Below, piece by piece: positions 1 through 64,000 of a stretch of 64,000 nt of DNA. The DNA comes from Singulisphaera sp. GP187. GTDB taxonomy: Bacteria; Planctomycetota; GCA-002687715. Under the pieces are notes generated by a model, which worked only from the letters and a program-made list of their open reading frames with translations, did not search any database and was not told the DNA's origin. The DNA is taken from positions 62,001-126,000 of the forward strand of contig CAMDTN010000001.1 in NCBI GenBank assembly GCA_945907755.1, written 5' to 3'. Both the position numbers and the translations under genes were made by a program. How positions within the stretch are numbered: the stretch's first letter is position 1; each line of letters opens with the position of its first letter.

Positions 1-2020
1 GCTGCAAGCCGTCGCGCACAATGACGGCGATCTCGAAAGCAAAGGCTGGCTCGTAGGGGCGGCAATTCGGAATGGTTGAAGCCAGCAACAGGCTGTGGCC
101 ATCTTCGTGTTGCAGCCCTTCGCCATTCAATGTGGTGCGCCCGGCGGTGGCGCCCAGCAAGAAGCCGCGGCCGCGCAGATCGCCGAAGGCCCAGATCTGA
201 TCGCCTGTGCGCTGGAAACCGAACATCGAATAGAAGATGTAGAACGGAATCATGGGCACGCCGTGCGTGGAATACGCTGTGCCTGCCGCCGAAAACGAGG
301 CCATCGAGCCCGCTTCGGTGATGCCCTCTTCCAACAACTGCCCATCCTTCGCTTCGCGGTAGTACAGCAGCATGTTGCGGTCGATGGGCTCGTAAAGCTG
401 GCCATGCGCCGCATAGATTCCGATTTGGCGGAACAGTGGGTCCATGCCGAAGGTGCGCGCTTCATCCGGCACGATGGGCACGATGTGTTTGCCAAAGGTT
501 TTGTCGCGCAGCAGCTTGGTCAGCAAGCGCACAAAAGCCATGGTCGTGGAAACGCCTTCTTCCGTGACGATGCCTTTGCGGAACTCGGCATACACCTCGT
601 CGCCGGGCAGTGTTGGCGCGGAATCTGGCACGCGGCGGCGGCGCGGCATGGCGCCACCGAGGCTTTTGCGGTGCTCGCGCAGGTATTCCACTTCGGGGCT
701 GTCGGCGCCCGGGTGGAAATACTGCGCGTCGTCTAAGTCCTCGTCGCGGATGGGCAGTTCCAAGCGGTCGCGGAAATCGCGCAACTGTGCGCGGCTCAGT
801 TGCTTCATCTGGTGCGTGACATTGCGCGCCTCAAAGCCATCACCAAGCGTCCAGCCCTTCACCGTGTGGGCGAGGATCACTGTGGGCTGGCCTTTGTGCT
901 CGGTGGCTGCCTTGTAGGCATTCCAGATTTTCACGCGTTCGTGCCCGCCACGGCGCAGGTGATGAATCTGTTCGTCGCTCAAATGGTCGACCGTGCGCAA
1001 ACTCTCAGGTGTCTTGGCGAAGAACCGCTCGCGGGTGTAGCCACCTGGCTCACTGGCATATTTTTGCCACTCGCCGTCAACCACCGCGTTCAGTTGCTCC
1101 ACCAAGCGTCCGTGTTCGTCTTTGTCGAAGATCTGATCCCACTCCGAACCCCACAGCACTTTGATGACATTCCAACCGTTGCCACGGAAAACGCTTTCCA
1201 ATTCTTGGACGATCTTGCCGTTGCCGCGCACGGGGCCGTCGAGGCGCTGCAAATTGCAATTCACTACGAACACGAGGTTGTCGAGGCCTTCGCGCGCCGC
1301 GATGGAAAGCGAACCGAGCGATTCTGGCTCGTCGGTTTCGCCGTCCCCGACGAAAGCCCACACGCGCTGCGCACTGGTGTCCACCAAGCCGCGTGCAGCG
1401 AGGTAGCGGTTGAAGCGTGCTTGGTAAATGGCGCTCAGCGGGCCTAGCCCCATGGACACTGTGGGGAACTGCCAAAAATCTGGCATTAATCTTGGGTGTG
1501 GATAGCTGGACAATCCGCCGCCCAAACTCTCGCGGCGGAAGCGGTCCAGTTGTTCGCTGCTCATGCGCCCTTCCAAAAACGCGCGTGCATAGATACCGGG
1601 GGAGACATGGCCTTGGAACCAAATCTGGTCGCCGCCGCCTTGTGCATCCGGGCCGCGGAAAAAATGGTTGAAGCCCACTTCATAGAGCGTCGCGGCAGAG
1701 GCATAGGTGCTGATGTGCCCGCCGAGGCCGGGGTAGCGATTGTTAGCTCGGCCCACCATCACCGCAGCGTTCCAGCGCACGATGTTCTCGATGCGCAGCT
1801 CCATGGATTCATCGCCGGGATAGGCAAGCTGATCCCGATGGTGAATGCTGTTCACATAGTCGGTGCACACTGGAATGTTGCCCACGGCGCGGCGGCGGCG
1901 CGCCATCTGCAGCAATTGCGTCAACAGCCACTGCGCGCGCTCGGGGCCTTCATGCGCCAACACCGCATCGAGGGATTCCATCCACTCGCGCGTTTCCAGC
2001 GGATCGTTGTCTATGCCCAT
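1..2020 (-). CDS. aceE: Pyruvate dehydrogenase E1 component, homodimeric (5' part; 3' end outside window)
   Basis: This is the thiamine-diphosphate E1 subunit that decarboxylates pyruvate and hands the acetyl group to the E2 lipoyl domain. The reading frame stays open from the ATG at 2020 to the window edge, giving about 673 of the roughly 890 residues usual for AceE. I read on the minus strand the AceE-type N-terminus (MGIDNDPLETREWMESLDAV), the NRYPGLGGHISTYAS stretch, and the TPP motif GDGETDEPE near residue 225. The start is supported by GGAG about 10 nt upstream. It begins 16 bp after the topoisomerase stop on the same strand, so the two may be cotranscribed. No E2 or E3 gene is visible; they would lie beyond the left edge if the usual order holds. 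The organism also has a pyruvate:ferredoxin oxidoreductase at 13.5-18.2 kb. Confidence 0.95.
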   Translation of the reverse strand, partial: MGIDNDPLETREWMESLDAVLAHEGPERAQWLLTQLLQMARRRRAVGNIPVCTDYVNSIHHRDQLAYPGDESMELRIENIVRWNAAVMVGRANNRYPGLGGHISTYASAATLYEVGFNHFFRGPDAQGGGDQIWFQGHVSPGIYARAFLEGRMSSEQLDRFRRESLGGGLSSYPHPRLMPDFWQFPTVSMGLGPLSAIYQARFNRYLAARGLVDTSAQRVWAFVGDGETDEPESLGSLSIAAREGLDNLVFVVNCNLQRLDGPVRGNGKIVQELESVFRGNGWNVIKVLWGSEWDQIFDKDEHGRLVEQLNAVVDGEWQKYASEPGGYTRERFFAKTPESLRTVDHLSDEQIHHLRRGGHERVKIWNAYKAATEHKGQPTVILAHTVKGWTLGDGFEARNVTHQMKQLSRAQLRDFRDRLELPIRDEDLDDAQYFHPGADSPEVEYLREHRKSLGGAMPRRRRVPDSAPTLPGDEVYAEFRKGIVTEEGVSTTMAFVRLLTKLLRDKTFGKHIVPIVPDEARTFGMDPLFRQIGIYAAHGQLYEPIDRNMLLYYREAKDGQLLEEGITEAGSMASFSAAGTAYSTHGVPMIPFYIFYSMFGFQRTGDQIWAFGDLRGRGFLLGATAGRTTLNGEGLQHEDGHSLLLASTIPNCRPYEPAFAFEIAVIVRDGLQ

Positions 2021-2036
2021 CGGTGCGCTGCTCCGC

Positions 2037-4655
2037 TCACTCAGGCTTCGGTTCCGGTGTGTCTTCCAATTTCACTTTGGCCACAGACTTCTTGCGCACA
2101 CGCTTCGCTGGCGCCGGCTTCTCGGCCTTCGGCACGCGCACCTTGCGCGGCGGGAACTCCCACTGCAGTTCGCCATCTTTGTAGAACAGCGCCGCTTTGA
2201 ACTTCTTGCCGCGCATGGACACGAAACCGAAGAGTTCGTCGGTCTTCTCGCCGCTCAACATCTTGCGGATCTGCGCCGGCGGCAGGAAGCGATATTTGAT
2301 CTTCTCCGCCAAACGGAAGTCGCACTCCTTGTCCTTCTTGCGCGGGATGTTTTTCTCGCAGCGATAGCCGCTGCCGTCGCGGGTGACCACGCCGCCGCAG
2401 CGCGGGCACTTGCCCATCACCGTGCCGTCAGAAACGGTCTCGAAGGCGTCATCCTGCGGTTCGTCCACCTCGCCGTCATCCACAGTGGCCAACAGTTCCA
2501 CTTCCATCATGTGGTCGGCGCGCAGCACTAAATACCCCGGCGCGCGGGTGCGGCCGAAGCCCGTGTAAGGCCCGGCGCGCTTTTGCGCCAAGATGATCGC
2601 GAGCGTTTCCGGAAACACATACTTGCCGCGTTGGTCTTTGGAAATGTTCACTTCGCATTCAGCGCCAGAGCACATGTAAGAGAAAGTTTTCTCCAACAGT
2701 GCGCTGTTGCAGGCGGGGCAACGGAAGTCGGCACCCTTGGGGTGGTCCACCGCAAAAACCAGTTCGTTCTTGATGTCCCGATCGCGCAGCGCATGCACGA
2801 TCTCTTCGCACTGCTTGTGCACAGCGTCGTCCCAGTCGGCGCGGGCATAGTTACCGTTCGCCATCTGCGCGAGGCGGTATTCCCAAGTGCCGGTCAGTTC
2901 GGGCTCCGCTAAGAAGCCGAGGTTCAAGTTGCGCACGATGCGCACCAGCGTGCAGCCGAGTGGCGTGGGCATCAGTGCGCGGCCTTCGCGGCGCGCCAAG
3001 CCTTTCATGACCAAGTCTTTCACGATGGCGGCTCGGGTGGCAGGCGTGCCGATGCCCTTTTCTTTCAGCGCTTCCAGTTGCTCGTCTTCCAGCACCTGCG
3101 AATCGTCTTCCATTGTGGGCGGCGCCAGTTTCGCGCTGGCGGTTTCCATCACTTTCACCAGTGTGCCGTCGGTGTAGCGCGCGGGCGCCAGCGTTTCTTT
3201 GTCCAATACTTCAGCGAGAGTGGTGGTGACGCGGCCGTCGGCGCTTAGTGGGGCCAAGTCTTTGGCGTCGGCCACAGGTTCCACCGCGTGCCAGCCTGGT
3301 TCCACCAAACGGCGCTCGCTGGTGCCAAATGATTCGCCTTCAACCACAGTCTCGCGCGAAACATGTTCCCACTTGGCCGCGGGCAAGAACACAGCGAGGA
3401 AACGGCGCACGATGATTTCGTAGATGTTGCGCTCGTCGTCACGCAGCGTCTTCGGGTTTTCGCCAGTGGGGATGAGTGCGAAGTGGTCGCCCACTTTCTT
3501 GTCGTTGAACACATTGGTGCTGATCACCGGTTGCATTGCAGCCACGCTTCCGGCGACGGAAATCGCGCGCGACGCCACCGCAGCCATTTCGCCTTGCAAC
3601 AGCGCGCTCACCAAACGGGGGATCTCTGCGCGGTAATCCGACGGCAGGTAGCGCGAATTGGTACGCGGGTAAGTCACCGCTTTCTTCTGCTCATATAACG
3701 ACTGCACCAAGCTCAGGGTGCGGTCCAACGTGTAACCAAAGCGCGACGAAGCTTCGCGCTGCAACGAAGTGAGGTCGTACAGCAGCGGCGGCAATTTGGT
3801 CTTGGTGGTGTGGCGCTCGGTGGCAATGCCCTGACGCCCTTGCACCTTGGCGGCGACATCGGCGGCTTGTTGGCGCGTGGAGGTGCGGTCCTTTTTGTCG
3901 GCATCCGCAGCGTTGTTTTGCCAGCGTCCCACGTAGGAGCCCGTGCCGGTGTCGAAGGTGGCATCGAGTTGGAAATAGTCTTCCGAGCGGAAGGCGTCGA
4001 TCTCGCGTTCGCGATCGACCAAGAAAGCGAGTGTCGGTGTTTTCACGCGGCCCACCGCGAAGAAGGCTTTGGCGCGGCCCATGAACTTGCGCGTGAAGCC
4101 GCGTGTGCCGTTCATGCCCACGATCCAGTCGGCTTCGTCGCGCGCATAGGCGGCGTCGCGCAGCGCGGCGTAGGCCTTCGCGTCGCGCAGTTCACCAAAC
4201 GCATTGCGAATGGCGTTGGTGGTCATGGACTGCAACCACAAACGCTGCACGGGTTTCTCGGCGACGGTGGGGTCGTCATCCGTGGCGTGCTCCAAGATCA
4301 GCGAGAAAATCAGTTCGCCTTCGCGTCCTGCGTCGCAGGCGTTCACCACCTTGGTCACATCGGCGCGGCGCAGTTGCTTCACCAAGTTCTTCAGCAACTC
4401 TGCGCTGCGCGCGTTGCCTTCGCGCGGCTTGCGGATGAACTTCGCCGGCAAGATGGGCAGTTCGCCGAGCGACCAATGTTTCCAGCGCTTCTCATAGAGC
4501 GCAGGGTGTTGGAGTTCCAACAAATGGCCGCTGGCCCACGCGATCACCATCTGCGGGCTCTCTAAAGTGTTCTCGTTCTTATTCTTGAACCCGCCAAGGA
4601 CGCGGGAGAAATCGTCGGCGACCGACTTCTTCTCTGTGATCACGAGTGTCTTCAT
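2037..4655 (-). CDS. topB: Type IA DNA topoisomerase (topoisomerase III type)
   Basis: ATP-independent type IA topoisomerase that passes single strands and decatenates DNA. The 872-residue product starts with a Toprim domain (ITEKKSVADDF at 6-16; NACDAGREGELIF at 105-117). The catalytic tyrosine is Y329 in TYPRTNSRYL. The C-terminal part carries zinc-ribbon motifs: CPAC...C...C around 660 and CPRCGG...C...C around 755. A glycine/phenylalanine-rich topoisomerase repeat (LFGFVSMRGKKFKAALFY) follows, then a basic tail with KRVRKKS. The frame is open 8 codons further upstream, but the ATG at 4655 has AAAGGA at a good distance and gives the usual MKTLVITEKKS start. The TopB assignment rests on the DAGREGE form and on YPRT(N/D)SRYL. 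Confidence 0.93.
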   Translation of the reverse strand: MKTLVITEKKSVADDFSRVLGGFKNKNENTLESPQMVIAWASGHLLELQHPALYEKRWKHWSLGELPILPAKFIRKPREGNARSAELLKNLVKQLRRADVTKVVNACDAGREGELIFSLILEHATDDDPTVAEKPVQRLWLQSMTTNAIRNAFGELRDAKAYAALRDAAYARDEADWIVGMNGTRGFTRKFMGRAKAFFAVGRVKTPTLAFLVDREREIDAFRSEDYFQLDATFDTGTGSYVGRWQNNAADADKKDRTSTRQQAADVAAKVQGRQGIATERHTTKTKLPPLLYDLTSLQREASSRFGYTLDRTLSLVQSLYEQKKAVTYPRTNSRYLPSDYRAEIPRLVSALLQGEMAAVASRAISVAGSVAAMQPVISTNVFNDKKVGDHFALIPTGENPKTLRDDERNIYEIIVRRFLAVFLPAAKWEHVSRETVVEGESFGTSERRLVEPGWHAVEPVADAKDLAPLSADGRVTTTLAEVLDKETLAPARYTDGTLVKVMETASAKLAPPTMEDDSQVLEDEQLEALKEKGIGTPATRAAIVKDLVMKGLARREGRALMPTPLGCTLVRIVRNLNLGFLAEPELTGTWEYRLAQMANGNYARADWDDAVHKQCEEIVHALRDRDIKNELVFAVDHPKGADFRCPACNSALLEKTFSYMCSGAECEVNISKDQRGKYVFPETLAIILAQKRAGPYTGFGRTRAPGYLVLRADHMMEVELLATVDDGEVDEPQDDAFETVSDGTVMGKCPRCGGVVTRDGSGYRCEKNIPRKKDKECDFRLAEKIKYRFLPPAQIRKMLSGEKTDELFGFVSMRGKKFKAALFYKDGELQWEFPPRKVRVPKAEKPAPAKRVRKKSVAKVKLEDTPEPKPE

Positions 4656-5017
4656 GTCCGCGGTCCTTTCGGCTGGCACTTGGGCGTCGGCGGCGGCGAA
4701 TTGGTTCGCCGGGCACCGTTCTTGGGTGGCGGATCATGAACCCATGGGGCAAGGTCCATCAAGGGCAGGGGCAAATCGCGCTGTTTCTGGGGGGCCCCCT
4801 GAGCCAGCGCTGGAGGCATGTTCCGTGCGCAAAAAGCACCCGGCGATCTTCGTGCATAACACGCTGCACCGCAATGATTTGAAGGCGTATTGATCGCGGG
4901 CACTATTTGAAACTAAGGAAACTATGAGGGGCGCTCGATGCTGCATCAACAAATATCTTACGGCCCGCGGCTTGCATGGTGTGAAGCGGCCCGTTGTGGC
5001 CCTGGAGGAGACTTCTC
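4656..5017. other. Intergenic region between divergent topB and porin genes
   Basis: About 360 bp without a supported gene; short frames here lack ribosome sites and family features. It must hold the promoters of both neighbours. A GC palindrome (GGGGGGCCCCC) lies near 4789-4799. I see no convincing -35/-10 pair. The porin start at 5018 is preceded by a strong GGAGGAG. Confidence 0.5.
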
Positions 5018-6448
5018 ATGACAAAGACACTGTGGACGGCTGTGGGTGTGCTGCTCGTGTGCGGCAGCCTCGTGGCTCAGGATGTTGAACAGCGGTTGCG
5101 CGACCTCGAGTCGCGTGCTGCACGGGCAGATGGCCTCGCGACGCGAGTGCATGAACTGGAAGGTCGCCTGCAGACCTACGAAGCGGCGGATCAGTCGGCA
5201 GCGTTGGAAGCGTCCATCGCGGCGCTGTCCGAACGCCAGCCAGCAGCGGGAACGGTCACGGCGCGCAAGGCTTCGGCCATCACGCTGGGCGGCCAGTTCC
5301 GCATGCGCGGCGAAGCGCGCTCGCCCTTCAACTACGCGTCGACCTCCACGCTCATCGTGCCGGATAACATTTTCGCCCTGATGCGCACGCGCATCAATGT
5401 GGACGCTCGCGTGGCCGACAATGTCCGCGTGTTCGCAGAGCTTCAGGACTCGCGCTACCTCGGTGAAGAGGGAAGTGTGACCGCCGACACCGCCGGTGTC
5501 GACTTGCACCAAGGCTTCGCGGAAATCGAGAAGATCTTCGGCAGCAACTTCACCGCACGCCTCGGGCGCACGGAATTGTCGTTGTGGAACCAGCGCCTCG
5601 TCAGCCCGCTGGATTGGCACATGGTTGGCCGTGCATGGGACGGCCTGTTGGTCAGCGGCACCCAAGGTGATTTCGATATCGCAGGCGGCTGGCATGTGGT
5701 GCGCGACGACATGGCCCCAACGCCAGCAGCAACGGCGAACACAGACCATTTGGAATGGGCTGCAGCCACCTTCAAGGGCCTGAAAGATCAGCAGCTCGGC
5801 GCAGCCTTCTTCTGGCTGGAAGCTGCGAGCGGCGGCCTTTCCATGGGCACCGCCACTTTGCATGGCGAAGGCAAGTGCGACGGTTTCGACTGGTCTGCCG
5901 ATGCAGCATGGCAGAGCGGTTTGAACGGCGCGCTCAAGATCGAGGCCTACGCTTTGGCCGCAACGGCGGGCTACACATTTGATGGCGATCTCAAGCCTCG
6001 CGTCAGCGCGGAATGGACTTTCGGCAGCGGCGACAGCGACGGCGCCGCCAACGGCAAGTTCGAGACCTTCAATCCGCTCTACTCCTTTGGTCACTACTAC
6101 CAGGGCTTCATGGATCTGTTCTCTTGGAAGAACGGCACCGACATGGCCCTGCGTGCAGAGATCAAGCCAGCAGACGGCTGGAGCACCGAATTGGCGTTCC
6201 ACGGGTTCTGGCTCGACACCACCAACGACGCTTGGTACGGCGCCACTGGCGGAGTGATTCGCCCCGCGTCTGCGGGCGCGAGCGATCAACTCGGCTACGA
6301 GATGGATCTGTCCGCCAAGTACACCTTCGCTAAGAACACAGTGCTCTGGTTCGGCTACTCGCGCTTCTTCGCGGGCGACTTTGTCGACGCCACCGGTGCA
6401 TCTGACGACTCTGACTGGATCTGGGCGCAGCTCACCGCCACGTTCTGA
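5018..6448 (+). CDS. Outer-membrane porin of the alginate-export (AlgE-like) type
   Basis: Predicted outer-membrane beta-barrel of 476 residues. A signal peptide (MTKTLWTAVGVLLVCGSLVAQ, then D) precedes a heptad-rich, probably coiled-coil segment at about 22-75. After it come alternating strands rich in aromatic and charged residues; examples are GGQFRMRGEARSPF, ARLGRTELSLWNQRLVSP and VLWFGYSRFFAGDF. The protein ends in LTATF with a C-terminal phenylalanine, as is typical for BamA-inserted barrels. Charged and aromatic strand pairs match the alginate_exp family, but the substrate cannot be read from sequence. The start at 5018 is chosen over an in-frame ATG at 4994 because GGAGGAG lies just upstream and the signal peptide then begins correctly. 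The gene is monocistronic and convergent with the ABC module downstream. Confidence 0.8.
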   Translation: MTKTLWTAVGVLLVCGSLVAQDVEQRLRDLESRAARADGLATRVHELEGRLQTYEAADQSAALEASIAALSERQPAAGTVTARKASAITLGGQFRMRGEARSPFNYASTSTLIVPDNIFALMRTRINVDARVADNVRVFAELQDSRYLGEEGSVTADTAGVDLHQGFAEIEKIFGSNFTARLGRTELSLWNQRLVSPLDWHMVGRAWDGLLVSGTQGDFDIAGGWHVVRDDMAPTPAATANTDHLEWAAATFKGLKDQQLGAAFFWLEAASGGLSMGTATLHGEGKCDGFDWSADAAWQSGLNGALKIEAYALAATAGYTFDGDLKPRVSAEWTFGSGDSDGAANGKFETFNPLYSFGHYYQGFMDLFSWKNGTDMALRAEIKPADGWSTELAFHGFWLDTTNDAWYGATGGVIRPASAGASDQLGYEMDLSAKYTFAKNTVLWFGYSRFFAGDFVDATGASDDSDWIWAQLTATF

Positions 6449-6564
6449 TCTGGAAGCTCCTCAACGACACGGCTGCGGTTCCGCAATAAGTACGCGGGGC
6501 CGCGGCCACTATGTTGCCGGTGCACGCGGCGCGCTGCAGCGATACGCATCAGCGCGCGGTCAGC

Positions 6565-7668
6565 TCACTTGTGATCGTGGCCGTCGTGGTTCTCTGCAGG
6601 GGCGATGCTGGGCACAGCGGCGGGCGCTTCGGGCTGCAAGTCATCGGCCTTCTTCTGGAAATATTCTTCCAAGGTGTAGGGGCGAATGGTGGCCACCCAA
6701 TTGAAACCACTGCGCTCGATGAACCAGTCATTCTCTTTTTCACGCTTGGCACCGACGCTGATCATCGTGGTCTTGCCGTCCTTGAGCACCAAGGTGGCTT
6801 TGGCCGTGGGCTTGTCGAAGCCGTATTCCGCTTTGCGTTCAGCGCCGATGGGTTCCGCGAGGTACATGCGCCCCAATGCTGCCAGCAGCGCTTCCACTTT
6901 GCCGTTGTCCGCAAGACGCGGCGGCGTGGCACTGATTTCTGTCCATAGCGATTCCGTTTCCGGCTTCGCGCCCTCCGCCAATGGCGGTGCATCTGCTGCG
7001 CGGGGTTTCTCGCGTTCGCTGCGTTCCAATGTCAGCACACCGGCCTCGCGTTCCAATGTCACTCTGGTGACTTCCGCGGTGGGCACATCCGTGAATTGCG
7101 TTTCCACCCAGGCGTTGGCCGAGGTGCCGAATTCGTAAGTGTCTACTCCGGTGGCGTGATGCGCGGCGTCGCCACCATTGCGGCGATAGAAGACCGAAGA
7201 ACCTTGCTTGCCGGTGCCCAAGAAGAAATCGGCGAGCACGGTGCCATCAGCCTTCTTCAACAGCACATGGCGATTGAAGCGTTGATCCGCTACCTCCAGC
7301 GAAGTGAAGGATTTCTCTTGGCGCGTGGCCACGCGCCCGACGCTGATGCGCTGCACCGCGCTGACGAGATTGTCCAATTCGATCTCGCGCACAGGGAACG
7401 CGCCTTTGTCGGCTAGGCCGAATTTGCCCAAAGGCGCAGTGGCGTCTGCGTTGGCGGCGGGCTTGCGCTCGCGCTCCAACTGCACCGAAGTGCCATCACT
7501 TTCGATGATGCTGATGCTGGCGATGTCTTCAGCTTTCAACGAGGCATAGGGCTGCGTGGCCTCGATTATGACGCCGCCTTGCGTGGCGGTGTCTGGCCCG
7601 AGGAACACAAGGATGGCCGCGAGTTGCAGCGCCGCGCAAATTGCCAATATCCAACTGGTGCGATTCAT
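6565..7668 (-). CDS. DUF4340 domain protein, partner of the GldF/GldG-like exporter
   Basis: 367-residue protein with one N-terminal membrane anchor (MNRTSWILAICAALQLAAILVFL) and an extracytoplasmic part containing two DUF4340-like repeats. Each repeat has paired statements about a function of the form L-x-S...V and F-L-G motifs (DFFLGTGKQGSSVFYRR; MISVGAKREKENDWFIER). The C-terminus is histidine-rich (ENHDGHDHK) and might bind metal. DUF4340 genes are commonly adjacent to GldG-type ABC auxiliary proteins, as here: this gene begins 9 bp after the GldF-GldG stop. The molecular function is not known. It most likely acts on the outside of the membrane with the exporter. Confidence 0.8.
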   Translation of the reverse strand: MNRTSWILAICAALQLAAILVFLGPDTATQGGVIIEATQPYASLKAEDIASISIIESDGTSVQLERERKPAANADATAPLGKFGLADKGAFPVREIELDNLVSAVQRISVGRVATRQEKSFTSLEVADQRFNRHVLLKKADGTVLADFFLGTGKQGSSVFYRRNGGDAAHHATGVDTYEFGTSANAWVETQFTDVPTAEVTRVTLEREAGVLTLERSEREKPRAADAPPLAEGAKPETESLWTEISATPPRLADNGKVEALLAALGRMYLAEPIGAERKAEYGFDKPTAKATLVLKDGKTTMISVGAKREKENDWFIERSGFNWVATIRPYTLEEYFQKKADDLQPEAPAAVPSIAPAENHDGHDHK

Positions 7669-7677
7669 GTGTGCTCC

Positions 7678-10605
7678 TTAGATCAATTCCACGGGCTTCT
7701 GCGAACGACGCCGGACCCACCACAACAAAGCCACCGTCAACAAACCCATCACGCTCCACACGATCGTCCAAACGAAACTCATTTCGGCGGCGGAGGCGCG
7801 CTCATCGGGCGACAAACCCGCCAGCCCCGTCAATGGACGGCGCACCGCCGCGCGGTTGCGCAGCGGCATCAATTCGGCGTCGGGGCCGCCTTGATCGATG
7901 GCGTTGGTGATCAAACGGAAATTGCTCTCGAACACAGTCTCTTGCTGTTGAAAAGCGCGGAAGACCACGGGCGAGAACGCATCGGAATCGCCAAAGACCA
8001 CCAGCGAGCAGGCCTTCTGGCTTTCTGCGATGGGCGCACCGCGGCGCGCGGCAGTGGGCGCAGCAGCGGGATCGGCGCTATCCAGCGGCTTGTCCACGCC
8101 GGGAATGGCCTTGTCGGCGAAGTACGACTTGAACTGGCCAGTGACTTGCAGCGCCAGCACCTGCGGCTTTGCGTTCTCAGCCGCTTTCCAGCCGCGCTCC
8201 AAAACCGAATCCACATCGCTCGCATCTGCTTGCGTTCCGGACTTGGCAGAACTGTGCATCAGTTCCGTGCCCACTGCGCCTTCAGGCAACTTGCCCAAGC
8301 TCAATGGCGAAGCCCAGAACATGCCCGACATCGCCAATTGCGCGGTCACCGAGCTTTGCTGATCCATGCCATCAGGGCCCACGCGCACGAAGAACGGGTA
8401 AAGCACATCTTCGATGTAGCGCACGCGCTCGCGGCCCACGCTGCGCGTCTTCAGCAGCGGCAGATAATCGCATTGCTCGTCCAAGAGCAGTTCCGAACCC
8501 AGTACCACGCCGTAGTGCGCCAGCAGTGGTTGCAGCGACTTCGTGTCCACCGGCGCCACTTGAATTGAACCCGAGCGCCCCGTGCCTTCGGAATCGAGGA
8601 CATGGTTGTCGGCCAGAATGATGAGCCGCCCGCCGCGCATGAGGAACTGGTCCAGTTGATAGAGCGCTTGTTGGTTCAGCGCTTTGGGCCGCGCCAACAC
8701 CAGCACGCTCAGTTCACGCGGGATCTCTGGGTTTTCCCCAGCGAGATCAATGCGACGCACTTCGTATTCATCAGACAACAGTTGCTGCACCGCTGCGAAT
8801 TCATCCGGTGGAGGCCGCTGCCCAAACTGCGCCATCATGGGGTCTGCATCGGCCTTAGGCGAGGCAAAGCCCACAACTGACAAGAACCCCGGGATCAGTT
8901 GCTTGAGTGCTCCTTCGAGCGCGCCCTTCACATCAGCTTCACCCAACGCGGCCTGTGACGAATACAGCGGCATCACCTGTTCGTTGCCATCGACATCCAG
9001 CAGCACCCACGAATGGAAGCCGTCTTCAGATAACAGATCCTTGGGGATGGTGGAGATGCGGTACTTGCGGCGCAGTTCAGCATCGACGCCCTTGCGCTCT
9101 TCAGGGCCTTTGTCTTTCCATGGGTCTTTCAACTCCAGCGTGAAGCGCCCGCCAGATTCGCGCTGCAAGCGCGCGCCCACTTTCGTCAGCGTTTCGCGCA
9201 GCCCCTTCATGTGTTCAGGCAGCGTGTCATCTGCTGTCAGTAGCACAGTGGCCTTGGCGCGTTTGTCGCGCGCCACCAGCGCACCGGGCACGCTGCCAAA
9301 CCCCCGCGCCAGCTTCTTCAGCGCGCGCGCCGTCAGAAACTCGACATCGCCCAACTCGACTTCCCAGTCTGTGCCGCCGCGCTCCACGACTTTGATGAGG
9401 CTCTCCAGATTCAGATGTTCGAAATCTGTGCCGCTATTCACCACCACAGAGAAATAGGTGCTGCGGTAACCCGACTGAAAAGCATCGCGCACAGGAATGG
9501 GGAAGGGCCGCACACCGTAGGCGCTTTCCGCTTCGCTCTGTTCTTTCTCGCCGGCTTTGTCCAACTCAACAGCGCGCACTTTCACGCGGCCGCCGGAGGC
9601 CTGCGCAAACTCGCCCAGCAAATCCTTCAGCGGGTCGATCAATGGGCGCAACTTCTCGTGCTGGTTTTCCAGTGCCGAGTAATAGAAAGTGATCTCGCCA
9701 CCCTCTGCGAGGTCGGCCATCAGCTCGGTGGTGGCGGCACTAATGCTGTAGTGCTTGCCTTCGGTGAGGTCGGCACGCCAGAGGTGCAGCGAATCGACCA
9801 AGTGCGTGGTGCATGCGAAGTTCAGCAGCAACAGCCCAGGCAGTAGCGCGAGATTGAAGCGGTCGCGCCCATGACGCCACTCCAGCACCACGGTGTTCAA
9901 CGCCAAGAACCACACGGTGGCTGCGGCGTAGAAAACAAGATCGCCCAAGTCCAGCAAACCGCGCTCTACGGCGTCGAAGCGCCCGCCGAAACCAACATGT
10001 TTGAAGGCTCCTGCGATGTTTTCGGGCAGCAGCGATTCCCAGAACGGTGCGTCCGGCAGCAGAGTCAATGCGCACAGTGCCCAACCGAGGAACAGCGCCA
10101 GCATCTGGTCTTGCACCAGCGACGAACAGAACAGGCCGATGGCCAAGAACGCGGCGCCGAGTAAGAGCGAACCGGTGTAACCACCAAGCACTGGGCCCCA
10201 ATCGAGGTCGCCGTAGCTGGCCGCAGTGAAGGGAATGCCCAGCGTGAACACCAGCGCCATCGCAAGCACAGCGAGTGCGCCGAGGAACTTGCCCAGCACC
10301 AATTGCCCTGACGGCAGCGGCAAAGTGACCAGCAATTCATAGCTGCCGAGTTTGCGCTCGTCGGCCCAACTGCGCATGGTTAGCGCCGGCGCCACCAAGG
10401 CGAGCAGCGCGGGCATCCAACGGAAAAACCCGCGTGCGCTGGCTTGGTCGCTCGCGAAAAAACGTTCGACGAGGAAGAAGGTGGTGACCGCCACCACAAT
10501 GAACAGGCCGGTGAACACATAGGCCAGTGGCGAAGTCAGCGATGCGTGGATTTCGCGCCCCGCCAGAGTGAGAGAGCGATTGCCGCTGCGTGGTGTGTTG
10601 CTCAT
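7678..10605 (-). CDS. Fused ABC-2 permease and GldG-like auxiliary protein
   Basis: A 975-residue fusion of two proteins that are usually separate. Residues about 1-245 form an ABC-2 permease with about six membrane segments (for example SPLAYVFTGLFIVVAVTTFF and LVLGKFLGALAVLAMALVFT). Near 255 a further segment and the DLTEGKHYSISAATTELM stretch begin the GldG (ABC_transp_aux) region, with a DUF4350-like or Rossmann-like soluble part to about 900. A last anchor lies near 943-963 (SFVWTIVWSVMGLLTVALLW). The start ATG overlaps the stop of the ATPase gene by 4 bp, so the pair is translationally coupled. In Bacteroidota GldFG belongs to the gliding apparatus. Elsewhere this module is widespread and its cargo is unknown, so gliding should not be assumed. 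Confidence 0.88.
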   Translation of the reverse strand: MSNTPRSGNRSLTLAGREIHASLTSPLAYVFTGLFIVVAVTTFFLVERFFASDQASARGFFRWMPALLALVAPALTMRSWADERKLGSYELLVTLPLPSGQLVLGKFLGALAVLAMALVFTLGIPFTAASYGDLDWGPVLGGYTGSLLLGAAFLAIGLFCSSLVQDQMLALFLGWALCALTLLPDAPFWESLLPENIAGAFKHVGFGGRFDAVERGLLDLGDLVFYAAATVWFLALNTVVLEWRHGRDRFNLALLPGLLLLNFACTTHLVDSLHLWRADLTEGKHYSISAATTELMADLAEGGEITFYYSALENQHEKLRPLIDPLKDLLGEFAQASGGRVKVRAVELDKAGEKEQSEAESAYGVRPFPIPVRDAFQSGYRSTYFSVVVNSGTDFEHLNLESLIKVVERGGTDWEVELGDVEFLTARALKKLARGFGSVPGALVARDKRAKATVLLTADDTLPEHMKGLRETLTKVGARLQRESGGRFTLELKDPWKDKGPEERKGVDAELRRKYRISTIPKDLLSEDGFHSWVLLDVDGNEQVMPLYSSQAALGEADVKGALEGALKQLIPGFLSVVGFASPKADADPMMAQFGQRPPPDEFAAVQQLLSDEYEVRRIDLAGENPEIPRELSVLVLARPKALNQQALYQLDQFLMRGGRLIILADNHVLDSEGTGRSGSIQVAPVDTKSLQPLLAHYGVVLGSELLLDEQCDYLPLLKTRSVGRERVRYIEDVLYPFFVRVGPDGMDQQSSVTAQLAMSGMFWASPLSLGKLPEGAVGTELMHSSAKSGTQADASDVDSVLERGWKAAENAKPQVLALQVTGQFKSYFADKAIPGVDKPLDSADPAAAPTAARRGAPIAESQKACSLVVFGDSDAFSPVVFRAFQQQETVFESNFRLITNAIDQGGPDAELMPLRNRAAVRRPLTGLAGLSPDERASAAEMSFVWTIVWSVMGLLTVALLWWVRRRSQKPVELI

Positions 10606-11534
10606 GCGGCCCTCCCGTCTTCGGCCTTCAACGAGCGGAAGATCTCTTCTAAGTCGTGCTTCTCGCGTGTGATCTCGGTCAACAGCAAACCAGCAGCGCG
10701 CGCCGCTTCGGCAACTGCAACGGCCACGTCTGCGCCGGGCGCGGTGGCCAAGCGGTACAGCGTCGAGCCATCTGCTTGAGGTTCTTCTTCGACGCCGCTG
10801 ACGCCGGGCACTGCTCCCAAGCGCGCGCGTGTTCCCGCGGGGGCGTTGAGCGCACGCACGCGCAGGCCTTTGCCGCTGCGGAAGGTGTCCATGTTTTCAT
10901 CCACATGAATTTTGCCGCCCACAATCATCAAGGCGCGGTCGCAAGTGGATTCCACTTCCGACAAGATGTGCGTGCTGAGGATCACTGTCTTGTGGCTGCC
11001 CATGCGTCGAATGACTTCGCGGATTTCCATGATCTGCGAAGGGTCCAAGCCCGAAGTGGGTTCATCGAGGATGAGCACCGCGGGGTCGTGAATCATGGCT
11101 TGCGCCAAACCCACCCGCTGGCGGAAACCCTTGGACAAATGCGCCACGGGTTTCGTGCGCACCGAAGCAAGGTCGCACGCGCGCACCACTTCGCTGAAAC
11201 GCTTCTGCCGTTCCGTGGCGGGCACATTGCGCAGCTTGGCCATCAACAGCAAATAGTCTTGCACCAACATGTCGCGCCAAACCGGCGCGTTCTCAGGCAA
11301 GTAACCCAACAGGCTTTGGGCTGCGAGGCGTTGCGTCACCAAGTCGTGGCCGCCAATGCTGGCGCTGCCGCTGGCCGGCGCGATGTACCCAGTCAGGATC
11401 TTCATGGTGGTGGTCTTTCCGGCGCCGTTCGGCCCCACCAGCCCCACCACCTGCCCGTGAGGGATTTCAAACGACACACCCGACAATGCCATGGTGGCAC
11501 CGTAGGCGTGGGTGATCTGCTCTGCTCGAATCAT
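10602..11534 (-). CDS. ABC transporter ATP-binding protein (GldA-like)
   Basis: 310-residue ATPase that powers the fused permease downstream. Walker A is GPNGAGKTT (34-42), the signature region is LSKGFRQRVGLAQAM, and Walker B is VLILDEPTSGLDP, followed by the H-loop STHILSEVE. The about 90-residue C-terminal extension (from VDENMDTF) is typical of ABC-2 type exporters. Its stop overlaps the permease start (ATGA). It is the first gene of the three-gene operon 11534-6565. The promoter must lie in the 11.5-11.9 kb gap. Confidence 0.93.
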   Translation of the reverse strand: MIRAEQITHAYGATMALSGVSFEIPHGQVVGLVGPNGAGKTTTMKILTGYIAPASGSASIGGHDLVTQRLAAQSLLGYLPENAPVWRDMLVQDYLLLMAKLRNVPATERQKRFSEVVRACDLASVRTKPVAHLSKGFRQRVGLAQAMIHDPAVLILDEPTSGLDPSQIMEIREVIRRMGSHKTVILSTHILSEVESTCDRALMIVGGKIHVDENMDTFRSGKGLRVRALNAPAGTRARLGAVPGVSGVEEEPQADGSTLYRLATAPGADVAVAVAEAARAAGLLLTEITREKHDLEEIFRSLKAEDGRAA

Positions 11535-11901
11535 CTGTGATCTCTCCCGATTCCAGGCTGCACGCAGCCGCTCTATTCAGCGCTGCGCCAAGCGCGCGCG
11601 AGCGCTAAGCGATAGCGGCAATGCGAAGCACGATTTACGAGTGCAGAGATACCCGCCCTCCGCAGGCACCGGAAGGGGGAGCTACGCATGGCTTGGCGGG
11701 CTCCGCGGTCACGGTCGGATGCACTCCAACGGACCGCTGCGCCTCCCCAAGCCATGCTCCGCTGGATTATCGAGGAGCTGCGCATGGCTTGGCGGGCTCC
11801 GCAAAGAACGCGCCCCGCGCGATGGCCAGCTACGGGGCTGGGGGATCGCACGGGGCGGAGCGTGAAACCTGGCCGCTGCGTGTGCGGCGCACTTTGTTGG
11901 G
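11535..11901. other. Non-coding gap with repeats
   Basis: About 367 bp without a credible gene; the frames here are GC-driven and have no ribosome sites. It lies upstream of the ABC operon and behind the end of the cysteine-rich exported protein, so it should hold the ABC promoter and perhaps the terminator of the 11902-12318 gene. It contains the repeat family described at 11679-11802. Confidence 0.5.
11679..11802. repeat. 28-bp direct repeat pair with an inverted 11-bp core between
   Basis: Two 28-bp copies at 11679-11706 and 11775-11802 differ at a single base and share the core GCATGGCTTGGCGGGCTCCG. Between them, 11747-11757 is the exact reverse complement of the 11-base core GCATGGCTTGG. 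The inverted copy can pair with either flanking copy (loops of about 50 or 24 nt), so two mutually exclusive hairpins are possible in RNA. No coding function is seen. Confidence 0.7.
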
Positions 11902-12318
11902 TCAGCAGTCGCCGCAGGTACTTACCCAGCGGGCCTGCACGCGCACGCGGCGGCGCACGGTTTCGCAACGGTCGGGGTCGCGCACGGTTTGAAAGCGGCC
12001 AGCGCAAACCAGCACTTGGATGGGGTTGCCGCAGTAGCTCCATTCCATGCGATAAACCGGAGGCACCCACACGGTTCTGCAGGCGCCAGGAATGCGCACT
12101 TGTTCAGTGACGATGGTCCAGTGTGCGGGCTCGTAGCGGCGGCAGGAGTTGTCGCAACGGTGGACCATTTGCTGCGGGCCGTTGCCCAGCGCCAGTTGGA
12201 ACGCCCCGCCGTTGTGAGCGCCCCCGAAGAAGAAATGCAAGAAACCCTGCGCCGGCAGTGTGGGGCTGAGGGTGGCGCTGGCAACCAAGACGATCAAGCT
12301 TGCGATTCTGGCGGTCAT
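11902..12318 (-). CDS. Exported cysteine-rich protein of unknown function
   Basis: 138-residue product with a signal peptide (MTARIASLIVLVASATLSPTLPAQ). The mature part has a phenylalanine patch (FLHFFFGG) and then a compact domain with eight or more cysteines (CDNSC, GAC, YC, VC, RC, CGDC) and the stretch VWVPPVYRMEW. WVPP(V/I)Y-type stretches recur in small exported planctomycete proteins of unknown role. The start at 12318 is chosen because GGAG lies 6 nt upstream; frames extending further upstream add a non-signal leader. No close functional family is recognised. The cysteine pairs suggest a disulphide-stabilised extracytoplasmic protein. Confidence 0.72.
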   Translation of the reverse strand: MTARIASLIVLVASATLSPTLPAQGFLHFFFGGAHNGGAFQLALGNGPQQMVHRCDNSCRRYEPAHWTIVTEQVRIPGACRTVWVPPVYRMEWSYCGNPIQVLVCAGRFQTVRDPDRCETVRRRVRVQARWVSTCGDC

Positions 12319-12530
12319 GGCGAACTCCATTTTCTGCCCCGGGCCGTTCGTTCGAGCAACGATTGGGTGGGACACCTTCCCTCTAAGCGAACCGCGTGCC
12401 GTACCGCGCCTACTTCCCTAACCCCATGCCCTGCAACACTGTGCACCCGCATTTTTAGATTAGTGCCCATCCGATTCTGTCCCTCCGCGGGGACAGTGCC
12501 GGCGACACGCGCGCCGATAGAGTGGGGGCC

Positions 12531-13445
12531 ATGGCGCCCCGCAAGCTGAAAGTCCTCGGAGTCCCCATCGACCTTGGTGGCGCCCATCGCGGCGTAGACA
12601 TGGGGCCCAGCGCTTTGCGCGTGGCGGGGCTGATCGAAGGCCTGCGCACGCTCGGTTACGAGGTAGCGGACCTCGGCAATGTGCCAGTGCCGGTGCCGCA
12701 GAGCATCGGCTGCGGCGATCCGCATGCGCGCTACCTACGCGAGATCACCGAAGTCTGCGCCGCCGTGGCGACGCAGGTGGAACAAGGCAGCGACCCGGAC
12801 TCGCGTTTCATCGTCTTGGGTGGCGACCACTCTGCCGCAGTGGGTTCGGTGAGCGGCACCGCTGCGTTTCACGCGCAACGCGGCCAGCGCATCGGCCTGA
12901 TTTGGATTGATGCGCACACCGACATGAACACGCCGGAGTCGTCGCCCACCGGCAACATCCACGGCATGCCCGTGGCTTGCCTCATCGGGCACGGGCCAGC
13001 GCCGCTGACAGTCTTAGGCGGGCCAGCGCCGCGCGTGCTGCCGCAAAATGTTGTGTTCATTGGCATTCGCTCAGTGGACCCAACCGAAAAAGCACTGGTG
13101 CGCCGCTCGGGCGTGCATGTGTTCACCATGCGCGACATCGACGAGCTGGGCGCACGCGGCGTGATGGAACGCGCCATCGCGCTTGCTTGCGACGGCACGG
13201 CGGGGTTCCATTTCTCTTTCGACATGGACGGCGTGGATTCGCAAGTCGCGCCTGGAGTGGGCACGCCCGTGCGCGGCGGGCTCAGTTACCGCGAATCGCA
13301 TTTGATCGCCGAGATGGCCCACGATTCCGGCTGCATGCTGGCCATGGACATGATGGAAGTTGACCCCGTGGAAGATGTGCGCAATCAAACCGCGCTCCTC
13401 GGCGTGGAGTTGATTCTGTCGGCCCACGGCAAGTCAATTTTATAA
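12531..13445 (+). CDS. rocF: Arginase (ureohydrolase family)
   Basis: Binuclear manganese ureohydrolase of 304 residues, converting arginine to ornithine and urea. Metal and substrate motifs are in canonical order: GGDHS (97-101), DAHTD (127-131), NIHGMP (142-147) and SFDMDGVD (229-236), followed by APGVGTPVRGGLSYRE. The combination DAHTDMNTP plus GNIHGMP is that of true arginases rather than agmatinases, which read DAHxDT and carry different loop residues. A GTG three codons upstream (12522) is an alternative start. The gene stands alone, divergent from the exported cysteine-rich gene and convergent with the pyruvate:ferredoxin oxidoreductase gene. Substrate preference is inferred from motifs only. 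Confidence 0.92.
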   Translation: MAPRKLKVLGVPIDLGGAHRGVDMGPSALRVAGLIEGLRTLGYEVADLGNVPVPVPQSIGCGDPHARYLREITEVCAAVATQVEQGSDPDSRFIVLGGDHSAAVGSVSGTAAFHAQRGQRIGLIWIDAHTDMNTPESSPTGNIHGMPVACLIGHGPAPLTVLGGPAPRVLPQNVVFIGIRSVDPTEKALVRRSGVHVFTMRDIDELGARGVMERAIALACDGTAGFHFSFDMDGVDSQVAPGVGTPVRGGLSYRESHLIAEMAHDSGCMLAMDMMEVDPVEDVRNQTALLGVELILSAHGKSIL

Positions 13446-13448
13446 ACT

Positions 13449-13466
13449 GCAGCGCTACGGCGCTGC
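13449..13466. terminator. Candidate bidirectional terminator hairpin
   Basis: A perfect 7-bp stem (GCAGCGC / GCGCTGC) closes a TACG loop exactly in the 22-bp gap between the convergent arginase and pyruvate:ferredoxin oxidoreductase stops. There is no proper T-run on either side. Termination is inferred from position and symmetry. Confidence 0.45.
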
Positions 13467-13467
13467 T

Positions 13468-16400
13468 CTAACGCGGCGCGCTGCTCAGTGCGTCGCGGGC
13501 TGCGACCACCAATTCTCTCGTGCGCGCCATGAAATCGTCTTGCGTGAGCTTGCCCGCAGCAAGTTCTTGCAACACCTGCGCCTGCGCCAGCGCATCCAAA
13601 TTGCGCAATCCCGCACGCGATTGCAGCAAGCGCCACGCTTTGCGGCGTTCGACGCACCACAGCACCAATTGGCGCGAAACGGCGACATTCACCAGCTTGC
13701 CGCTGTCGTTGATCACGCGCGTCCATGCGCCGTCCGCTGGCACATACGCGCGGTTGGTCGGGTCGAGGAAGCGGCGGTGCACCACATCTTGCTGCGTGAT
13801 GCGCAGCAGCACATCGTCCAGGCGTTGGAGTGAAGTCAGCTCTTCGTCGCGCACGCTGCGGAAGTGGCTGCGGAAGCGCGCTTCCGTGTAGGCCCAGTTC
13901 GCCACAGTGAATTCCAGTTTCTCGCCACTCGCTTTATGGGTGATGCTGCTCCAGTCGCGCTCGGGTTGCGGGTTGCCCTTCAGCGATAAGCAAACATTTT
14001 CGAGCTCGCCCTTGGTTGGGTCGCACACAAACTCGGGCATGCCGCGGCTGTCGCGGGCGAGTTGTGCTTGGCGCGACGACAAATGATCGGCAACGCCGTG
14101 CTCGGGCTGGCATGTGGTGAAGCTCTGCACGAATGCCGTGCCGCGATAGGCGAGGGCTTCCAACAGCACGCGGTACAGCGCTGCAGCGTTAGCCATGGAC
14201 ACTTGCGCGATGTAGGGGCTGCCATGCCCGCTGGTGAAGGCTTCGGCCACGCTCTTCTTTTCGGTGAGCTTGCCTTCAGTGGCGGCACCCAACTGGTTCA
14301 TGTCGAAGCCGCCGGGCATGGGCGACGAATCGGAGTTTTGTCCACCGGTGTTGGAATACACCTGCGTGTCCAGCAGCAGGATCTTCAGATTCGGGCGGTT
14401 TTGCAGCACCGCCTTCGAGACATTCTGGAAGCCGATGTCGCCGAAGGCGCCGTCGCCGCCCACTGCCCAAATGCGCGGCAGTTCCAGCACTTCGGTGTCG
14501 CTCATCAGCGTGTCCGTGAAGTGCGTGAACTTCCAGCAGTCGGCTTCTGTCAGCGGCGCGCTGCTCAAAAGTTGATGCGCGAGGCGTTCGGGCACCACGG
14601 AACGGCGCGCGTGATCCATGATGAAACTCTCGGACAACAACCATCCGACAGTGGCGCCGTCTTGGAAGAGCGAGTTCATCCACGGATACGGATGCGGATT
14701 CGCCGGATGCGTGGAACCAAACACGGTGTTGCAGCCGGTGCTGGCGGCCATGCCCATCACAGCCATGCCGTTCCAACGCGCGCCTTCGAACACTTGCAGC
14801 GAGCGATGCGCATGCGCTTCGGCGCGCAGATGCCGCGTCCAGTGCGCTATCAATGCGGCGTCGCTGGGCACGCTGCCTTGCTGCACAGCAGCAGTGTCAG
14901 CGGCGTTTTCGCCACCGATGCCCAACAGCACTTGGGCCAGCAGGCTGCGCCAACGCGCGTGAACCTCAGGCGCTGAAGCCGCAAGTTGTTGCATGTGCGC
15001 AACGCCGTTGCTGTCCAGCGCCGTGGCCAATTGAGCCAAGCGCTCAGCCTTCGCGTGAAATATGGGCCGCATCAAGGCCTCAGAGATGGTGGCCACTGCG
15101 CGGAGCACAGATTTCTCGCCGCAGCCGGCGCAAGCACCGTCGCCAGACACCAGCGCTTGGTAGTTGCTTTGCACCATCAAGTGGAACTGCAGTGCAGCGG
15201 CGCGCGCATCCATCGGATGGTCGGGGTCGAACTGGCCCAAGTGGTGCCGCGGCGTGTCGGGCAGGCAGCGCAAGAATTCGGTGGCGCTGACATGGTCGGC
15301 GTTCAGCGCTTCGCCTTCGTCGACCATGACCAGCGCATTGTGGTCGCCACATTCTTCAACGCATTCGGAGCAGCCCTTGCACAGGTCGCTGATGAAGATG
15401 GAGAAAACGCCGCCGCTGCCAGGTTGTTTGCGCTCGCGCGTAGCGAAGATCATGTTGCAGTGCGCGTAGGCAGCGGGCAGCTTGGGGGCGATGGTGCGCA
15501 GTTCTTCAATACTCTGCGGCCAATTGGCGTGCCGCCCGAGCGTCGCGTCCGTCGCAGCGTGCTGCTCGATGGTTTGCAGCAAGAGCGCGTCAAAGGCCGC
15601 GGGCTTTTCTGTGGCTGGCTTGGCGGCTTCGCGTTTCATGGCATCGCGTAGCACTGGCTCGATCTGCGGCAGCGCGGCCAGTAGTGCCGTGCGCGCCCCG
15701 ACCGAGCTGACATAGCGAGCCACCATTGTGCGCAGCACTGTTCCCAAATCTTGCGCGGTGTTTGGCATCGCGGTGTCGGGGCACGCGACAATGCAGGCCA
15801 TGCACTGCGTGCAATTCTCAGGCACCCACACCGGGACTTGGCGGCGTGCGCCATACTTGGAATTGGTGGCACCTGTGGCTGCGGCCATCAGCCCCGTGGA
15901 CGCGCGAGGTGACGACGGAGTGTCATAGCCCAGCCCAGCGCGGTATTCGGAGTCGTAATCTGCGCGATCAAACAGCGGGGCAGAATTGCAAGGTGCCGCG
16001 CCGTCACCGCACGCGGTGGGCTCGATGGGGCACAGCACTGCGCCCCGCATACTGGATTTGTCGGGGGCGTCCACTGCGCCTGCGCGCACAGTGCGCACGC
16101 GCGCCATGCCTTTGTCCATCACGCTCAAGTTCGACTGCACCACGGCGTCACCAAGTTTGCCGAAGCGCTTTTTGTATTGCGCCGCAACCACATTGCGGAA
16201 CTCCTCGGGGGGAATGTCGTGGTCTTGCAAGAACGACGAGACCGCAAAGAAAGCCCCGAGGAAACTGTTGCCTTGCATGCGGTATTGCAAGTCGGTGCGT
16301 GGCGTGGTCTCGCGCGCGATGCCGAAACCGTCCAGCGAGAACAAGCGGATGCCGCGTTCCAAGATTTCTTGGCGATGACGCGTGGGGATGCGGCTCCAGA

Positions 16401-18168
16401 AGGCGGCGTCATCCGGCTCGGCGGATTCCCACACGAAGGCGCCGCCTTTGTTCAAGCCCGCGAGTGGGTTCGAGTGCAAGAAGGCGCGAGGGTCGCAGCA
16501 AAGGACCACATCCACATGACGCAAGTCGCAGTTGACGCGGATGCGCTCGTCCGCCACCACCAAGAAGTAGCTGGTAGGTGCGCCCTTCTTTTCCGATCCG
16601 TATTTTGGATTGGCACTAATGTGCAGTTGCTTGGTGCCATGCGCATTGCTGCGCTCTGTGGCGAAGCGCCCGAGGTCGCCTAAGACTTCGCTCAAGTTTT
16701 TGCCGGTGGTGATCATGCCCCAGCCGCCGATGGAATGGAAACGCACAGCAATGGCGCTGGGCGGCAGCAAGCTCGGGGTGTCCGCGGCCAGCACCGCGCA
16801 GGGGTGGTCGATGCCGACATAAAAGAACGACGCGCCATCGTCGGCGCGCTTGCCGTCTTGGCGCGCAATGCGGCCGCGCACGAAATCCAACGCTCCCAAA
16901 ACGCCTTCGGGGCGGAAATCGCGCGAGCCCAAACCGTACACGCCCGAAAAAATACGCGGCATGTCCTCGCAGCGCAGCGCGGGCAAACCCGCGTGCGACG
17001 GGGCGCGGCTGTTCTCTAACGCCTTCATGAGTGCAGTGCGCAAGTCTCGCGCCAGCGGGCCGTCGCCAGACAATTGGTCGTCGGTGCGCTCCAGCACAAT
17101 CACTTGCTTCTTGCCGCGCAATGCCTGCAGCACAGCGGCCTCGGGGAAGGGGCGCAGCACATTGATGTGCAGCACGCCGACGCGGTCGCCACGCGTCGCA
17201 TGGATATGCTCCACTGCGGCTTCGATGTTTTCTGCAGCCGAGCCCAGCGCCACGAAGACCACATCGGCGTCAGGGTCGCCACTTTGGCTGACCAGCCCAT
17301 AGTGGCGACCGGTCAACGCGCCGAACTCTGCGTAGGCAGCCTCGAGGAAACCCAGAATGGGTTCCACAAAGTGTTGGCGCCGTGCCGCCACGCCTTGCAT
17401 GTAGTGCTCTTGGTTTTGCACCGATCCCAAAAGCGCAGGATGGCGCAGATCGAACACTTCGGGCACGCGCCGCCGCGTGGGGCCGAACAGCGCGCGTTGT
17501 GCTTCGTTGGGGCAGTCGATTTGGTCATCGGCTCTGCCGAGGAATTCGCGGATCAACCCAGATTCAGCGCGCAAGAAGGTGCGTTCAAGATGCGAGGTCA
17601 AGAAACCGTCTTGTGTATTGATGCCGGGAGTCAGCGACAGTTCACAGACCTTGCGCAAGATCAGCGCTTGGTCAGCCGCTTGCTGCGCGTCTTTCGCAAA
17701 CAGAATGGTCCAGCCGGTGTCCAAGCAGGCGTAAATGTCGTCGTGCCCGCAGTGCACATTCAGTGCATGCTTGGTGATGGCGCGGGCCGCCACCTGCAAC
17801 ACCATGGTCGAGAGCTTGCCCGGCGCGTGGTGGTACTGCTCTAAGCCATACAGCACGCCTTGCCCCGAAGTGAAGTTCGCTACGCGCTTGCCTGTGATGG
17901 AACACGCGATGGCTCCGCCTTGTGCGGCGTGCTCGCCTTCAGCTTCCACCGCCAGCTTCGCGGCCCCAAACACATTGAGTTCGCCGCGCGCCACCGAGGC
18001 TTGAAACAACTCGCCCATCTCGGTGGAAGGCGTGATGGGATAGAACACGCCGGCATCCACCACGCGGGCTTCCACATGCAACGCCACCAGGGTGTTGCCA
18101 TTGGTGGTGATGGGTGTTCCTGGCCAACGCACGACGGGCGCGGCCTGCTTAGCGGCAGCAATTGGCAT
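13468..18168 (-). CDS. nifJ: Pyruvate:ferredoxin (flavodoxin) oxidoreductase, enlarged single-chain form
   Basis: Single-chain PFOR that oxidises pyruvate to acetyl-CoA with transfer of electrons to ferredoxin or flavodoxin. Domain order is N-terminal pyruvate-binding (PITPSTEMGE near 45), transketolase C-like domain II, the gamma domain (about 480-660), and 4Fe-4S motif CTQCMACIVACP (about 784-795). A second cluster CKGCSECVEECG (about 930-941) follows. The TPP domain has GACAGCGEKS (about 1009), VGGDGAFGD (about 1238) and VYSNTGGQNSD (about 1272). At 1566 residues it is about 370 longer than common NifJ proteins. The extra length sits between the clusters, before the TPP core, and in a C-terminal extension of about 230 residues. 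GGAG lies 6 nt before the start. It is monocistronic. The role beside aceE may be low-oxygen growth or reverse carboxylation. Confidence 0.92.
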   Translation of the reverse strand: MPIAAAKQAAPVVRWPGTPITTNGNTLVALHVEARVVDAGVFYPITPSTEMGELFQASVARGELNVFGAAKLAVEAEGEHAAQGGAIACSITGKRVANFTSGQGVLYGLEQYHHAPGKLSTMVLQVAARAITKHALNVHCGHDDIYACLDTGWTILFAKDAQQAADQALILRKVCELSLTPGINTQDGFLTSHLERTFLRAESGLIREFLGRADDQIDCPNEAQRALFGPTRRRVPEVFDLRHPALLGSVQNQEHYMQGVAARRQHFVEPILGFLEAAYAEFGALTGRHYGLVSQSGDPDADVVFVALGSAAENIEAAVEHIHATRGDRVGVLHINVLRPFPEAAVLQALRGKKQVIVLERTDDQLSGDGPLARDLRTALMKALENSRAPSHAGLPALRCEDMPRIFSGVYGLGSRDFRPEGVLGALDFVRGRIARQDGKRADDGASFFYVGIDHPCAVLAADTPSLLPPSAIAVRFHSIGGWGMITTGKNLSEVLGDLGRFATERSNAHGTKQLHISANPKYGSEKKGAPTSYFLVVADERIRVNCDLRHVDVVLCCDPRAFLHSNPLAGLNKGGAFVWESAEPDDAAFWSRIPTRHRQEILERGIRLFSLDGFGIARETTPRTDLQYRMQGNSFLGAFFAVSSFLQDHDIPPEEFRNVVAAQYKKRFGKLGDAVVQSNLSVMDKGMARVRTVRAGAVDAPDKSSMRGAVLCPIEPTACGDGAAPCNSAPLFDRADYDSEYRAGLGYDTPSSPRASTGLMAAATGATNSKYGARRQVPVWVPENCTQCMACIVACPDTAMPNTAQDLGTVLRTMVARYVSSVGARTALLAALPQIEPVLRDAMKREAAKPATEKPAAFDALLLQTIEQHAATDATLGRHANWPQSIEELRTIAPKLPAAYAHCNMIFATRERKQPGSGGVFSIFISDLCKGCSECVEECGDHNALVMVDEGEALNADHVSATEFLRCLPDTPRHHLGQFDPDHPMDARAAALQFHLMVQSNYQALVSGDGACAGCGEKSVLRAVATISEALMRPIFHAKAERLAQLATALDSNGVAHMQQLAASAPEVHARWRSLLAQVLLGIGGENAADTAAVQQGSVPSDAALIAHWTRHLRAEAHAHRSLQVFEGARWNGMAVMGMAASTGCNTVFGSTHPANPHPYPWMNSLFQDGATVGWLLSESFIMDHARRSVVPERLAHQLLSSAPLTEADCWKFTHFTDTLMSDTEVLELPRIWAVGGDGAFGDIGFQNVSKAVLQNRPNLKILLLDTQVYSNTGGQNSDSSPMPGGFDMNQLGAATEGKLTEKKSVAEAFTSGHGSPYIAQVSMANAAALYRVLLEALAYRGTAFVQSFTTCQPEHGVADHLSSRQAQLARDSRGMPEFVCDPTKGELENVCLSLKGNPQPERDWSSITHKASGEKLEFTVANWAYTEARFRSHFRSVRDEELTSLQRLDDVLLRITQQDVVHRRFLDPTNRAYVPADGAWTRVINDSGKLVNVAVSRQLVLWCVERRKAWRLLQSRAGLRNLDALAQAQVLQELAAGKLTQDDFMARTRELVVAARDALSSAPR

Positions 18169-18349
18169 GAAGGACTCCGTTCCGGGAAGGGATCTGGCGG
18201 TGTCTCAAGCAATTCATGTGCCGAGAGGCAGATGATGCCAGTTGGCTTCAGTCCGCGGGCTGATTTGAGTCAAGCGCCGTAGCGCGACACGCCGCGTGGG
18301 GATTGGTGCCCTTTCATCTGGGGCATTTTCACCACTGGCTGCGCTGCCG

Positions 18350-20206
18350 CTACTTTCCCGAGGGCTTCGCTTCGGGTTTGGCGATGGCTTCGACGGAGGC
18401 TTTGAAGTTCTCGTCGCCAGTCTGGCTCGCTGCTTGCAGCAACGCTTTGGTCAGACGCTTCGCCTTGGCTTCCTGCTTCGACGTGCGCAGCGAAGCGAGC
18501 AGCAGGCGCATGCGCTCCAGCCCCACGCTCCGCGCGGCGGGTTGCGTTGCAATGCCGCGCACCAAATGCACCAAGGCACTCATGCAGGCTTCTTGAGCTT
18601 TGCCTTCGGCGGCAGCGGCGCGTTCTGCCCAAGTGTCCAAGCTGAGTGCGATCACTGCGTCGGCCGCTGTGGGTTCAATCACTAGTTTGTGCCCGTCGTC
18701 GCCCTGCGCCAACAACTTCGCGGCTTCTGCTGCATCCGGCACCACGCGCGCGGCGGTGCGCGCGGCCATGTTGCGCAAGCTTGTAGCGCTCAGGCTGATT
18801 TCCGCGCCCGCATCGGCCATGGACAACACCGTGGTGGTGCATTCTTCTAAGTGGGCCTTTGCAGCAGCGACGGAGCAATTCGCCCCCAAGAGTGCAGGCT
18901 CGCACAGCACCAACACTGCATCGAAAGCCAGTGGATGTTGTGCAAAGGCGCGCGCCGCTGCGGCGACTAATGCCTGTTGCGCCTCTGGCTTCTCTGCGCG
19001 CGCCAGTTCGCAGCGCACTTTCCAAGCGGTGAAATTGCAGGGGCTGCGCTTGCAAGCTTGAGCCAGCGCGTTCAATCGTTGATCTTGCGGTGCCAACGCA
19101 GCGGCAGCGCGCAGGGCTTCACTTGCAGCGAAGCCTTCCTGATCTCGTTGCGCTTCTTGCATCACACGCACCCACCACGCGCCGCTGCCAAACGGAATGC
19201 TGATGCCGTCGTGGCAGCTCGAACCGCTCCAGCCGGAATTGTCATTGCCAGTGCGCCACGAGTGCAGTGCGTTCTGCCAAATCAAGGCGCAGTGCCCCGG
19301 TTGCCCTACAGGCATGGCGGGCACTCCGAAGGCTTGACTCATGGACGTGCCGAAGCGGCCCACCGTGCCACACACGCCGCCGTATTCGAGCATGATCGCG
19401 AGCGTGACGGGTTTGTTGTCGTAAAAGCTGCGCCCGGCGTGGATGCTGACACCTTGCGCGTTGTGGCCGCGGTACGGAGCCATGTGAGCGGCGTCGCCCA
19501 CTTTGTCGTGCGTGCGCAGTTCAGGTTTGATGTTTTCGCGCGCCCAAACTAAGTCTGCGTCGGAAGACCAACTGCCCACCACATAGCGCAGCTCCCACGC
19601 ACTGAGCTCGCGAAACGCAGGAAAAAGAACGCCCTCGCTGTCCCAGCGCAAGTACGAAGCATGACGCGCTACGGGGTCGATGGCGCTGCCATCGGCCATC
19701 CATTGCACCGGCTGCGCAAAAGTGAGCGCGGTGGCGACTGCGACGCGCAGCGACAAACCCTGTTTCGATTTCTCGTCGGCGCGCACGATGCGGTCCAGCA
19801 CGCGCAGCGCTTCAGGCCATTTGTCGCCTGAAGCGTCGCCCGACGCCACGAACAGTTTGAGCGCGCCTGCATCAGCCAACAGCCATGCCAGCGTTTCCTT
19901 GCATTCGGTGTTGGCGCGGCCTTCCACGCCTAAGACTGAAAGCAGGCGCCACTGCAACAGCGCTTGTGCGCCGTCGGGATCTGCCGCAAAGACGCCAATG
20001 GCAGCGGGCGCAGCGCTGAAGCGGCGGCGCAACGATTCGTCGAGATGCTGGAAGTGCGCGGGCAGTGTGCCGCTGCGCGCAGCATCGACGCTGGCCGCGC
20101 ACAGTTCCATGGCTTTCGGTGGCGCTTGTGGCGTTGCCCACAGGGCCAGCGGTTGAAGGAGCACTAATGCAATAGCGATGTTGGCGGCGATGGACGGCAT
20201 GGCCAC
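18350..20206 (-). CDS. Exported transglutaminase-like protein
   Basis: 618 residues with an N-terminal signal segment (IAANIAIALVLLQPLALW). The centre has the layout of a transglutaminase/papain-like fold: a cysteine in EYGGVCGTVGRFGTS (about 278) and a histidine in GQPGHCALIW (about 305), with an aspartate or asparagine candidate in GNDNSGWSG. The C-terminal half is alanine-rich and helical, resembling a repeat scaffold. The frame starts 3 bp after the stop of the haem-binding gene, suggesting one transcript. Whether it cross-links, cleaves peptides or is inactive cannot be told from the sequence. No named family is recognised with certainty. Confidence 0.65.
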   Translation of the reverse strand: MAMPSIAANIAIALVLLQPLALWATPQAPPKAMELCAASVDAARSGTLPAHFQHLDESLRRRFSAAPAAIGVFAADPDGAQALLQWRLLSVLGVEGRANTECKETLAWLLADAGALKLFVASGDASGDKWPEALRVLDRIVRADEKSKQGLSLRVAVATALTFAQPVQWMADGSAIDPVARHASYLRWDSEGVLFPAFRELSAWELRYVVGSWSSDADLVWARENIKPELRTHDKVGDAAHMAPYRGHNAQGVSIHAGRSFYDNKPVTLAIMLEYGGVCGTVGRFGTSMSQAFGVPAMPVGQPGHCALIWQNALHSWRTGNDNSGWSGSSCHDGISIPFGSGAWWVRVMQEAQRDQEGFAASEALRAAAALAPQDQRLNALAQACKRSPCNFTAWKVRCELARAEKPEAQQALVAAAARAFAQHPLAFDAVLVLCEPALLGANCSVAAAKAHLEECTTTVLSMADAGAEISLSATSLRNMAARTAARVVPDAAEAAKLLAQGDDGHKLVIEPTAADAVIALSLDTWAERAAAAEGKAQEACMSALVHLVRGIATQPAARSVGLERMRLLLASLRTSKQEAKAKRLTKALLQAASQTGDENFKASVEAIAKPEAKPSGK

Positions 20207-20209
20207 AGA

Positions 20210-20641
20210 CTACCGCGCAGCGTTTTTGATGATCGCAACATCTGCGGCGCTCAGCTTGGCTTCGGAATGGAGCATCTGGTAGTCCCAAGTGGGCATCTTG
20301 CCTTCGTCCACCTCTTCGGCGATCTCGTGGAGTTTCTTCGCCTTGCGCTTTGCATCCATCTTGTCCCACAGCGAAAAATTCAATTCGTCGCGGCCGTCGC
20401 GCACATGTTCAGCCAGCACCAGCGAAGCCCCGGGCAGGTACGAGTACCACGGGTAACGAGTCTCATTGCTGTGGCAGTCGAAGCAAGCGCGCTTCAAGAT
20501 TGGGTCGGCCTCTGCAGAGAGGATCGTGCCGCTGTAACGCTCGGGCGGATTGCTGCGACTGATTGTCATTTCTCCAGCAACCGCAGCGCCAACACATGCC
20601 ACAACCAACAAGAGCACAATGAGTTTCAGGATCCGACGCAT
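20210..20641 (-). CDS. Exported haem-binding domain protein (single CxxCH)
   Basis: 143-residue protein with an N-terminal membrane or signal segment (MRRILKLIVLLLVVACVGAAVAG) and one haem motif, CFDCHSNETRYPWYSYLPG. This motif and the W-D-K-M/M-P-x-W pattern that follows match the Haem_bd family, small periplasmic c-type haem proteins. The start at 20641 has AAGGAGG just upstream and gives a proper signal sequence; an upstream in-frame ATG adds 21 unlikely residues. It shares a 61-bp divergent region with the metallopeptidase gene. The electron-transfer or sensor role is unknown. Confidence 0.82.
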   Translation of the reverse strand: MRRILKLIVLLLVVACVGAAVAGEMTISRSNPPERYSGTILSAEADPILKRACFDCHSNETRYPWYSYLPGASLVLAEHVRDGRDELNFSLWDKMDAKRKAKKLHEIAEEVDEGKMPTWDYQMLHSEAKLSAADVAIIKNAAR

Positions 20642-20702
20642 GTTTTGCCTCCTTCGCGCCCCCAAGAATGCTTCAAGGGTCGTCGTATAGACTACGCGTC
20701 CC

Positions 20703-21695
20703 ATGCGCTGGACGCCCTTATGTTGTTGCGCGCTCGTACTGCTCGTTACCGCAGTGGTTGCGCAGGATCAAGAAACGAAGCTGACCAAAGGCGACTGGCG
20801 CGACGATCAAGTGCCCAAGGGCTGGGCGCGCAAAGTCATCGGCAAGTACGAGTTTCAGAGCAACGCTCCGTGGGAATCGGTCGAGGTGGTGGCGAAGCAC
20901 ATGAACGCCATGCTCGAGCGCTACAAAAAGCTGTACCCGCCGGTGAAGCAAGAAGGCAAAGCGTATGTGGTGAAGATCTTCAAGAACCGCGCCGAGTTCT
21001 TGAAGTATGGAGCGCCGCCCAATGCAGGCGGATATTTCTCTAAGACCGATCAAGAGATGGTGGGCTTCGACACGGGCAAAGTTGGCGGAGTGTCGACCAA
21101 GGCCAGCACCACCGGTACGACACCGGTTTCGTTGCGCGAGCGCTTGGCCGCGCGTTTCAGCATGGATTTGTTGGGCGTGTTCGCCCACGAAGGCTGGCAC
21201 CAGTATTTCCACAAGCACTGTGGATCCGGAGTGCCTTTCCCCAGTTGGTGCGACGAAGGCATCGGTGAGTATTTCTATGGCAGCCGCGTCGAAGGGGGAC
21301 AGATGAAGGTGGGGCGCGTGAATGACTACCGCCTCGGCACCATTCGCAGCGCCATCAAGCGCAGTAAGACAATTCCGCTGAAGGACATCGTGGGTTGGGA
21401 CCAGCAGAAGTACTACGCGGTGGCGGGCCTTGCTTACGCGGAAGGCTGGTCGTTGGTGCACTTCTTGATGGAGCACCCGCAGTGGAAGCAAAAGAAGCTG
21501 CTGCAAAAATACATGACCAATTTCGTCGAGCAGCACAGCATCGAAGAGGCCGTGCAAGCAGCGTTCAAGGGCTGGAAAGACGAGCACTGGGCGGCCATGG
21601 AGAAAGATTGGAAGGAGTTCACGCTGACGCTGAAGTACGGCGACGCGGAGGCGGAAATACTAGCAGCGGAATTGGATACAGAAGAAGGGAAATGA
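20703..21695 (+). CDS. Exported zinc metallopeptidase of the DUF1570 type
   Basis: 330 residues with a signal peptide ending in VVAQ-D. The gluzincin motif HEGWH (about 162-166) lies in VFAHEGWHQYFHKH. The third zinc ligand is probably a glutamate in WCDEGIGEYFYGS about 25 residues later. The arrangement (HExxH, then PxWxxEGxxEY/F) is that of the DUF1570 and basic-secretory-protein-like peptidases. C-terminal helices (VEQHSIEEAVQAAFKGW) complete the fold. The physiological substrate is unknown. The asparaginase-family gene follows 4 bp downstream and is probably cotranscribed. Confidence 0.82.
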   Translation: MRWTPLCCCALVLLVTAVVAQDQETKLTKGDWRDDQVPKGWARKVIGKYEFQSNAPWESVEVVAKHMNAMLERYKKLYPPVKQEGKAYVVKIFKNRAEFLKYGAPPNAGGYFSKTDQEMVGFDTGKVGGVSTKASTTGTTPVSLRERLAARFSMDLLGVFAHEGWHQYFHKHCGSGVPFPSWCDEGIGEYFYGSRVEGGQMKVGRVNDYRLGTIRSAIKRSKTIPLKDIVGWDQQKYYAVAGLAYAEGWSLVHFLMEHPQWKQKKLLQKYMTNFVEQHSIEEAVQAAFKGWKDEHWAAMEKDWKEFTLTLKYGDAEAEILAAELDTEEGK

Positions 21696-21699
21696 CGCG

Positions 21700-22794
21700 A
21701 TGAGCAGCGACGAGATCACGAGGCGCGGATTCTTGGCGACATCCGCAGCGGCCGCCGCTGCGGCAGCAGCGCTGTCCGGGTCCGGCAGCGCGGCTGCGAG
21801 TGGCACAGCGGTTGACGCCATCGCGGTGCCAGACATCTTCGTGCGCAGCGCCGCGGGCCCAATCCTCGTCGGTTCGCAAAACACATGCAAAGCGGCGTTG
21901 GGTTTGGCTTGGGAAAAACACGCAGCAGGCATGGCCTTGTTGGATGCGATCGTGCTCGGCATCAACACGGTGGAAGACGATCCGACGGATCACAGCGTCG
22001 GACTCGGTGGCATCCCCAACGAAGATGGCGTGGTGGAACTCGACGCTTCCGTGATGGACGGGCCTTCGGGACTTTCCGGTGCCGTGGCTTCTATCCAGAA
22101 CATCCGCAACCCCGCGAGCGTCGCGCTGCGCGTGATGCGCTACACCGATCATTGTTTGTTGGTCGGGCCCGGCGCGCTGCGCTTCGCCAAGGACCACGGC
22201 TTCAAAGAAGAGAACCTCCTCACCGATGACGCGCGCGAAGCGTGGCTGTATTGGAAGGCGACGCTGTCTGATAAAGACGATCGCTTCCCGAAAGAGGTGG
22301 CGCAGCTTTCGCCGGATGTGAAGAATTGGTTTGGCATCACCGGCACCGTGAACATGGGCGGCTTGGACAAAGCGGGCAACCTCTACGGATGCACCAGCAC
22401 TTCTGGGCTTGCGTTCAAAATCCCTGGACGCGTGGGCGACAGCCCCATCATTGGCGCGGGGCTCTATGTTGACAACGACGCTGGCGCAGCGGGCTCTACT
22501 GGGCGCGGTGAAGCCAACATCATCACGCTCGGGAGCGGCATGGTGGTTGAAGCGCTGCGTCGCGGTGCGCATCCGACCGATGCGTGCAAAGAAGCGCTCG
22601 AGCGCGTTGTGCGTTTCACGCGCGCCAAACATCTCGTGCGTGCCGATGGCAAGCCAGACTTCCAACTCAAGTTCTACGCCGTCGACAAGACGGGACGCAC
22701 GGGTTCGTTCGGGATGTTCCCTGGCGAGCAGTTCGCCATGTGCGACGCCAACGGCCCGCGTTTGCAAGATTGCCCCGGCCTCATCGGAAAGTGA
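21700..22794 (+). CDS. Tat-exported N4-(beta-N-acetylglucosaminyl)-L-asparaginase-like enzyme (Ntn hydrolase)
   Basis: 364-residue member of the isoaspartyl peptidase/glycosylasparaginase family, which self-cleaves before a threonine to form alpha and beta subunits. The twin-arginine signal is ITRRGFLATSAAAAAAA. The cleavage threonine is probably in ITGTVNMGGLDKAGN (about residue 213), followed by the family's GCTSTSGLAFKIPGRVGDSPI and GEANI signatures. The alpha part has the AWEKHAAGMALLDAIVLGINTVEDDP pattern. The glycosylasparaginase subgroup is favoured because of GRVGDSPIIGAGLYVDN plus Tat export. Spacing to the metallopeptidase stop is 4 bp, so both may serve extracytoplasmic glycopeptide or peptide turnover. 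Confidence 0.85.
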   Translation: MSSDEITRRGFLATSAAAAAAAAALSGSGSAAASGTAVDAIAVPDIFVRSAAGPILVGSQNTCKAALGLAWEKHAAGMALLDAIVLGINTVEDDPTDHSVGLGGIPNEDGVVELDASVMDGPSGLSGAVASIQNIRNPASVALRVMRYTDHCLLVGPGALRFAKDHGFKEENLLTDDAREAWLYWKATLSDKDDRFPKEVAQLSPDVKNWFGITGTVNMGGLDKAGNLYGCTSTSGLAFKIPGRVGDSPIIGAGLYVDNDAGAAGSTGRGEANIITLGSGMVVEALRRGAHPTDACKEALERVVRFTRAKHLVRADGKPDFQLKFYAVDKTGRTGSFGMFPGEQFAMCDANGPRLQDCPGLIGK

Positions 22795-22798
22795 AACC

Positions 22799-23329
22799 AT
22801 GTCCAATTTGACTGCCGCCGCCGTGCAGGCGCTGATTCGCGATGTGCCAGATTTCCCGAAGCCTGGGATTCTGTTCAAAGACATCACCCCGGTGCTGAAG
22901 CATCCGCAAGCAATGCACAGCGTGATCAAGTTCATGGCTGAACGCGCTGCTGGCTTGGGCGTCACGCTGGTGGCGGGGCCGGAAGCGCGCGGCTTCTTGT
23001 TCGGCATGCCGCTGGCCATGCGCTTGGGCGTGGGCTTTGTGCCCATCCGCAAACCGGGCAAGTTGCCTTGGAAAACGCGCAGCGTTTCTTATGCGCTGGA
23101 ATACGGCACCGACAGCGTGCAGGTGCATGAAGACGCGGCAACAAAGGGCGACCGCGTGTTGTTGGTGGACGACTTGCTGGCCACCGGAGGCACCATGGCG
23201 GCGTGCTGCCAACTGATGGAATCTCTCGGCGCCGAAGTTGTGGGCTGCCAGTTCATGGTCGAGCTTGGCTTTTTGCAAGGGCGCGAGCGTTTGGCGGGGC
23301 AGCGCATCGACGCGCTGTTTGCGTACTGA
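22799..23329 (+). CDS. apt: Adenine phosphoribosyltransferase
   Basis: 176-residue cytosolic purine-salvage enzyme making AMP from adenine and PRPP. The N-terminus DVPDFPKPGILFKDITPVL is diagnostic for APT. The PRPP loop is VLLVDDLLATGGTM, and the GPEARGF and RKPGKLPW motifs are present. Length is normal for the family. The start follows the asparaginase stop by 4 bp. Confidence 0.95.
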   Translation: MSNLTAAAVQALIRDVPDFPKPGILFKDITPVLKHPQAMHSVIKFMAERAAGLGVTLVAGPEARGFLFGMPLAMRLGVGFVPIRKPGKLPWKTRSVSYALEYGTDSVQVHEDAATKGDRVLLVDDLLATGGTMAACCQLMESLGAEVVGCQFMVELGFLQGRERLAGQRIDALFAY

Positions 23330-23330
23330 C

Positions 23331-24479
23331 ATGCGCACTGCAATGGTTGGCTTGTTGTGTTTGCTGGGCGCGCTGCCATTGATTGGGCAGCAATTCGATG
23401 TGGTGCAGTTGCACGTGGAGCACCGCGGTTTTGGTGAGGCTGCGAGCGTCGCAGTGAAAGGTGTGGTGCGGCTGAAGCTGGCGAGTGCTGATGCCCCCGA
23501 TCAGGATTGGCGCAGCGCCATGGTGGCGCAAGCAGGCGCGATGTCTGGCATCGAAGAAGTGCGCATCACCAACGACGGTGCCAGCTATCGCTTGGATGTG
23601 CACATGCGTTCGCGGCGACGCCGCATGAACACCATGGTTGCGTTGGATGCTCATCAGGTGACTGTCGTGCGCCGCGGACATTTCAGGCCTTCGGAATACT
23701 CGGAAGATCTTGTGTGCGTATTCATGGCTGCGGAAGACAAGCCGCTGACGCAACCGAGTGAAGAAGAATTAGTGGAGCGGCTCACTGCACCGCTGCTCAC
23801 GCGCAAGGCCGCAGCAACGGGGCTCGCCGGGCAGTTGATCCAACGCCTGCGCACGGTGGTGCCTTCGCAACCCAGCATCAGTGCGGAGTGCGTGAGTTTG
23901 CTGTGCGCGCTGCCGCTGCAGCAGTTGTTGCCTCTGGCGCGGCGCATGGAACTGATCGCTGCGCTCAGCGACGAAAACAGTGACAGCGCGGCCACAGCCG
24001 CCAACCTGACTTCACAACAGCGCGCAAATTTGCGCATCGCGTTAGGTGATGTCAGCGCGTTGGGCCAAACGCCCGATGAAGCAGAGCACAGCATCACAGT
24101 TACTGAGGGCCGCGAAACCAGAGTGTTGCACATCGGTGGCGGCGATGACAATCATCAAATTGCACTTGCTTCAGGCTGGTCGGGCGCAGACGAACCTTCC
24201 GTGCGCGGCGCTTTCGCGTGGGAACTGTTCAAAGAGCGTGGATTGCACAACAGCAGGCCTGACAGCGCTGTGGGTTTGGTCTTGCACGAAGAAGTCGCCG
24301 CGGGCCGTGCGCGTTTGCCCGGTACCGAGGCTGAGCGCGCCGACGCTAGTGCTGTGTTGCAGCGTCTTGCACAGGGAGCAGACCCCACCGCCGCCGCCAT
24401 CGTGTTCTGCTGTGGTGCCGTCGGGTTGGTAGCGGCGCTCTACGCGGTCCGCCGCCTCAGTGTCTCGCTGCTGAACTAA
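23331..24479 (+). CDS. Membrane-anchored exported protein of unknown function
   Basis: 382 residues: a signal peptide (MRTAMVGLLCLLGALPLIGQ), a soluble region, and a single C-terminal membrane segment (AAAIVFCCGAVGLVAALYAV) followed by RRLSVSLLN. This would anchor the protein in the membrane with most of it outside. The middle part is helical, with leucine/alanine-rich stretches. No family is recognised. It begins 1 bp after apt, so it belongs to the same transcript. Its stop overlaps, on the opposite strand, the stop of the ABC-F gene (TAA/TAG sharing bases 24477-24478). Confidence 0.68.
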   Translation: MRTAMVGLLCLLGALPLIGQQFDVVQLHVEHRGFGEAASVAVKGVVRLKLASADAPDQDWRSAMVAQAGAMSGIEEVRITNDGASYRLDVHMRSRRRRMNTMVALDAHQVTVVRRGHFRPSEYSEDLVCVFMAAEDKPLTQPSEEELVERLTAPLLTRKAAATGLAGQLIQRLRTVVPSQPSISAECVSLLCALPLQQLLPLARRMELIAALSDENSDSAATAANLTSQQRANLRIALGDVSALGQTPDEAEHSITVTEGRETRVLHIGGGDDNHQIALASGWSGADEPSVRGAFAWELFKERGLHNSRPDSAVGLVLHEEVAAGRARLPGTEAERADASAVLQRLAQGADPTAAAIVFCCGAVGLVAALYAVRRLSVSLLN

Positions 24480-26395
24480 GTGGATGGGCCGTCGCCCCAC
24501 TCTTGGTCGAGGTCGGCCAAGCGCTGGGTGCAGGCGGCGAGGCGGGCGTTGAGGTCTTTCACTCGTGGGCCGTCGCGCAGGACGGCCGTGTCTTGCAGCA
24601 GCGCGAGCAACGAATCGCGCAAGGCTTCCTGCGCCATGATGTCGGCTTCGATGGTCGCTACTGCGCGCCGCTTGGATTTTGGCGGGGTGCGCTTTTTCGC
24701 GTTGGCTGCGGGCAAGGCGGCTGCTGCTGCGGCGGCCGGGGCCGTTGAGGCCTTCGGCGCTGTATCAGCACTCACGCGTTGTTGCGCGACGGCGGTGCGG
24801 CGAATGCGCTCCGCCGGGCCAAAGCTCTCGCCATACAGGCGCACGCCTTGCTCATCGATCCACAAGGTGCGCTGCGTGATTTGATCCAAGAAGTAACGGT
24901 CGTGGCTAACCACCAGCAGCGTGCCGGTGAACTCTTTCAGCAAATCCTCCAGCGCTTGGCGTGCGGGGATGTCGAGATGGTTGGTGGGTTCGTCCAACAG
25001 CAACATGTTCGGCCGCGCGAGCAGCATCTCTGACAACGCCAGTCTGCCGCGCTCGCCGCCGGACAATTGCGAGATGGGCCGGTCTGCGTCCTCCTCGTAG
25101 AACAAGAAACGCGCGAGAAACAGGCGCACTTCAAAGTCGGTCCACTTGGGGCGCATGTCGTGCACGAAATCGCGCACGGTTTTTTCCAGTGGTAAGTGGA
25201 TTTGCGCTTGCGAATAGAAGCCGACATCCAGCGAGCGGCCAAGGTCCACCTTGCCCGACAACGGCGCCAACTTGCCGCCCAGCGCGGATAGCAGTGTGCT
25301 CTTGCCGCAACCATTGCGCCCCACAATGCCGATCCGCTCGCCAGGTTCGAAGATGCAACTGAGGCCCTGCACCAGCACGCGCCCGTCGTATCCAATGCTG
25401 AGATTTTCGATGCACAGCGGCGCATCGCCCGCGCGCCTCATCGGAGTCAGGTTCAAACGCATCATGTCTTGGCTCGACGACGGCACGCTTAAGCGCACAA
25501 GACTGTCCAATCGCTTGCGCCGCCCCTTCGCTTGGTCGCTGCGGTGCGAACCAATGTGCTTGCGGATGTATTCCTCTTCCTTGCGGATGTAATCCTGCTG
25601 GATTTCGTATTCGCGGCGGCGAGCAACCAGCTCTTCCTTGCGCAATTCGTCGTAGCGGCTCCACGCGGCGCGGTACAGCAGCGGGCCTTCCTTAGTGAAA
25701 GCGAGCGTGGATGTGGTGACGCGATCCAAGAAACGCCGATCGTGCGAAATCACCAGCGCCGCACCACGGCGACGGATTAAGTGCTCTTCCAGCCACTCGA
25801 TGCCTTCGAGGTCGAGGTGGTTGGTGGGTTCGTCGAGCAGCAGCACCTGCGCGCCGGTGAGCAGCATGCGCGCCAACGCGACGCGGCAGCGTTCGCCGCC
25901 GGACATGGTGCCGCAGGGCGCGTCGTGCAAGTCGGTGCGCAACCCAAGGCTGGCCAAGGTGGCGCGCGCGCGTCCTTCGAAGTTGTCGTCACCCGCGATG
26001 GTCAGCGACTCATCAAGGATGGCGTGCTCTTCCAAAAGTTCGCACTGCTCGGTGACATCAGTGCAGTGCGATAGTTGCTCTTCAATGTCGCGCATGCGCT
26101 GCGCCGTTTGTTCGTGCCGCGCGAAAGCGGTCATCACTTCTTCGAACGCGGTGCTGGTGGGGTTCAGAGTGGGGTCTTGCGTCAGCCAGCCGATTTCCAA
26201 ACCGCGCGCCCGAGAGATGTTGCCGTGGTCTTGCACCTCAGCGCCTGCAAGCATGCGGAACAGCGTGCTCTTGCCACAACCATTCGCACCCACAATGCCG
26301 ATGCGCTCGCCTTCATGCACTTCGAAAGTGAGATGCTCGAACAGCGTTTCCGCTGCGAACGACTTCCCCAGATCGTTGACGGTGAGTAGGGCCAT
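24476..26395 (-). CDS. ABC-F family ATPase (Uup-like)
   Basis: 639-residue soluble protein with two ATPase domains and no membrane segment. Walker A motifs are GANGCGKST and GRNGCGKST; signatures are MSGGERCRVALARML and LSGGERGRLALSEML; both Walker B regions read LLLDEPTNHLD. The linker between the domains holds charged helices (ELVARRREYEIQQDYIRKEEEYIRKHI). The C-terminus has an alanine/proline linker and then a short coiled coil (IEADIMAQEALRDSL; LAACTQRLADLDQEW), which is the Uup arrangement. ABC-F proteins act at the ribosome E site or, for Uup, also influence DNA rearrangements. It starts 5 bp after the NUDIX stop. Confidence 0.92.
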   Translation of the reverse strand: MALLTVNDLGKSFAAETLFEHLTFEVHEGERIGIVGANGCGKSTLFRMLAGAEVQDHGNISRARGLEIGWLTQDPTLNPTSTAFEEVMTAFARHEQTAQRMRDIEEQLSHCTDVTEQCELLEEHAILDESLTIAGDDNFEGRARATLASLGLRTDLHDAPCGTMSGGERCRVALARMLLTGAQVLLLDEPTNHLDLEGIEWLEEHLIRRRGAALVISHDRRFLDRVTTSTLAFTKEGPLLYRAAWSRYDELRKEELVARRREYEIQQDYIRKEEEYIRKHIGSHRSDQAKGRRKRLDSLVRLSVPSSSQDMMRLNLTPMRRAGDAPLCIENLSIGYDGRVLVQGLSCIFEPGERIGIVGRNGCGKSTLLSALGGKLAPLSGKVDLGRSLDVGFYSQAQIHLPLEKTVRDFVHDMRPKWTDFEVRLFLARFLFYEEDADRPISQLSGGERGRLALSEMLLARPNMLLLDEPTNHLDIPARQALEDLLKEFTGTLLVVSHDRYFLDQITQRTLWIDEQGVRLYGESFGPAERIRRTAVAQQRVSADTAPKASTAPAAAAAAALPAANAKKRTPPKSKRRAVATIEADIMAQEALRDSLLALLQDTAVLRDGPRVKDLNARLAACTQRLADLDQEWGDGPST

Positions 26396-26400
26396 TTGTG

Positions 26401-26841
26401 TCAGACCCCAGTGGCGATGCGCGCAGCGGCGCGACGCAAGCCATCACGCAACACTTCATGCTGCACGCGCGCGAGGCAATCGTCCAAGCTCATCCAGTCG
26501 CCGTCGTCGTGTTCGCTGGAGCGCGTCCACAGCGCATTGGCGGCCTCGCCCAAGAACAGGCGCAGTTCTTTCTCGTAAGCAGGGGCATCGGCTTTGCGCT
26601 TGCCAGCGGGCACGCTGTAGCGCAGCACTTCTTCGAAGCCCGGCCAAATCTTTAGTTGCTGGATGCCAGTCTCTTCGCGCAGTTCGCGCCACGCGCCCGG
26701 AAGGGCAGTTTCGTCGTCATGCAAGTGGCCCTTGGGCACCGACCAAGTGCCATGACGCGCGTTGCGCAGCAGCAGAAAACGCGGTGCGCCGCCCGACAAC
26801 ATGAAAACGATGAATCCGGCAGCCTTGCGCATGGCCCGCAA
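26401..26841 (-). CDS. NUDIX hydrolase
   Basis: 146-residue pyrophosphohydrolase. The complete Nudix box lies at 38-60, running from GHLHDDE to WRELREETGI. The N-terminal AGFIVFMLSGGAPRFLLLRN and TWSVPKGH stretches resemble the small diadenosine-polyphosphate (MutT/Ap4A) group. The substrate is inferred. Three codons into the frame another ATG (MRK) is possible. It is the first gene of a pair with ABC-F and is divergent from the PyrK-like gene (74 bp between starts). Confidence 0.88.
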   Translation of the reverse strand: MRAMRKAAGFIVFMLSGGAPRFLLLRNARHGTWSVPKGHLHDDETALPGAWRELREETGIQQLKIWPGFEEVLRYSVPAGKRKADAPAYEKELRLFLGEAANALWTRSSEHDDGDWMSLDDCLARVQHEVLRDGLRRAAARIATGV

Positions 26842-26915
26842 GATTCCGACTTTGATGCCCGCAGCGCAAGGGCAGTGCTTCCACCGTGCTGGGCCGCCTG
26901 CTACAAAACAGCGCC

Positions 26916-27725
26916 ATGGATGTGAGCCTTGCCACCCTCATCGACAACCGCGCCGAAACGCCAACGGTATGGCGCATGGCGCTGGATTGGGACGCCTTGG
27001 CGCGTGGGGCGCGCGCTGCACGCTTCGTCATGCTGGCGTTGGAAGACAACGCAGTGCAAGTGCTGCCGCGGCCCTTCAGCCTGTCGGATGTGTGGCGCCG
27101 CGCCGATGGCCGCGTGGTCACAGAGCTGCTGTACAAGCCCATGGGCCGTGTCACCCAGCGCATGACGCAGTTGCGCGCTGGGGCACAGGTGCGCATTGGC
27201 GGCTTGGCGGGCAACGGTTTTCCACAGCCCGCTTCAGAGCGGCGTCCGGTGCTGCTGGCAGGTGGCATCGGCAATGCGCCCTTCGCGCTGCAAGTGCGCG
27301 AACTCCTTGCGGGCGGCCGCGCGCAAGAGGTGGTGCTGGTCCTTGCTGGCCGTTCGGCGCAAGACATTTGGATTCAGCCCAGCGTGCGGGAATCTGGCAT
27401 CACCATTATCGAATGCACCGACGATGGCTCGCGTGGCGAGCACGGGCGCATCACTGAAGTATTGCAGCGCCGCTTGAGCACGCTGGGCCCCATCGAGGCT
27501 TTCGTGTGCGGCCCCGAACCCATGTTGCATGCGGTGCAACAAATGGCTTTGAAAGAGCAGTTTCCCTGCCACTTGTCGGTGGAAGAGCGCATGGCTTGCG
27601 GCTATGGCGTGTGCAACGCCTGCGTGGTGGAATCTGCGCAGCCGGGCGTGCCGTGCGGGCAAGGCGACTATTTGCGCGCTTGTGTGGATGGTCCGGTATT
27701 CGAAGCGAGGAGCATTCACGCATGA
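26916..27725 (+). CDS. pyrK: PyrK-like iron-sulfur flavoprotein (dihydroorotate dehydrogenase electron-transfer subunit type)
   Basis: 269-residue member of the ferredoxin-reductase superfamily. It has the FAD motif RPFSLSDV (about 52-59), the nucleotide motif LLAGGIGNAPFAL and the VCGPEPML stretch. The C-terminal 2Fe-2S binding site is CGYGVCNACVVE ... CGQGDYLRACVDGPVF. This order matches PyrK, which passes electrons from PyrD to NAD. No pyrD lies beside it; the next genes are a lipoprotein and a PDZ protein. It may serve a remote PyrD or another oxidoreductase. The start at 26916 is preferred over an ATG 10 codons upstream because it gives the usual N-terminus; a clear ribosome site is not seen. 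Confidence 0.78.
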   Translation: MDVSLATLIDNRAETPTVWRMALDWDALARGARAARFVMLALEDNAVQVLPRPFSLSDVWRRADGRVVTELLYKPMGRVTQRMTQLRAGAQVRIGGLAGNGFPQPASERRPVLLAGGIGNAPFALQVRELLAGGRAQEVVLVLAGRSAQDIWIQPSVRESGITIIECTDDGSRGEHGRITEVLQRRLSTLGPIEAFVCGPEPMLHAVQQMALKEQFPCHLSVEERMACGYGVCNACVVESAQPGVPCGQGDYLRACVDGPVFEARSIHA

Positions 27726-28225
27726 AAACTATTGGATTGTTGCTTTGCGGGCTGCTTCTGGGCACGGGCTGCGCGTCGCAGGCTGATGCGCTGCAAAGCG
27801 CCGACGGCGCGCCGCTGGATTCGATCATCAGTATGAGCAGCAGCTTTGTCACCAATTCAGACAAAGGTGCCGAAGTGCGCCGTGTGGTGGCGCGCAATGG
27901 TGTCGTCAGTTGCGAACTGCACACCATGGATGGCGATTTTTACGGTGCTGTGCCGGTGAAGGAATGGCGTCGCCTGTGGAACCTGCTCTTAGAGGAAGAC
28001 CCCTTTGGGCATGGCGCATTGGATGTCGACGAAGACGACAAAGATGGTGGGCCTTATCACAAGGTGCGTCTTGAACGCGGCCGCGATTTCAAAGAGTTCA
28101 GCGCGCAGAATAAGACCGACTTGGCGGTGTTCTCGTCGCGCGGAGTGGTGCGCCGTTTGCAACTGAGCAACGCCATCGTTGAACTGGTGGCGCGCCACGC
28201 CACGCAGCCTGCTCCGAAGAAGTGA
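27722..28225 (+). CDS. Small predicted lipoprotein of unknown function
   Basis: 167 residues. The N-terminus MKTIGLLLCGLLLGTGC is a lipoprotein-type signal with C17 as the acylated residue (the box is slightly atypical, L-G-T-G-C). The mature protein looks like a single compact domain with alternating strands, including VVARNGVVSCELHTMDGDF and HKVRLERGRDFKEF. An acidic loop (DVDEDDKDGG) might bind calcium. No family is recognised. The ATG overlaps the PyrK stop as ATGA, and the next gene again overlaps by 4 bp, so the three are coupled. Confidence 0.7.
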   Translation: MKTIGLLLCGLLLGTGCASQADALQSADGAPLDSIISMSSSFVTNSDKGAEVRRVVARNGVVSCELHTMDGDFYGAVPVKEWRRLWNLLLEEDPFGHGALDVDEDDKDGGPYHKVRLERGRDFKEFSAQNKTDLAVFSSRGVVRRLQLSNAIVELVARHATQPAPKK

Positions 28226-29796
28226 ACTCCGCCAAGAGCCCAATGCAGTTGCGAACGCGCGTCATTCTGTTCGTCATCGCGTTGAGCGTTCTGGCACCAT
28301 TAGTGCCCGGTCAAGCGACTTGGCCGTTCGGCGGTTCGCGACGCAGCAGCGGCGCAGAGTCGTCAGAGTTGGACCTGTGGAACTTGGGCCTGCTGGGCGC
28401 GAAGGCGAAGGAGTGTGGTGCGACAGTGGCACGCGGCGGCACGACGGGACGGCGCAGAGTCGAGCGCAGCGGCGAGCAAGCCACCAACGACAACGGGCCG
28501 CCTCAATTGGAAATCGTGTTGCTGTTCCCCGGTGGGCCTGCTGCCAAGGCTGGGCTGTTGCCGGGCGATGTCATTAGCGGTGTGAACGGCAAAGCATTTG
28601 TTGCTGGCTCGCTGAATCCGTTGGCGCTCGCATTGATGGCGGCTGAAGCCGCGGACAAGGGCGCGGTTGTCTTAGAAGTGCAGCGCAAAGGGGCGAAGGG
28701 CCCTGAAAAGTTGTCGCTGCGAGTGCCGCTGCGCAGTTTAGGCAATGACGCGTTGCATCCGGAATTGGGCGCGGCGCGCAAGGCCATCCAGAAAAATGCG
28801 TTGCAGTGGTTAGCGGACCACCAAGGTGGCGATGGTGGCTTTCCAGAAACACTCAGTGGGCGCAACGGCAGCGTGGTGCAAGCGGCGTTGGCGGGTTTGG
28901 CGTGGCTGGCCGCCAGTGACGACCCAGCGAAATCCGCTTGGACATCAAGCATCGACAAAGCCAAAGGCTTTGCGCTGCGCTATGCGTTGAGCCCCGATGA
29001 AATGCCCATCGCGAGTGGTGCCAATTGGGACCAGACCAACTGGGGGTTGGTGCACAGCGTTCTATTCCTGAGCGAGCTCGCGGCGCGCAAACGCGGTGCG
29101 GTGCCGAAGGTGGAATTGGAGCGATTGGTGCAAGCACTGCAATCGCGCATGGAAAAAAGTGGTGGTTATGCCCACGGGCCTGGCGGCAAGAATGCGCTGG
29201 ACTATTTGGAACTGAACATTGTCGGCTCGCTGGTGTTGTCCGCGCTGGGCAGCGCGCGGGGCGCTGGCGTTGCGGTGGATCTGACCAAAGCGCGGCTCTT
29301 ATTCGATTACTGCGAGGCCTCTGCGTCGGCGGAAGGCGGCGTGGGCTACAGTACCGCTGCGGGCCAGAAGGGCGAAGGCAACATTGGCCGCAGCGCAGCC
29401 GCACTGTTGGGTGCGCGCAATTTAGGTTTCGACAAACTGCCCTTCGGCGCAAAGCTCGACAGTTATGTGCGCGCGCATGCGGCGGAAGTCATGGGCGGGC
29501 ATGCATCGCTGATGCAGCACATATTGCTGAGTGGCGTCGCAGCCGAAGCGTTGGGTGGCGAGGCGCGCAGTGCGTGGTGGGTTCGCGCACAGCGCGACTT
29601 GGTGTTGGCGCGCGCGCCTGACGGCAGCTTGCAGCCGCGCCCGTGGCACGAATCGTTGCAAATGGGCAGCAACAGCGATGTCAGTGTGGGCGAGGTGTGG
29701 ACCACCGCGTGCTGGGCCATCGTTTTAGGCGCAGACCCCGCACAGTCGCGCGGCGTCGGCCTGCCGCTTTGGTGCGGTCGCGCACCAAAGAAGTGA
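28222..29796 (+). CDS. Exported PDZ protein with alpha/alpha-toroid (prenyltransferase-like) domain
   Basis: 524 residues. An export signal (RVILFVIALSVLAPLVPGQ) leads into a PDZ domain at about 60-175 with LEIVLLFPGGPAAKAGLLPGDVIS. The rest has the repeated aromatic/glycine pattern of terpenoid-cyclase-like toroids: ALQWLADHQGGDGGFPET, GGYAHGPGGKN, GGVGYSTAAGQKGEGNIGRSA. PDZ plus toroid is the layout of DUF6288 proteins, whose function is not established. The GTG at 28222 overlaps the lipoprotein stop (GTGA); an ATG 21 bp further on is the alternative start. It is convergent with the multicopper oxidase gene. Confidence 0.78.
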   Translation: MNSAKSPMQLRTRVILFVIALSVLAPLVPGQATWPFGGSRRSSGAESSELDLWNLGLLGAKAKECGATVARGGTTGRRRVERSGEQATNDNGPPQLEIVLLFPGGPAAKAGLLPGDVISGVNGKAFVAGSLNPLALALMAAEAADKGAVVLEVQRKGAKGPEKLSLRVPLRSLGNDALHPELGAARKAIQKNALQWLADHQGGDGGFPETLSGRNGSVVQAALAGLAWLAASDDPAKSAWTSSIDKAKGFALRYALSPDEMPIASGANWDQTNWGLVHSVLFLSELAARKRGAVPKVELERLVQALQSRMEKSGGYAHGPGGKNALDYLELNIVGSLVLSALGSARGAGVAVDLTKARLLFDYCEASASAEGGVGYSTAAGQKGEGNIGRSAAALLGARNLGFDKLPFGAKLDSYVRAHAAEVMGGHASLMQHILLSGVAAEALGGEARSAWWVRAQRDLVLARAPDGSLQPRPWHESLQMGSNSDVSVGEVWTTACWAIVLGADPAQSRGVGLPLWCGRAPKK

Positions 29797-29806
29797 CGCG
29801 CTCAAC

Positions 29807-31225
29807 TCACTTGGGCGGCAGCGTGACCAAGGTGTCGATGATGGTCATCATGCCGAAGTCTTCGTGCTCTAACAGATGGCAGTGCAGCACCGTGGGCCCG
29901 GGGAAATCCTCGAAGGCGATTTTCACCGTCACACTGCCGTAGGCAGGCACATTCACAGTGTCGCGCCACACAGGCATAGCCACTGGCAAGCCGTTGATGG
30001 CGGTGACCAAGAAACTGTTGGTGTGCAAGTGGAAAGGGTGATGCATGCCCGAGCCATCTTGAATGGTCCACTCTTCGATGCTGCCTAATAGTGGCGTGGC
30101 GTCGATGCGCGTCGGATCGAACGGCAACATGTTGATGCCGAATACCGGCGGCATGGCGCTGATGGCATCGAACGACCAATTGCGCAATGCCACGGGCGCA
30201 CCCGGGTCTGGGTTCACTGGCACGAGCGTTGTGGGCAGCGCCATGTTGAGGGGCGCACCGCTGACGACGATTTCTGCCAAGACCACTTCAGGAATGGCCG
30301 GTTCCATGTTGGCATTCTGGAAAGGCTTCTTGCGCAGCAAATAGGTGCCCACGGCACCCGCTTGCACCAGCACTTCTGCGCGCTGTCCTGGAATGAGCAT
30401 CAATTCCGAGACGCTCTGCGGCGCCGCGAGCGGTGAACCATCCAGCGCAATCTGATGCAAATTGTGGCTGTCCAGCGCCAAGGGGAAGTAGCGACTGCCA
30501 CTAGCCGCACACATGCGCCAACGCTGCACTTCGCCGGGGCGCATGTGAATGGTGGGACGCACTTTGCCGTTCACCAAGAACAAGTCGACTGCGGTTTCGG
30601 TCATCACAGGCACGGTGCCAGTGATTGGGTCAAGCTTAATGTTCGCGATCATCAAGATGCGGTCGCGCGCTGCGGCCACTTCGGGCACAAGATCTAACGC
30701 GCCGCGCACGATGATGGCGCCTTGCATACCGTTGGCTATTTGCCATGCCACCGTGCCGTGATGGTGCGGGTGGTACCAGAAGAAACCGCCGGTGTGATTC
30801 GTCGGAATCTGCATCGTGTAATTGTATGTGGCGCCGGGTGCCATGCTGATCAGCGGATTGTCGGAGTTGCCGAGCGGCGACACATGCATCCCGTGGCAGT
30901 GCAGGTTCGACAAGCGTGGGTCCATGCTGCCGACGGGCAGATTCGGCGGCAAGTCGATGTTGTTGGTGAGCGCGATCTGCAGCGAGTCGCCAGGATTGAC
31001 GATCAGCGTGGGGCCGGGAATGCCGCCGTCATAGCTGGCGCTTTGCAGGTACAAGCCGCTGTCGATGTCGTGAGACTTGTTCGACATGGTGAGGCTTGTG
31101 GCCAACACGCCGTTGGCACTCTGGCGCACGGCGGGGTTGGGCATGTCGTCGAGCAGCGGACCTGCTTGTTTGGTGCAGGCCACGGCGAACATCGGGACGA
31201 ATAGAAAAGCGTAGTGAAGGCGCAT
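29807..31225 (-). CDS. Multicopper oxidase, lipoprotein-anchored
   Basis: 472-residue laccase-like enzyme. All four copper segments are present: NLHCHGMHVS, WYHPHHHGTVAW, MHHPFHLHTNSF and LHCHLLEHEDFGMM. The last segment contains the type-1 cysteine and an axial methionine. The N-terminus MRLHYAFLFVPMFAVAC carries a lipobox (FAVAC), so the enzyme is probably attached to a membrane outside the cytoplasm. The substrate is open (phenols, Cu(I), Mn(II) or others). No methionine-rich loop of CueO type is obvious. It stands alone, divergent from the ABC exporter pair at 31.3 kb with 81 bp between the starts. Confidence 0.92.
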   Translation of the reverse strand: MRLHYAFLFVPMFAVACTKQAGPLLDDMPNPAVRQSANGVLATSLTMSNKSHDIDSGLYLQSASYDGGIPGPTLIVNPGDSLQIALTNNIDLPPNLPVGSMDPRLSNLHCHGMHVSPLGNSDNPLISMAPGATYNYTMQIPTNHTGGFFWYHPHHHGTVAWQIANGMQGAIIVRGALDLVPEVAAARDRILMIANIKLDPITGTVPVMTETAVDLFLVNGKVRPTIHMRPGEVQRWRMCAASGSRYFPLALDSHNLHQIALDGSPLAAPQSVSELMLIPGQRAEVLVQAGAVGTYLLRKKPFQNANMEPAIPEVVLAEIVVSGAPLNMALPTTLVPVNPDPGAPVALRNWSFDAISAMPPVFGINMLPFDPTRIDATPLLGSIEEWTIQDGSGMHHPFHLHTNSFLVTAINGLPVAMPVWRDTVNVPAYGSVTVKIAFEDFPGPTVLHCHLLEHEDFGMMTIIDTLVTLPPK

Positions 31226-31306
31226 GGTGCGATGCTACGGAAGCAACGCGCCCGGGCCAAACACACACCGCATGTGCCGAATCAAGTGCGGATAACATCC
31301 CTGACC

Positions 31307-32788
31307 ATGTTGCAAGAAACACAGCGCCGGCCGGGCGGGCTGACCGCTTTGGCGGTACTCAACTTCATCTTTGCTGGCTTCAGTCTGATGGGGCTGCTGT
31401 TCATGGCCGTGGCCTTCGTCGTGCTGAGCACAGTGAATGCCGCCGAATTGGACAAAGCCCGTGAGGATATTGCGGCTGCAGTGGGAAATGCGGGGCTTGC
31501 CGCCATCGCAGTGAACATCGCGCTCAGTTTGGTGGCGCTGGTGCTGCAAGTGATTAGTGCCATCGGCCTTTTGCGCATGGCGCCTGTCATGGGCCGCGTC
31601 ATGGGCAACGCCTTCGCAGTGGTCAGCATTGTCGCGGTCGTTGTCAGCGTGGTCATGGGCATTCCCTTCGGCGTGGGCACGGTGATCAATTTGCTGTATC
31701 CGTTGCTGACGCTGCTGCTATTGAACTTCACTTTCCGCGGCGACTTCATTCGTCGCGATGCGGGGCAGTGGGGGGCGGCGGGCGGCGAAGCGGCAGCGAG
31801 CGTGGCGAGTGGCATTAACAGCGCACAGTTTGAAAACGCACTAATCCACAGTGGTGCCTCTGACGCTGCCGGCGGCGTTGCGGGTGCCGCAACAGACTTG
31901 GCCGCCAGCGCAGGCGCACGCCGTGCACTGGTGGCGAGCTTCGGTTGGCGTCACGCGCTGCGCGGTGGCAGTGCCGTTCTGTACTTGCTCACTCTTTTGG
32001 GCGGCGGGCTGATGATCGCAGCGGCTTTCATCAATCCGGTGGAATCGCTGCTGCATGACAGCAAACCGCGGGCTGCGGAGCGCGCGGCGGAAATGCTGCG
32101 CAGCGGCATGGCGGTGGATGCCATCGGTTGGATCACTGGCGCCAGCGAGGCCACCTGTGAGTACTTCGTCAAAGAACAGCCCACGCTGCAAAGTGCCATC
32201 TTGTTGATGCTGCTGGCCTTCATGCCCTTCTTCGCGTGCATGGGTGGCTTCAACCAGACTGCTGGCGAAATCGGCAGCAAAGGCCTGCGTTTCCTTCTGT
32301 TGCGCACCGACCGGCGATCGCTGTTCCTCGGGCGCTTCATGGCGGCGCTCGTGTTTTCCACCATCGGACTGCTGGTGTTGACCGTAGTGACCACGCTGTA
32401 CCTCGCATGGAAGTTGGATTTGTATTCCACGCCGGCGCTGTTGTGGTGGGGCGCGCAGGGCACATTGGCACTGTGGTTGGTGATGCTGCCGCACTTGGCC
32501 GCCACCGCGTGGCTAAGCGCTTCGTTGGACAGCGCATTGGCCGCGTTCTCGTTGAGCATGGCTGTGGTCAGCGTGCCCATCGCGCTGTTGAAGGGCATCG
32601 AAATAGCGGTTGAGAAACTCAGCGATCACAAAATCGCGTGGATCGAACGCTTCATGCCGTGGGGCTGGAAATATGAATTGCTCGACCCGGCGTGGGACAC
32701 TCGCTTGATCGCTTCCGCCATGATGTTGGTGTTCACTGTGGTGTTCCTCGCCGGTGGCCTGCGGCGTTTCCAGGGGAGAGACCTGTGA
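31307..32788 (+). CDS. ABC-2 type permease with extra N-terminal membrane domain
   Basis: 493 residues. The first about 150 residues form a separate four-segment hydrophobic domain (for example LTALAVLNFIFAGFSLMGLL and VVSIVAVVVSVVMGIPFG). A glycine/alanine-rich linker (about 155-210) follows, and then an ABC-2 permease with about six segments. Cues in the permease part are MPFFACMGGFNQTAGEIGSKG and LLLRTDRRSLFLGRFMAAL, the cytoplasmic-loop pattern seen in transporters of the NatB/YhaP type. The start at 31307 is chosen because the hydrophobic domain begins right after; the longer frame to 31214 has no function visible. GTGA overlap couples it to the ATPase gene. Cargo unknown. Confidence 0.78.
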   Translation: MLQETQRRPGGLTALAVLNFIFAGFSLMGLLFMAVAFVVLSTVNAAELDKAREDIAAAVGNAGLAAIAVNIALSLVALVLQVISAIGLLRMAPVMGRVMGNAFAVVSIVAVVVSVVMGIPFGVGTVINLLYPLLTLLLLNFTFRGDFIRRDAGQWGAAGGEAAASVASGINSAQFENALIHSGASDAAGGVAGAATDLAASAGARRALVASFGWRHALRGGSAVLYLLTLLGGGLMIAAAFINPVESLLHDSKPRAAERAAEMLRSGMAVDAIGWITGASEATCEYFVKEQPTLQSAILLMLLAFMPFFACMGGFNQTAGEIGSKGLRFLLLRTDRRSLFLGRFMAALVFSTIGLLVLTVVTTLYLAWKLDLYSTPALLWWGAQGTLALWLVMLPHLAATAWLSASLDSALAAFSLSMAVVSVPIALLKGIEIAVEKLSDHKIAWIERFMPWGWKYELLDPAWDTRLIASAMMLVFTVVFLAGGLRRFQGRDL

Positions 32789-33732
32789 GCGAAATCGTTG
32801 TTCGTTCGCGCGGCCTGACCAAACATTTTGGCGGCGTGTGTGCGCTGGATGGCATCGACATCGAAGTGCCGCGCGGCAGTTTGTATGCGCTGGTGGGCGC
32901 GAACGGTGCCGGCAAGACTACTTTCTTTTCGGTGGTGGCGGGTTTTTTGAGGCCCACTGCTGGCGAAGTGGAAGTGCTGGGGCAGCGCGCGCCTGAAGGC
33001 GGCGTGTTGCGCGGGCGCTTAGGCATGTTGCCGCAAGACGCGAGCTTCTTGGCCGGCGTGCCTGTGTTGGAGCAGCTCGAGTTCTGTGCGCAGTTGCAGG
33101 GCCTGAGCGCTGCGGCAGCGAAGCACGCAGCCATGCAGGCGTTGGATGCCGTTGGTTTGGGCGACGTGGCCCAACGCAATCCGCGCGCGCTGTCGCACGG
33201 CATGTTGAAGCGCGTGGCCCTTTGCCAAGCGTTCCTCGGCAACCCCGAATTAGTGTTCCTCGACGAACCCACTGCGGGTTTGGATCCTGAAACCGCGCGG
33301 CGCGTGCGCGACTTGGTGCGCGCGTGGCGCGGGCATCGCACCGTGGTTATTTCCAGCCACAATTTGGCGGAACTCCAAGACCTGTGTAGCCATGTGGCCA
33401 TCTTGCATCGCGGGCGCATCATCACTGCGGGCACCATGGACGCGATCCTCGCGTCCGGCTGTGTGTTCCGCTGCGTGTTGGACGAGCCCGCCGATGCTGC
33501 ATTGTTGGATGCGTTGCGCGCGCTGGCGCAAGTGGCGAAGGTGAGCGTGTTGGACCGCGAGCTCACCATCGAAGGCACCAATGGCACCGATCGTCGCGCT
33601 GCGGCGCAAGCGATTCTTGAGTGCTTGCTGGCATTGCAGCAGCCTCCGCGCAGTTTCAGCGAAGGCGCTTCGCTGGAGCGTCGCTTCCTCGAAGCCGTGG
33701 GCGGAAAATCTGACGGCCTCGGCGGCACATGA
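32785..33732 (+). CDS. ABC transporter ATP-binding protein
   Basis: 315-residue ATPase partner of the preceding permease. Walker A is GANGAGKTT, the signature region is LSHGMLKRVALCQAFLG, and Walker B is LVFLDEPTAGLDP with the H-loop ISSHNLAEL. The signature reads SHG rather than SGG, as in several ABC-2 exporters. A C-terminal domain from about 215 (CVFRCVLDEPADAALLDAL) resembles the DUF4162-like regulatory part. The GTG start at 32785 overlaps the permease stop. Confidence 0.92.
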   Translation: MSEIVVRSRGLTKHFGGVCALDGIDIEVPRGSLYALVGANGAGKTTFFSVVAGFLRPTAGEVEVLGQRAPEGGVLRGRLGMLPQDASFLAGVPVLEQLEFCAQLQGLSAAAAKHAAMQALDAVGLGDVAQRNPRALSHGMLKRVALCQAFLGNPELVFLDEPTAGLDPETARRVRDLVRAWRGHRTVVISSHNLAELQDLCSHVAILHRGRIITAGTMDAILASGCVFRCVLDEPADAALLDALRALAQVAKVSVLDRELTIEGTNGTDRRAAAQAILECLLALQQPPRSFSEGASLERRFLEAVGGKSDGLGGT

Positions 33733-33741
33733 TTTCTGCAC

Positions 33742-34275
33742 ATGCACATTGATTACTTAGCCAATTGCCAGCAGCACACCGACACCATCGCGGGCTGGGT
33801 GTTTGCCGAGTGGGGTTATTTGCGCCCGGGCTTCACTCTGGAAAACGCGACGCGAGAGTTTCGTGAGCGGGCGGTCATCGAGCGCATCCCGTTGGCGCTG
33901 GTTGCGCTGGACGGCGCCGAAGTGATCGGTTGCATCAACATCAAGCTGAGTGAAGACCTCACGCTGCCTGGCGTGACTCCGTGGATTGGCGCTCTGTATG
34001 TGCGCTCCGATTGGCGCCGCAAGTCTGTTGGCTCGCAATTGCTGGCGTTCGCCGAAAGCGTTGCGGCGCGCCTCGGCATCCGCGCGCTGCATCTTTCCGC
34101 GACCGATGCCCTCGCGTTCTACGAGCGTCGCGGCTGGGGCGTCCTCTCGCGCCACTTCCTCCAGGGCGAACATGTCTGCGTAATGGTGAAATATTGCCAA
34201 GATGGCTGCAAAACCGACATGCCGCCTGATTTCATTTGTCCCCCAATATCCCCGCCGGAGACGCCCGCATCATGA
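33742..34275 (+). CDS. GNAT-family N-acetyltransferase with replaced C-terminus
   Basis: Acetyl-CoA-dependent transferase of 177 residues. The central part has the GNAT acetyl-CoA loop (IGALYVRSDWRRKSVGSQLL), beta-bulge strand and the FYERRGWGVL motif near residues 125-134. The last 28 residues after HVCVMVK (from YCQDGCKTDM) do not look like a GNAT end. They coincide with the start of foreign DNA: homology to the second copy of this gene's tail ends exactly at that point (34190). I infer that an insertion replaced the native tail and the frame runs on by chance. It may still be active, since the fold is nearly complete. Confidence 0.82.
   Translation: MHIDYLANCQQHTDTIAGWVFAEWGYLRPGFTLENATREFRERAVIERIPLALVALDGAEVIGCINIKLSEDLTLPGVTPWIGALYVRSDWRRKSVGSQLLAFAESVAARLGIRALHLSATDALAFYERRGWGVLSRHFLQGEHVCVMVKYCQDGCKTDMPPDFICPPISPPETPAS
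34101..34190 (+). repeat. 90-bp direct repeat, left copy (inside GNAT 3' part)
   Basis: Aligns without gaps to 36971-37060, 2870 bp away, with 8 mismatches in 90 bp (91 % identity). Similarity stops sharply on both sides. The pair frames the pentonate dehydratase/lactonase segment like the duplicated ends of an integrated element. Confidence 0.88.
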
Positions 34276-35996
34276 ATACACCCGACGGCAAGCCAAACAG
34301 ACGCAGTCGAGATTGGTATGGCAAGAACGACAAGGACGGTTTCATTCACCGTTCGTGGATGAAAAACCAAGGGTTCCCGGATCATGTATTCGATGGCCGC
34401 CCCGTTATCGGTATCTGCAACACTTGGTCAGAACTTGCCCCCTGCAACTCTGGCCTGCGCGAGTTAGCCGAGGGCGTCAAACGCGGCGTGTGGGAGGCGG
34501 GCGGTTTTCCGGTCGAATTCCCCGTTACTTCGCTGGGCGAAACCCAGATGAAACCCACGGCCATGCTGTTCCGCAACCTGCTCGCCATGGATGTCGAAGA
34601 ATGCATCCGCGCCTACGGCATGGACGGCGTTGTCCTGCTGGGTGGTTGCGACAAAACCACTCCAGGTCAGTTGATGGGGGCGGCAAGCGTGGATCTTCCG
34701 GCCATCGTCGTTTCGTCGGGCCCTATGCTCAACGGTAAATGGCAGGGCAAGGACATCGGGTCAGGCACGGATGTGTGGCGCTTTTCCGAAGCGGTCCGTG
34801 CGGGCGACATGACGCTGAAAGATTTCATCGCCGCCGAATCGGGGATGTCGCGCTCCAAGGGTGTCTGCATGACGATGGGCACTGCCTCAACCATGGCCAG
34901 CCTCGTCGAGGCGATGGGCATGTCGCTGCCGCTCAACGCCGCGCTTCCAGCGGTCGACAGCCGCCGCATGGCGCTGGCACATCTTTCTGGCATCCGCATC
35001 GTCGAGATGGTGAAGGAAGACATCCGCCCTTCTCAGATCCTGACTCGCGGCGCATTTGAAAACGCCATTCTTGCCAACGCCGCGATCGGCGGCTCCACCA
35101 ATGCCGTCGTGCATTTGCTGGCCATCGCAGGCCGCGTCGGTGTCGATCTGCATCTGGAGGATTTCGAAATTGGCTCGGGTATTCCACTGCTGGTCAATTG
35201 CATGCCCTCGGGCAAATACCTTATGGAGGATTTCGCATACGCCGGTGGTATGCCAGTCGTCCTGAAGGAACTTGGGGCCCATCTGCGCAAATCCCAGACC
35301 GTGTTGGGCCGCGATATGTCCGAATACGCCTTGGGCGCTGAGAACTACAACACCGATGTGATCCGCCCCTTTGACGGTCCCGTCAAACCCGCTGCGGGCA
35401 TCCGCGTATTGAAGGGCAACCTCGCCCCGAACGGCGCTATTGTCAAACCCTCTGCTGCAACCCCCGCGCTGTTGGAACACGAAGGCTTCGCCCATGTGTT
35501 CGACAGCATCGAAGACATGAAAGCCAGCATCGACCGCGACGACCTTCCTGTCACGGCGGACACCATACTTGTCCTCAAAGGCTGCGGCCCCAAGGGTTAT
35601 CCCGGTATGCCAGAAGTCGGCAACATGCCGCTCCCGGCGCGTCTGGTGCGGCAGGGCGTGCGCGACATGATCCGGGTTTCGGACGCCAGAATGTCGGGCA
35701 CCGCATATGGCACCGTCGTGTTGCATGTCTCACCTGAAGCCCAAGCAGGCGGCACCCTTGCCCTCGTGAAAACCGGCGACCGCATCAAGCTATCTGCCCG
35801 CGACGGCGTCCTCGAACTTCTCGTGCCCGAGGCCGAACTGGCCCAACGCCGCGCCGCATGGATCCCAGACGAGCCTCATTACACTCGTGGCTTTGCAAAG
35901 CTTTATGTCGATCATGTGCAGCAATCCCACCTTGGCGCCGACCTTGATTTCCTTGTCGGCAAAGACACCCGCCCTGTCACCCGCGAGAGCCATTGA
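34272..35996 (+). CDS. Sugar-acid dehydratase, IlvD/Edd family (L-arabonate or other pentonate dehydratase type)
   Basis: 574-residue Fe-S dehydratase. Cluster cysteines are visible in ICNTWSELAPCN (first half), GGCDKTTPG and SKGVCMTMGTAS. The IlvD/Edd pattern continues with GGSTNAVVHL, AYAGGMP, LKGCGPKGYPGMPE and MSGTAYG. Length and the EYALGAENYNTDVIRP stretch fit the pentonate dehydratases rather than dihydroxy-acid dehydratase (longer Edd and IlvD patterns differ). The start at 34272 gives the usual MNTPDGK end. Base use (many GTC, ATC, CTC, CCC codons) contrasts with neighbours that favour GTG, TTG and CTG. It is followed after 62 bp by the lactonase; together they would catalyse lactone opening and dehydration in a non-phosphorylating pentose pathway. 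Likely acquired. Confidence 0.9.
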   Translation: MNTPDGKPNRRSRDWYGKNDKDGFIHRSWMKNQGFPDHVFDGRPVIGICNTWSELAPCNSGLRELAEGVKRGVWEAGGFPVEFPVTSLGETQMKPTAMLFRNLLAMDVEECIRAYGMDGVVLLGGCDKTTPGQLMGAASVDLPAIVVSSGPMLNGKWQGKDIGSGTDVWRFSEAVRAGDMTLKDFIAAESGMSRSKGVCMTMGTASTMASLVEAMGMSLPLNAALPAVDSRRMALAHLSGIRIVEMVKEDIRPSQILTRGAFENAILANAAIGGSTNAVVHLLAIAGRVGVDLHLEDFEIGSGIPLLVNCMPSGKYLMEDFAYAGGMPVVLKELGAHLRKSQTVLGRDMSEYALGAENYNTDVIRPFDGPVKPAAGIRVLKGNLAPNGAIVKPSAATPALLEHEGFAHVFDSIEDMKASIDRDDLPVTADTILVLKGCGPKGYPGMPEVGNMPLPARLVRQGVRDMIRVSDARMSGTAYGTVVLHVSPEAQAGGTLALVKTGDRIKLSARDGVLELLVPEAELAQRRAAWIPDEPHYTRGFAKLYVDHVQQSHLGADLDFLVGKDTRPVTRESH

Positions 35997-36058
35997 TGCT
36001 AGTCTTGCTGACCTGCACGCTTGCGCGCGAATGATCGCCAAAGCAATAAGGCCCAAGC

Positions 36059-36910
36059 ATGATCCATGACCACCGCCGCTGCGAGTTGGGGGAAGGCCTG
36101 CTCTGGCATCCCATTCGGGAGCAACTGTTTTGGTTCGATATCACCGGTAAGGCCATGCTGTCTCAGGATCGCACGGGACAACGCCTATGGCGCTTTCCCG
36201 AAATGGTTTCCGCCGCAGGGTGGGTCAGCCAGGACACTCTGCTGATCGCCAGTGAGCGCGGCATTTTTCTATTCGATATTGAATCTGAAGCGGTCGAATC
36301 TCTTTGCCTTCTGGAGGCTGACAGACCGCAAAACCGTTCGAACGACGGCCGAGCCGATCCGCAGGGCGGCTTCTGGATCGGGACCATGAGCAAGACTAAC
36401 GCCGCAGGGGCGGGCGCTATCTACCGTTATTACAAGGGTGAAATCCGGTGCCTCTACAACGGGATAACAATCCCGAATGCGATTTGCTTCACGCCCGACG
36501 GCAGGACCGCGCAATTCACTGACACCGCCCATGGTCGCGTGATGCGGGTGTCGCTTAACACCGAAGGCTGGCCAAGTGGCGAGCCCGCAGTGTTCCTTGA
36601 TCTCGCAGCACAAGGTCGCGCTCCCGACGGTGCCGTCATCGATGTCGATGGTGTCTTGTGGTTGGCCGAATGGGGTTCAGCGCGCGTAGCAGCCTATGCG
36701 CCTGATGCGAGCTTTCTGCGTGCCATTCCTTTCGATGCGCCTCACACCTCGTGCCCCGCCTTTGGTGGACCAGATCTGGGCACCTTGTTCTGCACATCGG
36801 CGCTGAAGGGAATGGATGCTGCCGCCCGCGCCGCGCAGCCCGACTCCGGCAAGACTTTCGCTGCGCCCGGCGTTGCGCGTGGGCAAATAGAACACAGGGT
36901 CCTCCTGTGA
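36059..36910 (+). CDS. SMP-30/gluconolactonase-family lactonase (probable aldonolactonase)
   Basis: 283-residue six-bladed beta-propeller. Conserved metal ligands can be placed: glutamate in CELGEGLLW (about 8-12), asparagines in NRSNDGRADPQG and TIPNAICF, and aspartate in GAVIDVDG. The sequence GGFWIGTMS is typical of the family. It would open a sugar lactone to the aldonate that the adjacent dehydratase uses. Codon preference matches the dehydratase, so both came together. The stop at 36910 is 60 bp from the decayed GNAT tail at 36971. Confidence 0.88.
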   Translation: MIHDHRRCELGEGLLWHPIREQLFWFDITGKAMLSQDRTGQRLWRFPEMVSAAGWVSQDTLLIASERGIFLFDIESEAVESLCLLEADRPQNRSNDGRADPQGGFWIGTMSKTNAAGAGAIYRYYKGEIRCLYNGITIPNAICFTPDGRTAQFTDTAHGRVMRVSLNTEGWPSGEPAVFLDLAAQGRAPDGAVIDVDGVLWLAEWGSARVAAYAPDASFLRAIPFDAPHTSCPAFGGPDLGTLFCTSALKGMDAAARAAQPDSGKTFAAPGVARGQIEHRVLL

Positions 36911-36970
36911 AGCGCAGCCTAGGCGATTGAAATTATCCCGAGCACTGGACTGAAGGTTGTGTTGCGCACC

Positions 36971-37060
36971 GACCGCCGCTCTCGCGTTCTACGAGCGTCG
37001 CGGCTGGGTCGTCCTCTCGCGCCATTTCCTATAGGGCGAACATGTCTGCGTGATGGTGAA
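36971..37060 (+). repeat. 90-bp direct repeat, right copy
   Basis: Mate of 34101-34190, with 8 mismatches. The differences include CTCCAG to CTATAG, which creates a stop in the GNAT frame. Flanking sequence on both sides differs from the left copy. Confidence 0.88.
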
Positions 37061-37091
37061 GCCCGCGGGCCCACGCGCTGACATTCCTTGA
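36972..37091 (+). pseudogene. Decayed GNAT 3'-end fragment
   Basis: In the GNAT frame this reads TAALAFYERRGWVVLSRHFL, an internal TAG, then GEHVCVMVKPAGPRADIP and a stop. It covers only the last about 40 codons of the gene at 33742. The ending after VMVK differs from the upstream gene and may be the native C-terminus displaced by the insertion. The upstream part of the gene is missing, so it cannot be functional. Confidence 0.75.
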
Positions 37092-37157
37092 CAGTCTTGC
37101 GCTGCGCTACACTGCTCCGTCGAATCGAAGTTGGGCCGACAAAATAGGAATGCAAAA

Positions 37158-37382
37158 ATGAAGGCAAGCTCAAACTGCCCGAAGTGCAATGGCTCGGTCG
37201 AGGTCGGTTACGTGCTCGACAAGTCGTTGCAGGTTACTGCTGCGTGCTGGGTTGCCGGTGAACCACCGACGACGTTCATAGGCAAGCGATCCTCGAAGGA
37301 GGGGCATGGGCCGCGCATCAGAGCCGTGAGATGTACGAAGTGCGCGTTCCTCGAGCTGTATGCGGATGGACCATTAGAGTGA
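37158..37382 (+). CDS. Small zinc-ribbon protein (DUF6487-like)
   Basis: 74 residues with two CxxC pairs: CPKC near the N-terminus (8-11) and CTKC near residue 61. The middle reads VEVGYVLDKS and CWVAGEPPTTF. The pattern CPxC...G(Y/F)VLD...W..G.P...C..C matches a family of small zinc-ribbon proteins scattered among bacteria. AGGA lies 8 nt before the ATG. Function unknown. A 5'-truncated relative lies at 38506-38724 behind the next gene. Confidence 0.75.
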   Translation: MKASSNCPKCNGSVEVGYVLDKSLQVTAACWVAGEPPTTFIGKRSSKEGHGPRIRAVRCTKCAFLELYADGPLE

Positions 37383-37523
37383 TGGGCGCAGCTCAGCCTT
37401 CGCAGTTGACTTACGACATTCGGCGGCGGCAATATGATCGTCGTTGCACTGAAATTCTCTGCCCGGTTCGGGGTTGAGGGAGTAGCCACGCCAACCACTT
37501 TTTGCAACGCGAAAGGGCACACC

Positions 37524-38507
37524 ATGAGGGTTTTCGGAACGACCGCTCTGCTGATCTTGGCGTCGGTTCTCACTTCGGTTCCTTGTCTACAGACTAGCTA
37601 CGACCCCCTTCTCACCACCAAAGATCTGCCCGAGCAACAGGACATGGTTGTCAAGGATGAGAAGCGCTCGCGCGTGATTCCGATCCGCGTTTATCTCCCC
37701 AAGGACAAGGCGCTCGCAGCCGTCATTCTCTTCAGCCATGGCCTCGGTGGCAACCGCGAAGGCTCGGCGTTCCTCGGCAACCACTGGGCCTTGCGCGGAT
37801 ATGTCGCCGTCTTTCTGCAACATCCGGGAAGCGACGACAGCGTTTGGAAAGACAAGCCTGCCGCCCAGCGCATGGCCGCGATGGAGCAAGCAGCAAACAT
37901 AGAGAACTTCCAGCTCCGCGTCCAAGACGTTTCCGCCGTCATCAATCAACTCGAATTCTGGAACAAAGAAAACTCTCATCCTCTCGCGGGACGGTTGGAC
38001 ATGAAGCGCATCGGCATGTCGGGCCACTCGTTCGGCGCGGTCACGACGCAGGCGGTGAGCGGTCAGGCCGCGCGAATCGGGAAGGGGTTCACGGACTCAA
38101 GAATCAAGACGGCTGTCATGATGAGTCCGAGCATTCCCCGTGGCGACGGCGACCTCAAGCGGGCGTTCGGAGGCGTGAAGATCCCGTGGATGTTGCTCAC
38201 CGGGACCAAGGACACCGCTCCCATTGGAGGGGCTGATGTGAAGTCCAGGCTCGCCGTATTTCCGGCCTTGCCGCTAGGCGGAAAGTACGAACTGGTTCTG
38301 GACAAGGCCGAGCACTCCGCCTTCACCGAGCGCGCCTTGCCCGGAGAGACGGAGAAGCGGAACCCGAACCATCATCGGGCCATTCGCGCGGTCACAACGG
38401 CGTTCTGGGATGCCTACCTTCGCGAGGATGCCGAGGCCAAGGTGTGGCTCGACGGCGCGGAGGTGCGCAGCGTGCTCGAGAAGGACGACCAGTGGCAGAA
38501 GAAATGA
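37524..38507 (+). CDS. Exported dienelactone-hydrolase-like alpha/beta hydrolase
   Basis: 327 residues. A signal segment MRVFGTTALLILASVLTSVP leads the protein. The oxyanion region is LFSHGLGGNREG. The nucleophile elbow is IGMSGHSFGAVTTQ (GHSFG; serine about 174). The aspartate is probably in TGTKDTAP and the histidine in KAEHSAF. The set matches predicted dienelactone hydrolases and PAF-acetylhydrolase-like enzymes, exported. The start at 37524 has AAAGG upstream. A longer open frame to 37434 lacks a ribosome site. Its stop codon overlaps the breakpoint of the truncated zinc-ribbon copy, so the gene itself may have arrived by an insertion. Confidence 0.85.
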   Translation: MRVFGTTALLILASVLTSVPCLQTSYDPLLTTKDLPEQQDMVVKDEKRSRVIPIRVYLPKDKALAAVILFSHGLGGNREGSAFLGNHWALRGYVAVFLQHPGSDDSVWKDKPAAQRMAAMEQAANIENFQLRVQDVSAVINQLEFWNKENSHPLAGRLDMKRIGMSGHSFGAVTTQAVSGQAARIGKGFTDSRIKTAVMMSPSIPRGDGDLKRAFGGVKIPWMLLTGTKDTAPIGGADVKSRLAVFPALPLGGKYELVLDKAEHSAFTERALPGETEKRNPNHHRAIRAVTTAFWDAYLREDAEAKVWLDGAEVRSVLEKDDQWQKK

Positions 38508-38724
38508 GCAGGGCTTCGTGCTCGACAACACTTATGGCGCGCGAGTGGTTAGCCAGTGGGTGGCAGGCGCCCCCATGAAGTCGTTCTGGACAGGCACGAA
38601 GTTGCCCGATGAGAAGCTCATTCCCATCGGGACCTACCGCTGTTCTTCTTGCGGCTACCTCGAGTCGTATGCGCGGCCTGAATTCGCCGCTCGGCTTGTG
38701 CCCCGGGGTAGGCTGAAGGGGTAG
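38506..38724 (+). pseudogene. 5'-truncated zinc-ribbon gene (relative of 37158-37382)
   Basis: The frame starting at 38506 reads EQGFVLDNTYGARVVSQWVA and later TYRCSSCGYLESYARPEF, up to the TAG at 38722-38724. It corresponds position by position to the intact gene's EVGYVLDKS, CWVAGEP and VRCTKCAFLELYADGP, but lacks the start codon and the first CPxC pair. The break falls within 2 bases of the hydrolase stop. It has no start of its own, so it is judged a remnant. The longer frame in the same phase upstream is antisense-like noise within the hydrolase gene. Confidence 0.8.
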
Positions 38725-38735
38725 CCGCACGCACG

Positions 38736-40460
38736 ATGGGTGCGAGGCTGCGCACTGTGAGCCAAATACCAATGACGCCGGAAGAGCCAGACTGGAAACA
38801 GCTTTCTGAGAGCGTGCGCTCGTGGCTGCGGTCGTCACCCGAAGCGCGGTGCTCCGCGCTGCGTTTGGTGGGCTGGTTGGTCAACACCATCAACGAGGCG
38901 CAGCAAGAGACTGGCGCAAGTGGCGCGGCGCAGCGCACGGAAACGGAATCGGAATCGCAAGCGAAGTGTGCAGCGGAAGTCGCAACCGCAACGCCAACGG
39001 TGCAGCAAGAACCCTTGCCCTTCGTTGTGGATGGTGCGCCGCTCACTGCAGAGCCGTTGGCCACAACGCTATTCACAGCGCTATCCACAGCGCCAGCCGC
39101 AGTGAGCGCGGCTTCCCACCGCGAACCGGAGTTAGAGCCGGCGGTCGCCGCAGCGCTGATCAATCAAGGCCGCATCACGCGCTCGCAGAGCGTCGTCATC
39201 AACGCGCTGCCGCCAGCGCCCGTTCGCAAAGTGCCGGTGGATTTAGCGGTGCTCGCGCAACGCCTGCGCACCAAAGCCAAGGCCTGCCGTCTGTGCGCCG
39301 ACCGACGCGCACTTGGACCGCCCACCGGCGCCATCAATCCAGAACACCGTGCGCGCTTCGACAAGCTCATCATCGAAGCCAAGAGCGTGCCCAACTGCTA
39401 CCTGTGGATGCTGCATTGGCAGGTGGATTTGCCGGGCGAGGGAGCGCTGCGCTTGATGGCAGAATCTTTCGACAATCTCGCGGCAGTGATCGAAGCGGCG
39501 CGCGACATATCTGCAGAGTCACGTTTCGAAGTGACGGAACTGCGTGCACTGTTGGAGCTCCTGTCCGAGTGCCAGTCTGCGCTGCGCGTTCTGGTGATGG
39601 AGAAGACCAGTGTCACCGAGGACTCCGATCAGCTCATCGCGTTTGGCTGGCTGCGCGACGCCACCGATGCCAGTGGCGTTTATGTCGAGCGCTACATGCG
39701 CCTGAACGACCCGGCGGACCCCGAAATGTGGGCCGAGCGCGCGCAACGCGTGCAACAGTTGAACGCAGCGGTGTCTAACCGCAAGGAGAACGCGCGCCAA
39801 TTGGACAAGGCTTGGGAAAAGTTGCGCTGGCACGCCAAGCGCATTCCAGATTTGGGAGCGGACAAAGCTCGCGAAGATTGGAGCCGCGTGTATTCGAGTG
39901 TGGATTACTTGCTGGAGCGCGGCGTGCAACCGTCGAATGCGGATTTGCGCCAAGTGCTGCTGCCGGTGATCGAAGTTCGTCCCACTGATGCAGTGCCTTC
40001 GCAGGGGTGGACGCTGGTGCTGGAAGCCATCGATCAGTGGCTGGCTCACGAAGAAGCGGTGGGCCCGCCGTCCGCTGCTCCCAAGGAACAACCGGCACAT
40101 GTGCTGCAAGCCGCAGAGTTGCTGCAAGGTGCGCGGGTGGTTCTGGTGGGGGGCGACGAGCGCCCAGAATCGCGCAAGGCGCTGGTGCGCGATCTGCGCC
40201 TTGGCGAACTGGAGTGGATCAGCTCGCGCGAACATTCGTCGTTAGAGAAATTCACCCCAGCCATCGTGCGCCCCGAAACGAGGCTGGTGTTGCTGTTGAT
40301 CCGCTGGAGCTCGCACTCCTACGAAGGCATCAGCGACATCTGCGCCAAGCACAACAAGGTGTTTGTGCGCATTCCGAAGGGCTACAGCCCGTCCATGATT
40401 GCGCACCATGTGCTGGAAAACGCCAGCGAGCAGTTGCGCGCCATGCGCCCCGGCATTTGA
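38736..40460 (+). CDS. Large protein with C-terminal DUF2325 domain
   Basis: About 574 residues. The first 45 are helical (WKQLSESVRSWLRSS; LRLVGWLVNTINEAQQ). A low-complexity alanine/threonine/proline linker runs to about 160. A helical middle part follows and includes a short CRLCADRR pair. The last about 115 residues fit DUF2325: a strand-loop ARVVLVGGDERPES, RLVLLLIRWSSHSYEGI and NKVFVRIPKGYSPSMI, a Rossmann-like layout in which H of SSHS is a conserved feature. Starts at 38772 or 38757 are also possible; no clear ribosome site decides. The role of DUF2325 is unknown. It lies just outside the insertion patch, with codon use like the rest of the window. Confidence 0.75.
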   Translation: MGARLRTVSQIPMTPEEPDWKQLSESVRSWLRSSPEARCSALRLVGWLVNTINEAQQETGASGAAQRTETESESQAKCAAEVATATPTVQQEPLPFVVDGAPLTAEPLATTLFTALSTAPAAVSAASHREPELEPAVAAALINQGRITRSQSVVINALPPAPVRKVPVDLAVLAQRLRTKAKACRLCADRRALGPPTGAINPEHRARFDKLIIEAKSVPNCYLWMLHWQVDLPGEGALRLMAESFDNLAAVIEAARDISAESRFEVTELRALLELLSECQSALRVLVMEKTSVTEDSDQLIAFGWLRDATDASGVYVERYMRLNDPADPEMWAERAQRVQQLNAAVSNRKENARQLDKAWEKLRWHAKRIPDLGADKAREDWSRVYSSVDYLLERGVQPSNADLRQVLLPVIEVRPTDAVPSQGWTLVLEAIDQWLAHEEAVGPPSAAPKEQPAHVLQAAELLQGARVVLVGGDERPESRKALVRDLRLGELEWISSREHSSLEKFTPAIVRPETRLVLLLIRWSSHSYEGISDICAKHNKVFVRIPKGYSPSMIAHHVLENASEQLRAMRPGI

Positions 40461-40590
40461 AAGGGCAGCTTTCTGCTTGCGCAAGCCGAGATGGCTCCGC
40501 CGCCGCTTGAACAATGCGCCCAGAATTGGGACGCTCTTCGCGTTCTCGCCGCCGCATGCTGTCTGCATCCGGTGCTGATTGGAGTTGTCG

Positions 40591-41772
40591 ATGACTGACG
40601 CCTACATCGTGAGTGCTGTACGAACCCCGGTGGGGAAGTTCCTCGGGTCGCTGAAAGACATTTCGGCACCACATCTCGGTGGCTTGGTGGTGCGCGAAGC
40701 CGTGCTGCGCGCAGGCATCGACGCCGCGCGCGTCGAAGAAGTGATCATGGGCTGCGTGCTGCCCGCAGGCTTGGGGCAAAACCCCGCGCGTCAGGCCGCC
40801 ATCCACGGTGGCATCCCGCACGCTGCGGGCGCGCTCACCATCAATAAGGTGTGCGGCTCAGGCTTGAAGGCGGTTGCGCTGGCGGCGCAAGCCATCCGCT
40901 GTGGCGACCACGAAATCGTCATCGCTGGCGGCATGGAAAACATGAGCCGCTCGCCGTACTTGCTGCCATCGGCCCGCGAAGGGTCGCGCCTTGGCCACGC
41001 GCAAATGCTGGACAGCATGGTCATCGACGGCCTGTGGGACATCTATAACGATTTCCATATGGGCATCACTGGCGAGAAGGTGGCCGAGAAGCATGGCTTC
41101 ACGCGCGAGCAACAAGATGTGTTTGCCGTTGACAGCCACCGCAAAGCCGCAGCCGCTCAAGCGCGCGGGGATTTCGCCGCCGAAATGTTGGCCGTGGAAT
41201 TGGCGCAGAAGAAGGGGCCCGCACTGCGCTTCGCAATAGATGAATCTGTGCGCAGCGACACCACTCTGGAAGCGCTGGCGAAATTGCGCCCGGCATTCAA
41301 GAAGGACGGCACGGTGACAGCCGGCAATGCGCCAGGCTGCAACGACGGTGCCGCCGCGCTGATGGTGGCCTCCGAAAAGGCTGTGAAAGAGCTGGGACTG
41401 AAGCCGCTCGCGCGCATCATGGGCGCAGCCACCGGCGGGTTGGCCCCTGAGTGGGTGATGCTGGCACCTGTGGTGGCGACGCAGAAACTGAACCGCAAAC
41501 TGGGCCTGAGCATGGACGCCTGGGATGTGGTGGAACTGAACGAAGCGTTCAGCGTGCAAGCGCTGGGCGTGATGAAGGAATTGGAAGCTGATGCATCCAA
41601 GGTGAATGTGAATGGCGGCGCGGTGGCCATCGGGCACCCGATTGGTGCCAGCGGCGCGCGCGTGCTGGTGACGCTGCTGCATGCGTTGCGCCAACGCGGC
41701 GGCAAGCGCGGGCTGGCGTCGCTGTGCTTGGGCGGCGGCAACGCCGTTTCTATGGGGGTGGAACTATGCTGA
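40591..41772 (+). CDS. Acetyl-CoA C-acetyltransferase (thiolase)
   Basis: 393-residue thiolase II type enzyme acting on acetoacetyl-CoA or short 3-ketoacyl-CoA. The acyl-carrying cysteine is in NKVCGSGLKA (about 88), the histidine in AIGHPIGASGAR (about 348), and the second cysteine in SLCLGGGN (about 379). The start at 40591 has GGAG 6 nt before it. It opens the acyl-CoA cluster (40.6-48.4 kb), and its stop overlaps the next start by 7 bp. The window holds a second thiolase at 53578. Confidence 0.94.
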   Translation: MTDAYIVSAVRTPVGKFLGSLKDISAPHLGGLVVREAVLRAGIDAARVEEVIMGCVLPAGLGQNPARQAAIHGGIPHAAGALTINKVCGSGLKAVALAAQAIRCGDHEIVIAGGMENMSRSPYLLPSAREGSRLGHAQMLDSMVIDGLWDIYNDFHMGITGEKVAEKHGFTREQQDVFAVDSHRKAAAAQARGDFAAEMLAVELAQKKGPALRFAIDESVRSDTTLEALAKLRPAFKKDGTVTAGNAPGCNDGAAALMVASEKAVKELGLKPLARIMGAATGGLAPEWVMLAPVVATQKLNRKLGLSMDAWDVVELNEAFSVQALGVMKELEADASKVNVNGGAVAIGHPIGASGARVLVTLLHALRQRGGKRGLASLCLGGGNAVSMGVELC

Positions 41773-42311
41773 CGCTGCGATTGCTCCTATGCGCAGGCTT
41801 GCTGCTGTTGGCCGCTTGCGGCGACGACATTCAGTACGCAGCGCCACCGGTGTCGGACAACGCTGTGTCTCATGCAGGCGAAACTGCCGAAGAACATGCG
41901 GCCCACGCAGCAGCAGACCCATTCGCAGATCCGGCGGATGCCGCTGCCGCCGCGCCAGCCACAGCAGCGCCGTCCGCGGATCAGGTTTATTTCTCGGGTC
42001 GCGTGGAACTGGCTCCGGGCTTCACGCCGCCTGCCACCTGCACTATCTATGTCATGGCAGGACCGCCGCCGAAGGGCCGCCCGCCATTGCTGTCGCGCCG
42101 CTACGACAAGCCCACATTCCCGTTCGAATTCACGCTGGCTCAAAGCGACATCCCCTTCAAAGATTCGAAGGTGGAAGGCCTGCAAGTGCTGAGCGTGATC
42201 TTGTCCGAGAAGGGCCCAGTGATGGCCACCGAAGGCGTTTACTTGCGCTGTCCGCTGGAAACGCCGCAAACCGCTGGCGCCACAGGCATCGTGCTCACCA
42301 TTCGCAACTGA
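41766..42311 (+). CDS. Lipoprotein with CcmI-C-terminal-like domain
   Basis: 181 residues. The lipobox is LLLLAAC with C18. An acidic, alanine-rich, histidine-containing linker (about 30-70) follows. The C-terminal about 110 residues (VYFSGRVELAPGFTPPATCT; TIYVMAG; FPFEFTLAQSDIPF) resemble the small beta domain found at the end of cytochrome-c-biogenesis CcmI proteins, with strands of the form SG-V-LAP and PF-F-L. No haem-biogenesis gene lies near. It is embedded in an acyl-CoA operon, overlapping the thiolase stop, and the reason is not evident. Confidence 0.7.
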   Translation: MLTLRLLLCAGLLLLAACGDDIQYAAPPVSDNAVSHAGETAEEHAAHAAADPFADPADAAAAAPATAAPSADQVYFSGRVELAPGFTPPATCTIYVMAGPPPKGRPPLLSRRYDKPTFPFEFTLAQSDIPFKDSKVEGLQVLSVILSEKGPVMATEGVYLRCPLETPQTAGATGIVLTIRN

Positions 42312-42323
42312 GAGGATCTGTTC

Positions 42324-43178
42324 ATGCTTCATCCGAAGGTCACTGTGATTGGCTCTGGCACCATGGGCAACGGCATCGCGCATGTGTTGGCGCAATATCA
42401 GCGCCAAGTGACGCTGGTCGATGTGAAGCAGGAATATCTCGATCGTGCGATGGGCGTGATTGGAAAAAACCTCGACCGCCAAGCGAAGAAGGGCGCGCTC
42501 GCCGAAGCGCCTGAAGCAGTGCTGGCGCGCATCACGCCATCCACAGACTTGGACCGCGCTGCAGGCAGCACGCTCGTGATCGAAGCGGTGCCCGAAGTGG
42601 CCGCGCTGAAAAAAGACCTCTTCCGCAAGTTGGATGCTTTGATGCCCGCAGGCGTAGTTCTGGCCAGCAACACATCCAGCATTTCCATCACCGAAATCGC
42701 GGCGGTGACCAAGCGCCCAGCGTCAGTCATCGGCATGCACTTCATGAACCCCGTGCCGCTGATGAAGCTGGTCGAAGTCATTCGCGCCCACGACACATCC
42801 GACGCCACTTGTGCCGAAGTGATGGCGCTCTCAAGAGAACTGGGCAAGACGCCCATCGAAGTGAATGATTACCCCGGCTTTGTCAGCAACCGCGTGCTGA
42901 TGCCGATGATCAACGAAGCGGCCTTCTGCTTGATGGAAGGTGTCGCCACGCGCGACGCTATCGACGAAGTGATGAAGCTGGGCATGGGGCACCCCATGGG
43001 TCCGCTGCAACTCGCAGATTTCATCGGGCTGGATGTGTGCCTGTCCATCTTGCAGGTTTTAGTCGACGGCTTGGGCGACCAACGCTATCGCCCTTGCCCG
43101 CTGCTGAAGAAACTTGTGGCCGCCGGGCACCTCGGGCGCAAGACCGGCCGCGGCTTCTACGACTACAAGGTCGCCTGA
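42324..43178 (+). CDS. hbd: 3-hydroxybutyryl-CoA (3-hydroxyacyl-CoA) dehydrogenase
   Basis: 284-residue NAD-dependent dehydrogenase of beta-oxidation. The Rossmann motif GSGTMGNG is at 10-17, and the catalytic histidine/glutamate region is [18 protein letters not shown]. The second domain has [33 protein letters not shown] and the ending [14 protein letters not shown]. All features are canonical. It follows the lipoprotein by 12 bp and precedes the acyl-CoA dehydrogenase by 3 bp. Confidence 0.95.
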
Positions 43179-43181
43179 AGC

Positions 43182-44321
43182 ATGGATTTCGCGCTGAATC
43201 CCCGCGAATCCGAGCTGCAAGCCAACGCCCGTGCCTTTGCGGCTACTGCGTTGCCGGGGGCGATGCAGCGCGACGCCGCGCATGAATTTCCAGTGGCGTT
43301 GCTGCAAGAGGCCGCGCGCCGTGGCTACTGCGGATTGGGCGTTCCCACGGCGTTGGGCGGCATGGGCCTTGGCGCCTTAGAACAGTGCATCGTGCTGGAA
43401 GAAATCGCTCGCGCTGACACCTCGCTGCATGTCACTCTTTCGGTGCACAACTCACTCGCTTGCGGGCCCATCTTGCGTTGGGGCACTGCGGCGCAGCAAC
43501 AGCAGTGGCTGCCCGCTATGGCAGCGGGCCAGTGTTTGGGTGCGTATGCGCTGACCGAACCCGCCAGCGGCTCCGACGCAGCGGCGCTGCACACCAAAGC
43601 GGTGCGCGATGGCACAGGCTGGCGCTTGAACGGCACCAAACTGTGGATCACCACGGGCGTCAGCGCCAACACATTCGTCGTGTTCGCACGCACAGACCCC
43701 GCCGCGCAAAAGACCAAGGGCATTAGTGCCTTCATCGTGTCTGGCGACGCACCTGGTTTCACGCGAGGCAAGCCCGAAAATAAATTGGGCATTCGCTCCA
43801 GCGAAACCGTGCAACTATTTTTCGAAGATGTCCTGCTTCCTGCTGCTGCACTGCTCGGCGAAGAGAACCGCGGCTTCGGTTATGCCATGGCCACGCTGGA
43901 TGGCGGACGCATCGGCATCGCCACTCAAGCCGTGGGTTTGGCGCAAGCCGCGCTGGACGCAACGGTGGCCGCGTTGAAGCCTGTCGCTGCGGCCAAAGGC
44001 TGCGCCTTCACATCGCAACACGCAGATTTCATAATGGCCGACATGGCCACGCGCACCGAAGCTGCGCGCTTGTTGGTGTGGCGCGCCGCAAGGTTGCGCG
44101 ACCAAGGCATTCCGCACACGCCCGAAGCGAGCATGGCCAAGTTATTCGCATCGGAAGCGGCGAATCGCAATTGCCGCGAAGCCGTGGCGCTATTAGGCGC
44201 AGAGGCTTACAGCGGTGGCACCGTCGAAAGATTGCTGCGCGATGCGCGCGTCACTGAAATCTATGAAGGCACCAGCGAAGTGCAGCGCATGTTGATCGCG
44301 CGCGCCTTGAGGGGTGCCTGA
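43182..44321 (+). CDS. Acyl-CoA dehydrogenase
   Basis: 379-residue FAD enzyme catalysing alpha,beta-dehydrogenation of acyl-CoA. It has the FAD/substrate motifs YALTEPASGSDAAALHT and LWITTGVSANTF, and the R-S-S-E-T loop LGIRSSETVQLFFEDV. The catalytic glutamate lies in IYEGTSEVQRM (about 361). Chain-length preference is likely short, as butyryl-CoA-type enzymes share the EGTSE pattern, but that is inference. The stop is 1 bp before the MeaB start. Confidence 0.94.
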   Translation: MDFALNPRESELQANARAFAATALPGAMQRDAAHEFPVALLQEAARRGYCGLGVPTALGGMGLGALEQCIVLEEIARADTSLHVTLSVHNSLACGPILRWGTAAQQQQWLPAMAAGQCLGAYALTEPASGSDAAALHTKAVRDGTGWRLNGTKLWITTGVSANTFVVFARTDPAAQKTKGISAFIVSGDAPGFTRGKPENKLGIRSSETVQLFFEDVLLPAAALLGEENRGFGYAMATLDGGRIGIATQAVGLAQAALDATVAALKPVAAAKGCAFTSQHADFIMADMATRTEAARLLVWRAARLRDQGIPHTPEASMAKLFASEAANRNCREAVALLGAEAYSGGTVERLLRDARVTEIYEGTSEVQRMLIARALRGA

Positions 44322-44322
44322 C

Positions 44323-45249
44323 ATGGACATGGCAGCAGGCATTCTCGCAGGAGACATGCGCGCGTTGGCGCGCGGGCTGACACTGGTGGAAGAACGATTG
44401 CCCGGTGCTCGCGAACTGTGCGTGAAACTGGCGCCCCACACGGGACGCGCATTGCGCGTGGGCGTAACGGGCGCGCCAGGCGCTGGCAAGAGCACGCTGA
44501 TTGACGCATTGATCCGCGCCGCGCGCGCTCGCGGCGAACGCGTGGCGGTGCTGGCGGTAGACCCCTCGTCGCCTCGCACCGGCGGCGCCTTGCTGGGCGA
44601 CCGCGTGCGCATGACCAGCCATGCCAACGACGACGGCGTGTTCGTGCGCAGCATGGCCAGTCGCGGCGCGCTGGGCGCATTGGCTCCGAATGCAGGCGAA
44701 GCGCTGGACTTATTCGATGCCGCGGGCTTCACGCTGCTGTTTGTTGAATCGGTGGGTGCAGGCCAAGCCGATGTCGACATCGCGGCGGAATCGGACATCA
44801 CTTTGGTGCTGAGTGCCCCCGGTGGCGGCGACAGCATTCAAGCTATGAAAAGCGGCATTCTTGAAATCGCAGATTTGTGGGTGGTGTCCAAAGGCGACAA
44901 CCCGCAAGCTGCGGCCTTGAAGCACGAACTGTTAGCCATGTTGGCTTTGGGTGGCGCAGATCAATTGGAAGAGCGCGTGTGTGTGGTGGCGGCGTTGGCC
45001 AACCAAGGTGTGGAAGAGTTGTTAGCAAAGATGTTGGCCGCTGGGGCCGCGGCTCGCGCCGATGGAGCGTTCGCAGCGCGCAGACGCCAGCGGGTGCGGC
45101 GGCGCATCTTGGCGGCGGCGGCAGAATTGTGCGCCGAGAAATTGCCCACGGACACACCCTTGCTGACCGAACTGGAAGCGCGCATTCGCGCGGGCGATCT
45201 GTCGGTGGTTGGCGCTGCGCGAGCACTGCTTTCCGGAGGCAATGTATGA
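44323..45249 (+). CDS. meaB: Methylmalonyl-CoA mutase-associated GTPase MeaB (ArgK/LAO-type chaperone)
   Basis: G3E-family GTPase (308 residues) that guards the B12 cofactor of methylmalonyl-CoA mutase. Walker A is GAPGAGKST (50-58). The MeaB blocks [30 protein letters not shown] and [15 protein letters not shown] are present. The guanine-specificity motif is VVSKGDN (about 188-194), where most relatives have NKAD. The asparagine is replaced by serine, which could relax GTP specificity. The C-terminal dimerisation arm is present but short. The next gene overlaps by ATGA and encodes the mutase's B12 subunit. Confidence 0.9.
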
Positions 45250-45665
45250 GCAGAAAGATCCGCGTACTGGTGGCGAAGGCGGGCCTCGACGGCCACGACC
45301 GCGGCGCCAAAGTGGTGGCTGCTGCACTGCGCGATGCCGGCATGGAAGTGGTTTACACCGGCTTGCATCAAACGCCTGAAATGATCGTCGCTGCTGCGCT
45401 GCAAGAAGATGTTGATGTCATCGGGCTCTCGCTGCACAGCGGGGCGCACATGGTTCTCTTCCGCCGCGTATTGGAATTGATGCGCGAACGCGGGTTGGGC
45501 CAAGTGCTGCTGACCGGCGGGGGAGTCATCCCAGAGGAAGATGCTGTTGTGCTGCAAGCCGAAGGCGTCGGTCGCATCTTCGGACCGGGCACGAACACGG
45601 GCGCGTTGGCTGCGTATATCAACACTGAAGTGGAGCTGCGCCGCGCTCAAGGCGGCACGCCATGA
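45246..45665 (+). CDS. B12-binding (small) subunit of methylmalonyl-CoA mutase
   Basis: 139-residue cobalamin-binding domain. The base-off motif [10 protein letters not shown] begins at D15 with H17 as the cobalt ligand. [41 protein letters not shown] and [10 protein letters not shown] complete the signature. The catalytic subunit is not in this window. In many bacteria the two parts are separate proteins, so the large subunit is expected elsewhere. It is sandwiched by MeaB and a second acyl-CoA dehydrogenase with ATGA overlaps on both sides. Confidence 0.93.
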
Positions 45666-46726
45666 GCTTTCTTCCGCTACTGAATGAAGAGCAGCGCATG
45701 CTGCACGAAGCGGTGGCTGGGTTTGCCACCGATGTCGTGGCGCCGAGTGTTGCGGCTTGCGAACACAGCATGGGGTTTTCGCAGGCCGTGGTTGCCGAGA
45801 TGAGCGCACTGGGGCTGTTCGCTGTCACGCTGCCTGAAGATCGCGGCGGAGCCGGCGCCGGCTTTGTTGTGCACGCCGCTGCCGTGCACGCGCTAGCGCA
45901 AGTGCAAGGCGCGTGCGCGGGCATTCTTGCGGCACAAGTGATCGGCCTGGAAGCACTGCAACATTGCGCTGCGGAAAACAAATTGTTCGACGCCGCTGCG
46001 CAAGGCACGGCGTTGATTGCGCCAGCATTGCGGCACGGTGGCCAGCAAGTGCAGATGTCGCGCACCAGCAGTGCAGCGATGGTGACCGGTGTTTTTCACT
46101 GCGTGCCGTTCGCGGGTGTGGCTGCGGCGTATGTGGTTGAAGCGCGTGATGCTCAAGGTGCTGCATTAGTGCTCATTCGTGCGGGCACGCCCGGCGTTCA
46201 ACATGCACGCGCGTCCGAGCCGCTCGGGATGCACGGGCTGGCTTTGGGTGCGCTGCACTTGCACGACGCTTCCGGCACTGTCATCGCCACGGGCGCGGCG
46301 CTCGAATCCGTGCTCAGCGGCGGGCGCATCGCTGTGGCATCACTACTGGGTGGTGTTGCTCAAGGTGCACTGGGCCATGCGCGCCGTTATGCCGACGAAC
46401 GCGAACAATTCGGCCACGCCATCATTAATTTTGGAGGCGTACAAGAACGCATCGCTCGCGCTTCGGTGCGGGCTGCTGCGCTGGAAGCGTTGACAGCATG
46501 TGCCGCTGCTGCGCGCGGAGAGCAAACAGGTGCGCACGCGGCCCTGCAAGCGCGCACTTTGGCCGCAACCGAAGCGGTTCTCGCGGCGGATGACTGCTTG
46601 CAGGTCTTCGGGGGCTTCGGTCTGTCGCGGGAATACCCTGCGGAACGGTATTTGCGCGACGCTCGCTTCATAGGCTTTGGCGAATACGATGCCGCTCGGG
46701 CCCACAGCGCCCTGATCGGAGCTTGA
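45662..46726 (+). CDS. Acyl-CoA dehydrogenase family protein, divergent
   Basis: 354-residue member of the family, shorter and more divergent than the one at 43182. The C-terminal part is well conserved ([37 protein letters not shown]). The catalytic region reads [14 protein letters not shown] instead of the YEGTSE pattern; a glutamate is still at the aligned place. The FAD region is altered: no ALTEP or clear WITN motif is seen in the middle domain. It may act on an unusual substrate or have lost turnover. It overlaps the mutase subunit by ATGA; ubiX follows after 1 bp. Confidence 0.82.
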
Positions 46727-46727
46727 G

Positions 46728-47315
46728 TTGGCACGCGAACGCTGGTTGGTTGGCATTTCCGGAGGCAGCGGCCCCATCATGGGCATTCGCTTGCTGCAAG
46801 CGCTGCGCCAGTACAGCAGTGGGGAAGTCCACTTAGTCATTACACCAGCCGCCGTGCGCACGCTGCAAGTGGAAGCCGTGGAGTGGCGTTTGGATGCTGT
46901 GAAAGCACTGGCGCATGTGGTGCACGACTTCAAGGATGTTGCCGCCGCGCCCGCCAGTGGCACATGGAAAGCTGCAGGGATGGCCGTGGTTCCGGCCAGC
47001 ATGCACACCTGCGCTGCCATCGCACACAGCTTGGCCGACAATCTGTTGGTGCGCGCCGCCGATGTGTGTTTGAAAGAGCGCCGCCGCTTGGTCATCGTGC
47101 CGCGGGAAACGCCATTGCATCTTGGGCACCTGCGCACACTGGCCACATTGGCAGAACTCGGCGCCAGCATCGTGCCGCCCATGCCGGGTTTTTACACGCG
47201 TCCGAAAACCATCGACGATGTGATCAACCAAATCGTAGGCAAAGTGCTGGACCAGTTGGGCATCGATCACGATGTCGCGCCGCGCTGGGAAGGTCCTCCG
47301 GACAATGGCGGCTGA
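46728..47315 (+). CDS. ubiX: Flavin prenyltransferase UbiX
   Basis: 195-residue enzyme that makes prenylated FMN for UbiD-type decarboxylases. The FMN-binding start reads VGISGGSGPIMGIRLLQAL. The conserved core VVPASMHTCAAIAHSLADNLLVRAAD, LVIVPRETPLH and IVPPMPGFYTRPKTIDDVI is complete. The start codon appears to be TTG at 46728, 1 bp after the previous stop. No ubiD lies in the window. The position inside an acyl-CoA operon is unusual but may link to menaquinone or ubiquinone-type electron acceptors. Confidence 0.9.
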   Translation: MARERWLVGISGGSGPIMGIRLLQALRQYSSGEVHLVITPAAVRTLQVEAVEWRLDAVKALAHVVHDFKDVAAAPASGTWKAAGMAVVPASMHTCAAIAHSLADNLLVRAADVCLKERRRLVIVPRETPLHLGHLRTLATLAELGASIVPPMPGFYTRPKTIDDVINQIVGKVLDQLGIDHDVAPRWEGPPDNGG

Positions 47316-48426
47316 AGCAGGTCATCAACCTGGGCCCCAGCGCTTGGCCGCTATGCGCGGCCAGCAGCACGCACAAGTGCACACGCTGCTCGCTCGATTG
47401 GAACGACTGCACCTGAGCGACGAAGAGCGCTGTTATGCCGCCACGCACGCGCGGCGCTATTTGCGTGTGTTGCACGCGGTGGAAGCGTGTTTGCAATTGC
47501 GTCCCGGAGCACAAGCGCTGTTGGATGTGGCGCCGCATCTACTCACAGATTTGTTAGCGACAGAATTCCCGTTGATCACCAACACCGTGGGTGCGCCGTG
47601 GGTGGCGCGGGCGCCGCGCCCTCATGGCGGCGAACATCTCAACTTCGATTTGAACCAAGCGCACAACATCGAAGGCTGGGAGGGTTTTCAGCGCCACGAC
47701 ATCGTTGTAATGGGTGAGATCTTGGAGCACTTGCACGCCTCGCCGCGCATGGTGCTGGGGTGTGTGCGCCGCTGGATCGCTCCCGGTGGTTTTCTGATTC
47801 TGCAAACGCCCAACGCGGCGCGGCTGTGGGCGCGGCTCACTCTGCTGCGCGGCATCAACCCGTTTGAAATGCCTCGCGAGGGCCAAGACCCGGGGCACAT
47901 GCACGAATTCACGCTGCAAGAATTGCTGGACTTGGCGCGCTACCACGCGCTCGAAATTGTCAGCATCACCTGCGAGGATGACTTCACCCCGCAAGATGTG
48001 GCGCCGTGGCGTTTGGCCTTGCGGCGGGCAGTGGCGCGGCCCGTGCGCTTGTGGCGCGAATCATTCACATTGGTGCTGCGCAAACCCATGAATGCAGTAG
48101 ACCCAGTGCTGCGCTCGCGCCGCTTGGGGTTGCACATCGACCGCTACGAACTTGCCGGCGACGCATTGCGCGTGGCGGGCTGGGCGGCGGATTTGCACGA
48201 AGCCACTCCGGCGCGCTCATTGGAATTGATGATGGATGGAGTGGCGCTGCCGTGCGCGTTGCAATTGATGCACCGCGAAGATGTGGCGGCCAAATATCAC
48301 TCTGCAGCGTTGGCCGAATCGGGCTTCGTCCTGAGTGCACGAGTGCCCACAGATTTCCATGCTTCGCGCGTATCAGTGCGCTGCACCGACTGCTTCGGCG
48401 ACATGCTCGAAGTGGCCTTGCCCTGA
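47305..48426 (+). CDS. Class I SAM-dependent methyltransferase, with C-terminal extension
   Basis: 373 residues. The N-terminal half has a degenerate methyltransferase fold: ALLDVAPHLLTDLLATEF as motif I, a DIVVMGEILEHLHASPRMVL core with the EHL triplet, and GGFLILQTPNAA. This is the Methyltransf_11/23 arrangement with a weak glycine-rich motif. Residues about 270-373 form an additional beta-rich domain (LHIDRYELAGDALRVAGWAA) that I do not recognise. It overlaps ubiX by 11 bp, so it is read from the same transcript. The substrate is unknown; a lipid or quinone head group is only a guess from context. Confidence 0.75.
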   Translation: MAAEAGHQPGPQRLAAMRGQQHAQVHTLLARLERLHLSDEERCYAATHARRYLRVLHAVEACLQLRPGAQALLDVAPHLLTDLLATEFPLITNTVGAPWVARAPRPHGGEHLNFDLNQAHNIEGWEGFQRHDIVVMGEILEHLHASPRMVLGCVRRWIAPGGFLILQTPNAARLWARLTLLRGINPFEMPREGQDPGHMHEFTLQELLDLARYHALEIVSITCEDDFTPQDVAPWRLALRRAVARPVRLWRESFTLVLRKPMNAVDPVLRSRRLGLHIDRYELAGDALRVAGWAADLHEATPARSLELMMDGVALPCALQLMHREDVAAKYHSAALAESGFVLSARVPTDFHASRVSVRCTDCFGDMLEVALP

Positions 48427-48451
48427 TGCCGCATCAGCGCTCGATGAGCGC
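48424..48451. terminator. Two small hairpins between convergent genes
   Basis: TGATG/CATCA with a 3-nt loop (48424-48436) and GCGCTC/GAGCGC with a 3-nt loop (48437-48451) lie at the meeting point of the methyltransferase and membrane-protein genes. Neither has a T-run. Termination is inferred from position. Confidence 0.3.
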
Positions 48452-50614
48452 GGCGGCGTGCCATGCACTGCGCGCCATGGGGCTTGGGGAATTGGGCGCG
48501 GTTGCTGTGATGCGCCACTGGAAATCTAAGCGCGTGAGGCCGAACGGGCGCAATTGCTGTGCGAAAAGTTGCGCAGCGGTTTCAAACGAAAAGTCTGGAT
48601 GCCCGTGCTGGGTGCAGTGTTGCTGCGTGGGGCGCAGCACGGCGCGCCCACCGGTGTCGGCGGGCGCGATTGCGTCGTGAGCAAACGAGTAATGCATAGC
48701 AAAGGCGAAGTCGCCGCTCTTGAAGCGCAGCTCCAGCACGGCGCCGGCAGCGCGTGGCCATGGGCTGAAGCTGAACTCTGGCATGGTGCCCGCAAGAAAG
48801 GTTGCGCCGTCGACCGGCAATAATGTGCCTGCAATGATGGCGCCGTCCGGTTGAGTTGCCGCCGCGTCGGCCAAGAGAGGCAATTGTGCCAAGCTCACCG
48901 GCGGCAAGTCCAATGCGCCTTGCACGCGCATGCGGGTCACCTGTTGCGCGCACAGAAGCGCGGCGTTGTCGGCAAAGCCGAGAGTGATGCTCTCTTCGCC
49001 ACCAACATCACAGGCATAGGCAACGAACTCAGCACCGTCGGCTTCAATTGCGATGCCTGTGATGGCCGCACCGGGTGCCGGGCGCAAACGCACCGCGGCC
49101 AACATGCGTCCGGGCATTTGCGTCGGCGTCGGCAGCGCTGGTTCCCAAACATTCTCACTAACACGGCGCCACGCTGGAGTGATGCCACGCGGCAGTGCGT
49201 GCAGCAGCGCAGCGCGCCCGCTTGTGAAATCCAACAGGCCGAGAGGGCCGGGCTCTGTGCGCAGACGCGGGTGGTCGAATAAACCTGCAGCGTCCGAGAA
49301 ATGCAAAACCGTTATTGAGCGCGCGCCGAAAGGCGGCTGGGCTGCATCGGGCTGAAAACTGGCAGAAATCAGTGGCAACGCAGCATAGGTTGGCGCGGCG
49401 TCGGCGATGAATAACGGCGCATCAGCGGGCAATTGGGCGGCCAGCACTGCCGTTCGCGCGCGCATGCTGCGCACTAATGTGGCCGCGGCGCGTTCGTCTT
49501 TGCTGCGCGCCAGCAAACCATCCGCAGCCAATGCGATGGCCAGGACCAATCCACAAATGGCCATGCGCCGCCAACGCCCACTGTGCTGCAGTGCCACCGC
49601 AACCAGCGCGCAAAGTGCCGCCACAGGAAGATACAGCGAGCGGGAAGCGGTGGAGGTGAGCCCTGCCTCCGCGAGCATGCTCCAGTGGATCAACGCTGGC
49701 GCCAATGCGAGCAACAGCGGCACACTCGCGCGCAGCATGACGCGCGCGTTGCCGGCCAGCCCGGCAAGCAATAGCAGCACCCAGGGCAGCAGCAGCACGG
49801 CGCGCGGCAACGCTGCGCTCCACGCAGCGGTGGCCTCTGCTACATCGCAGCGGAAGGCGAAAACATCCAACAATAATGTTGGCAGCGCAGCAATGCACTG
49901 GGGGAGGGCATCGATGCCCACCCGTGTTCCGCCGATGTAACCAAAGCCCGTGACTGCGCCTTGCAGCATCAATCCCAGCAGTGGCAAGGCGGCCACGACG
50001 CCTACGCGGCGCCAGCGCGATCCTGAACCTTGCCACACCAGCGTCAGCATCAATGGCAGCGCCATCAGCGCACCGCGTTGACTGAGCAGCGCCAATGCAG
50101 TCCACAACGAAATGCGCCAGAGCGCGCCGCTGCGGGTGCCCGCACGGTCGTAGGTGTCTATTGCCAATAGCGTGAACAGCAGCGCTAACACTGCGCCTGA
50201 GGCAGAAACCCATGTCCATGCTTGCATGCCCATGGGCGCAACGATGAATAGCGCGCAGGCGGCAAAGGCTGTCGCGTTGGTGCAACGCCGGGCCAGCACG
50301 CCGAAGAGCAGAAGCACGGTCAATGCATGCAGCAGCACGACCACAGCATGGAACGGCCACGCGCTCCACGGGCGCGGCAGCACCCCGTCCAGCGCGGCCA
50401 CCCACAGGTACAGCATTGGCTGGAATGTCGGTGAATCGGGTTTGGGCTGCGTAGCCGCGCCGACCACAGGCGTGGCGATGATATTGGCGAGTTGCTGCCC
50501 CGCTGTGGGCAGCAGCCAAAAATCATCTTGGGCAAAATCCAAAGTCAGCGTGAATGCGCCCACCGCGAGGGCCAGCAACAGCAGCACCCCGCGTTCGCGC
50601 AAAGGTCCGCTCAC
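48434..50614 (-). CDS. Polytopic membrane protein with large soluble C-terminal region
   Basis: 726 residues. About eleven hydrophobic segments fill residues 8-390 (for example GVLLLLALAVGAFTLTLDF, HAVVVLLHALTVLLLFGVLA, VGVVAALPLLGLML). A first loop contains AQDDFWLLP near residue 27, a D-D pair like those of GT-C glycosyltransferases. The C-terminal about 330 residues are extracytoplasmic with beta-strand character. The overall layout resembles GT-C or oligosaccharyl-type enzymes acting on lipid-linked sugars, but no diagnostic motif proves it. The GTG start at 50614 overlaps the nuclease stop (GTGA). The longer frame to 50743 lies within that gene. Confidence 0.68.
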   Translation of the reverse strand: MSGPLRERGVLLLLALAVGAFTLTLDFAQDDFWLLPTAGQQLANIIATPVVGAATQPKPDSPTFQPMLYLWVAALDGVLPRPWSAWPFHAVVVLLHALTVLLLFGVLARRCTNATAFAACALFIVAPMGMQAWTWVSASGAVLALLFTLLAIDTYDRAGTRSGALWRISLWTALALLSQRGALMALPLMLTLVWQGSGSRWRRVGVVAALPLLGLMLQGAVTGFGYIGGTRVGIDALPQCIAALPTLLLDVFAFRCDVAEATAAWSAALPRAVLLLPWVLLLLAGLAGNARVMLRASVPLLLALAPALIHWSMLAEAGLTSTASRSLYLPVAALCALVAVALQHSGRWRRMAICGLVLAIALAADGLLARSKDERAAATLVRSMRARTAVLAAQLPADAPLFIADAAPTYAALPLISASFQPDAAQPPFGARSITVLHFSDAAGLFDHPRLRTEPGPLGLLDFTSGRAALLHALPRGITPAWRRVSENVWEPALPTPTQMPGRMLAAVRLRPAPGAAITGIAIEADGAEFVAYACDVGGEESITLGFADNAALLCAQQVTRMRVQGALDLPPVSLAQLPLLADAAATQPDGAIIAGTLLPVDGATFLAGTMPEFSFSPWPRAAGAVLELRFKSGDFAFAMHYSFAHDAIAPADTGGRAVLRPTQQHCTQHGHPDFSFETAAQLFAQQLRPFGLTRLDFQWRITATAPNSPSPMARSAWHAAALIER

Positions 50615-51207
50615 TTCGCCTTCGGAAGCTGGGGGTACAGCCCCTTTGCTTTCATGTCCGCAGCCACCTTGCGCATGCGTTGACGATAGGTGTGCGGGTC
50701 TTCGAAGGGCACGGGCCCGGCGGCCTTCGCAGCTGCTACGCATGCGGCAGCTTCAACGGGCATGCCGTTGTCGCCATAGCGGCTGACAGATTCCACAGCG
50801 AGTTGCGCTTCCAGCACCAGCACCGAGTAATTCTGGTCATCCAGCATGATGTAACCAAGGGTGCGGCCAAATGGGTCCTTCTGGCCGCTACGCACCAGTT
50901 CCACTTTCTTCGCCACGGCCAACGCCCCGCGCATGAAGCCTGCGGCTACATCGCCAAATGGTTGCGCGAAGGGGATGTCATGGTCTGGGTGCAGCACTTC
51001 GGGAGTGTCGATGCCCAAGATGCGCACTGATTCTTGGCCTTCTTTCCAGCGAATGTCCAAGGTGTCGCCGTCATCTGCGCGCAGCAGCGCCTTGTCCAGC
51101 ACCACGCGCTCGCGCGGCGCAGCATCTTGAACGACGCCGCCAAAAAATGTCGCCAGTGTCAAGCCACCCAGCACCAACCCCATCGAAATTATTGCGCGCA
51201 TGTCCAT
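50611..51207 (-). CDS. Exported thermonuclease-like (SNase) protein
   Basis: 198-residue staphylococcal-nuclease homologue with an N-terminal signal or anchor (IISMGLVLGGLTLATFFGG). Catalytic features are R62 and E70 in VRILGIDTPE, calcium-binding DGDTLD (46-51) and the arginine in DPFGRTLGY (about 114). The family cleaves DNA and RNA outside the cytoplasm, or acts as a binding module when residues are lost; here all three are present. It comes first in a pair with the membrane protein. Confidence 0.85.
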   Translation of the reverse strand: MDMRAIISMGLVLGGLTLATFFGGVVQDAAPRERVVLDKALLRADDGDTLDIRWKEGQESVRILGIDTPEVLHPDHDIPFAQPFGDVAAGFMRGALAVAKKVELVRSGQKDPFGRTLGYIMLDDQNYSVLVLEAQLAVESVSRYGDNGMPVEAAACVAAAKAAGPVPFEDPHTYRQRMRKVAADMKAKGLYPQLPKAK

Positions 51208-51249
51208 CTCCGGCGGGCATCATACGCCCGTCCCGTTGGCTTGCGTGCG

Positions 51250-52179
51250 TCAGGGCACCGGCGGGATGGTGATGCGCAGCAAGTCCTTGGCCATGATCAT
51301 CCCGGGAAAAACGGATTCGCCTTCGGTGCGCAGTTGTTCCATCAGCGGGCCGTCATAGCGCGTGCTGAAGTGCGTGGCGATGAGGCGCTTGGCCCCGGCT
51401 CGGACGGCCACTGTGGCGGCTTCGCGGATGGTGCTGTGGCGGCGGTCGCGGGCCATCTCGGCGAGGTCGTCGCCGTAGGTGGCTTCATGCACCAAGACAT
51501 CGGCATTGTGCGCCAGCGCGATGGCGTTGTCGCAATAGGCTGTGTCGGTGCAATACACAAAGGCGCGCCCAGGGCGTGAAGGCCCTACTAACGCATCGGG
51601 GTGAATCACGCGTCCATCGGCCAGCGTGATGCTGTTCCCGCGTTGCAGTGCGCCGCGCTCGGGGCCGAAGGGAACGCCCAGCGCGTCGGCGCGAGTTGCG
51701 TCGAAGCGCCCGGGAAGGTCGTGTTCTTCGAAGCGATAACCCAGCGCGGGCAGTGTGTGCACCAGCGGCTTCGCGAGCACGCGGTATTCATCGGTTTCCA
51801 ACACGGTGCCATCGAAGCGCGGGTCGAGTTCGTCGTAGATAACCTCGAAGCCCATGCGCGTCGGGCGCGGGAAGCCCAATATGAAGCGCACGAAGCGCTC
51901 TATTCCTATGGGCCCGTGAATGTGCAGCGGGTATTCGCGCTCGCCTAAGTTGAGGGTCGAGATCAATCCGCCGAGCCCGAAAATGTGGTCGCCGTGCAAG
52001 TGCGTGATGAAGATGTGGTGGAACTTTCGGCGCGGGAATTCCGCCTTGATCAGGCGCATCTGCGTGCCTTCGCCGCAGTCGAACAAAAACGACTCACCCT
52101 CGCGAATGAGCGCCACCGAAGACAGACCGCGGCGTGCGGTAGGTACGGCGCTGCTGGTGCCAAGCATGATCACTTCCAT
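51250..52179 (-). CDS. rnz: Ribonuclease Z (tRNA 3'-processing endonuclease)
   Basis: 309-residue metallo-beta-lactamase-fold enzyme removing tRNA 3' trailers. The zinc motif THLHGDHIFGL is at 59-69. The start MEVIMLGTSSAVPTARRGLSS is typical for bacterial RNase Z. The family's flexible arm, HEATY motif (VHEATYGDDL) and late THFSTRY are present. The start lies 7 bp after the stop of the hydrolase-like gene at 52187, so the two are probably cotranscribed. Confidence 0.94.
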   Translation of the reverse strand: MEVIMLGTSSAVPTARRGLSSVALIREGESFLFDCGEGTQMRLIKAEFPRRKFHHIFITHLHGDHIFGLGGLISTLNLGEREYPLHIHGPIGIERFVRFILGFPRPTRMGFEVIYDELDPRFDGTVLETDEYRVLAKPLVHTLPALGYRFEEHDLPGRFDATRADALGVPFGPERGALQRGNSITLADGRVIHPDALVGPSRPGRAFVYCTDTAYCDNAIALAHNADVLVHEATYGDDLAEMARDRRHSTIREAATVAVRAGAKRLIATHFSTRYDGPLMEQLRTEGESVFPGMIMAKDLLRITIPPVP

Positions 52180-52186
52180 GGGCCTC

Positions 52187-53524
52187 CTAACGCAAGCGCG
52201 CGCGCACCCAGCGCCGCGGCGTCACATCCATGCCCACCCCAGCGGGGTAGAAAGTGATCTCGTCTTTTTTCTGACCATTCACGCGGAAGGCGATGCGGAT
52301 CTCCTTGTCCTGGACGGTGCCCAGCAATTCCAACGGTACGGCGAGTTCGGCGGTCCAACGCGTGGTGTCGTTGGTGCGCACATAACTTTGCACGGTGGCG
52401 GCTTCGAAGGGTTTCCACGCGCCTTCGGCGCCGCGCAGCACGCGCAATTCGTGGGTAGCGCCTTGCGGGCGGACTTCGAACGAGAAACAGTGCGCATCGG
52501 GCGCGCCGGGGCTAACGCTGCCGCCATCGATGAATACGGTGAGCGCGTTGTTATGCAGATAACGCTCCTGCACTTCCACGCCGAACAGCAATTTGCTGCG
52601 GTTGCGCGCAAGGCGCACGCGGGCGTGCTTGGCGGCGGCCCCTGCCGCTGCGGGCAATGGAATGTCGATCAGCGTGCAGCCTTCTGCTTCGCTGCTGCCC
52701 AATTCGCCGTCCAGAATGACGCTCTTCACCAGCGGGATGTCTAATACCAATTCGCTGCTGAGTGCTTCTTCGATCCAAGAGATCAAATCGGCTTCGAGCC
52801 CGGGCACATACCCGAGCATGCGCGAGCCCAAGATGCTGCGTTGCTCCAATGTGCGCAGCGTGGTTTTCGCGCCCATGGCTTGCGCCACTTGACGCGGGCC
52901 CAGTTCGGCATCCTCCGCCGCGCTGAGAACCAGCGTGCGCAATTCTTTGCAGGCGGCAGCAGCGGCTATCGCATCCAAGCCACACAGTGCTTTCAGCGGC
53001 GTCAGCAATACCAAAGCCGCCGGCTTATTGGTGTTGTGTGCGGCGGCGCGCAAGGCGACGCCTGCGCCGAGTTCGGCCCCCAACCACACCACCGCTGTCG
53101 CCGGTACACCTGCAGCGACTAGCGCATCGTGCGCTGCAGCTACATCGTCGTGCATCGACAGCGCAGGGTGGTTCGCCGCTGCTTCACGCGGCACTTCGAT
53201 GGGCGTGCCTTGTTCGTTCAATGTGGAATCGCCGTGGCCGCGCAAGTCCAACGCAAGTGTCATCAGCCCGCGCGCAGCGAGGCGTGTGCTGAGTGCCGCG
53301 AAGGCGGTGCGGTTGGAGCGGTGCATGTGCAACAGCACCACGCCGCCTTTGATGGCGACTCCAGCAGGAGGTCGCGTCAACGCGCCGCAGAGTTTCTGGC
53401 CATCAGCCGTTTGCAACTTGATGGTGTCTTGCGCAGCAAGGCTGGCGACGAAACACAGCAGCAAACAAAGCACCTTGGCGGCGCGCTGGGCCGTACGGGT
53501 CGGGTTCCGGGTCATGGGGAGCAT
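52187..53524 (-). CDS. Exported alpha/beta-hydrolase-like protein lacking the nucleophile, with CBM9-like C-terminal domain
   Basis: 445 residues. The signal peptide ends at LAAQ-D (about 33). An alpha/beta-hydrolase fold is visible: VVLLHMHRSNR as oxyanion strand and LALDLRGHGDS as the strand after it. At the nucleophile elbow the sequence is VVWLGAELGAGVAL (149-155 GAELGAG), a glutamate where serine should be. No other GxSxG exists. The C-terminal about 160 residues have the strand pattern of carbohydrate-binding or DOMON-like modules (IFVDGG-like pairs; TRWTAELAVPLELLG). It may be a binding protein rather than an esterase. The ATG at 53524 is preferred; one at 53515 is possible. Confidence 0.78.
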   Translation of the reverse strand: MLPMTRNPTRTAQRAAKVLCLLLCFVASLAAQDTIKLQTADGQKLCGALTRPPAGVAIKGGVVLLHMHRSNRTAFAALSTRLAARGLMTLALDLRGHGDSTLNEQGTPIEVPREAAANHPALSMHDDVAAAHDALVAAGVPATAVVWLGAELGAGVALRAAAHNTNKPAALVLLTPLKALCGLDAIAAAAACKELRTLVLSAAEDAELGPRQVAQAMGAKTTLRTLEQRSILGSRMLGYVPGLEADLISWIEEALSSELVLDIPLVKSVILDGELGSSEAEGCTLIDIPLPAAAGAAAKHARVRLARNRSKLLFGVEVQERYLHNNALTVFIDGGSVSPGAPDAHCFSFEVRPQGATHELRVLRGAEGAWKPFEAATVQSYVRTNDTTRWTAELAVPLELLGTVQDKEIRIAFRVNGQKKDEITFYPAGVGMDVTPRRWVRARLR

Positions 53525-53577
53525 TGTTACAGTGCCTCGCCCTGGATGGAACGGGGCGTGCAAGGAAATCGCACTCC

Positions 53578-54756
53578 ATGCCCCGTGCTGTGGTCACCCA
53601 CGCATTGAGGACTCCCATCGGGAAGTTCCTCGGTCAGTTCAAGGATGTGTCCGCAGTAGATCTGTGGGCTGTCGTGGGTCGCAGTGTGTTGGCAGCGGCC
53701 CAGTTGGAGCCCGGCGCCGTTGAAGATGCCTTCATCGGCTGCGCCCGCCAAGCGGGTTTGGGCCCCAATCCCGCACGCCAAGCCGTGCTGAAGGCCGGCT
53801 GTGCCGACACTGTCACCGCCACCACGGTCAACATGGCCTGCGGCTCTGGGCTGAAGTCCATCATCCTCGCGGCGCAGTCCATCGCCCTTGGCGAAGCCAA
53901 GGTCGTTTTGGCCGGCGGCATGGAAAGCATGTCGCGGGTTCCGTTTTTGCTGCCGCAAGCGCGGCTCGGATATCGCTTGGGCCACAGCAAGATGGTGGAT
54001 GCGATGTACCAAGATGGTTTTCATTGCCCCATGGCAAATCAGTTGATGGGCGAAACCGCCGAGACTTTGGCGCGCCAGTACGGCATCAGTCGTGAAGAGC
54101 AAGATGAATTCGCCGCACGCTCGCACGAGAAGGCGGCTGCGGCAGCGGCGCGTCTGGCGGAAGAAATTGTCGCTGTGAGCGTGGCGGCGAAGAGTGGCGC
54201 GGTGGAAGTGCGCTTGGACGAACAGGTGCGCGCCGACATGACCGCCGCGAAATTGGCGGGGCTGCCTGCCGTGTTTGCGCCCGAGGGTGGAACGGTGACT
54301 GCTGGGAATGCATCGGGCATCACCGATGGCGCGTCCGCGTTGGTGCTGATGTCCGAAGATGAAGCGCAACGCCGTGGGTTGGTGCCGCTGGCCACATTTG
54401 AAGCATGGTCCGCTGCTGGGGTCGACCCGCGCGTGATGGGCATTGGCCCGGTGCCCGCAGTGAAAGCCTTGGAAGCCAAGCACGGTTTGGCTCGCGACGC
54501 CTTCGATCTCGTGGAACTGAACGAAGCCTTCGCAGCGCAGGCACTGGCCTGCGACCGCGAACTGAAATTGGATGCACAGCGCGTCAATGTCAACGGCGGC
54601 GCGATTGCACTGGGGCACCCCATCGGGTCCACCGGCGCACGCATCGTGGTGACGCTGCTGCACGAACTGCGCCGTCGCAACGGCAAACTGGGCTTGGCCA
54701 CGCTGTGCATCAGCGGCGGGCAAGGCCTGGCTTGTGCCTTCAGGAGGGCTTCCTGA
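53578..54756 (+). CDS. Acetyl-CoA C-acetyltransferase (second thiolase)
   Basis: 392-residue thiolase, similar in length and layout to that at 40591. The cysteine in VNMACGSGLKS (about 86) accepts the acyl group; the histidine is in ALGHPIGSTGAR and the second cysteine in TLCISGGQG. The start is the ATG at 53578 with AAGGA about 12 nt before; the longer frame is not supported. It leads an operon with cyclophilins, enoyl-CoA hydratase and an aconitase-type enzyme. Confidence 0.94.
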   Translation: MPRAVVTHALRTPIGKFLGQFKDVSAVDLWAVVGRSVLAAAQLEPGAVEDAFIGCARQAGLGPNPARQAVLKAGCADTVTATTVNMACGSGLKSIILAAQSIALGEAKVVLAGGMESMSRVPFLLPQARLGYRLGHSKMVDAMYQDGFHCPMANQLMGETAETLARQYGISREEQDEFAARSHEKAAAAAARLAEEIVAVSVAAKSGAVEVRLDEQVRADMTAAKLAGLPAVFAPEGGTVTAGNASGITDGASALVLMSEDEAQRRGLVPLATFEAWSAAGVDPRVMGIGPVPAVKALEAKHGLARDAFDLVELNEAFAAQALACDRELKLDAQRVNVNGGAIALGHPIGSTGARIVVTLLHELRRRNGKLGLATLCISGGQGLACAFRRAS

Positions 54757-54757
54757 C

Positions 54758-55702
54758 ATGCAGCGCTGCACAAGAATTGCATTGCTACTGAGTGTGTTTG
54801 CGGCCGCACTTGTGGCGCAAGACACCTTGGTGGTGGAATTGAAAGCGCAGCGCCAAGCGGTGCTGTCGCATCAGAGCGTTGAATTAGTGCTCAGCATTAG
54901 CAACAAGGGCGACAAGCCGGTGGCTGCGTTGTCGCGCGCGCAACTGGTGGCCGCGAAGAGCGTGTTGGTTGCGTCGCAGGCCGACGGCCCGGAACGCAAA
55001 GGTGTTTGGGCCGAACTCGTGAGCAAAGTGCCGGAAGGTTCGCTGCCCGCGTTGCAGCCTGGTGAGTCTTTCAGCTTGCCGTTCGTGGTGCGTCTGCCCG
55101 CGGCGGCCACCGCGCAGCCCGGCATGTGCACGCTGCAGTGGGTGGGCCGCGTTGGCGTGCTGGACAAAGTGCGCAGCAACGAAGTGATGCTGCAAGTGCT
55201 GCCCGGCAGTCTGCCCACAGTGGTTTTGCAAACCAGTGAAGGCAGCATCACCATCGAACTGTGGCCAGCAAAGGCGCCCAATCATGTGGCGAACTTCATC
55301 AGCCTCGCGCAAGCGGGGTTCTATGGCGGCACTGTTTTTCACCGCACCATTCCGGGCTTCATGATCCAAGGCGGCTGCCCCAAAGGCGACGGCACAGGCG
55401 GCCCGGGCTACAGCATCCCCGACGGCGAAACCGAAGGGCGCTTCGAGCGCGGCGTGTTGGGCTTTGGCCGCACGGGACAAAAAAACAGTGCCGGAAGCCA
55501 GTTCTTCATTTGCGTGGCCGATGCCGCGCACTTGAATGGCAAGTACGCAGCATTCGGGCGCGTGCTGGACGGCATGGAAATCGCAGACAAGATCGTGATG
55601 CGCCCCACCGAAGGTGACCGCGCAATCAACCCAGTCAAGATCATCAAGGTGAGCGTGGACTTACCAAAAGACTACAAATTACCGGCCGTTACGAAGGCCT
55701 AA
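54758..55702 (+). CDS. Exported peptidyl-prolyl isomerase (cyclophilin) with N-terminal beta domain
   Basis: 314 residues. The signal peptide ends at LVAQ-D. Residues about 25-140 form an Ig-like or CARDB-like beta domain (LVLSISNKGDKPVAAL; PFVVRLPA). The cyclophilin domain from about 150 has TSEGSITIELWPAKAPNHV, FYGGTVFHRTIPGFMIQGG, GAGSQFF-like NSAGSQFFICVAD and the YAAFGRVLDGMEI end. Catalytic arginine is in FHRTIPGF. It acts outside the cytoplasm, probably on secreted proteins. Its start follows the thiolase stop by 1 bp. Confidence 0.9.
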   Translation: MQRCTRIALLLSVFAAALVAQDTLVVELKAQRQAVLSHQSVELVLSISNKGDKPVAALSRAQLVAAKSVLVASQADGPERKGVWAELVSKVPEGSLPALQPGESFSLPFVVRLPAAATAQPGMCTLQWVGRVGVLDKVRSNEVMLQVLPGSLPTVVLQTSEGSITIELWPAKAPNHVANFISLAQAGFYGGTVFHRTIPGFMIQGGCPKGDGTGGPGYSIPDGETEGRFERGVLGFGRTGQKNSAGSQFFICVADAAHLNGKYAAFGRVLDGMEIADKIVMRPTEGDRAINPVKIIKVSVDLPKDYKLPAVTKA

Positions 55703-55718
55703 TTCCAAGGGAGCCAGA

Positions 55719-56576
55719 ATGAACCCCGTCGCAATCATGGAAACCAGTGCAGGCCGCATCGAAATCGAACTGTGGCCTGAGCGTGCTCCGAAGCATGTCG
55801 CCAACTTCGAGAAACTCGTGGGACAAAAGTTCTACGAGAATCTCGTGTTCCATCGCGTCATCCCGAACTTCATGATCCAGACCGGCTGCCCCAACGGCAA
55901 CGGCATGGGCGGGCCCGGCTGGAAGGTGGACGCAGAGTTCAACAAGACGCCCTTCACGCGCGGCGTCTTGGGGATGGCGCGCAGCGCGCACCCGAACAGC
56001 GCGGGCAGCCAATTCTTTGTGTGCGTCGCAGATGCCTCGCATCTGAACGGCAGCTACACCGCATTCGGCAAGGTGACTTCCGGCATGGAGTTCTGCGATG
56101 CCATCGCCAAGCAAGAGCGCGATCGTCGCGACCGCCCGTTGGTGGATGTGAAGCTTGTCAGCGTCACCATGCCTGGGCTTGCAGACGCCGAAAAAAAAGT
56201 GAAGGCCGCCCTTGAGGCGGCGGCCGCCGCTGCGGCACCTGTCGTTGCGGCACCCGTGACGCCAACGCGCACGACCCCTGAAGTGAAGCCTGCTGCGATG
56301 ACGGAAACCAAGCCGAAGATGGTGGAGGCGACCAAGGTTGTTGCCAAGCCGAACGCGGTTGTGAAGCCCAAGGCGGTTGCCAAGCCCGCGGCCAAGGCGC
56401 CTGCGAAAGCAGTTGCGAAGCCGAAGGCGGTTGCAAAGCCGAAGGCGGCAGTGAAGGCCAAAGCGAAGCCCGCAGCGAAGGCCCCTGCTAAGGCCAAAGC
56501 GAAGCTAGCGACCAAGGCCAAGCCCAAGGCGGTGGCCAAACCGAAGGCCAAGCTCGCGAGCAAAGGAAAGAAGTAA
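55719..56576 (+). CDS. Cytoplasmic cyclophilin with histone-H1-like lysine/alanine/proline tail
   Basis: 285 residues. The N-terminal about 150 are a complete cyclophilin: AGRIEIELWPERAPKHVANF, FYENLVFHRVIPNFMIQTG, PNSAGSQFFVCVAD and YTAFGKVTSGMEF. There is no signal peptide. From about 165 to the end the sequence is almost only A, K, P, V and T, with repeated AKPKA-type units (for example KPKAVAKPAAKAPAKAVAK) and the ending LASKGKK. Such tails bind nucleic acid in histone-H1-like bacterial proteins. The fusion to a PPIase is unusual. The downstream start overlaps the stop by 1 bp. Confidence 0.9.
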   Translation: MNPVAIMETSAGRIEIELWPERAPKHVANFEKLVGQKFYENLVFHRVIPNFMIQTGCPNGNGMGGPGWKVDAEFNKTPFTRGVLGMARSAHPNSAGSQFFVCVADASHLNGSYTAFGKVTSGMEFCDAIAKQERDRRDRPLVDVKLVSVTMPGLADAEKKVKAALEAAAAAAAPVVAAPVTPTRTTPEVKPAAMTETKPKMVEATKVVAKPNAVVKPKAVAKPAAKAPAKAVAKPKAVAKPKAAVKAKAKPAAKAPAKAKAKLATKAKPKAVAKPKAKLASKGKK

Positions 56577-57409
56577 TGCACGAGCACGAAGGCGATTGTT
56601 GTGATGTGTCTTGTGTGCGCACCGAGGGCCTCGTGCTTGTCAGCGTGAAGGACGGCGTGGCTACGGTCACGCTGAATCGCCCTGACAAGTTGAATGCGCT
56701 GTCGGCGGAAGTGTTGGGGGAACTGTTCCTCGCTATCGCTGACATCGAAGCGGATGCAGCGGTGGGCGCGGTGGTGATCACCGGCAGCACTGCCTGCAAA
56801 CGCCCCAGCTTTGCTGCTGGCGCAGACATCGCCGAAATGGTGGAGTTCACGGGACTGGAAATGCGCGAGCATTCACGGCTCGGGCAACGCACTTTCGCAA
56901 TGCTGGAAGCCATGTCGAAGCCATCCATCGCAGCGGTGAATGGTTTCGCACTCGGCGGCGGTTGCGAATTGGCCATGGCCTGTCACATGCGCTTTGCCGC
57001 AGATTGCGCGCTGTTAGGGCAGCCCGAGATCAACTTGGGCATCATCCCAGGCTTCGGCGGCAGCCAAAGATTGCCACGCTTGGTGGGCCAGGGTCGTGCG
57101 TTCGAATTGTTGCTGAGCGGCGATCCGGTCAACGCAGCGGAAGCGCATCGCATTGGTTTGGTCAACCGCGTCTACCCAGCGGCAGAATTGGTTGCGGCGG
57201 CGCAAGAGTTCGCGACGAAACTCGCGGGCAAGGCGCCCATTGCGCGCGACGCCATCGTGGATGTCGTGTTGCGCGGCACCGATGCGGGGCCCGAAAAGGC
57301 GCAGGCTATTGAAGCCGACCTCTTCGGCCTCGTGGGCGGCAGCGACGATGTGAAGGAAGGCATGAAGGCGTACCTCGAAAAGCGCACGGCCCTGTGGACC
57401 GGGCGCTGA
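56576..57409 (+). CDS. Enoyl-CoA hydratase/isomerase family protein
   Basis: 277 residues of the crotonase family. The oxyanion hole is AGADIAEM (81-88) and GGGCELAMA; catalytic glutamates are E131 and E151 (GQPEINLGIIPGFGG). Both are present, which supports true hydration of 2-enoyl-CoA. The first about 15 residues are histidine/cysteine-rich (MHEHEGDCCDVSC) and precede the usual start of the family; a later start is possible. It completes, with thiolase and the dehydrogenases of the 40 kb cluster, a full short-chain beta-oxidation set. Confidence 0.93.
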   Translation: MHEHEGDCCDVSCVRTEGLVLVSVKDGVATVTLNRPDKLNALSAEVLGELFLAIADIEADAAVGAVVITGSTACKRPSFAAGADIAEMVEFTGLEMREHSRLGQRTFAMLEAMSKPSIAAVNGFALGGGCELAMACHMRFAADCALLGQPEINLGIIPGFGGSQRLPRLVGQGRAFELLLSGDPVNAAEAHRIGLVNRVYPAAELVAAAQEFATKLAGKAPIARDAIVDVVLRGTDAGPEKAQAIEADLFGLVGGSDDVKEGMKAYLEKRTALWTGR

Positions 57410-57425
57410 GCGGAGCGCGAAAGGC

Positions 57426-59399
57426 ATGAAGATGTTCCGCCTGACACCCGGCAAGCGGGTGCTGTTCCTGACCAAAGACCCGGCGCTGATCACCCAGCAG
57501 TTGCAAGGCAAGCTGGACTTGCGCATGGATGCGCTGCACGCGGAAGATCTGTTGGATGATGTGAACACCGACGCGATGACGCCGGCATGGGCTTGCTTCG
57601 ACTGGCGTCCGGCGGACATCGCGGTGAATGCCTATGCCGGGCTGAGTGTGAATGGCGAGCGCTTGTTTCCCGCCAACGCGCTGAAGAACGGCAACTTCGA
57701 GGTGATCGTGTCGGGCCGGCGCAAGGGCACGGGTTCGTCGCGCGAAACTGCGGTGCAGGCAGAAAAGTGGAGTGGCATCCGCTTAGCGGTAGCGGATTCA
57801 TTCGCGCCCATTCATGCGCGCAACAACATCAATCAAGGCGTGTTGATGAGCAGCTATTCACTGCTCGCGCGCTTGCAGGCAGGCGAGGCCATCGGGCTGG
57901 ATGAGTTCTGCCCCGACTACGACCCCATCACCCGCGCCATCGTCATGGCGGGCGGCCTGTTCCCATTTGGGCGCGCCCTCGCGGCGGGCCAAGTGCAACT
58001 GCCAACGCGCAACTGCCCCACGCGGCCCATGACCATGGGCGAAAAGATGGTGGGGGCACATTTGCTGCCAGGCCAGGGGCCAACTGCGGTGCGACCTGGC
58101 GATGCTGTGTTGGTGAAAGTCGACAGCGGCTACAGCCACGAATTCACCACGGCGCAGGTGCACGCATTCCTCGAAGAAGAATTCGGTGCGGACTACCGCG
58201 TTGCGGACGCCACCAATTTCGCGGTGTTTGAAGACCACCTCATTTATGCCGACGGTGTGGAACGCATGGCGCCGTACTCCGCGAAGATCGCGGTGCTGCG
58301 CTCCATGCAGCGCGCATTTCAAGTGCACACTGGCGTACGCGACTATTCCGCGCGCGAAGGTCGCTCGCCAGGCATTTGCCATCAAGTAGCGCGCGAGGAA
58401 TTCATCAACCCTGGCATGTTGGTGCAAGCCACCGACAGCCACACTTGCATGGGCGGCGGCAACAACGCGTTGTCTTTCGGCGTGGGTGCCACGGAATATG
58501 CGGCGCTCATCCAATGCGGCTTCACCATGCTGCGCGTGCCCGAATCCATCCGCTTCGAACTGCACGGAAAGTTGCAGCCGGGCGTCACCGCCAAAGACGC
58601 AATGCTGTGGATTTTATGGCAGTACGCAGCCAAAGGGCTGACGCTGGATCGTGTGATGGAGTTCGGCGGGCCGGGCCTTGCAGGTTTGGACATGGACGAG
58701 CGCGCCACGCTGGCGAACATGGCCACGGAATGCACAGCCAAGTCCGGCATCTGTGAAGGAGACGAGCAAACGGTGCAGTGGATCGCCTCACGGCGCGGCG
58801 TCAGTGAAGCGTCGGTGCGTGCGCAGTTGGTGCACCCAGATGCTGGTGCCACGTACGCAGGCGGCGTGCACATCATCGACCTCAGCACGCTGAAGCCTAT
58901 GGTGGCAACACCGGGCGACCCAGCCGCAGGGGTGCCCTCAGACCCCACCAACGGCGCGTTCATCGAAGCGCTGGGCGTAGTGAAAATCGACATCGCATAC
59001 GGCGGCAGTTGCACCGCGGGGAAAGACACCGACCTCGACCACTACGCGCTTGTGGTGCGTGAGGCGTTGGCCGCCGGGCTGCGCGTGGCCGACGGCGTGC
59101 AGTTCATGATCCAGTGTGGCTCGCAAGCGGTGGAAGCCCATGTGGATCGCAACGGTTATCGCGAACTGTTCGAACGCGCGGGTGTGCAGCTCATCGGTGC
59201 CGGATGCGGCGCGTGCATCGGTTGCGGGCCGGGCGTCAGCACCACGGCTCAGCAAGTGACCATCAGCGCCATCAACCGCAATTTCCAAGGGCGCAGCGGC
59301 CCCGGGCAGCTTTACTTGGCTTCACCGCTCAGCGTTGCTGCTTCGGCCTTCACAGGCCGCATTAGTGCCTACAGCGAGGGCATGTTCCAGCGGATCTGA
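57426..59399 (+). CDS. Aconitase-superfamily hydro-lyase with swivel domain first (permuted)
   Basis: 657 residues. The N-terminal about 200 residues are a LeuD/swivel-type domain (SGRRKGTGSSRETAVQAEKW, VADSFAPIHARNN). The LeuC-like catalytic part follows: DSHTCMGGGNN (about 336), GSCTAGKDTDLDHY (about 526) and GCGACIGCGPG (about 593), which gives the three Fe-S cysteines. Aconitase A and homoaconitase have the reverse order, with the swivel at the end; aconitase B also places it early. The substrate (citrate, isopropylmalate, methylcitrate or other) is open. Start at MKMFRL with AAAGG before it; M3 is an alternative. It follows enoyl-CoA hydratase by 16 bp. Confidence 0.88.
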   Translation: MKMFRLTPGKRVLFLTKDPALITQQLQGKLDLRMDALHAEDLLDDVNTDAMTPAWACFDWRPADIAVNAYAGLSVNGERLFPANALKNGNFEVIVSGRRKGTGSSRETAVQAEKWSGIRLAVADSFAPIHARNNINQGVLMSSYSLLARLQAGEAIGLDEFCPDYDPITRAIVMAGGLFPFGRALAAGQVQLPTRNCPTRPMTMGEKMVGAHLLPGQGPTAVRPGDAVLVKVDSGYSHEFTTAQVHAFLEEEFGADYRVADATNFAVFEDHLIYADGVERMAPYSAKIAVLRSMQRAFQVHTGVRDYSAREGRSPGICHQVAREEFINPGMLVQATDSHTCMGGGNNALSFGVGATEYAALIQCGFTMLRVPESIRFELHGKLQPGVTAKDAMLWILWQYAAKGLTLDRVMEFGGPGLAGLDMDERATLANMATECTAKSGICEGDEQTVQWIASRRGVSEASVRAQLVHPDAGATYAGGVHIIDLSTLKPMVATPGDPAAGVPSDPTNGAFIEALGVVKIDIAYGGSCTAGKDTDLDHYALVVREALAAGLRVADGVQFMIQCGSQAVEAHVDRNGYRELFERAGVQLIGAGCGACIGCGPGVSTTAQQVTISAINRNFQGRSGPGQLYLASPLSVAASAFTGRISAYSEGMFQRI

Positions 59400-59653
59400 C
59401 ACGATTCGGTGTAATCGTCGCTCGCGTGCTTCTGCCTCATTTCGTTGGCGCGCTTCGGGATGTGGCACACGCGCTGCGAATTTCCTTGGCCCTATTGCCG
59501 CCGCCCATTTCCATGAAGAAATTGTTCGCTTTCCGTGAAAGTGCTGGCTAAGATGCCCGCGCAGTTGCGATCCTGCGTCACCTCCTGCCATGGACGGGTG
59601 GCTTCTGCGATGCGTCGTTGGCAGTGTGACTGGATCGGCACAAGGGAAAGGGA
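59400..59653. other. Non-coding gap after the beta-oxidation operon
   Basis: 254 bp. A weak 6-bp hairpin (ACGATT/AATCGT, 59401-59418) right after the stop may help to end transcription. The rest holds no recognisable gene; it presumably contains the promoter of the small-protein/radical SAM pair. Confidence 0.4.
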
Positions 59654-59914
59654 ATGAATAGCCACGGGCCACAAAGGCTGGTGCGCTGTGAGTTCCTCGG
59701 TGGAAACCATAGGGGGAAGAGGATGGATACTCGCTTCGAGTGCATCTTCGAGGGGAAGAGGATCTTTCAGGTGTTTCGTGAGGGCGCAGATGCAGCGCTT
59801 TTCACTGGCACCAAGGCTCAGTGCCAGCGCTTTCTCGAGGTCTACCAAGAGAAGGTGCAGAAAGCGCGCAACCGCGACCGCAGCCGCAGCGGAGAATCTT
59901 CTTCCGCGGCCTAG
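59654..59914 (+). CDS. Small protein of unknown function upstream of radical SAM gene
   Basis: 86 residues. Purine-rich AAGGGAAAGGGA precedes the ATG. The core, residues 24-70, reads as beta strands then a helix (DTRFECIFEGKRIFQVFREG; KAQCQRFLEVYQEKVQKAR), followed by a short charged tail ending in SRSGESSSAA. There are three cysteines. A downstream start at 59723, with GGGGGAAGAGG before it, would give a 63-residue protein. No family is recognised. The gene ends 27 bp before the radical SAM start, so they probably share a transcript. Confidence 0.62.
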   Translation: MNSHGPQRLVRCEFLGGNHRGKRMDTRFECIFEGKRIFQVFREGADAALFTGTKAQCQRFLEVYQEKVQKARNRDRSRSGESSSAA

Positions 59915-59941
59915 TTCGCGAGTGGCTGGGTTGCAGCCCGC

Positions 59942-61018
59942 ATGAGTAGTTCTCGTATCGCTGACAAGCATTCTGCTGAAATCACCAACGCGGTGCGAGT
60001 GGCAGAGGATGTGCTTGCCGGGCGCACGCATTGGCAGGGGCGGCCGTTTCATGTGGAGATCTCCACAAACAACGCCTGCAATCTGGCTTGCGTGATGTGT
60101 GAGCGCCCCGATCTCAGCTTCATCGACGGTGACAAACTGGCGCAAGTCGCCGACGAAGTGTTCCCCGCGGCTTCAGTGGTGACGCCTTCCGCCACCAGCG
60201 AGCCCGCCATGGGCGACTTCGACGCCATGCTGGATCTATGCGGCCGGCACGATTTGAAGTTGGACTTGATCACCAACGCCAACCTCCTGACCGACCGCCA
60301 CATCGAGCGCTTGCGCGGTCGCATCCACAAAGTGGATGTGTCTATCGATTCGCACTTGCCCGGCGTGTATGAAGAGATCCGCGTTGGCGGCACCCACGCG
60401 CGCATGTTGGCTGGCCTGCGTCGCTTGGTGGCGTTGCAACGCGAAGAGGGCTTTCGCCTGACCCTCGTGTGCGTGCTAATGCGCCAGAACATCACCACTC
60501 TCGATGGGCTGATTCTTTTCGCGCACCAAGAGGGCGTGCGCCATGTGCGCATTCAAAAACTCCTGCCGTTCTTTACCGAACCGCATCGCTTCCATGTCGA
60601 CGAGTGCTGCACGCCGCAGGAGATTCGCTTGCACCTGGACCGTGCCCTCGCAACGGCGAGGCGCGTAGGTGTTGGGTTGCATTTGGCCTTGGACGAAGAG
60701 CAAGAAGTGGCTGCGCCCGCGCGAGCAGAGAATGTGACCACTCCCGCAGTGATTCTTGCCATTCACGACGCCCTGTTCACGGCGGTTCCAGGCTTGTGTC
60801 GTCAACTGGCGTCGTATGTCCGCATCTTGCCCAACGGCAACGTGTACCCGTGCTGCCGCGGCTGGGACGACCATCTGCTGATGGGCAACATTTTTCAGTC
60901 CAGCTTTGAAGATATTTGGAACGGTGCGAGCTATCGCCAACTCCGCAGCGAATTCCTGAGTGGAAACTTGCGCGAAGGTTGCAAGCGCTGTTCTTTGTCT
61001 GGATTGGGCTCGCTCTAA
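59942..61018 (+). CDS. Radical SAM protein with SPASM domain
   Basis: 358 residues. The radical-SAM cluster motif is C46-N-L-A-C50-V-M-C53, followed by barrel segments (DLITNANLLTDRHIERL; KVDVSIDSHLPGVYEEIR). The C-terminal SPASM region has YPCCRGWDDHLLMGNIFQ, FEDIWNGASYRQLRSEFL and CKRC, which would bind auxiliary Fe-S clusters. SPASM proteins modify peptides or sugars, or mature enzymes; the substrate is not known here. The nearest upstream partner is the 86-residue protein. Confidence 0.9.
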   Translation: MSSSRIADKHSAEITNAVRVAEDVLAGRTHWQGRPFHVEISTNNACNLACVMCERPDLSFIDGDKLAQVADEVFPAASVVTPSATSEPAMGDFDAMLDLCGRHDLKLDLITNANLLTDRHIERLRGRIHKVDVSIDSHLPGVYEEIRVGGTHARMLAGLRRLVALQREEGFRLTLVCVLMRQNITTLDGLILFAHQEGVRHVRIQKLLPFFTEPHRFHVDECCTPQEIRLHLDRALATARRVGVGLHLALDEEQEVAAPARAENVTTPAVILAIHDALFTAVPGLCRQLASYVRILPNGNVYPCCRGWDDHLLMGNIFQSSFEDIWNGASYRQLRSEFLSGNLREGCKRCSLSGLGSL

Positions 61019-61232
61019 GCTAGGCGCCGGCAGAAATGCGGCAAATGTTGCGCGCTGCCGCAAACGCCGCGCGCGGGTGCAAGCCGTTGCAGCGCCAGTG
61101 TGTTCAGCGCGTGCAGACCAAACTCAAATGTTGCAGCCGCACCGGCTTCCTCGCCTGTGTAATGTAAAGTGCTTGACAGTGGCATGCCGCGAGAGCAGAG
61201 TGCCGCGTACGAGACTTGCGCGGAGGCGAACG

Positions 61233-61808
61233 ATGTTGCCGGGACAATTAGAAAGCGATGCATGCACTGGGTTGTTGCAAGAGTGGCGCGGCGTGATGCT
61301 GCGCGTGTTGCAGCGGCGCCGGATTCCCTGCGAACTCGCGGAAGACTTGGTGCAAGAAGCGTTGATCGTGGCGTGGCGTGAGCGGCGCAAGTTGCGTGAT
61401 ATCAGCCGCGCAAGCGCTTGGGTGCGCAGCATCGTGATGAACAGGATGCGCACGCACTATGCGCGGCAACAGCAACCACCGCAATCATTAGACATCGAGC
61501 CGATGGCGGTGCACGAAACGCCTTGTGATGTCGCCATGCGCAACGAAACCAGCGTACGGGCACAGCGCTTCCTCGCAACGCTGGCGCCGCAGCATGCTCA
61601 GTTGCTCTGGCTGCGGCATGGCGAGGGCATGAGCCCGCAAGAGATTGCGCAGCATCTAGGCGTCGATCGCATTGCGCTGCGGCACAGGCTGCACAAGTCG
61701 CGCATGGCGCTGCAGAAGAGCCTGCGCACCGCGGCAGTGCGCAAAGTGCTGGCCTCGTGGGGCATCGAAAACCAAACAATGGAAGACCCGGTGAGGAGTT
61801 GTTCGTGA
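61233..61808 (+). CDS. ECF-type RNA polymerase sigma factor
   Basis: 191-residue sigma-70 family protein. Region 2 is ELAEDLVQEALIVAWRERRKL and region 4 is LLWLRHGEGMSPQEIAQHLG with the helix-turn-helix VDRIALRHRLHKSRMAL. The start at 61233 has GGAGG 6 nt upstream; the long open frame to 60960 overlaps the radical SAM gene and is not supported. A TTGACA at 61173-61178 is the only promoter-like element; its -10 counterpart is poor. The stop overlaps the next start as GTGA. No anti-sigma gene of the ZAS type is seen; the downstream exported proteins may take that role. Confidence 0.9.
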   Translation: MLPGQLESDACTGLLQEWRGVMLRVLQRRRIPCELAEDLVQEALIVAWRERRKLRDISRASAWVRSIVMNRMRTHYARQQQPPQSLDIEPMAVHETPCDVAMRNETSVRAQRFLATLAPQHAQLLWLRHGEGMSPQEIAQHLGVDRIALRHRLHKSRMALQKSLRTAAVRKVLASWGIENQTMEDPVRSCS

Positions 61809-62536
61809 AATCAAGAATCTTGTGGTGTCTTGTGGCGCTGTTGGCGACGGGTGTCGTGGCTCAAGACAGCCCCGACATGGAATTGCGTGCCGCGCGCAAG
61901 CAAGCTGCGGCGGCGATTGCGCAGAAGGGGCGCGAAGCCATCGGTGCGGCGCGCAAGGTGTACGAAGGTGTGGCCGAGCGCCATGCCGCATTGCCAGCAA
62001 TTGCAGGGAGGGCGCGTTTGGAAGCGGGGAGGCTGGCAGAGCGCATGCGCGAGATGCCGGCGGCGGAAGCCCACTTCACGGCGGCTGCGCAGTGTCCGGA
62101 GGTGAAGGTGGCGGCGGATGCGTTGGGTGAGTTGGCAGCGCTGTGCCAACGCGTCGAGCGTCGTGACGATGCGGAGAAATGGCTGAAGCAGTTGGTGGAG
62201 CGCTGTGGTGAAGAAGAAATGGATTGTGCCAACGCCATGCTGCGCTTGGGCGATATTGCGAGGCAGCGCAGTCGTCCTGACGATGCGGGCCAATGGTACC
62301 GGCGCGTTATGAACGAGCATGGTGGGCTGTGGCGCCCGTGCGTAGACGCGCTGGAGGAGATGGTGGAGATGCAACTCGACAGCGGCGACCGCGACAGTGC
62401 GCGCAAGCTCTACGATGGCCATGCGTTGTCACTACGCGCTCGCTTTTCGGGTTCCTCCGCAGAGAAGCGTTTGGATGTTGCCCTAGGCCGCTTGGCCGCG
62501 CGGGCCAAGTTCGACATCGGCGCAAAGGTCGGCTGA
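61805..62536 (+). CDS. Exported helical-repeat (TPR-like) protein
   Basis: 243 residues. The signal peptide ends in VVAQ-D. The rest is made of amphipathic helices of about 35-residue spacing with alanines and a GDIARQRSRPDDAGQWYRRV unit typical of tetratricopeptide repeats; also RVERRDDAEKWLKQLV and MQLDSGDRDSARKLY. It probably binds proteins outside the cytoplasm. The GTG start overlaps the sigma factor stop; GGAG lies 8 nt before. The FecR-like gene follows 1 bp after its stop. Confidence 0.78.
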   Translation: MKSRILWCLVALLATGVVAQDSPDMELRAARKQAAAAIAQKGREAIGAARKVYEGVAERHAALPAIAGRARLEAGRLAERMREMPAAEAHFTAAAQCPEVKVAADALGELAALCQRVERRDDAEKWLKQLVERCGEEEMDCANAMLRLGDIARQRSRPDDAGQWYRRVMNEHGGLWRPCVDALEEMVEMQLDSGDRDSARKLYDGHALSLRARFSGSSAEKRLDVALGRLAARAKFDIGAKVG

Positions 62537-62537
62537 G

Positions 62538-63875
62538 ATGCTGCGGCGTGGCGCCTTGTGGCTATTGCTGCTGCTGGGTGCTGCGCCTGCGGCTTCCGAT
62601 CCAGCACTCTTCTGCTGGATTGATGCCGCGACCGAGTTGCCCGCTGCGTGCGGTGCGCCCGAGTGTCGCGTTCATTTGCGCGCGGCCTCGGCGTTAGTTG
62701 CATGCTTGCACGGAGGCGTGCGGTTGCGTTTGGCACCGGGCGCGGAGGTGTGTTGCGAGCGTTCCGGCGTTCACTTGCTGCGTGGCACCTTGCAGGTGGC
62801 TGCGCCGCGGCGTTTGCTGCTGCGTGCTGCGGCATCGGAGGCGTTTGCACTGCGCGGTTCTATGCGCTTGCGCGTGCGCGATGGCACCCTGCAAGTGCTG
62901 TTGTCCACAGGTCGCGCCGAAGTGGCGGGGTGTGTGCAGTTTGCAGGTACTGCTTTAGAAAGCACTGCGCAGTGGCCCATGCGCGTGGTGAACTGGCCGC
63001 GTGGCTTGTGCCAAGAAAGCACAGACATCTTCTCGTGGGCAGATCCTGTCGAAGCGGTGGCAGACCTTCGCGTCGATGAGTGTTGGGCCGCAGCGGAACG
63101 CTGGTTGATTGCGCAGATGTTGCAGCGTGGGCGGGCGTTGCCTCCGTTGCAGCGCACGGCAGTCTTGATGCTGGCGTTGGAACGAGGCAGCCCAGGCCTA
63201 CAGGTGGCCGCACTCCGACTGCTACAGCCCTGCGAAGTTGCGTGGCTATCAGAAGTGCTGTTGCCGCTGCAAGTGTCGGCACACGAGGCCGTGCAGCGTG
63301 CGGCGCTGGAGGTGTTGCGGTGTGGTGGCCCGTTTGCGGCATCGAACAACACACACCTTGTGCACGCAGACGCCTCGGCGGCGGCTGCGTGCACAAAGTG
63401 GTGGCAAAGCGCGGATGTTGCGCCGCTGACGGCCGAGCGTCGCGCCGTGTTGCACTTCGTTAACCAACCATGGCTGTATGAACACGCGGAACTGCGCGGC
63501 GCAGCGGAACATGCACTGGATTCTGAAACCGTTGCGTTCGATGTTCCACGGCGGCTGCACGCGCAGATACCTTGCGACCTGAGCACACGCGACCCTGTCT
63601 TGCGGCGCCTCGAAGCGCGGCGTCAAGGTTTGCTCCGCGCGGCACAAGCGCAAATGTTGTGTGCTGCGACGACGCCCCAATTGGGCGCGCTGCACACGCG
63701 CAGTGCGGCCATGGCCTTGTGTGCTGCCATGGGCCCCACCGTGCTGCGCGAATTGGTGCCCCTGTACGGCGTGCGCGTGCCTCCGACGCAGCGCAACCCG
63801 CCGCTCATCGAACTGTCGCTGGCCGAATTGCTGCACTTGTGGGTGGCACCCGGCTCTGATGTCTTCGCTCCGTAG
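62538..63875 (+). CDS. Exported protein with FecR-like domain
   Basis: 445 residues, with a signal peptide (LWLLLLLGAAPAAS). The N-terminal third resembles FecR domains: HGGVRLRLAPGAEVCCERSG, VHLLRGTLQVAAPRR and LRVRDGTLQVLLSTGRAEV, i.e. beta repeats with G-x-V/L-R-L spacing. The C-terminal two thirds are alanine/leucine-rich helices (perhaps HEAT-like) and not recognised. FecR proteins normally regulate an ECF sigma from the periplasm through a transmembrane segment; here there is no cytoplasmic part, so regulation would be indirect. Last gene of the sigma operon. Confidence 0.75.
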   Translation: MLRRGALWLLLLLGAAPAASDPALFCWIDAATELPAACGAPECRVHLRAASALVACLHGGVRLRLAPGAEVCCERSGVHLLRGTLQVAAPRRLLLRAAASEAFALRGSMRLRVRDGTLQVLLSTGRAEVAGCVQFAGTALESTAQWPMRVVNWPRGLCQESTDIFSWADPVEAVADLRVDECWAAAERWLIAQMLQRGRALPPLQRTAVLMLALERGSPGLQVAALRLLQPCEVAWLSEVLLPLQVSAHEAVQRAALEVLRCGGPFAASNNTHLVHADASAAAACTKWWQSADVAPLTAERRAVLHFVNQPWLYEHAELRGAAEHALDSETVAFDVPRRLHAQIPCDLSTRDPVLRRLEARRQGLLRAAQAQMLCAATTPQLGALHTRSAAMALCAAMGPTVLRELVPLYGVRVPPTQRNPPLIELSLAELLHLWVAPGSDVFAP

Positions 63876-63882
63876 CTGGCGC

Positions 63883-63900
63883 GCCGCCGCAGGCGGCTTT
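63883..63900 (+). terminator. Candidate rho-independent terminator
   Basis: GCCGCC/GGCGGC stem with a GCA loop, followed by TTT, 8 bp after the FecR-like stop. The T-run is only three bases, so efficiency is doubtful. Confidence 0.5.
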
Positions 63901-63970
63901 CCAGCCACGCGGCAGTCTGCTAAACCTGCGGACTGAAAGGTGGGGGCCAGCAGCGCCTCCATGGGGGCTC

Positions 63971-64000
63971 ATGCTTCACGGCAAGACCGGTCTGATTCTC
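63971..64000 (+). CDS. Start of a gene, probably enoyl-ACP reductase (FabI) type SDR (3' end outside window)
   Basis: Only ten codons are visible: MLHGKTGLIL. The N-terminus M-L-x-G-K-x-G-L-I-L fits FabI, which starts MLL(K/R)GKxGLI(L/F)GVAN. GGGGG lies about 4 nt upstream. The call rests on ten residues only. Confidence 0.35.
   Translation, partial: MLHGKTGLIL

Follow-up and report, generated by a model that had tools for sequence, protein, structure and literature searches.

This locus raises the question of why a protein built like a pyruvate:ferredoxin oxidoreductase (PFOR) should be far longer than its known relatives, and whether the extra residues are peculiar to one copy or belong to a larger group. 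It lies in the window, a 64,000-nucleotide stretch of a Singulisphaera sp. GP187 contig, which was first described as carrying a PFOR with all its cofactor motifs, additional sequence in three places, and a pyruvate dehydrogenase (PDH) gene, aceE, beside it. That description proved right in essence, although it over-read some details, among them the size of the C-terminal extension, the place of one insert, and the proximity of aceE. We consider it likely that the gene encodes a deep-branching, insert-bearing, single-chain PFOR-type enzyme that is distinct from NifJ and acts most probably on pyruvate, with inserts that may brace the protein or shield its clusters.

Domains and cluster ligands of the window PFOR

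The four domains identified in the window PFOR lie on one chain in PFOR order, each above its Pfam gathering score (Table 1). Twelve cysteines expected to ligate three [4Fe-4S] clusters, two CxxCxxCxxxC motifs and four proximal-cluster residues, are invariant in all 57 proteins of an alignment of 49 type A sequences (the window copy included), 3 of type B, and 5 canonical PFORs; the types are described below. With 12 of 12 cluster cysteines and the thiamine pyrophosphate (TPP) core in place, the full set of cofactor motifs originally reported is confirmed. The PFORs of D. africanus and Moorella were the top solved relatives (phmmer E values 8.4e-76 to 5.3e-74). Against the NCBIfam NifJ equivalog model TIGR02176 the protein scored 364.1 bits, far under the curated cut-off of 911.35, and by the rule of that model it is therefore not called a NifJ equivalog.

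Table 1. Features of the long PFOR gene and of aceE, in window coordinates
Feature	Position	Strand	Basis
aceE (PDH E1), cut by window edge	1..2011	-	TIGR00759 1343.8 bits (cut-off 859.9), G000:C1:61366-64011
Long-form single-chain PFOR-type 2-oxoacid:acceptor oxidoreductase	13468..18168	-	one ORF, ATG start, 1566 aa
POR_N (domain I), residues 38-258	17395..18057	-	PF01855, 133.6 bits
PFOR_II (domain II), residues 301-383	17020..17268	-	PF17147, 58.4 bits
POR gamma-type domain (domain III), residues 481-688	16105..16728	-	PF01558, 79.4 bits
TPP-binding core (GDG..NTGGQ), TPP_enzyme_C, residues 1232-1348	14125..14475	-	PF02775, 28.6 bits
[4Fe-4S] cluster motif 1, Cys 786/789/792/796	15781..15813	-	invariant in 57/57 proteins
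[4Fe-4S] cluster motif 2, Cys 930/933/936/940, then Gly 941	15349..15381	-	Cys invariant in 57/57 proteins
Proximal-cluster Cys 1013 and 1016 (CAGCGE)	15121..15132	-	alignment of 57 proteins
TGC motif with proximal-cluster Cys 1146	14731..14739	-	alignment of 57 proteins
Proximal-cluster Cys 1353	14110..14112	-	alignment of 57 proteins
Insert I, between the two ferredoxin-type clusters, residues ~812-894, predicted helical	15487..15735	-	lacking in canonical PFORs aligned; helices, block pLDDT 85-95
Insert II, within the proximal-cluster ligand set, residues ~1029-1137, predicted long helical hairpin	14758..15084	-	lacking in canonical PFORs aligned; block pLDDT mostly 86-98
C-terminal region, residues 1436-1566: predicted insertion (beta hairpin and helices) and extra terminal helix	13471..13863	-	net +110 vs YdbK; model

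Placement of the extra residues

The window PFOR exceeds E. coli YdbK (1174 residues) by 392, so the excess of about 370 residues over the usual length that was first noted is real. Alignment of the two proteins, on which the region borders depend, assigns 88 additional residues to the stretch between the two ferredoxin-type clusters, where extra sequence had been noted, 105 to the stretch between the second and third proximal-cluster cysteines, and a net 110 to the part after the last cluster cysteine; the remaining differences are gains of 6-36 residues elsewhere, minus 30 at two places. The second of these insertions had been placed ahead of the TPP core; it exists, but sits among the proximal ligands. 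Similarly, a C-terminal extension is present, but the figure of about 230 residues first given for it counts a tail that canonical PFORs have as well: 213 residues follow the last cysteine in the window PFOR and 96-118 in five canonical PFORs, leaving a net extension of about 110.

The ending of cluster 2 in ECG (residues 939-941), where CP is usual, was also noted at the outset. The altered residues adjoin a ligand cysteine, and no ligand is changed. The glycine is a family trait, found after cluster 2 in 49/49 type A proteins where 5/5 canonical PFORs have proline, but the glutamate is not, occurring in only 10 of the 49.

Predicted structure of the C-terminal half

Residues 700-1566 were modeled as a single chain with AlphaFold2 from a 57-sequence alignment, giving a mean pLDDT of 82.3 and a pTM of 0.86. 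Inserts I (helices ~808-896) and II (helices ~1017-1123) were predicted with confidence and are helical, and the C-terminal region forms a beta hairpin and helices; the linker ahead of cluster 1 and a TPP-domain loop (~1273-1298) were poorly predicted. A fold search with the model identified 6cin_B as the best match (Z 24.5, rmsd 5.3, 479 of 867 residues aligned), with PFOR at the top of the ranking, followed by oxalate oxidoreductase and archaeal 2-oxoacid:ferredoxin oxidoreductases (OFORs), and other TPP enzymes at Z ≤ 14.5; Foldseek matched the model to PFOR/OFOR structures with an E value of 1.5e-13 and a TM score of 0.41. As modeled, the C-terminal half of the protein has the PFOR core fold. 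Predicted alone, insert II was again helical (pLDDT 77.7), and a search of the PDB with it gave no Foldseek match at E ≤ 0.001 and a best VIA Z of 5.7. This lack of a match to the predicted insert is not evidence of a new fold, and we claim no known module.

The long form is the standard architecture of a widespread clade

Relatives were drawn from one scan of genome contigs, of which the best 80 of 130 confirmed relatives (55-66% identity in the best segment) were kept. The full-length alignment set of 67 comprises 65 of those 80 and two others; the omitted 15 were not full length, most of them because the contig stops short, and L071 diverges at its C terminus. The open frames of the 67, counted from the aligned N terminus, span 1549-1681 residues (median, 1576), with the inserts at the same positions and of similar length. 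Because the long architecture is kept across these 67 close relatives, it is not a product of chance. The window PFOR has the traits of the group that we designate type A, namely a length of ~1550 residues, an insert between the clusters, another between proximal cysteines 2 and 3, and glycine after cluster 2. Its extra length is a standard trait of a widespread long PFOR clade, within which the window copy is unexceptional. The original prediction would have been contradicted by extensions usual in a known subfamily of defined function; they are indeed standard for a whole subfamily, but a literature search of titles and abstract openings, with subscription journals mostly outside its coverage, found no characterized member. 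Excerpts of one paper note por/nifJ in select Acidobacteria (PMC5900883).

Most type A records are titled Acidobacteria or a subgroup thereof, among them the strains Terracidiphilus gabretensis (L032) and Acidicapsa dinghuensis (L068), and the titles of others read Deltaproteobacteria (L019), Gemmatimonadetes (L089), or Acidimicrobiia (L025, L056, and L062). At least the title of L056 may be wrong, since its genome falls with the Acidobacteria in an RpoB tree (rows G037, G029, and L111 were disregarded, their frames of 1463, 1824, and 1440 residues being probably not RpoB). At E ≤ 1e-60 and identity above 50%, type A was present in 8 of 149 genomes of an evenly drawn Acidobacteria sample, one by a fragment only, and in 15 of 199 genomes of the window's own phylum, some of them fragmentary. 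The distribution of the long form is patchy, taking in the window's phylum, Acidobacteria, and metagenome-assembled genomes labeled Gemmatimonadetes or Deltaproteobacteria. PSCyt1 matches point weakly to Planctomycetota as the window's phylum: they numbered 4 in G000 (the window genome), 14 in G005, and 56 in G034, but four further genomes of that phylum had 0, and the genomes of L042, L032, and L068, Acidobacteria by title or genus, had 94, 4, and 2. A type B or canonical copy accompanies type A in at least three genomes (G037, G219, and G305). Both long types occur in G037, which holds L148 (398-5773, minus strand) with L005, and in G219, which holds L149 (662-5761, minus strand) with L132. 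The match to the type A PFOR L139, on G309:C274, is broken into several pieces along a single contig.

FastTree was run on 47 proteins chosen by hand, 41 of types A, B, and C and 6 canonical NifJ-type sequences, each represented by its N-terminal 700 residues, with supports computed by bipartition. The canonical sequences split from all of the others on a branch of 1.77 with a support of 1.0, and the window PFOR lies outside their group; 18 alignment positions set types A, B, and C apart from the canonical PFORs. Each type is a clade (support of 1.0 for A, 0.999 for B, and 0.986 for C), and the two long forms, A and B, are sisters (0.998). On the simplest reading of these sequences, the inserts would have arisen on the stem of A and B. 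The window copy groups with L089, L015, and G065 (0.975), its closest grouping, with L089 and L015, reaching only 0.69. The PFOR of G005, a genome of the same family as the window's, is not grouped with it, and no type A match was found in G001-G004, which belong to the window's genus or family; these results suggest that the window copy was acquired horizontally.

Possible role of the inserts

In the mechanism that we propose, the window PFOR would decarboxylate pyruvate on TPP, in the direction of oxidation, pass the electrons singly along the relay of proximal, middle, and distal [4Fe-4S] clusters to what is probably a small ferredoxin-type carrier, and release acetyl-CoA, with CO2 as the other product. 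The genome has several Fer4 matches, one of them, in a 128-residue frame on contig C7, below the cut-off. The ~330 extra residues of the C-terminal half, predicted to be mostly helical modules in the cluster regions, would, in oxygen-respiring cells, serve to brace the protein or to shield its clusters.

PFORs are generally oxygen sensitive, and in the D. africanus enzyme a C-terminal domain covers the proximal cluster and confers oxygen stability, according to excerpts of one account (PMC5020499). The window genome encodes a heme-copper oxidase. In a search with PF00115 at E ≤ 1e-30, with types set from identity and length, and not all in the tree, the oxidase was found in 31/32 genomes with type A, 12/12 with type B, 11/12 with type C, and 17/24 with a canonical match only. 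The difference between long forms (43/44) and canonical genomes gave P = 0.002, and within the window's phylum alone (20/21 versus 7/14) P = 0.003; since the genomes compared are related, these Fisher values are not independent tests. All 10 canonical Acidobacteria genomes searched have the oxidase, and the difference stems from the window's phylum alone. A simple reading is further weakened by the type A genomes, noted above, that hold a type B or canonical copy as well. Because the insert-free type C also occurs in oxidase genomes, cells can live with oxygen without the inserts, and because type C matches the long forms, the association belongs to the A, B, and C side as a whole in that phylum and is not specific to the inserts. 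By analogy with the D. africanus domain, oxygen shielding by the inserts is possible.

The inserts might instead be docking or oligomerization surfaces for a different electron carrier or partner, a reading that we hold to be plausible but the less probable one. Insert I lies between the ferredoxin-type clusters, where an external carrier would be expected to approach, and the insert sequences are less conserved (mean top-residue frequencies of 0.61 and 0.68, versus 0.82-0.91 in the cluster and TPP stretches), as is common for surface elements. However, the loci offer no conserved neighbor as a partner: in a survey with a crude open reading frame picker, which missed the PFOR itself in some loci, the most widespread neighboring cluster was found in 16 loci and the next in 9, versus 76 for the PFOR. 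Nor is any known docking module recognized in insert II, which by itself has no significant PDB match. Bracing or shielding remains our preferred role for the inserts.

A bolder form of that role, which we put forward as a speculation with the chances against it, is that a deep second lineage of single-chain pyruvate oxidoreductases evolved helical armor round its Fe-S relay, allowing low-potential PFOR chemistry in oxygen-respiring soil and aquatic bacteria, and that it may be the main or only route from pyruvate to acetyl-CoA in some hosts. Terracidiphilus gabretensis would be an example; it has no AceE and no E1 alpha (TIGR03182) over the cut-offs, its TIGR03182 match being 161 bits on a 726-residue frame against a cut-off of 393.85. 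TIGR03182 exceeded its cut-off in 3 of 50 genomes but gave some match at E ≤ 1e-20 in 48 of them, so the absence of any PDH is not claimed. A large clade outside the NifJ model, present mostly in oxidase-bearing genomes and with conserved helical inserts, supplies constructs with which PFOR function amid oxygen can be tested; the window copy adds little to it beyond one further member.

Substrate

Oxidation of pyruvate to acetyl-CoA and CO2 is the most likely reaction, because all cofactor ligands and the PFOR core are kept. The window PFOR has HALNVHCGHDD where canonical PFORs have HALSIFGDHSD, a stretch that we presume to lie near the substrate pocket. Two of the 18 positions at which the canonical PFORs differ from types A, B, and C fall in HALNVH, and this, together with the score under the pyruvate equivalog cut-off of TIGR02176 and the presence of AceE in the same genome, could point to specificity for another 2-oxoacid. 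We judge that unlikely: the YPITPS loop, the arginine of ARA, the YSNTGGQ loop, and the TGC motif are all kept, and the genome has, on contig C13, another POR_N gene paired with a TPP partner, a separate two-gene enzyme of the KorAB type. One compact relative adjoins a LeuA-family gene, which also argues against another 2-oxoacid. Pyruvate is thus retained as the probable substrate.

Genomic neighborhood and pyruvate dehydrogenase

The aceE gene that was first reported to stand beside the PFOR is genuine (Table 1) but not adjacent. It lies 11.5 kb away, and between the two are genes for a topoisomerase III, a DUF4340 protein, a fused GldF/GldG-like protein and its ATPase, and an arginase-family protein (on the other strand), as well as frames without a family. 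Because of these intervening genes, one of them on the opposite strand, aceE and the PFOR gene do not form one operon. The fused protein (7678-10605, minus strand) is a 975-residue chain that joins a GldF-like permease to a GldG-like substrate protein and adjoins the ABC ATPase and the DUF4340 protein. Directly upstream of the PFOR gene, a 618-residue protein (18350-20206, minus strand) has no Pfam or NCBIfam match; a Cys...His stretch in it looks transglutaminase-like by eye. Next to the type C genes we saw, in addition to the LeuA-type gene, a kinase, purine-synthesis genes, a single multiheme cytochrome c, and two proteins that matched no family.

Replacement of PDH by the long form was considered and rejected. 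AceE exceeded its cut-off in 12 of 36 long-form genomes from several phyla and in 10 of 14 hand-picked Acidobacteria without a long form (P = 0.025); in the evenly drawn Acidobacteria sample it occurred in 3 of 8 genomes with the long form and in 60 of the remaining 141 (Fisher P = 1.0). The claim was dropped because the effect was gone in that sample. The 12 of 36 set against the same 60 of 141 gives P = 0.35. Excerpts of a study of Acidobacterium capsulatum report more transcription of poxB, aceEF, lpdA, and por at low oxygen (PMC11636273); both PDH and por rise, so they would shift together there, and this por may or may not be the long form. The original suggestion of an oxygen- or redox-driven switch between PDH and PFOR, prompted by the presence of both genes within 16 kb, is very improbable and not supported, in view of the intervening genes, the even AceE counts, and this joint rise of aceEF and por in A. 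capsulatum.

Two further genes of the window were noted. The product of 57426-59399 (plus strand) resembles aconitase and isopropylmalate dehydratase, with a LeuD-like small-subunit stretch (~44-159) ahead of a LeuC-like part (~202-650), an arrangement of which the order in AcnA is the reverse. The product of 26886-27725 (plus strand) has a NAD-binding domain and an Fe-S domain of the dihydroorotate dehydrogenase B type and is a possible electron-transfer subunit.

Comparison with known systems

The homodimeric PFORs of the NifJ/YdbK type (TIGR02176), including those of D. africanus (1B0P) and Moorella (6CIN), share with the window PFOR the domain order on one chain, the TPP core, the same twelve cysteines for three [4Fe-4S] clusters, and, as modeled, the core fold. 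The window PFOR differs from them in its low identity (25-28% over the aligned stretch), its place in a separate deep clade, its 392 residues in excess of YdbK, the inserts in its cluster regions, and glycine in place of proline after cluster 2.

Type B, the sister of type A, includes G029, G016, G322, the second copies of G037 and G219, and others, and largely shares the insert pattern: most of the three type B proteins aligned lack only 52 of the residues in the C-terminal half of the window PFOR. It differs in sequence (~35-42% identity) and has proline or aspartate after cluster 2 in 3 of 3 proteins. The compact type C relatives are the nearest outgroup to the long forms and share the NVH.GHDD-type N-terminal signature, but they lack large inserts and are usually split into genes of ~660 and 535 residues, with one fused protein of 1199; two genes were found at 5 of 6 loci inspected. 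L142, L143, L144, L146, and L147 are compact relatives of this two-gene kind, with adjoining frames of ~660-770 and 531-546 residues, and stand closer to types A and B than to NifJ.

Domain VII of D. africanus PFOR, a swapped C-terminal arm, is likewise an addition to the core and is reported, in the excerpts cited above, to protect against oxygen near the proximal cluster (PMC5020499). The additions in the window PFOR are, in contrast, mainly internal, and the single-chain model aligns with D. africanus PFOR up to residue 1170, stopping ahead of domain VII as placed in excerpts of a second account (PMC8945911).

Follow-up and report, generated by a model that had tools for sequence, protein, structure and literature searches.

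Partial duplication of a gene end around foreign DNA has been produced experimentally in E. coli, where, during tests of homology-facilitated illegitimate recombination, a single crossover of an end-trimmed, recircularised molecule yielded gene-end duplications of 109–950 bp (PMC3240628). In T6SS/Rhs loci, insertion into a gene end shifts the old 3' end downstream (PMC5361080). Homology-facilitated illegitimate recombination, described in Streptococcus, Acinetobacter and Pseudomonas, uses 3–10 bp of microhomology to take up about 1–3 kb of foreign DNA, and its typical products delete recipient DNA. The operon relevant to the gene content described here is the galactose-degradation operon of Rhodobacterales, with the order dehydratase-SDR-(kinase)-aldolase-lactonase-beta-galactosidase (dehydratase-SDR-lactonase-beta-galactosidase in locus L040).

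We analysed a window of 64,000 nucleotides (the whole stretch of DNA under study) in which a GNAT acetyltransferase gene is followed by foreign genes and then by a second copy of its own 3' part. As in the E. coli products, the foreign DNA has the gene on one side and a second copy of part of the gene's end on the other. In contrast to them, the homology is only about 83–91 bp, the copies are no longer identical and the foreign DNA carries internal deletions, and it is from this product that we infer the event itself. The shifted old gene end resembles those of T6SS/Rhs loci, but there are no effector/immunity or Rhs genes here, and the left copy retains the GNAT fold and gains no new domain. 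The putative 6 bp of microhomology at the right edge would fall within the range for homology-facilitated illegitimate recombination, although the recipient DNA is duplicated instead of deleted. The Rhodobacterales operon shares the gene order and the overlap of lactonase stop and beta-galactosidase start, but only two genes are intact here and the SDR, aldolase and beta-galactosidase genes are lost or reduced to scraps. The features are as follows.

33742–34275, + strand: GNAT acetyltransferase ORF (Pfam Acetyltransf_1, 2.5e-13), native up to 34190.
34100–34190, + strand: left repeat copy, in frame within the GNAT ORF.
34191–34220, no strand: left junction zone, at most 30 bp, with no parent match among the Rhodobacterales loci compared.
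34221–34271, + strand: Rhodobacterales-type intergenic stretch with AATATCCCCGCCGGAG at 34245–34260 (73.6% over 72 bp to L048).
34272–35996, + strand: intact IlvD/Edd-family sugar-acid dehydratase (Pfam ILVD_EDD; NCBIfam PRK06131 subfamily, above cut-off).
35997–36058, + strand: 62-bp spacer of SDR-gene scraps, comprising the start of the SDR gene and a piece from its interior at 36008–36032 (LT[C]TLARE).
36059–36910, + strand: intact SMP-30/gluconolactonase-family lactonase (Pfam SGL, 2.3e-63).
36907–36948, + strand: beta-galactosidase 5' scrap, whose GTG start overlaps the lactonase stop, with a stop at codon 8.
36949–36978, + strand: second beta-galactosidase scrap (GLKVVLGTPTA region), with a 2-bp deletion.
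36970–37060, + strand: right repeat copy, a decayed GNAT 3' fragment, unambiguous from 36978, with TAG at 37032–37034.
37061–37091, + strand: presumed original GNAT tail, PAGPRADIP-stop, judged from sequence and frame.

The two repeat copies are 91 nt long, 2870 apart and identical at 83/91 positions (91%), with a match of the right copy at E = 4.4e-31 against chance. Homology stops abruptly on either flank of both copies. The eight mismatches fall at 34106, 34107, 34110, 34139, 34155, 34161, 34162 and 34182; 5/8 are at third codon positions, a lean that with n=8 is below what significance needs. After the TAG, the frame of the right copy reads VMVKPAGPRADIP-stop. Since positions 36970–36977 (CGACCGCC), at the start of the right copy, are also compatible with foreign beta-galactosidase sequence, the unambiguous duplication amounts to about 83 bp (36978–37060). 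The first-pass annotation had reported a repeat with eight mismatches that diverges at once on both sides, its left copy in the 3' part of the GNAT gene and its right copy a decayed fragment with a stop, and all of this is borne out. It had also proposed searching the genome for further copies of the unit, and this pair is all that the 2.68-Mb genome (94 contigs) contains.

The repeat sits within coding sequence, and its end falls about 10 codons short of the presumed old GNAT stop. After the residues MVK, the GNAT tail has been replaced by inserted sequence, which supplies the last ~27 codons (YCQDGCKTDMPPDFICPPISPPETPAS, stop), and the gene end is not restored. The new TGA (34273–34275) overlaps the ATG of the dehydratase (ATGA, 34272–34275). 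Because of this overlap, the two genes may be translationally coupled; lying 3' of a permease-ATPase-GNAT run, dehydratase and lactonase could also be co-transcribed with it. An uninterrupted GNAT homologue, for which the first-pass annotation had expected an ending like KPAGPRADIP, was sought in the 59 nearest genomes, 392 genomes of the phylum and a plasmid collection, all of which gave matches only below about 35% identity, and viral contigs gave none.

Both intact genes are closest to those of Rhodobacterales, a distant group. The dehydratase has 81% nucleotide identity to L039 (a Pseudorhodobacter assembly) and 79% to L040; the lactonase has 76% amino acid and 73% nucleotide identity to L039. 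No donor sequence closer than 81% was found in the collections searched. Codon usage of the two genes lies beyond the host range, toward the Rhodobacterales side, and the GNAT gene, a DUF6487-like gene and a hydrolase gene further downstream likewise depart from the range seen in native genes. Genome G001, from the same genus, has the genes for the permease, the ATPase and the 574-aa protein next to one another, with a gap of about 75 bp between the latter two. Neither G001 nor a second genome of the genus, G002, has the GNAT gene, the hydrolase gene or the foreign segment, so the region at 33.7–38.7 kb is an accessory region built by several acquisitions. Judged from its distant closest relatives and its absence from same-genus genomes, the segment is horizontally acquired from a Rhodobacterales-like source, in agreement with its earlier description as foreign.

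Two neighbouring genes were also characterised. The best relative of the hydrolase (37434–38507), at 69% amino acid identity, belongs to the same phylum but to a different family. The 574-aa protein gene (38736–40460) has no Pfam or PADLOC match, and has an orthologue in G001 (56%) and none in G002. Defence-system profiles gave no match at the locus.

The dehydratase belongs to the IlvD/Edd family by a full-length profile match with the motifs CNTW, GGCDKT and KGVCMT. Against the NCBIfam equivalog PRK13016 (L-arabinonate dehydratase) it scores 813 bits, below the curated cut-off of 882, and we therefore assign it no substrate. No second dehydratase copy was found in the same genome. At columns invariant in relatives, the dehydratase has one change in 262 and the lactonase none in 33, which looks like the pattern of functional orthologues. 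Compared pairwise with the closest relatives, the dehydratase has a pN/pS of 0.12–0.13 and the lactonase one of 0.23–0.24; these low values probably mostly record the period spent in the donor lineage. The KDPG/KDPGal aldolase family (PF01081) has no match in the genome, so the original pathway is incomplete here.

The first-pass annotation held that exactly a dehydratase and a lactonase lie between the repeats. These are indeed the intact genes, but scraps of other genes from the same operon lie between and after them. In the spacer between the two genes, the SDR-internal piece matches the SDR gene of L049 at 23/25 bases; we also considered the spacer as an aldolase tail and rejected this in favour of SDR scraps. 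After the lactonase, the beta-galactosidase start MKRTLGVCYYPEHW is placed identically in more than 40 Rhodobacterales loci. The two beta-galactosidase scraps are joined by an internal deletion, jumping after the PEHW codons to the GLKVVLGTPTA region. The 5' scrap carries its one stop plus further non-synonymous changes within 14 conserved codons. For each of the three scrap matches (SDR and both beta-galactosidase pieces), 0/300 shuffled sequences reached the observed score. The SDR and beta-galactosidase scraps occupy the positions predicted by the Rhodobacterales operon order. Before the dehydratase, the intergenic stretch (resemblance at 34221–34265) matches L068 and L069 in addition to L048, and its AATATCCCCGCCGGAG motif occurs once in the window and again in other Rhodobacterales loci. 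Remnants of a donor operon thus flank the intact genes. Because its traces persist between, after and before them, the segment is not a cargo of two genes but what internal deletions left of a piece of one foreign operon.

At the right junction, beta-galactosidase sequence (...CACGCCGACCGCC...) meets GNAT sequence (...CGCGACCGATGCC...) at a common CGACCG (36970–36975). These 6 bp are shared by both junction parents, as judged from the beta-galactosidase genes of relatives. The right edge would then be a microhomology join inside the beta-galactosidase gene, fitting illegitimate or RecA-type recombination and not attachment sites. The 25 bp around this junction (36957–36981) also resemble part of the permease gene (32295–32319) at 22/25 bases, 16 of them in an exact run. 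Such a 16-bp match within 5 kb is found for about 0.5% of 30-bp segments. The resemblance could stem from a copied patch of the permease gene or from chance; we set the copied patch aside, as beta-galactosidase accounts for these bases in their context.

The locus is probably best explained by an operon fragment that recombination captured within the 3' part of this GNAT gene, with partial duplication of the gene end and subsequent deletions. A piece of a Rhodobacterales galactose/galactonate-type operon would have recombined into the GNAT 3' part, leaving foreign DNA flanked by about 83–91 bp of GNAT end. Most likely, a foreign molecule that had already gained the GNAT end at the microhomology joined the chromosome in one event, by a single crossover or by copy-back. 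The duplicated GNAT piece may have been short originally or trimmed later from a longer duplication; there are precedents for either course. The displaced GNAT 3' end would have decayed afterwards, and deletions would have removed most of the SDR gene (with the aldolase gene, if present) and of the beta-galactosidase gene, so that the dehydratase and lactonase ORFs alone stayed intact. Because no insertion-free GNAT allele was found, the duplication step is a reconstruction, and it may pre- or post-date the capture. The right copy (8/91) and the beta-galactosidase scrap have decayed to a similar degree, by small numbers, in keeping with one old event.

A variant of this explanation, which we regard as possible but rather unlikely, starts with the GNAT region duplicated in tandem, or with Campbell-type integration of a larger molecule that had long GNAT homology, and takes the 90 bp as what independent deletions left over. 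Several internal deletions are present in the foreign DNA, so trimming of its edges would be expected, and the third-position lean of the mismatches looks as if both copies had been coding for a while. This variant nevertheless requires two more deletions, and eight mismatches are insufficient for significance.

It is improbable that the segment is an assembly or binning artefact, with contaminating Rhodobacterales DNA joined into a host contig. The genome is probably a metagenome assembly, because it consists of 94 contigs and has no 16S match; this fragmentation speaks for such an artefact, as does the fact that the nearest donors are likewise metagenome assemblies. However, host sequence flanks the segment on both sides within one contig, a shared k-mer cannot account for copies that differ at eight bases, and the SDR and beta-galactosidase genes are already decayed scraps, unlike those of an intact contaminant genome. 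The first-pass annotation took the divergence of the copies as an argument against a simple assembly error; the decayed state of the right copy and the scraps tells against a recent one.

The earlier proposal of an integrated element with attachment-like ends is very improbable. In this reading a site-specific recombinase would have inserted the segment at the GNAT 3' end, and the repeats would be attL and attR. Foreign DNA does lie between direct repeats of a gene end, the left of which keeps the GNAT frame open, but the repeat stops about 10 codons early and leaves the tail unrestored, the copies are 91% identical where a near-identical core would be expected, the content is a truncated chromosomal operon with its edge a microhomology join inside beta-galactosidase, the genome holds no further repeat copy, and there is no recombinase in or beside the segment. 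The absence of an integrase had been remarked on already; the nearest tyrosine recombinase (PF00589) in the genome is on the same contig, at a distance of about 60 kb (G000:C1:35853-36263, about 26 kb ahead of the first base of the window, with the insertion at C1:96190). An element with the same ends is also absent from the rest of the genome, 59 relatives, 80 Rhodobacterales loci and plasmid records.

Immediately downstream, positions 37131–38724 hold in series a DUF6487-like zinc-ribbon gene (37131–37382), the hydrolase gene and a 5'-truncated DUF6487-like fragment. The fragment (~38506–38724) begins at the hydrolase stop and has 39% amino acid identity over 57 residues (E 2e-8). This series echoes the pattern of gene, cargo and gene end. 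We consider it highly doubtful that the GNAT and DUF6487-like cases reflect a recurrent local process in the lineage, by which foreign genes are inserted at gene ends with duplication of the 3' part.

Capture and erosion of an operon fragment, as preferred above, resembles common recombinational gene transfer more than the work of a new mobile element. Short repeats of a gene end in direct orientation on both sides of foreign genes are accordingly not necessarily attachment sites. The locus offers a readable case of a foreign operon fragment taken up with no mobile element involved and afterwards reduced to the retained genes, in which the new genes may have become coupled to a resident reading frame.

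Follow-up and report, generated by a model that had tools for sequence, protein, structure and literature searches.

The window, as we call the whole stretch of 64,000 nucleotides of Singulisphaera sp. GP187 DNA that was analysed, contains a patch of genes between two recognisable flanks, and all genes and remnants named here lie on its forward strand. On the left, an ABC transporter ATPase gene (32692..33732; Pfam ABC_tran) is conserved in the genus, with orthologues at 70% in genome G001 and 63% in genome G002. It is followed by a GNAT acetyltransferase gene (33742..34275; Pfam Acetyltransf_1), a gene for an IlvD/Edd-family sugar-acid dehydratase (34272..35996), an SMP-30/gluconolactonase-family gene (36059..36910; Pfam SGL) and the 3' part of a second GNAT copy, a remnant with an in-frame TAG (36970..37060). 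Next come an intact gene for a DUF6487-like, four-cysteine zinc-ribbon protein (Zn1; 37158..37382), a complete gene for an alpha/beta hydrolase with a hydrophobic N-terminus (37524..38507) and a beheaded zinc-ribbon fragment with a single remaining CxxC pair (Zn2; 38506..38690, frame open to 38724). The right flank consists of a DUF2325-like gene common to the window and G001 (38736..40460; profile scan and synteny) and a thiolase gene that is, by synteny, a conserved neighbour in G001 and G002 (40579..41772).

The slot and its flanks

The two other genomes of the genus show the same slot in different states. In G001, a gap of 74 bp separates the ABC ATPase gene from the DUF2325-like gene, and thiolase and 3-hydroxyacyl-CoA dehydrogenase-like genes come next, while in G002, where the DUF2325-like gene was not found, the thiolase gene comes directly after the ABC gene. 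In the window, the ABC gene is separated from the DUF2325-like gene by some 5 kb of extra DNA, which is unique among the three genomes. The left boundary of this extra DNA lies at 33733..33741, with the G001 match ending at 33734, a few bp from the ABC stop codon, and the right edge lies between 38690 and 38735. We rejected the idea that part of the G001 spacer survives at this right edge, where the local alignment was no better than shuffles.

Judging from these arrangements, the DUF2325 difference between G002 and the others could be either a gain or a loss. Since the slot has undergone two or more changes in this genus (three states in three species), the "hot spot" of the sequence-only reading is justified in that sense. 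Three states of one slot across three species are also what the locus has in common with known gene-accretion (variable) slots, from which it differs by having neither a recognised integrase gene nor terminal inverted repeats. As regards a composite transposon or insertion sequence, a profile scan gave no transposase among the patch genes, and no inverted repeats were seen at the patch ends. An Rfam scan of 30000-45000 and a plasmid DNA search with 37060-38740 returned no match, and outside the genus neither a thiolase nor a DUF2325 neighbour was seen at ABC-gene loci. Elsewhere in the window, 41515-41745, a stretch inside the thiolase gene, has 71% DNA similarity to 54496-54727, probably as part of thiolase paralogues, and 63354-63400 is a 47-bp near-palindrome (85% self-complementary), perhaps a terminator, perhaps a small hairpin element.

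The GNAT repeat and the dehydratase-lactonase pair

The insertion-type scar that had been noticed at the GNAT gene is real: 34100-34190 and 36970-37060 form a direct repeat of 91 bp at 91% identity (E 5e-30) that flanks the dehydratase and lactonase genes and carries a TAG in its second copy. In the first GNAT gene, the repeat ends at 34190, beyond which the C-terminus differs. This GNAT is rare in the phylum, with distant matches in two other genomes of the 392 searched (E 1e-12). The dehydratase, identified by a profile scan and a search of a plasmid collection, has its closest DNA in that collection in Ruegeria (76.5% over 1.7 kb), and its protein relatives in G004 and G005, genomes of the same family, reach only 62%. 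Together with the lactonase-family gene it likely forms a sugar-acid catabolic pair (34272-36910), perhaps gained from alphaproteobacteria. Protein searches of plasmids with the GNAT and the hydrolase found distant relatives only. Judged by these affinities, the contents of the patch are of mixed origin, with a Ruegeria-like dehydratase, a planctomycete-type hydrolase and a phylum-rare GNAT.

The repeat could have arisen by a Campbell-type insertion in which a resident GNAT gene recombined with a circle that carried the dehydratase-lactonase pair and the 3' part of a GNAT gene, the 91-bp direct repeats being left behind. The repeat around the pair fits this course of events, as does a second GNAT copy that runs into a plausible natural C-terminus, but homologous recombination would be inefficient on so short a repeat with 9% divergence, and an empty site for the pair was not found. 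We regard it as a tentative explanation, somewhat short of an even chance, and for the GNAT scar only; it cannot account for Zn1 and Zn2, which are too dissimilar. It is compatible with the overall reading given below, the adjacent zinc-ribbon scar then being an independent event.

Zinc-ribbon copies and the hydrolase joint

The sequence-only reading had described a full gene of 74 codons starting at 37158, and its extent of 37158-37382 is confirmed. The 74-aa product, MKASSNCPKCNGSVEVGYVLDK...RCTKCAFLELYADGPLE, has the motifs CPKC...CTKC and shares two CxxC pairs around a common core with a third zinc-ribbon copy of this genome on contig C37, which makes both resemble PF20097 (DUF6487); a Bradyrhizobium plasmid homologue carries the annotation "PF20097 family protein". 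Differences from that family are that Zn1 scores just under the curated cut-off of the profile (22.3 against 24 bits, with all four cysteines there) and that Zn2 is without the first pair and goes unrecognised. The C37 copy, VTNSPQQCPKCGSGMEQGFVLDNTHGGRVVS*WATGAPLKSFW..., has kept its CPKC head but is interrupted by an in-frame TAG.

The relative proposed at 38506-38724, which has lost its start and the first CPxC pair, is confirmed as well. Zn2, recognised by DNA and protein homology to the C37 copy and by DNA homology to the Myxococcales homologue at locus L064, reads EQGFVLDNTYGARVVSQWVAGAPMKSFWTGTKLPDEKLIPIGTYRCSSCGYLESYARPEFAAR... and EQGFVLDN...RCSSCGYLESYA, with CPxC absent. Its first CxxC pair is missing, where two pairs are needed for one zinc site, and a Pfam scan of it gave no match. 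It was found in its own genome with Zn1 as query at E 7e-4 and with the family profile, which itself contains Zn2, at E 4e-32. Zn2 is 83% identical to the C37 copy in amino acids, compared with 36% for Zn1, and 82% identical to it in DNA. Versions of the beheaded gene with an intact head are present in C37, L064, L065 and L068, so that Zn2 is a beheaded relic. At the 3' end, its homology stops one or two codons short of the relatives' stops and the frame continues to 38724, which may be natural variation. We also considered whether a single split gene could have yielded Zn1 and Zn2 as its two halves, and rejected this because their sequences overlap and are too different.

From a codon comparison of Zn2 and C37 (dS 0.63, dN 0.10; dN/dS ~0.16), their divergence was probably mostly under constraint, so that the truncation and the C37 defect would be later than their split. 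The same ratio, together with a frame that is open from 38410 to 38724, might be taken to mean that Zn2 is still a working gene, its translation being coupled to the hydrolase or beginning at the listed upstream start, an ATG at 38410 within the hydrolase gene. Yet every full-length relative in the alignment keeps the first CxxC pair that Zn2 lacks, the frame opened by the ATGA overlap with the hydrolase stop is not that of Zn2, and the constraint measured since the split can predate the truncation, all of which makes a functional Zn2 highly improbable. We do not expect this remnant to make a working protein, while expression is possible for Zn1 and the hydrolase, both of them intact.

The hydrolase is of the PAF-acetylhydrolase II/PETase-like type (PF03403, 28.1 bits against a cut-off of 20), a likeness that extends to its completeness and its hydrophobic N-terminus; it differs in that it is not specific to this locus. 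Its best relative, in G029, has 69% identity and an equivalent C-terminus, and this match of the C-termini means that the gene is complete. At E 1e-15, hydrolase matches occur in 73 of 392 genomes of the phylum, with none in G001-G010 at the cut-off used. The proposal that the hydrolase was inserted as a unit between two copies of the same gene was not supported, given that it runs to its natural C-terminus and occurs without a zinc ribbon in many planctomycetes. As far as sequence comparison goes, the hydrolase does not behave as a recognisable mobile unit. Nor does the order zinc ribbon-hydrolase-zinc ribbon look ancient: among 63 zinc-ribbon and 20 hydrolase loci that were fetched, some with flanks of 1.5 kb only, none has the two genes side by side.

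Homology of Zn2 had been said to start within 2 bp of the hydrolase stop, and this is right: the stop codon occupies 38505-38507 and the homology starts inside it, at 38506. With L064, DNA homology runs from 38506 to 38688 and with C37 from 38494 to 38690, where the 12 bp before 38506 double as hydrolase coding sequence. At the junction (38486..38507, forward strand), 12 of 20 bp at the close of the hydrolase gene agree with the equivalent 5' stretch of the zinc-ribbon gene on C37 when the two are aligned in the register of Zn2, a similarity equalled at about 0.2% of other hydrolase positions in a test that was chosen after the joint had been seen, and one that is absent when L064 is used instead of C37. 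This frequency makes it plausible, though not proven, that illegitimate recombination, acting where the two sequences are briefly similar, joined Zn2 to the hydrolase end. On its 5' side, Zn2 is cut within coding sequence and not at a cassette boundary and, with no attC in the patch (see below), no integrase step is visible.

It is very unlikely that the joint is an artefact of assembly or binning, that is, a chimeric contig. The genome is fragmented (2.68 Mb in 94 contigs), its joints are read from the assembly, and it holds three zinc-ribbon copies, repeats being a known cause of misjoins. However, both flanks are syntenic with G001, the contig thus returning to the right locus, and a collapse of Zn2 and C37 is hardly expected at only 82% DNA identity.

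Integron relic, cassettes and the origin of the patch

This genome appears to have had an integron that is now a relic, represented by an integrase fragment that is clearly of IntI type. Contig C36 encodes the C-terminus of an integron integrase on its reverse strand (928-1143), scoring 105.7 bits on the last 72 positions of TIGR02249, compared with 78 and 76 bits for two Xer-like genes on the same part. The best PDB match of the fragment is IntI4 of Vibrio, to the last residue (E 1e-21; XerD 7e-12), and over 54 residues it is 81% identical to the integron integrase of G003, a genome of the same family. Adjoining it is an attC-like element of 154 bp with the core GTCTAAC ... GTTAGGC. Scored as a paired attC alone, this element reaches 8.0, which is within the chance range, and its case therefore rests on its position and on its homology to an element that immediately precedes the zinc-ribbon gene on C37 (81% over 71 bp, E 2e-10). 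The C37 element also scores low as a paired attC, and the far side of that gene is broken by repeated, transposase-like sequence. On the same contig (locus L020, 14978-15799 and 19762-20000), we note a 239-bp exact repeat, 22-bp inverted arms and transposase-like frames beside the zinc-ribbon gene, as if an insertion sequence had inserted directly after it.

Integrons in Planctomycetes are already known (PMC2426708, PMC8352920). The present case resembles sedentary chromosomal integrons in the C36 integrase fragment with its attC-like element, in the C37 zinc ribbon behind a related element and in zinc-ribbon cassettes that sit in attC arrays of other bacteria. It differs from them in that the integrase is only a C-terminal fragment and no attC can be detected in the patch, where the breaks in the damaged genes fall within coding regions.

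The sequence-only reading had proposed testing whether the zinc-ribbon family marks recombination sites in other genomes. It does at two loci, in both of which the gene is a cassette: in L068, a Verrucomicrobia MAG, attC sites at 901-993 and 1240-1332 flank the zinc-ribbon gene and recur at 2571, 3281 and 3746 (90-96%) along 3 kb, and in L072, a Chloroflexi MAG, the gene lies in an attC array with near-identical repeats at 821, 3524 and 4180. As a general rule it fails, with clear arrays at only 2 of the 25 named zinc-ribbon loci and no attC seen beside the gene at the other 23 or at 28 planctomycete loci with short flanks, so that cassette status is occasional and not universal in this family. 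In the literature searched, neither DUF6487 nor PF20097 is named in any paper we found, and zinc ribbon, integron and gene cassette come together only in a HEPN survey.

One might extend the cassette origin to the whole patch as a decayed array in which GNAT, dehydratase-lactonase, zinc ribbon, hydrolase and zinc ribbon were inserted by an integrase and the attC sites then eroded. The patch genes all share one orientation, GNATs and small orphan genes often occur as cassettes, and there is both an integron relic in this genome and zinc-ribbon cassettes elsewhere. Against this, a scan of 33731-38740 with strict and relaxed attC cores gave nothing above background or other 5-kb stretches despite well-preserved coding parts, and a cassette test of Zn1 and Zn2 (an attC directly 3', a boundary at GTTRRRY) found no site in the patch above background. 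The intergenic gaps of 62-141 bp leave little room, and the cuts that shortened Zn2 and the GNAT remnant both fall within coding sequence. We consider such an array distinctly unlikely.

Our preferred reading, to which we give a probability of roughly 0.7, is an accretion slot of a small planctomycete genome that took up mixed foreign DNA and retains a fragment of a cassette family left by illegitimate recombination. The DUF2325-like gene would have been gained between the ABC ATPase and thiolase genes (or lost in G002), and some 5 kb of foreign DNA from mixed sources would have arrived next. The zinc-ribbon genes would belong to a mobile family that travels as integron cassettes in some bacteria and whose C37 copy still lies behind an attC-like site. 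Zn2 would be a piece of such a gene, presumably derived from a cassette and fused to the hydrolase end, probably through microhomology, in an event that removed the start and one half of the zinc site. What the locus seems to show is nothing out of the ordinary: a variable slot gained genes and decay followed. It does not look like a new kind of element.

What is new here is a modest link of PF20097-like zinc ribbons to integron cassettes, which ties the uncharacterised PF20097/DUF6487 family to cassette arrays in two other phyla and offers a small worked case of an integron-less genome that retains cassette genes as pseudogenes and fragments. A more far-reaching and, in our view, doubtful proposal is that these zinc ribbons recur as integron cassettes across phyla, have a selected function and leave fragments scattered at accretion slots once the integron is gone. 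If true, PF20097-like fragments would be tracers of vanished integrons.

The G003 integrase that resembles the C36 fragment is itself in two frames and is followed by attC-like sites on the same strand, of 99 and 58 bp, at 3619 and 7636 of locus L167 (contig C33 of G003). At the same locus, 2036-7693 holds an unusually large cassette-like gene of about 1275 codons that ends just before an attC-like site; its N-terminus looks SIR2-type by eye, and it could be a defence gene.
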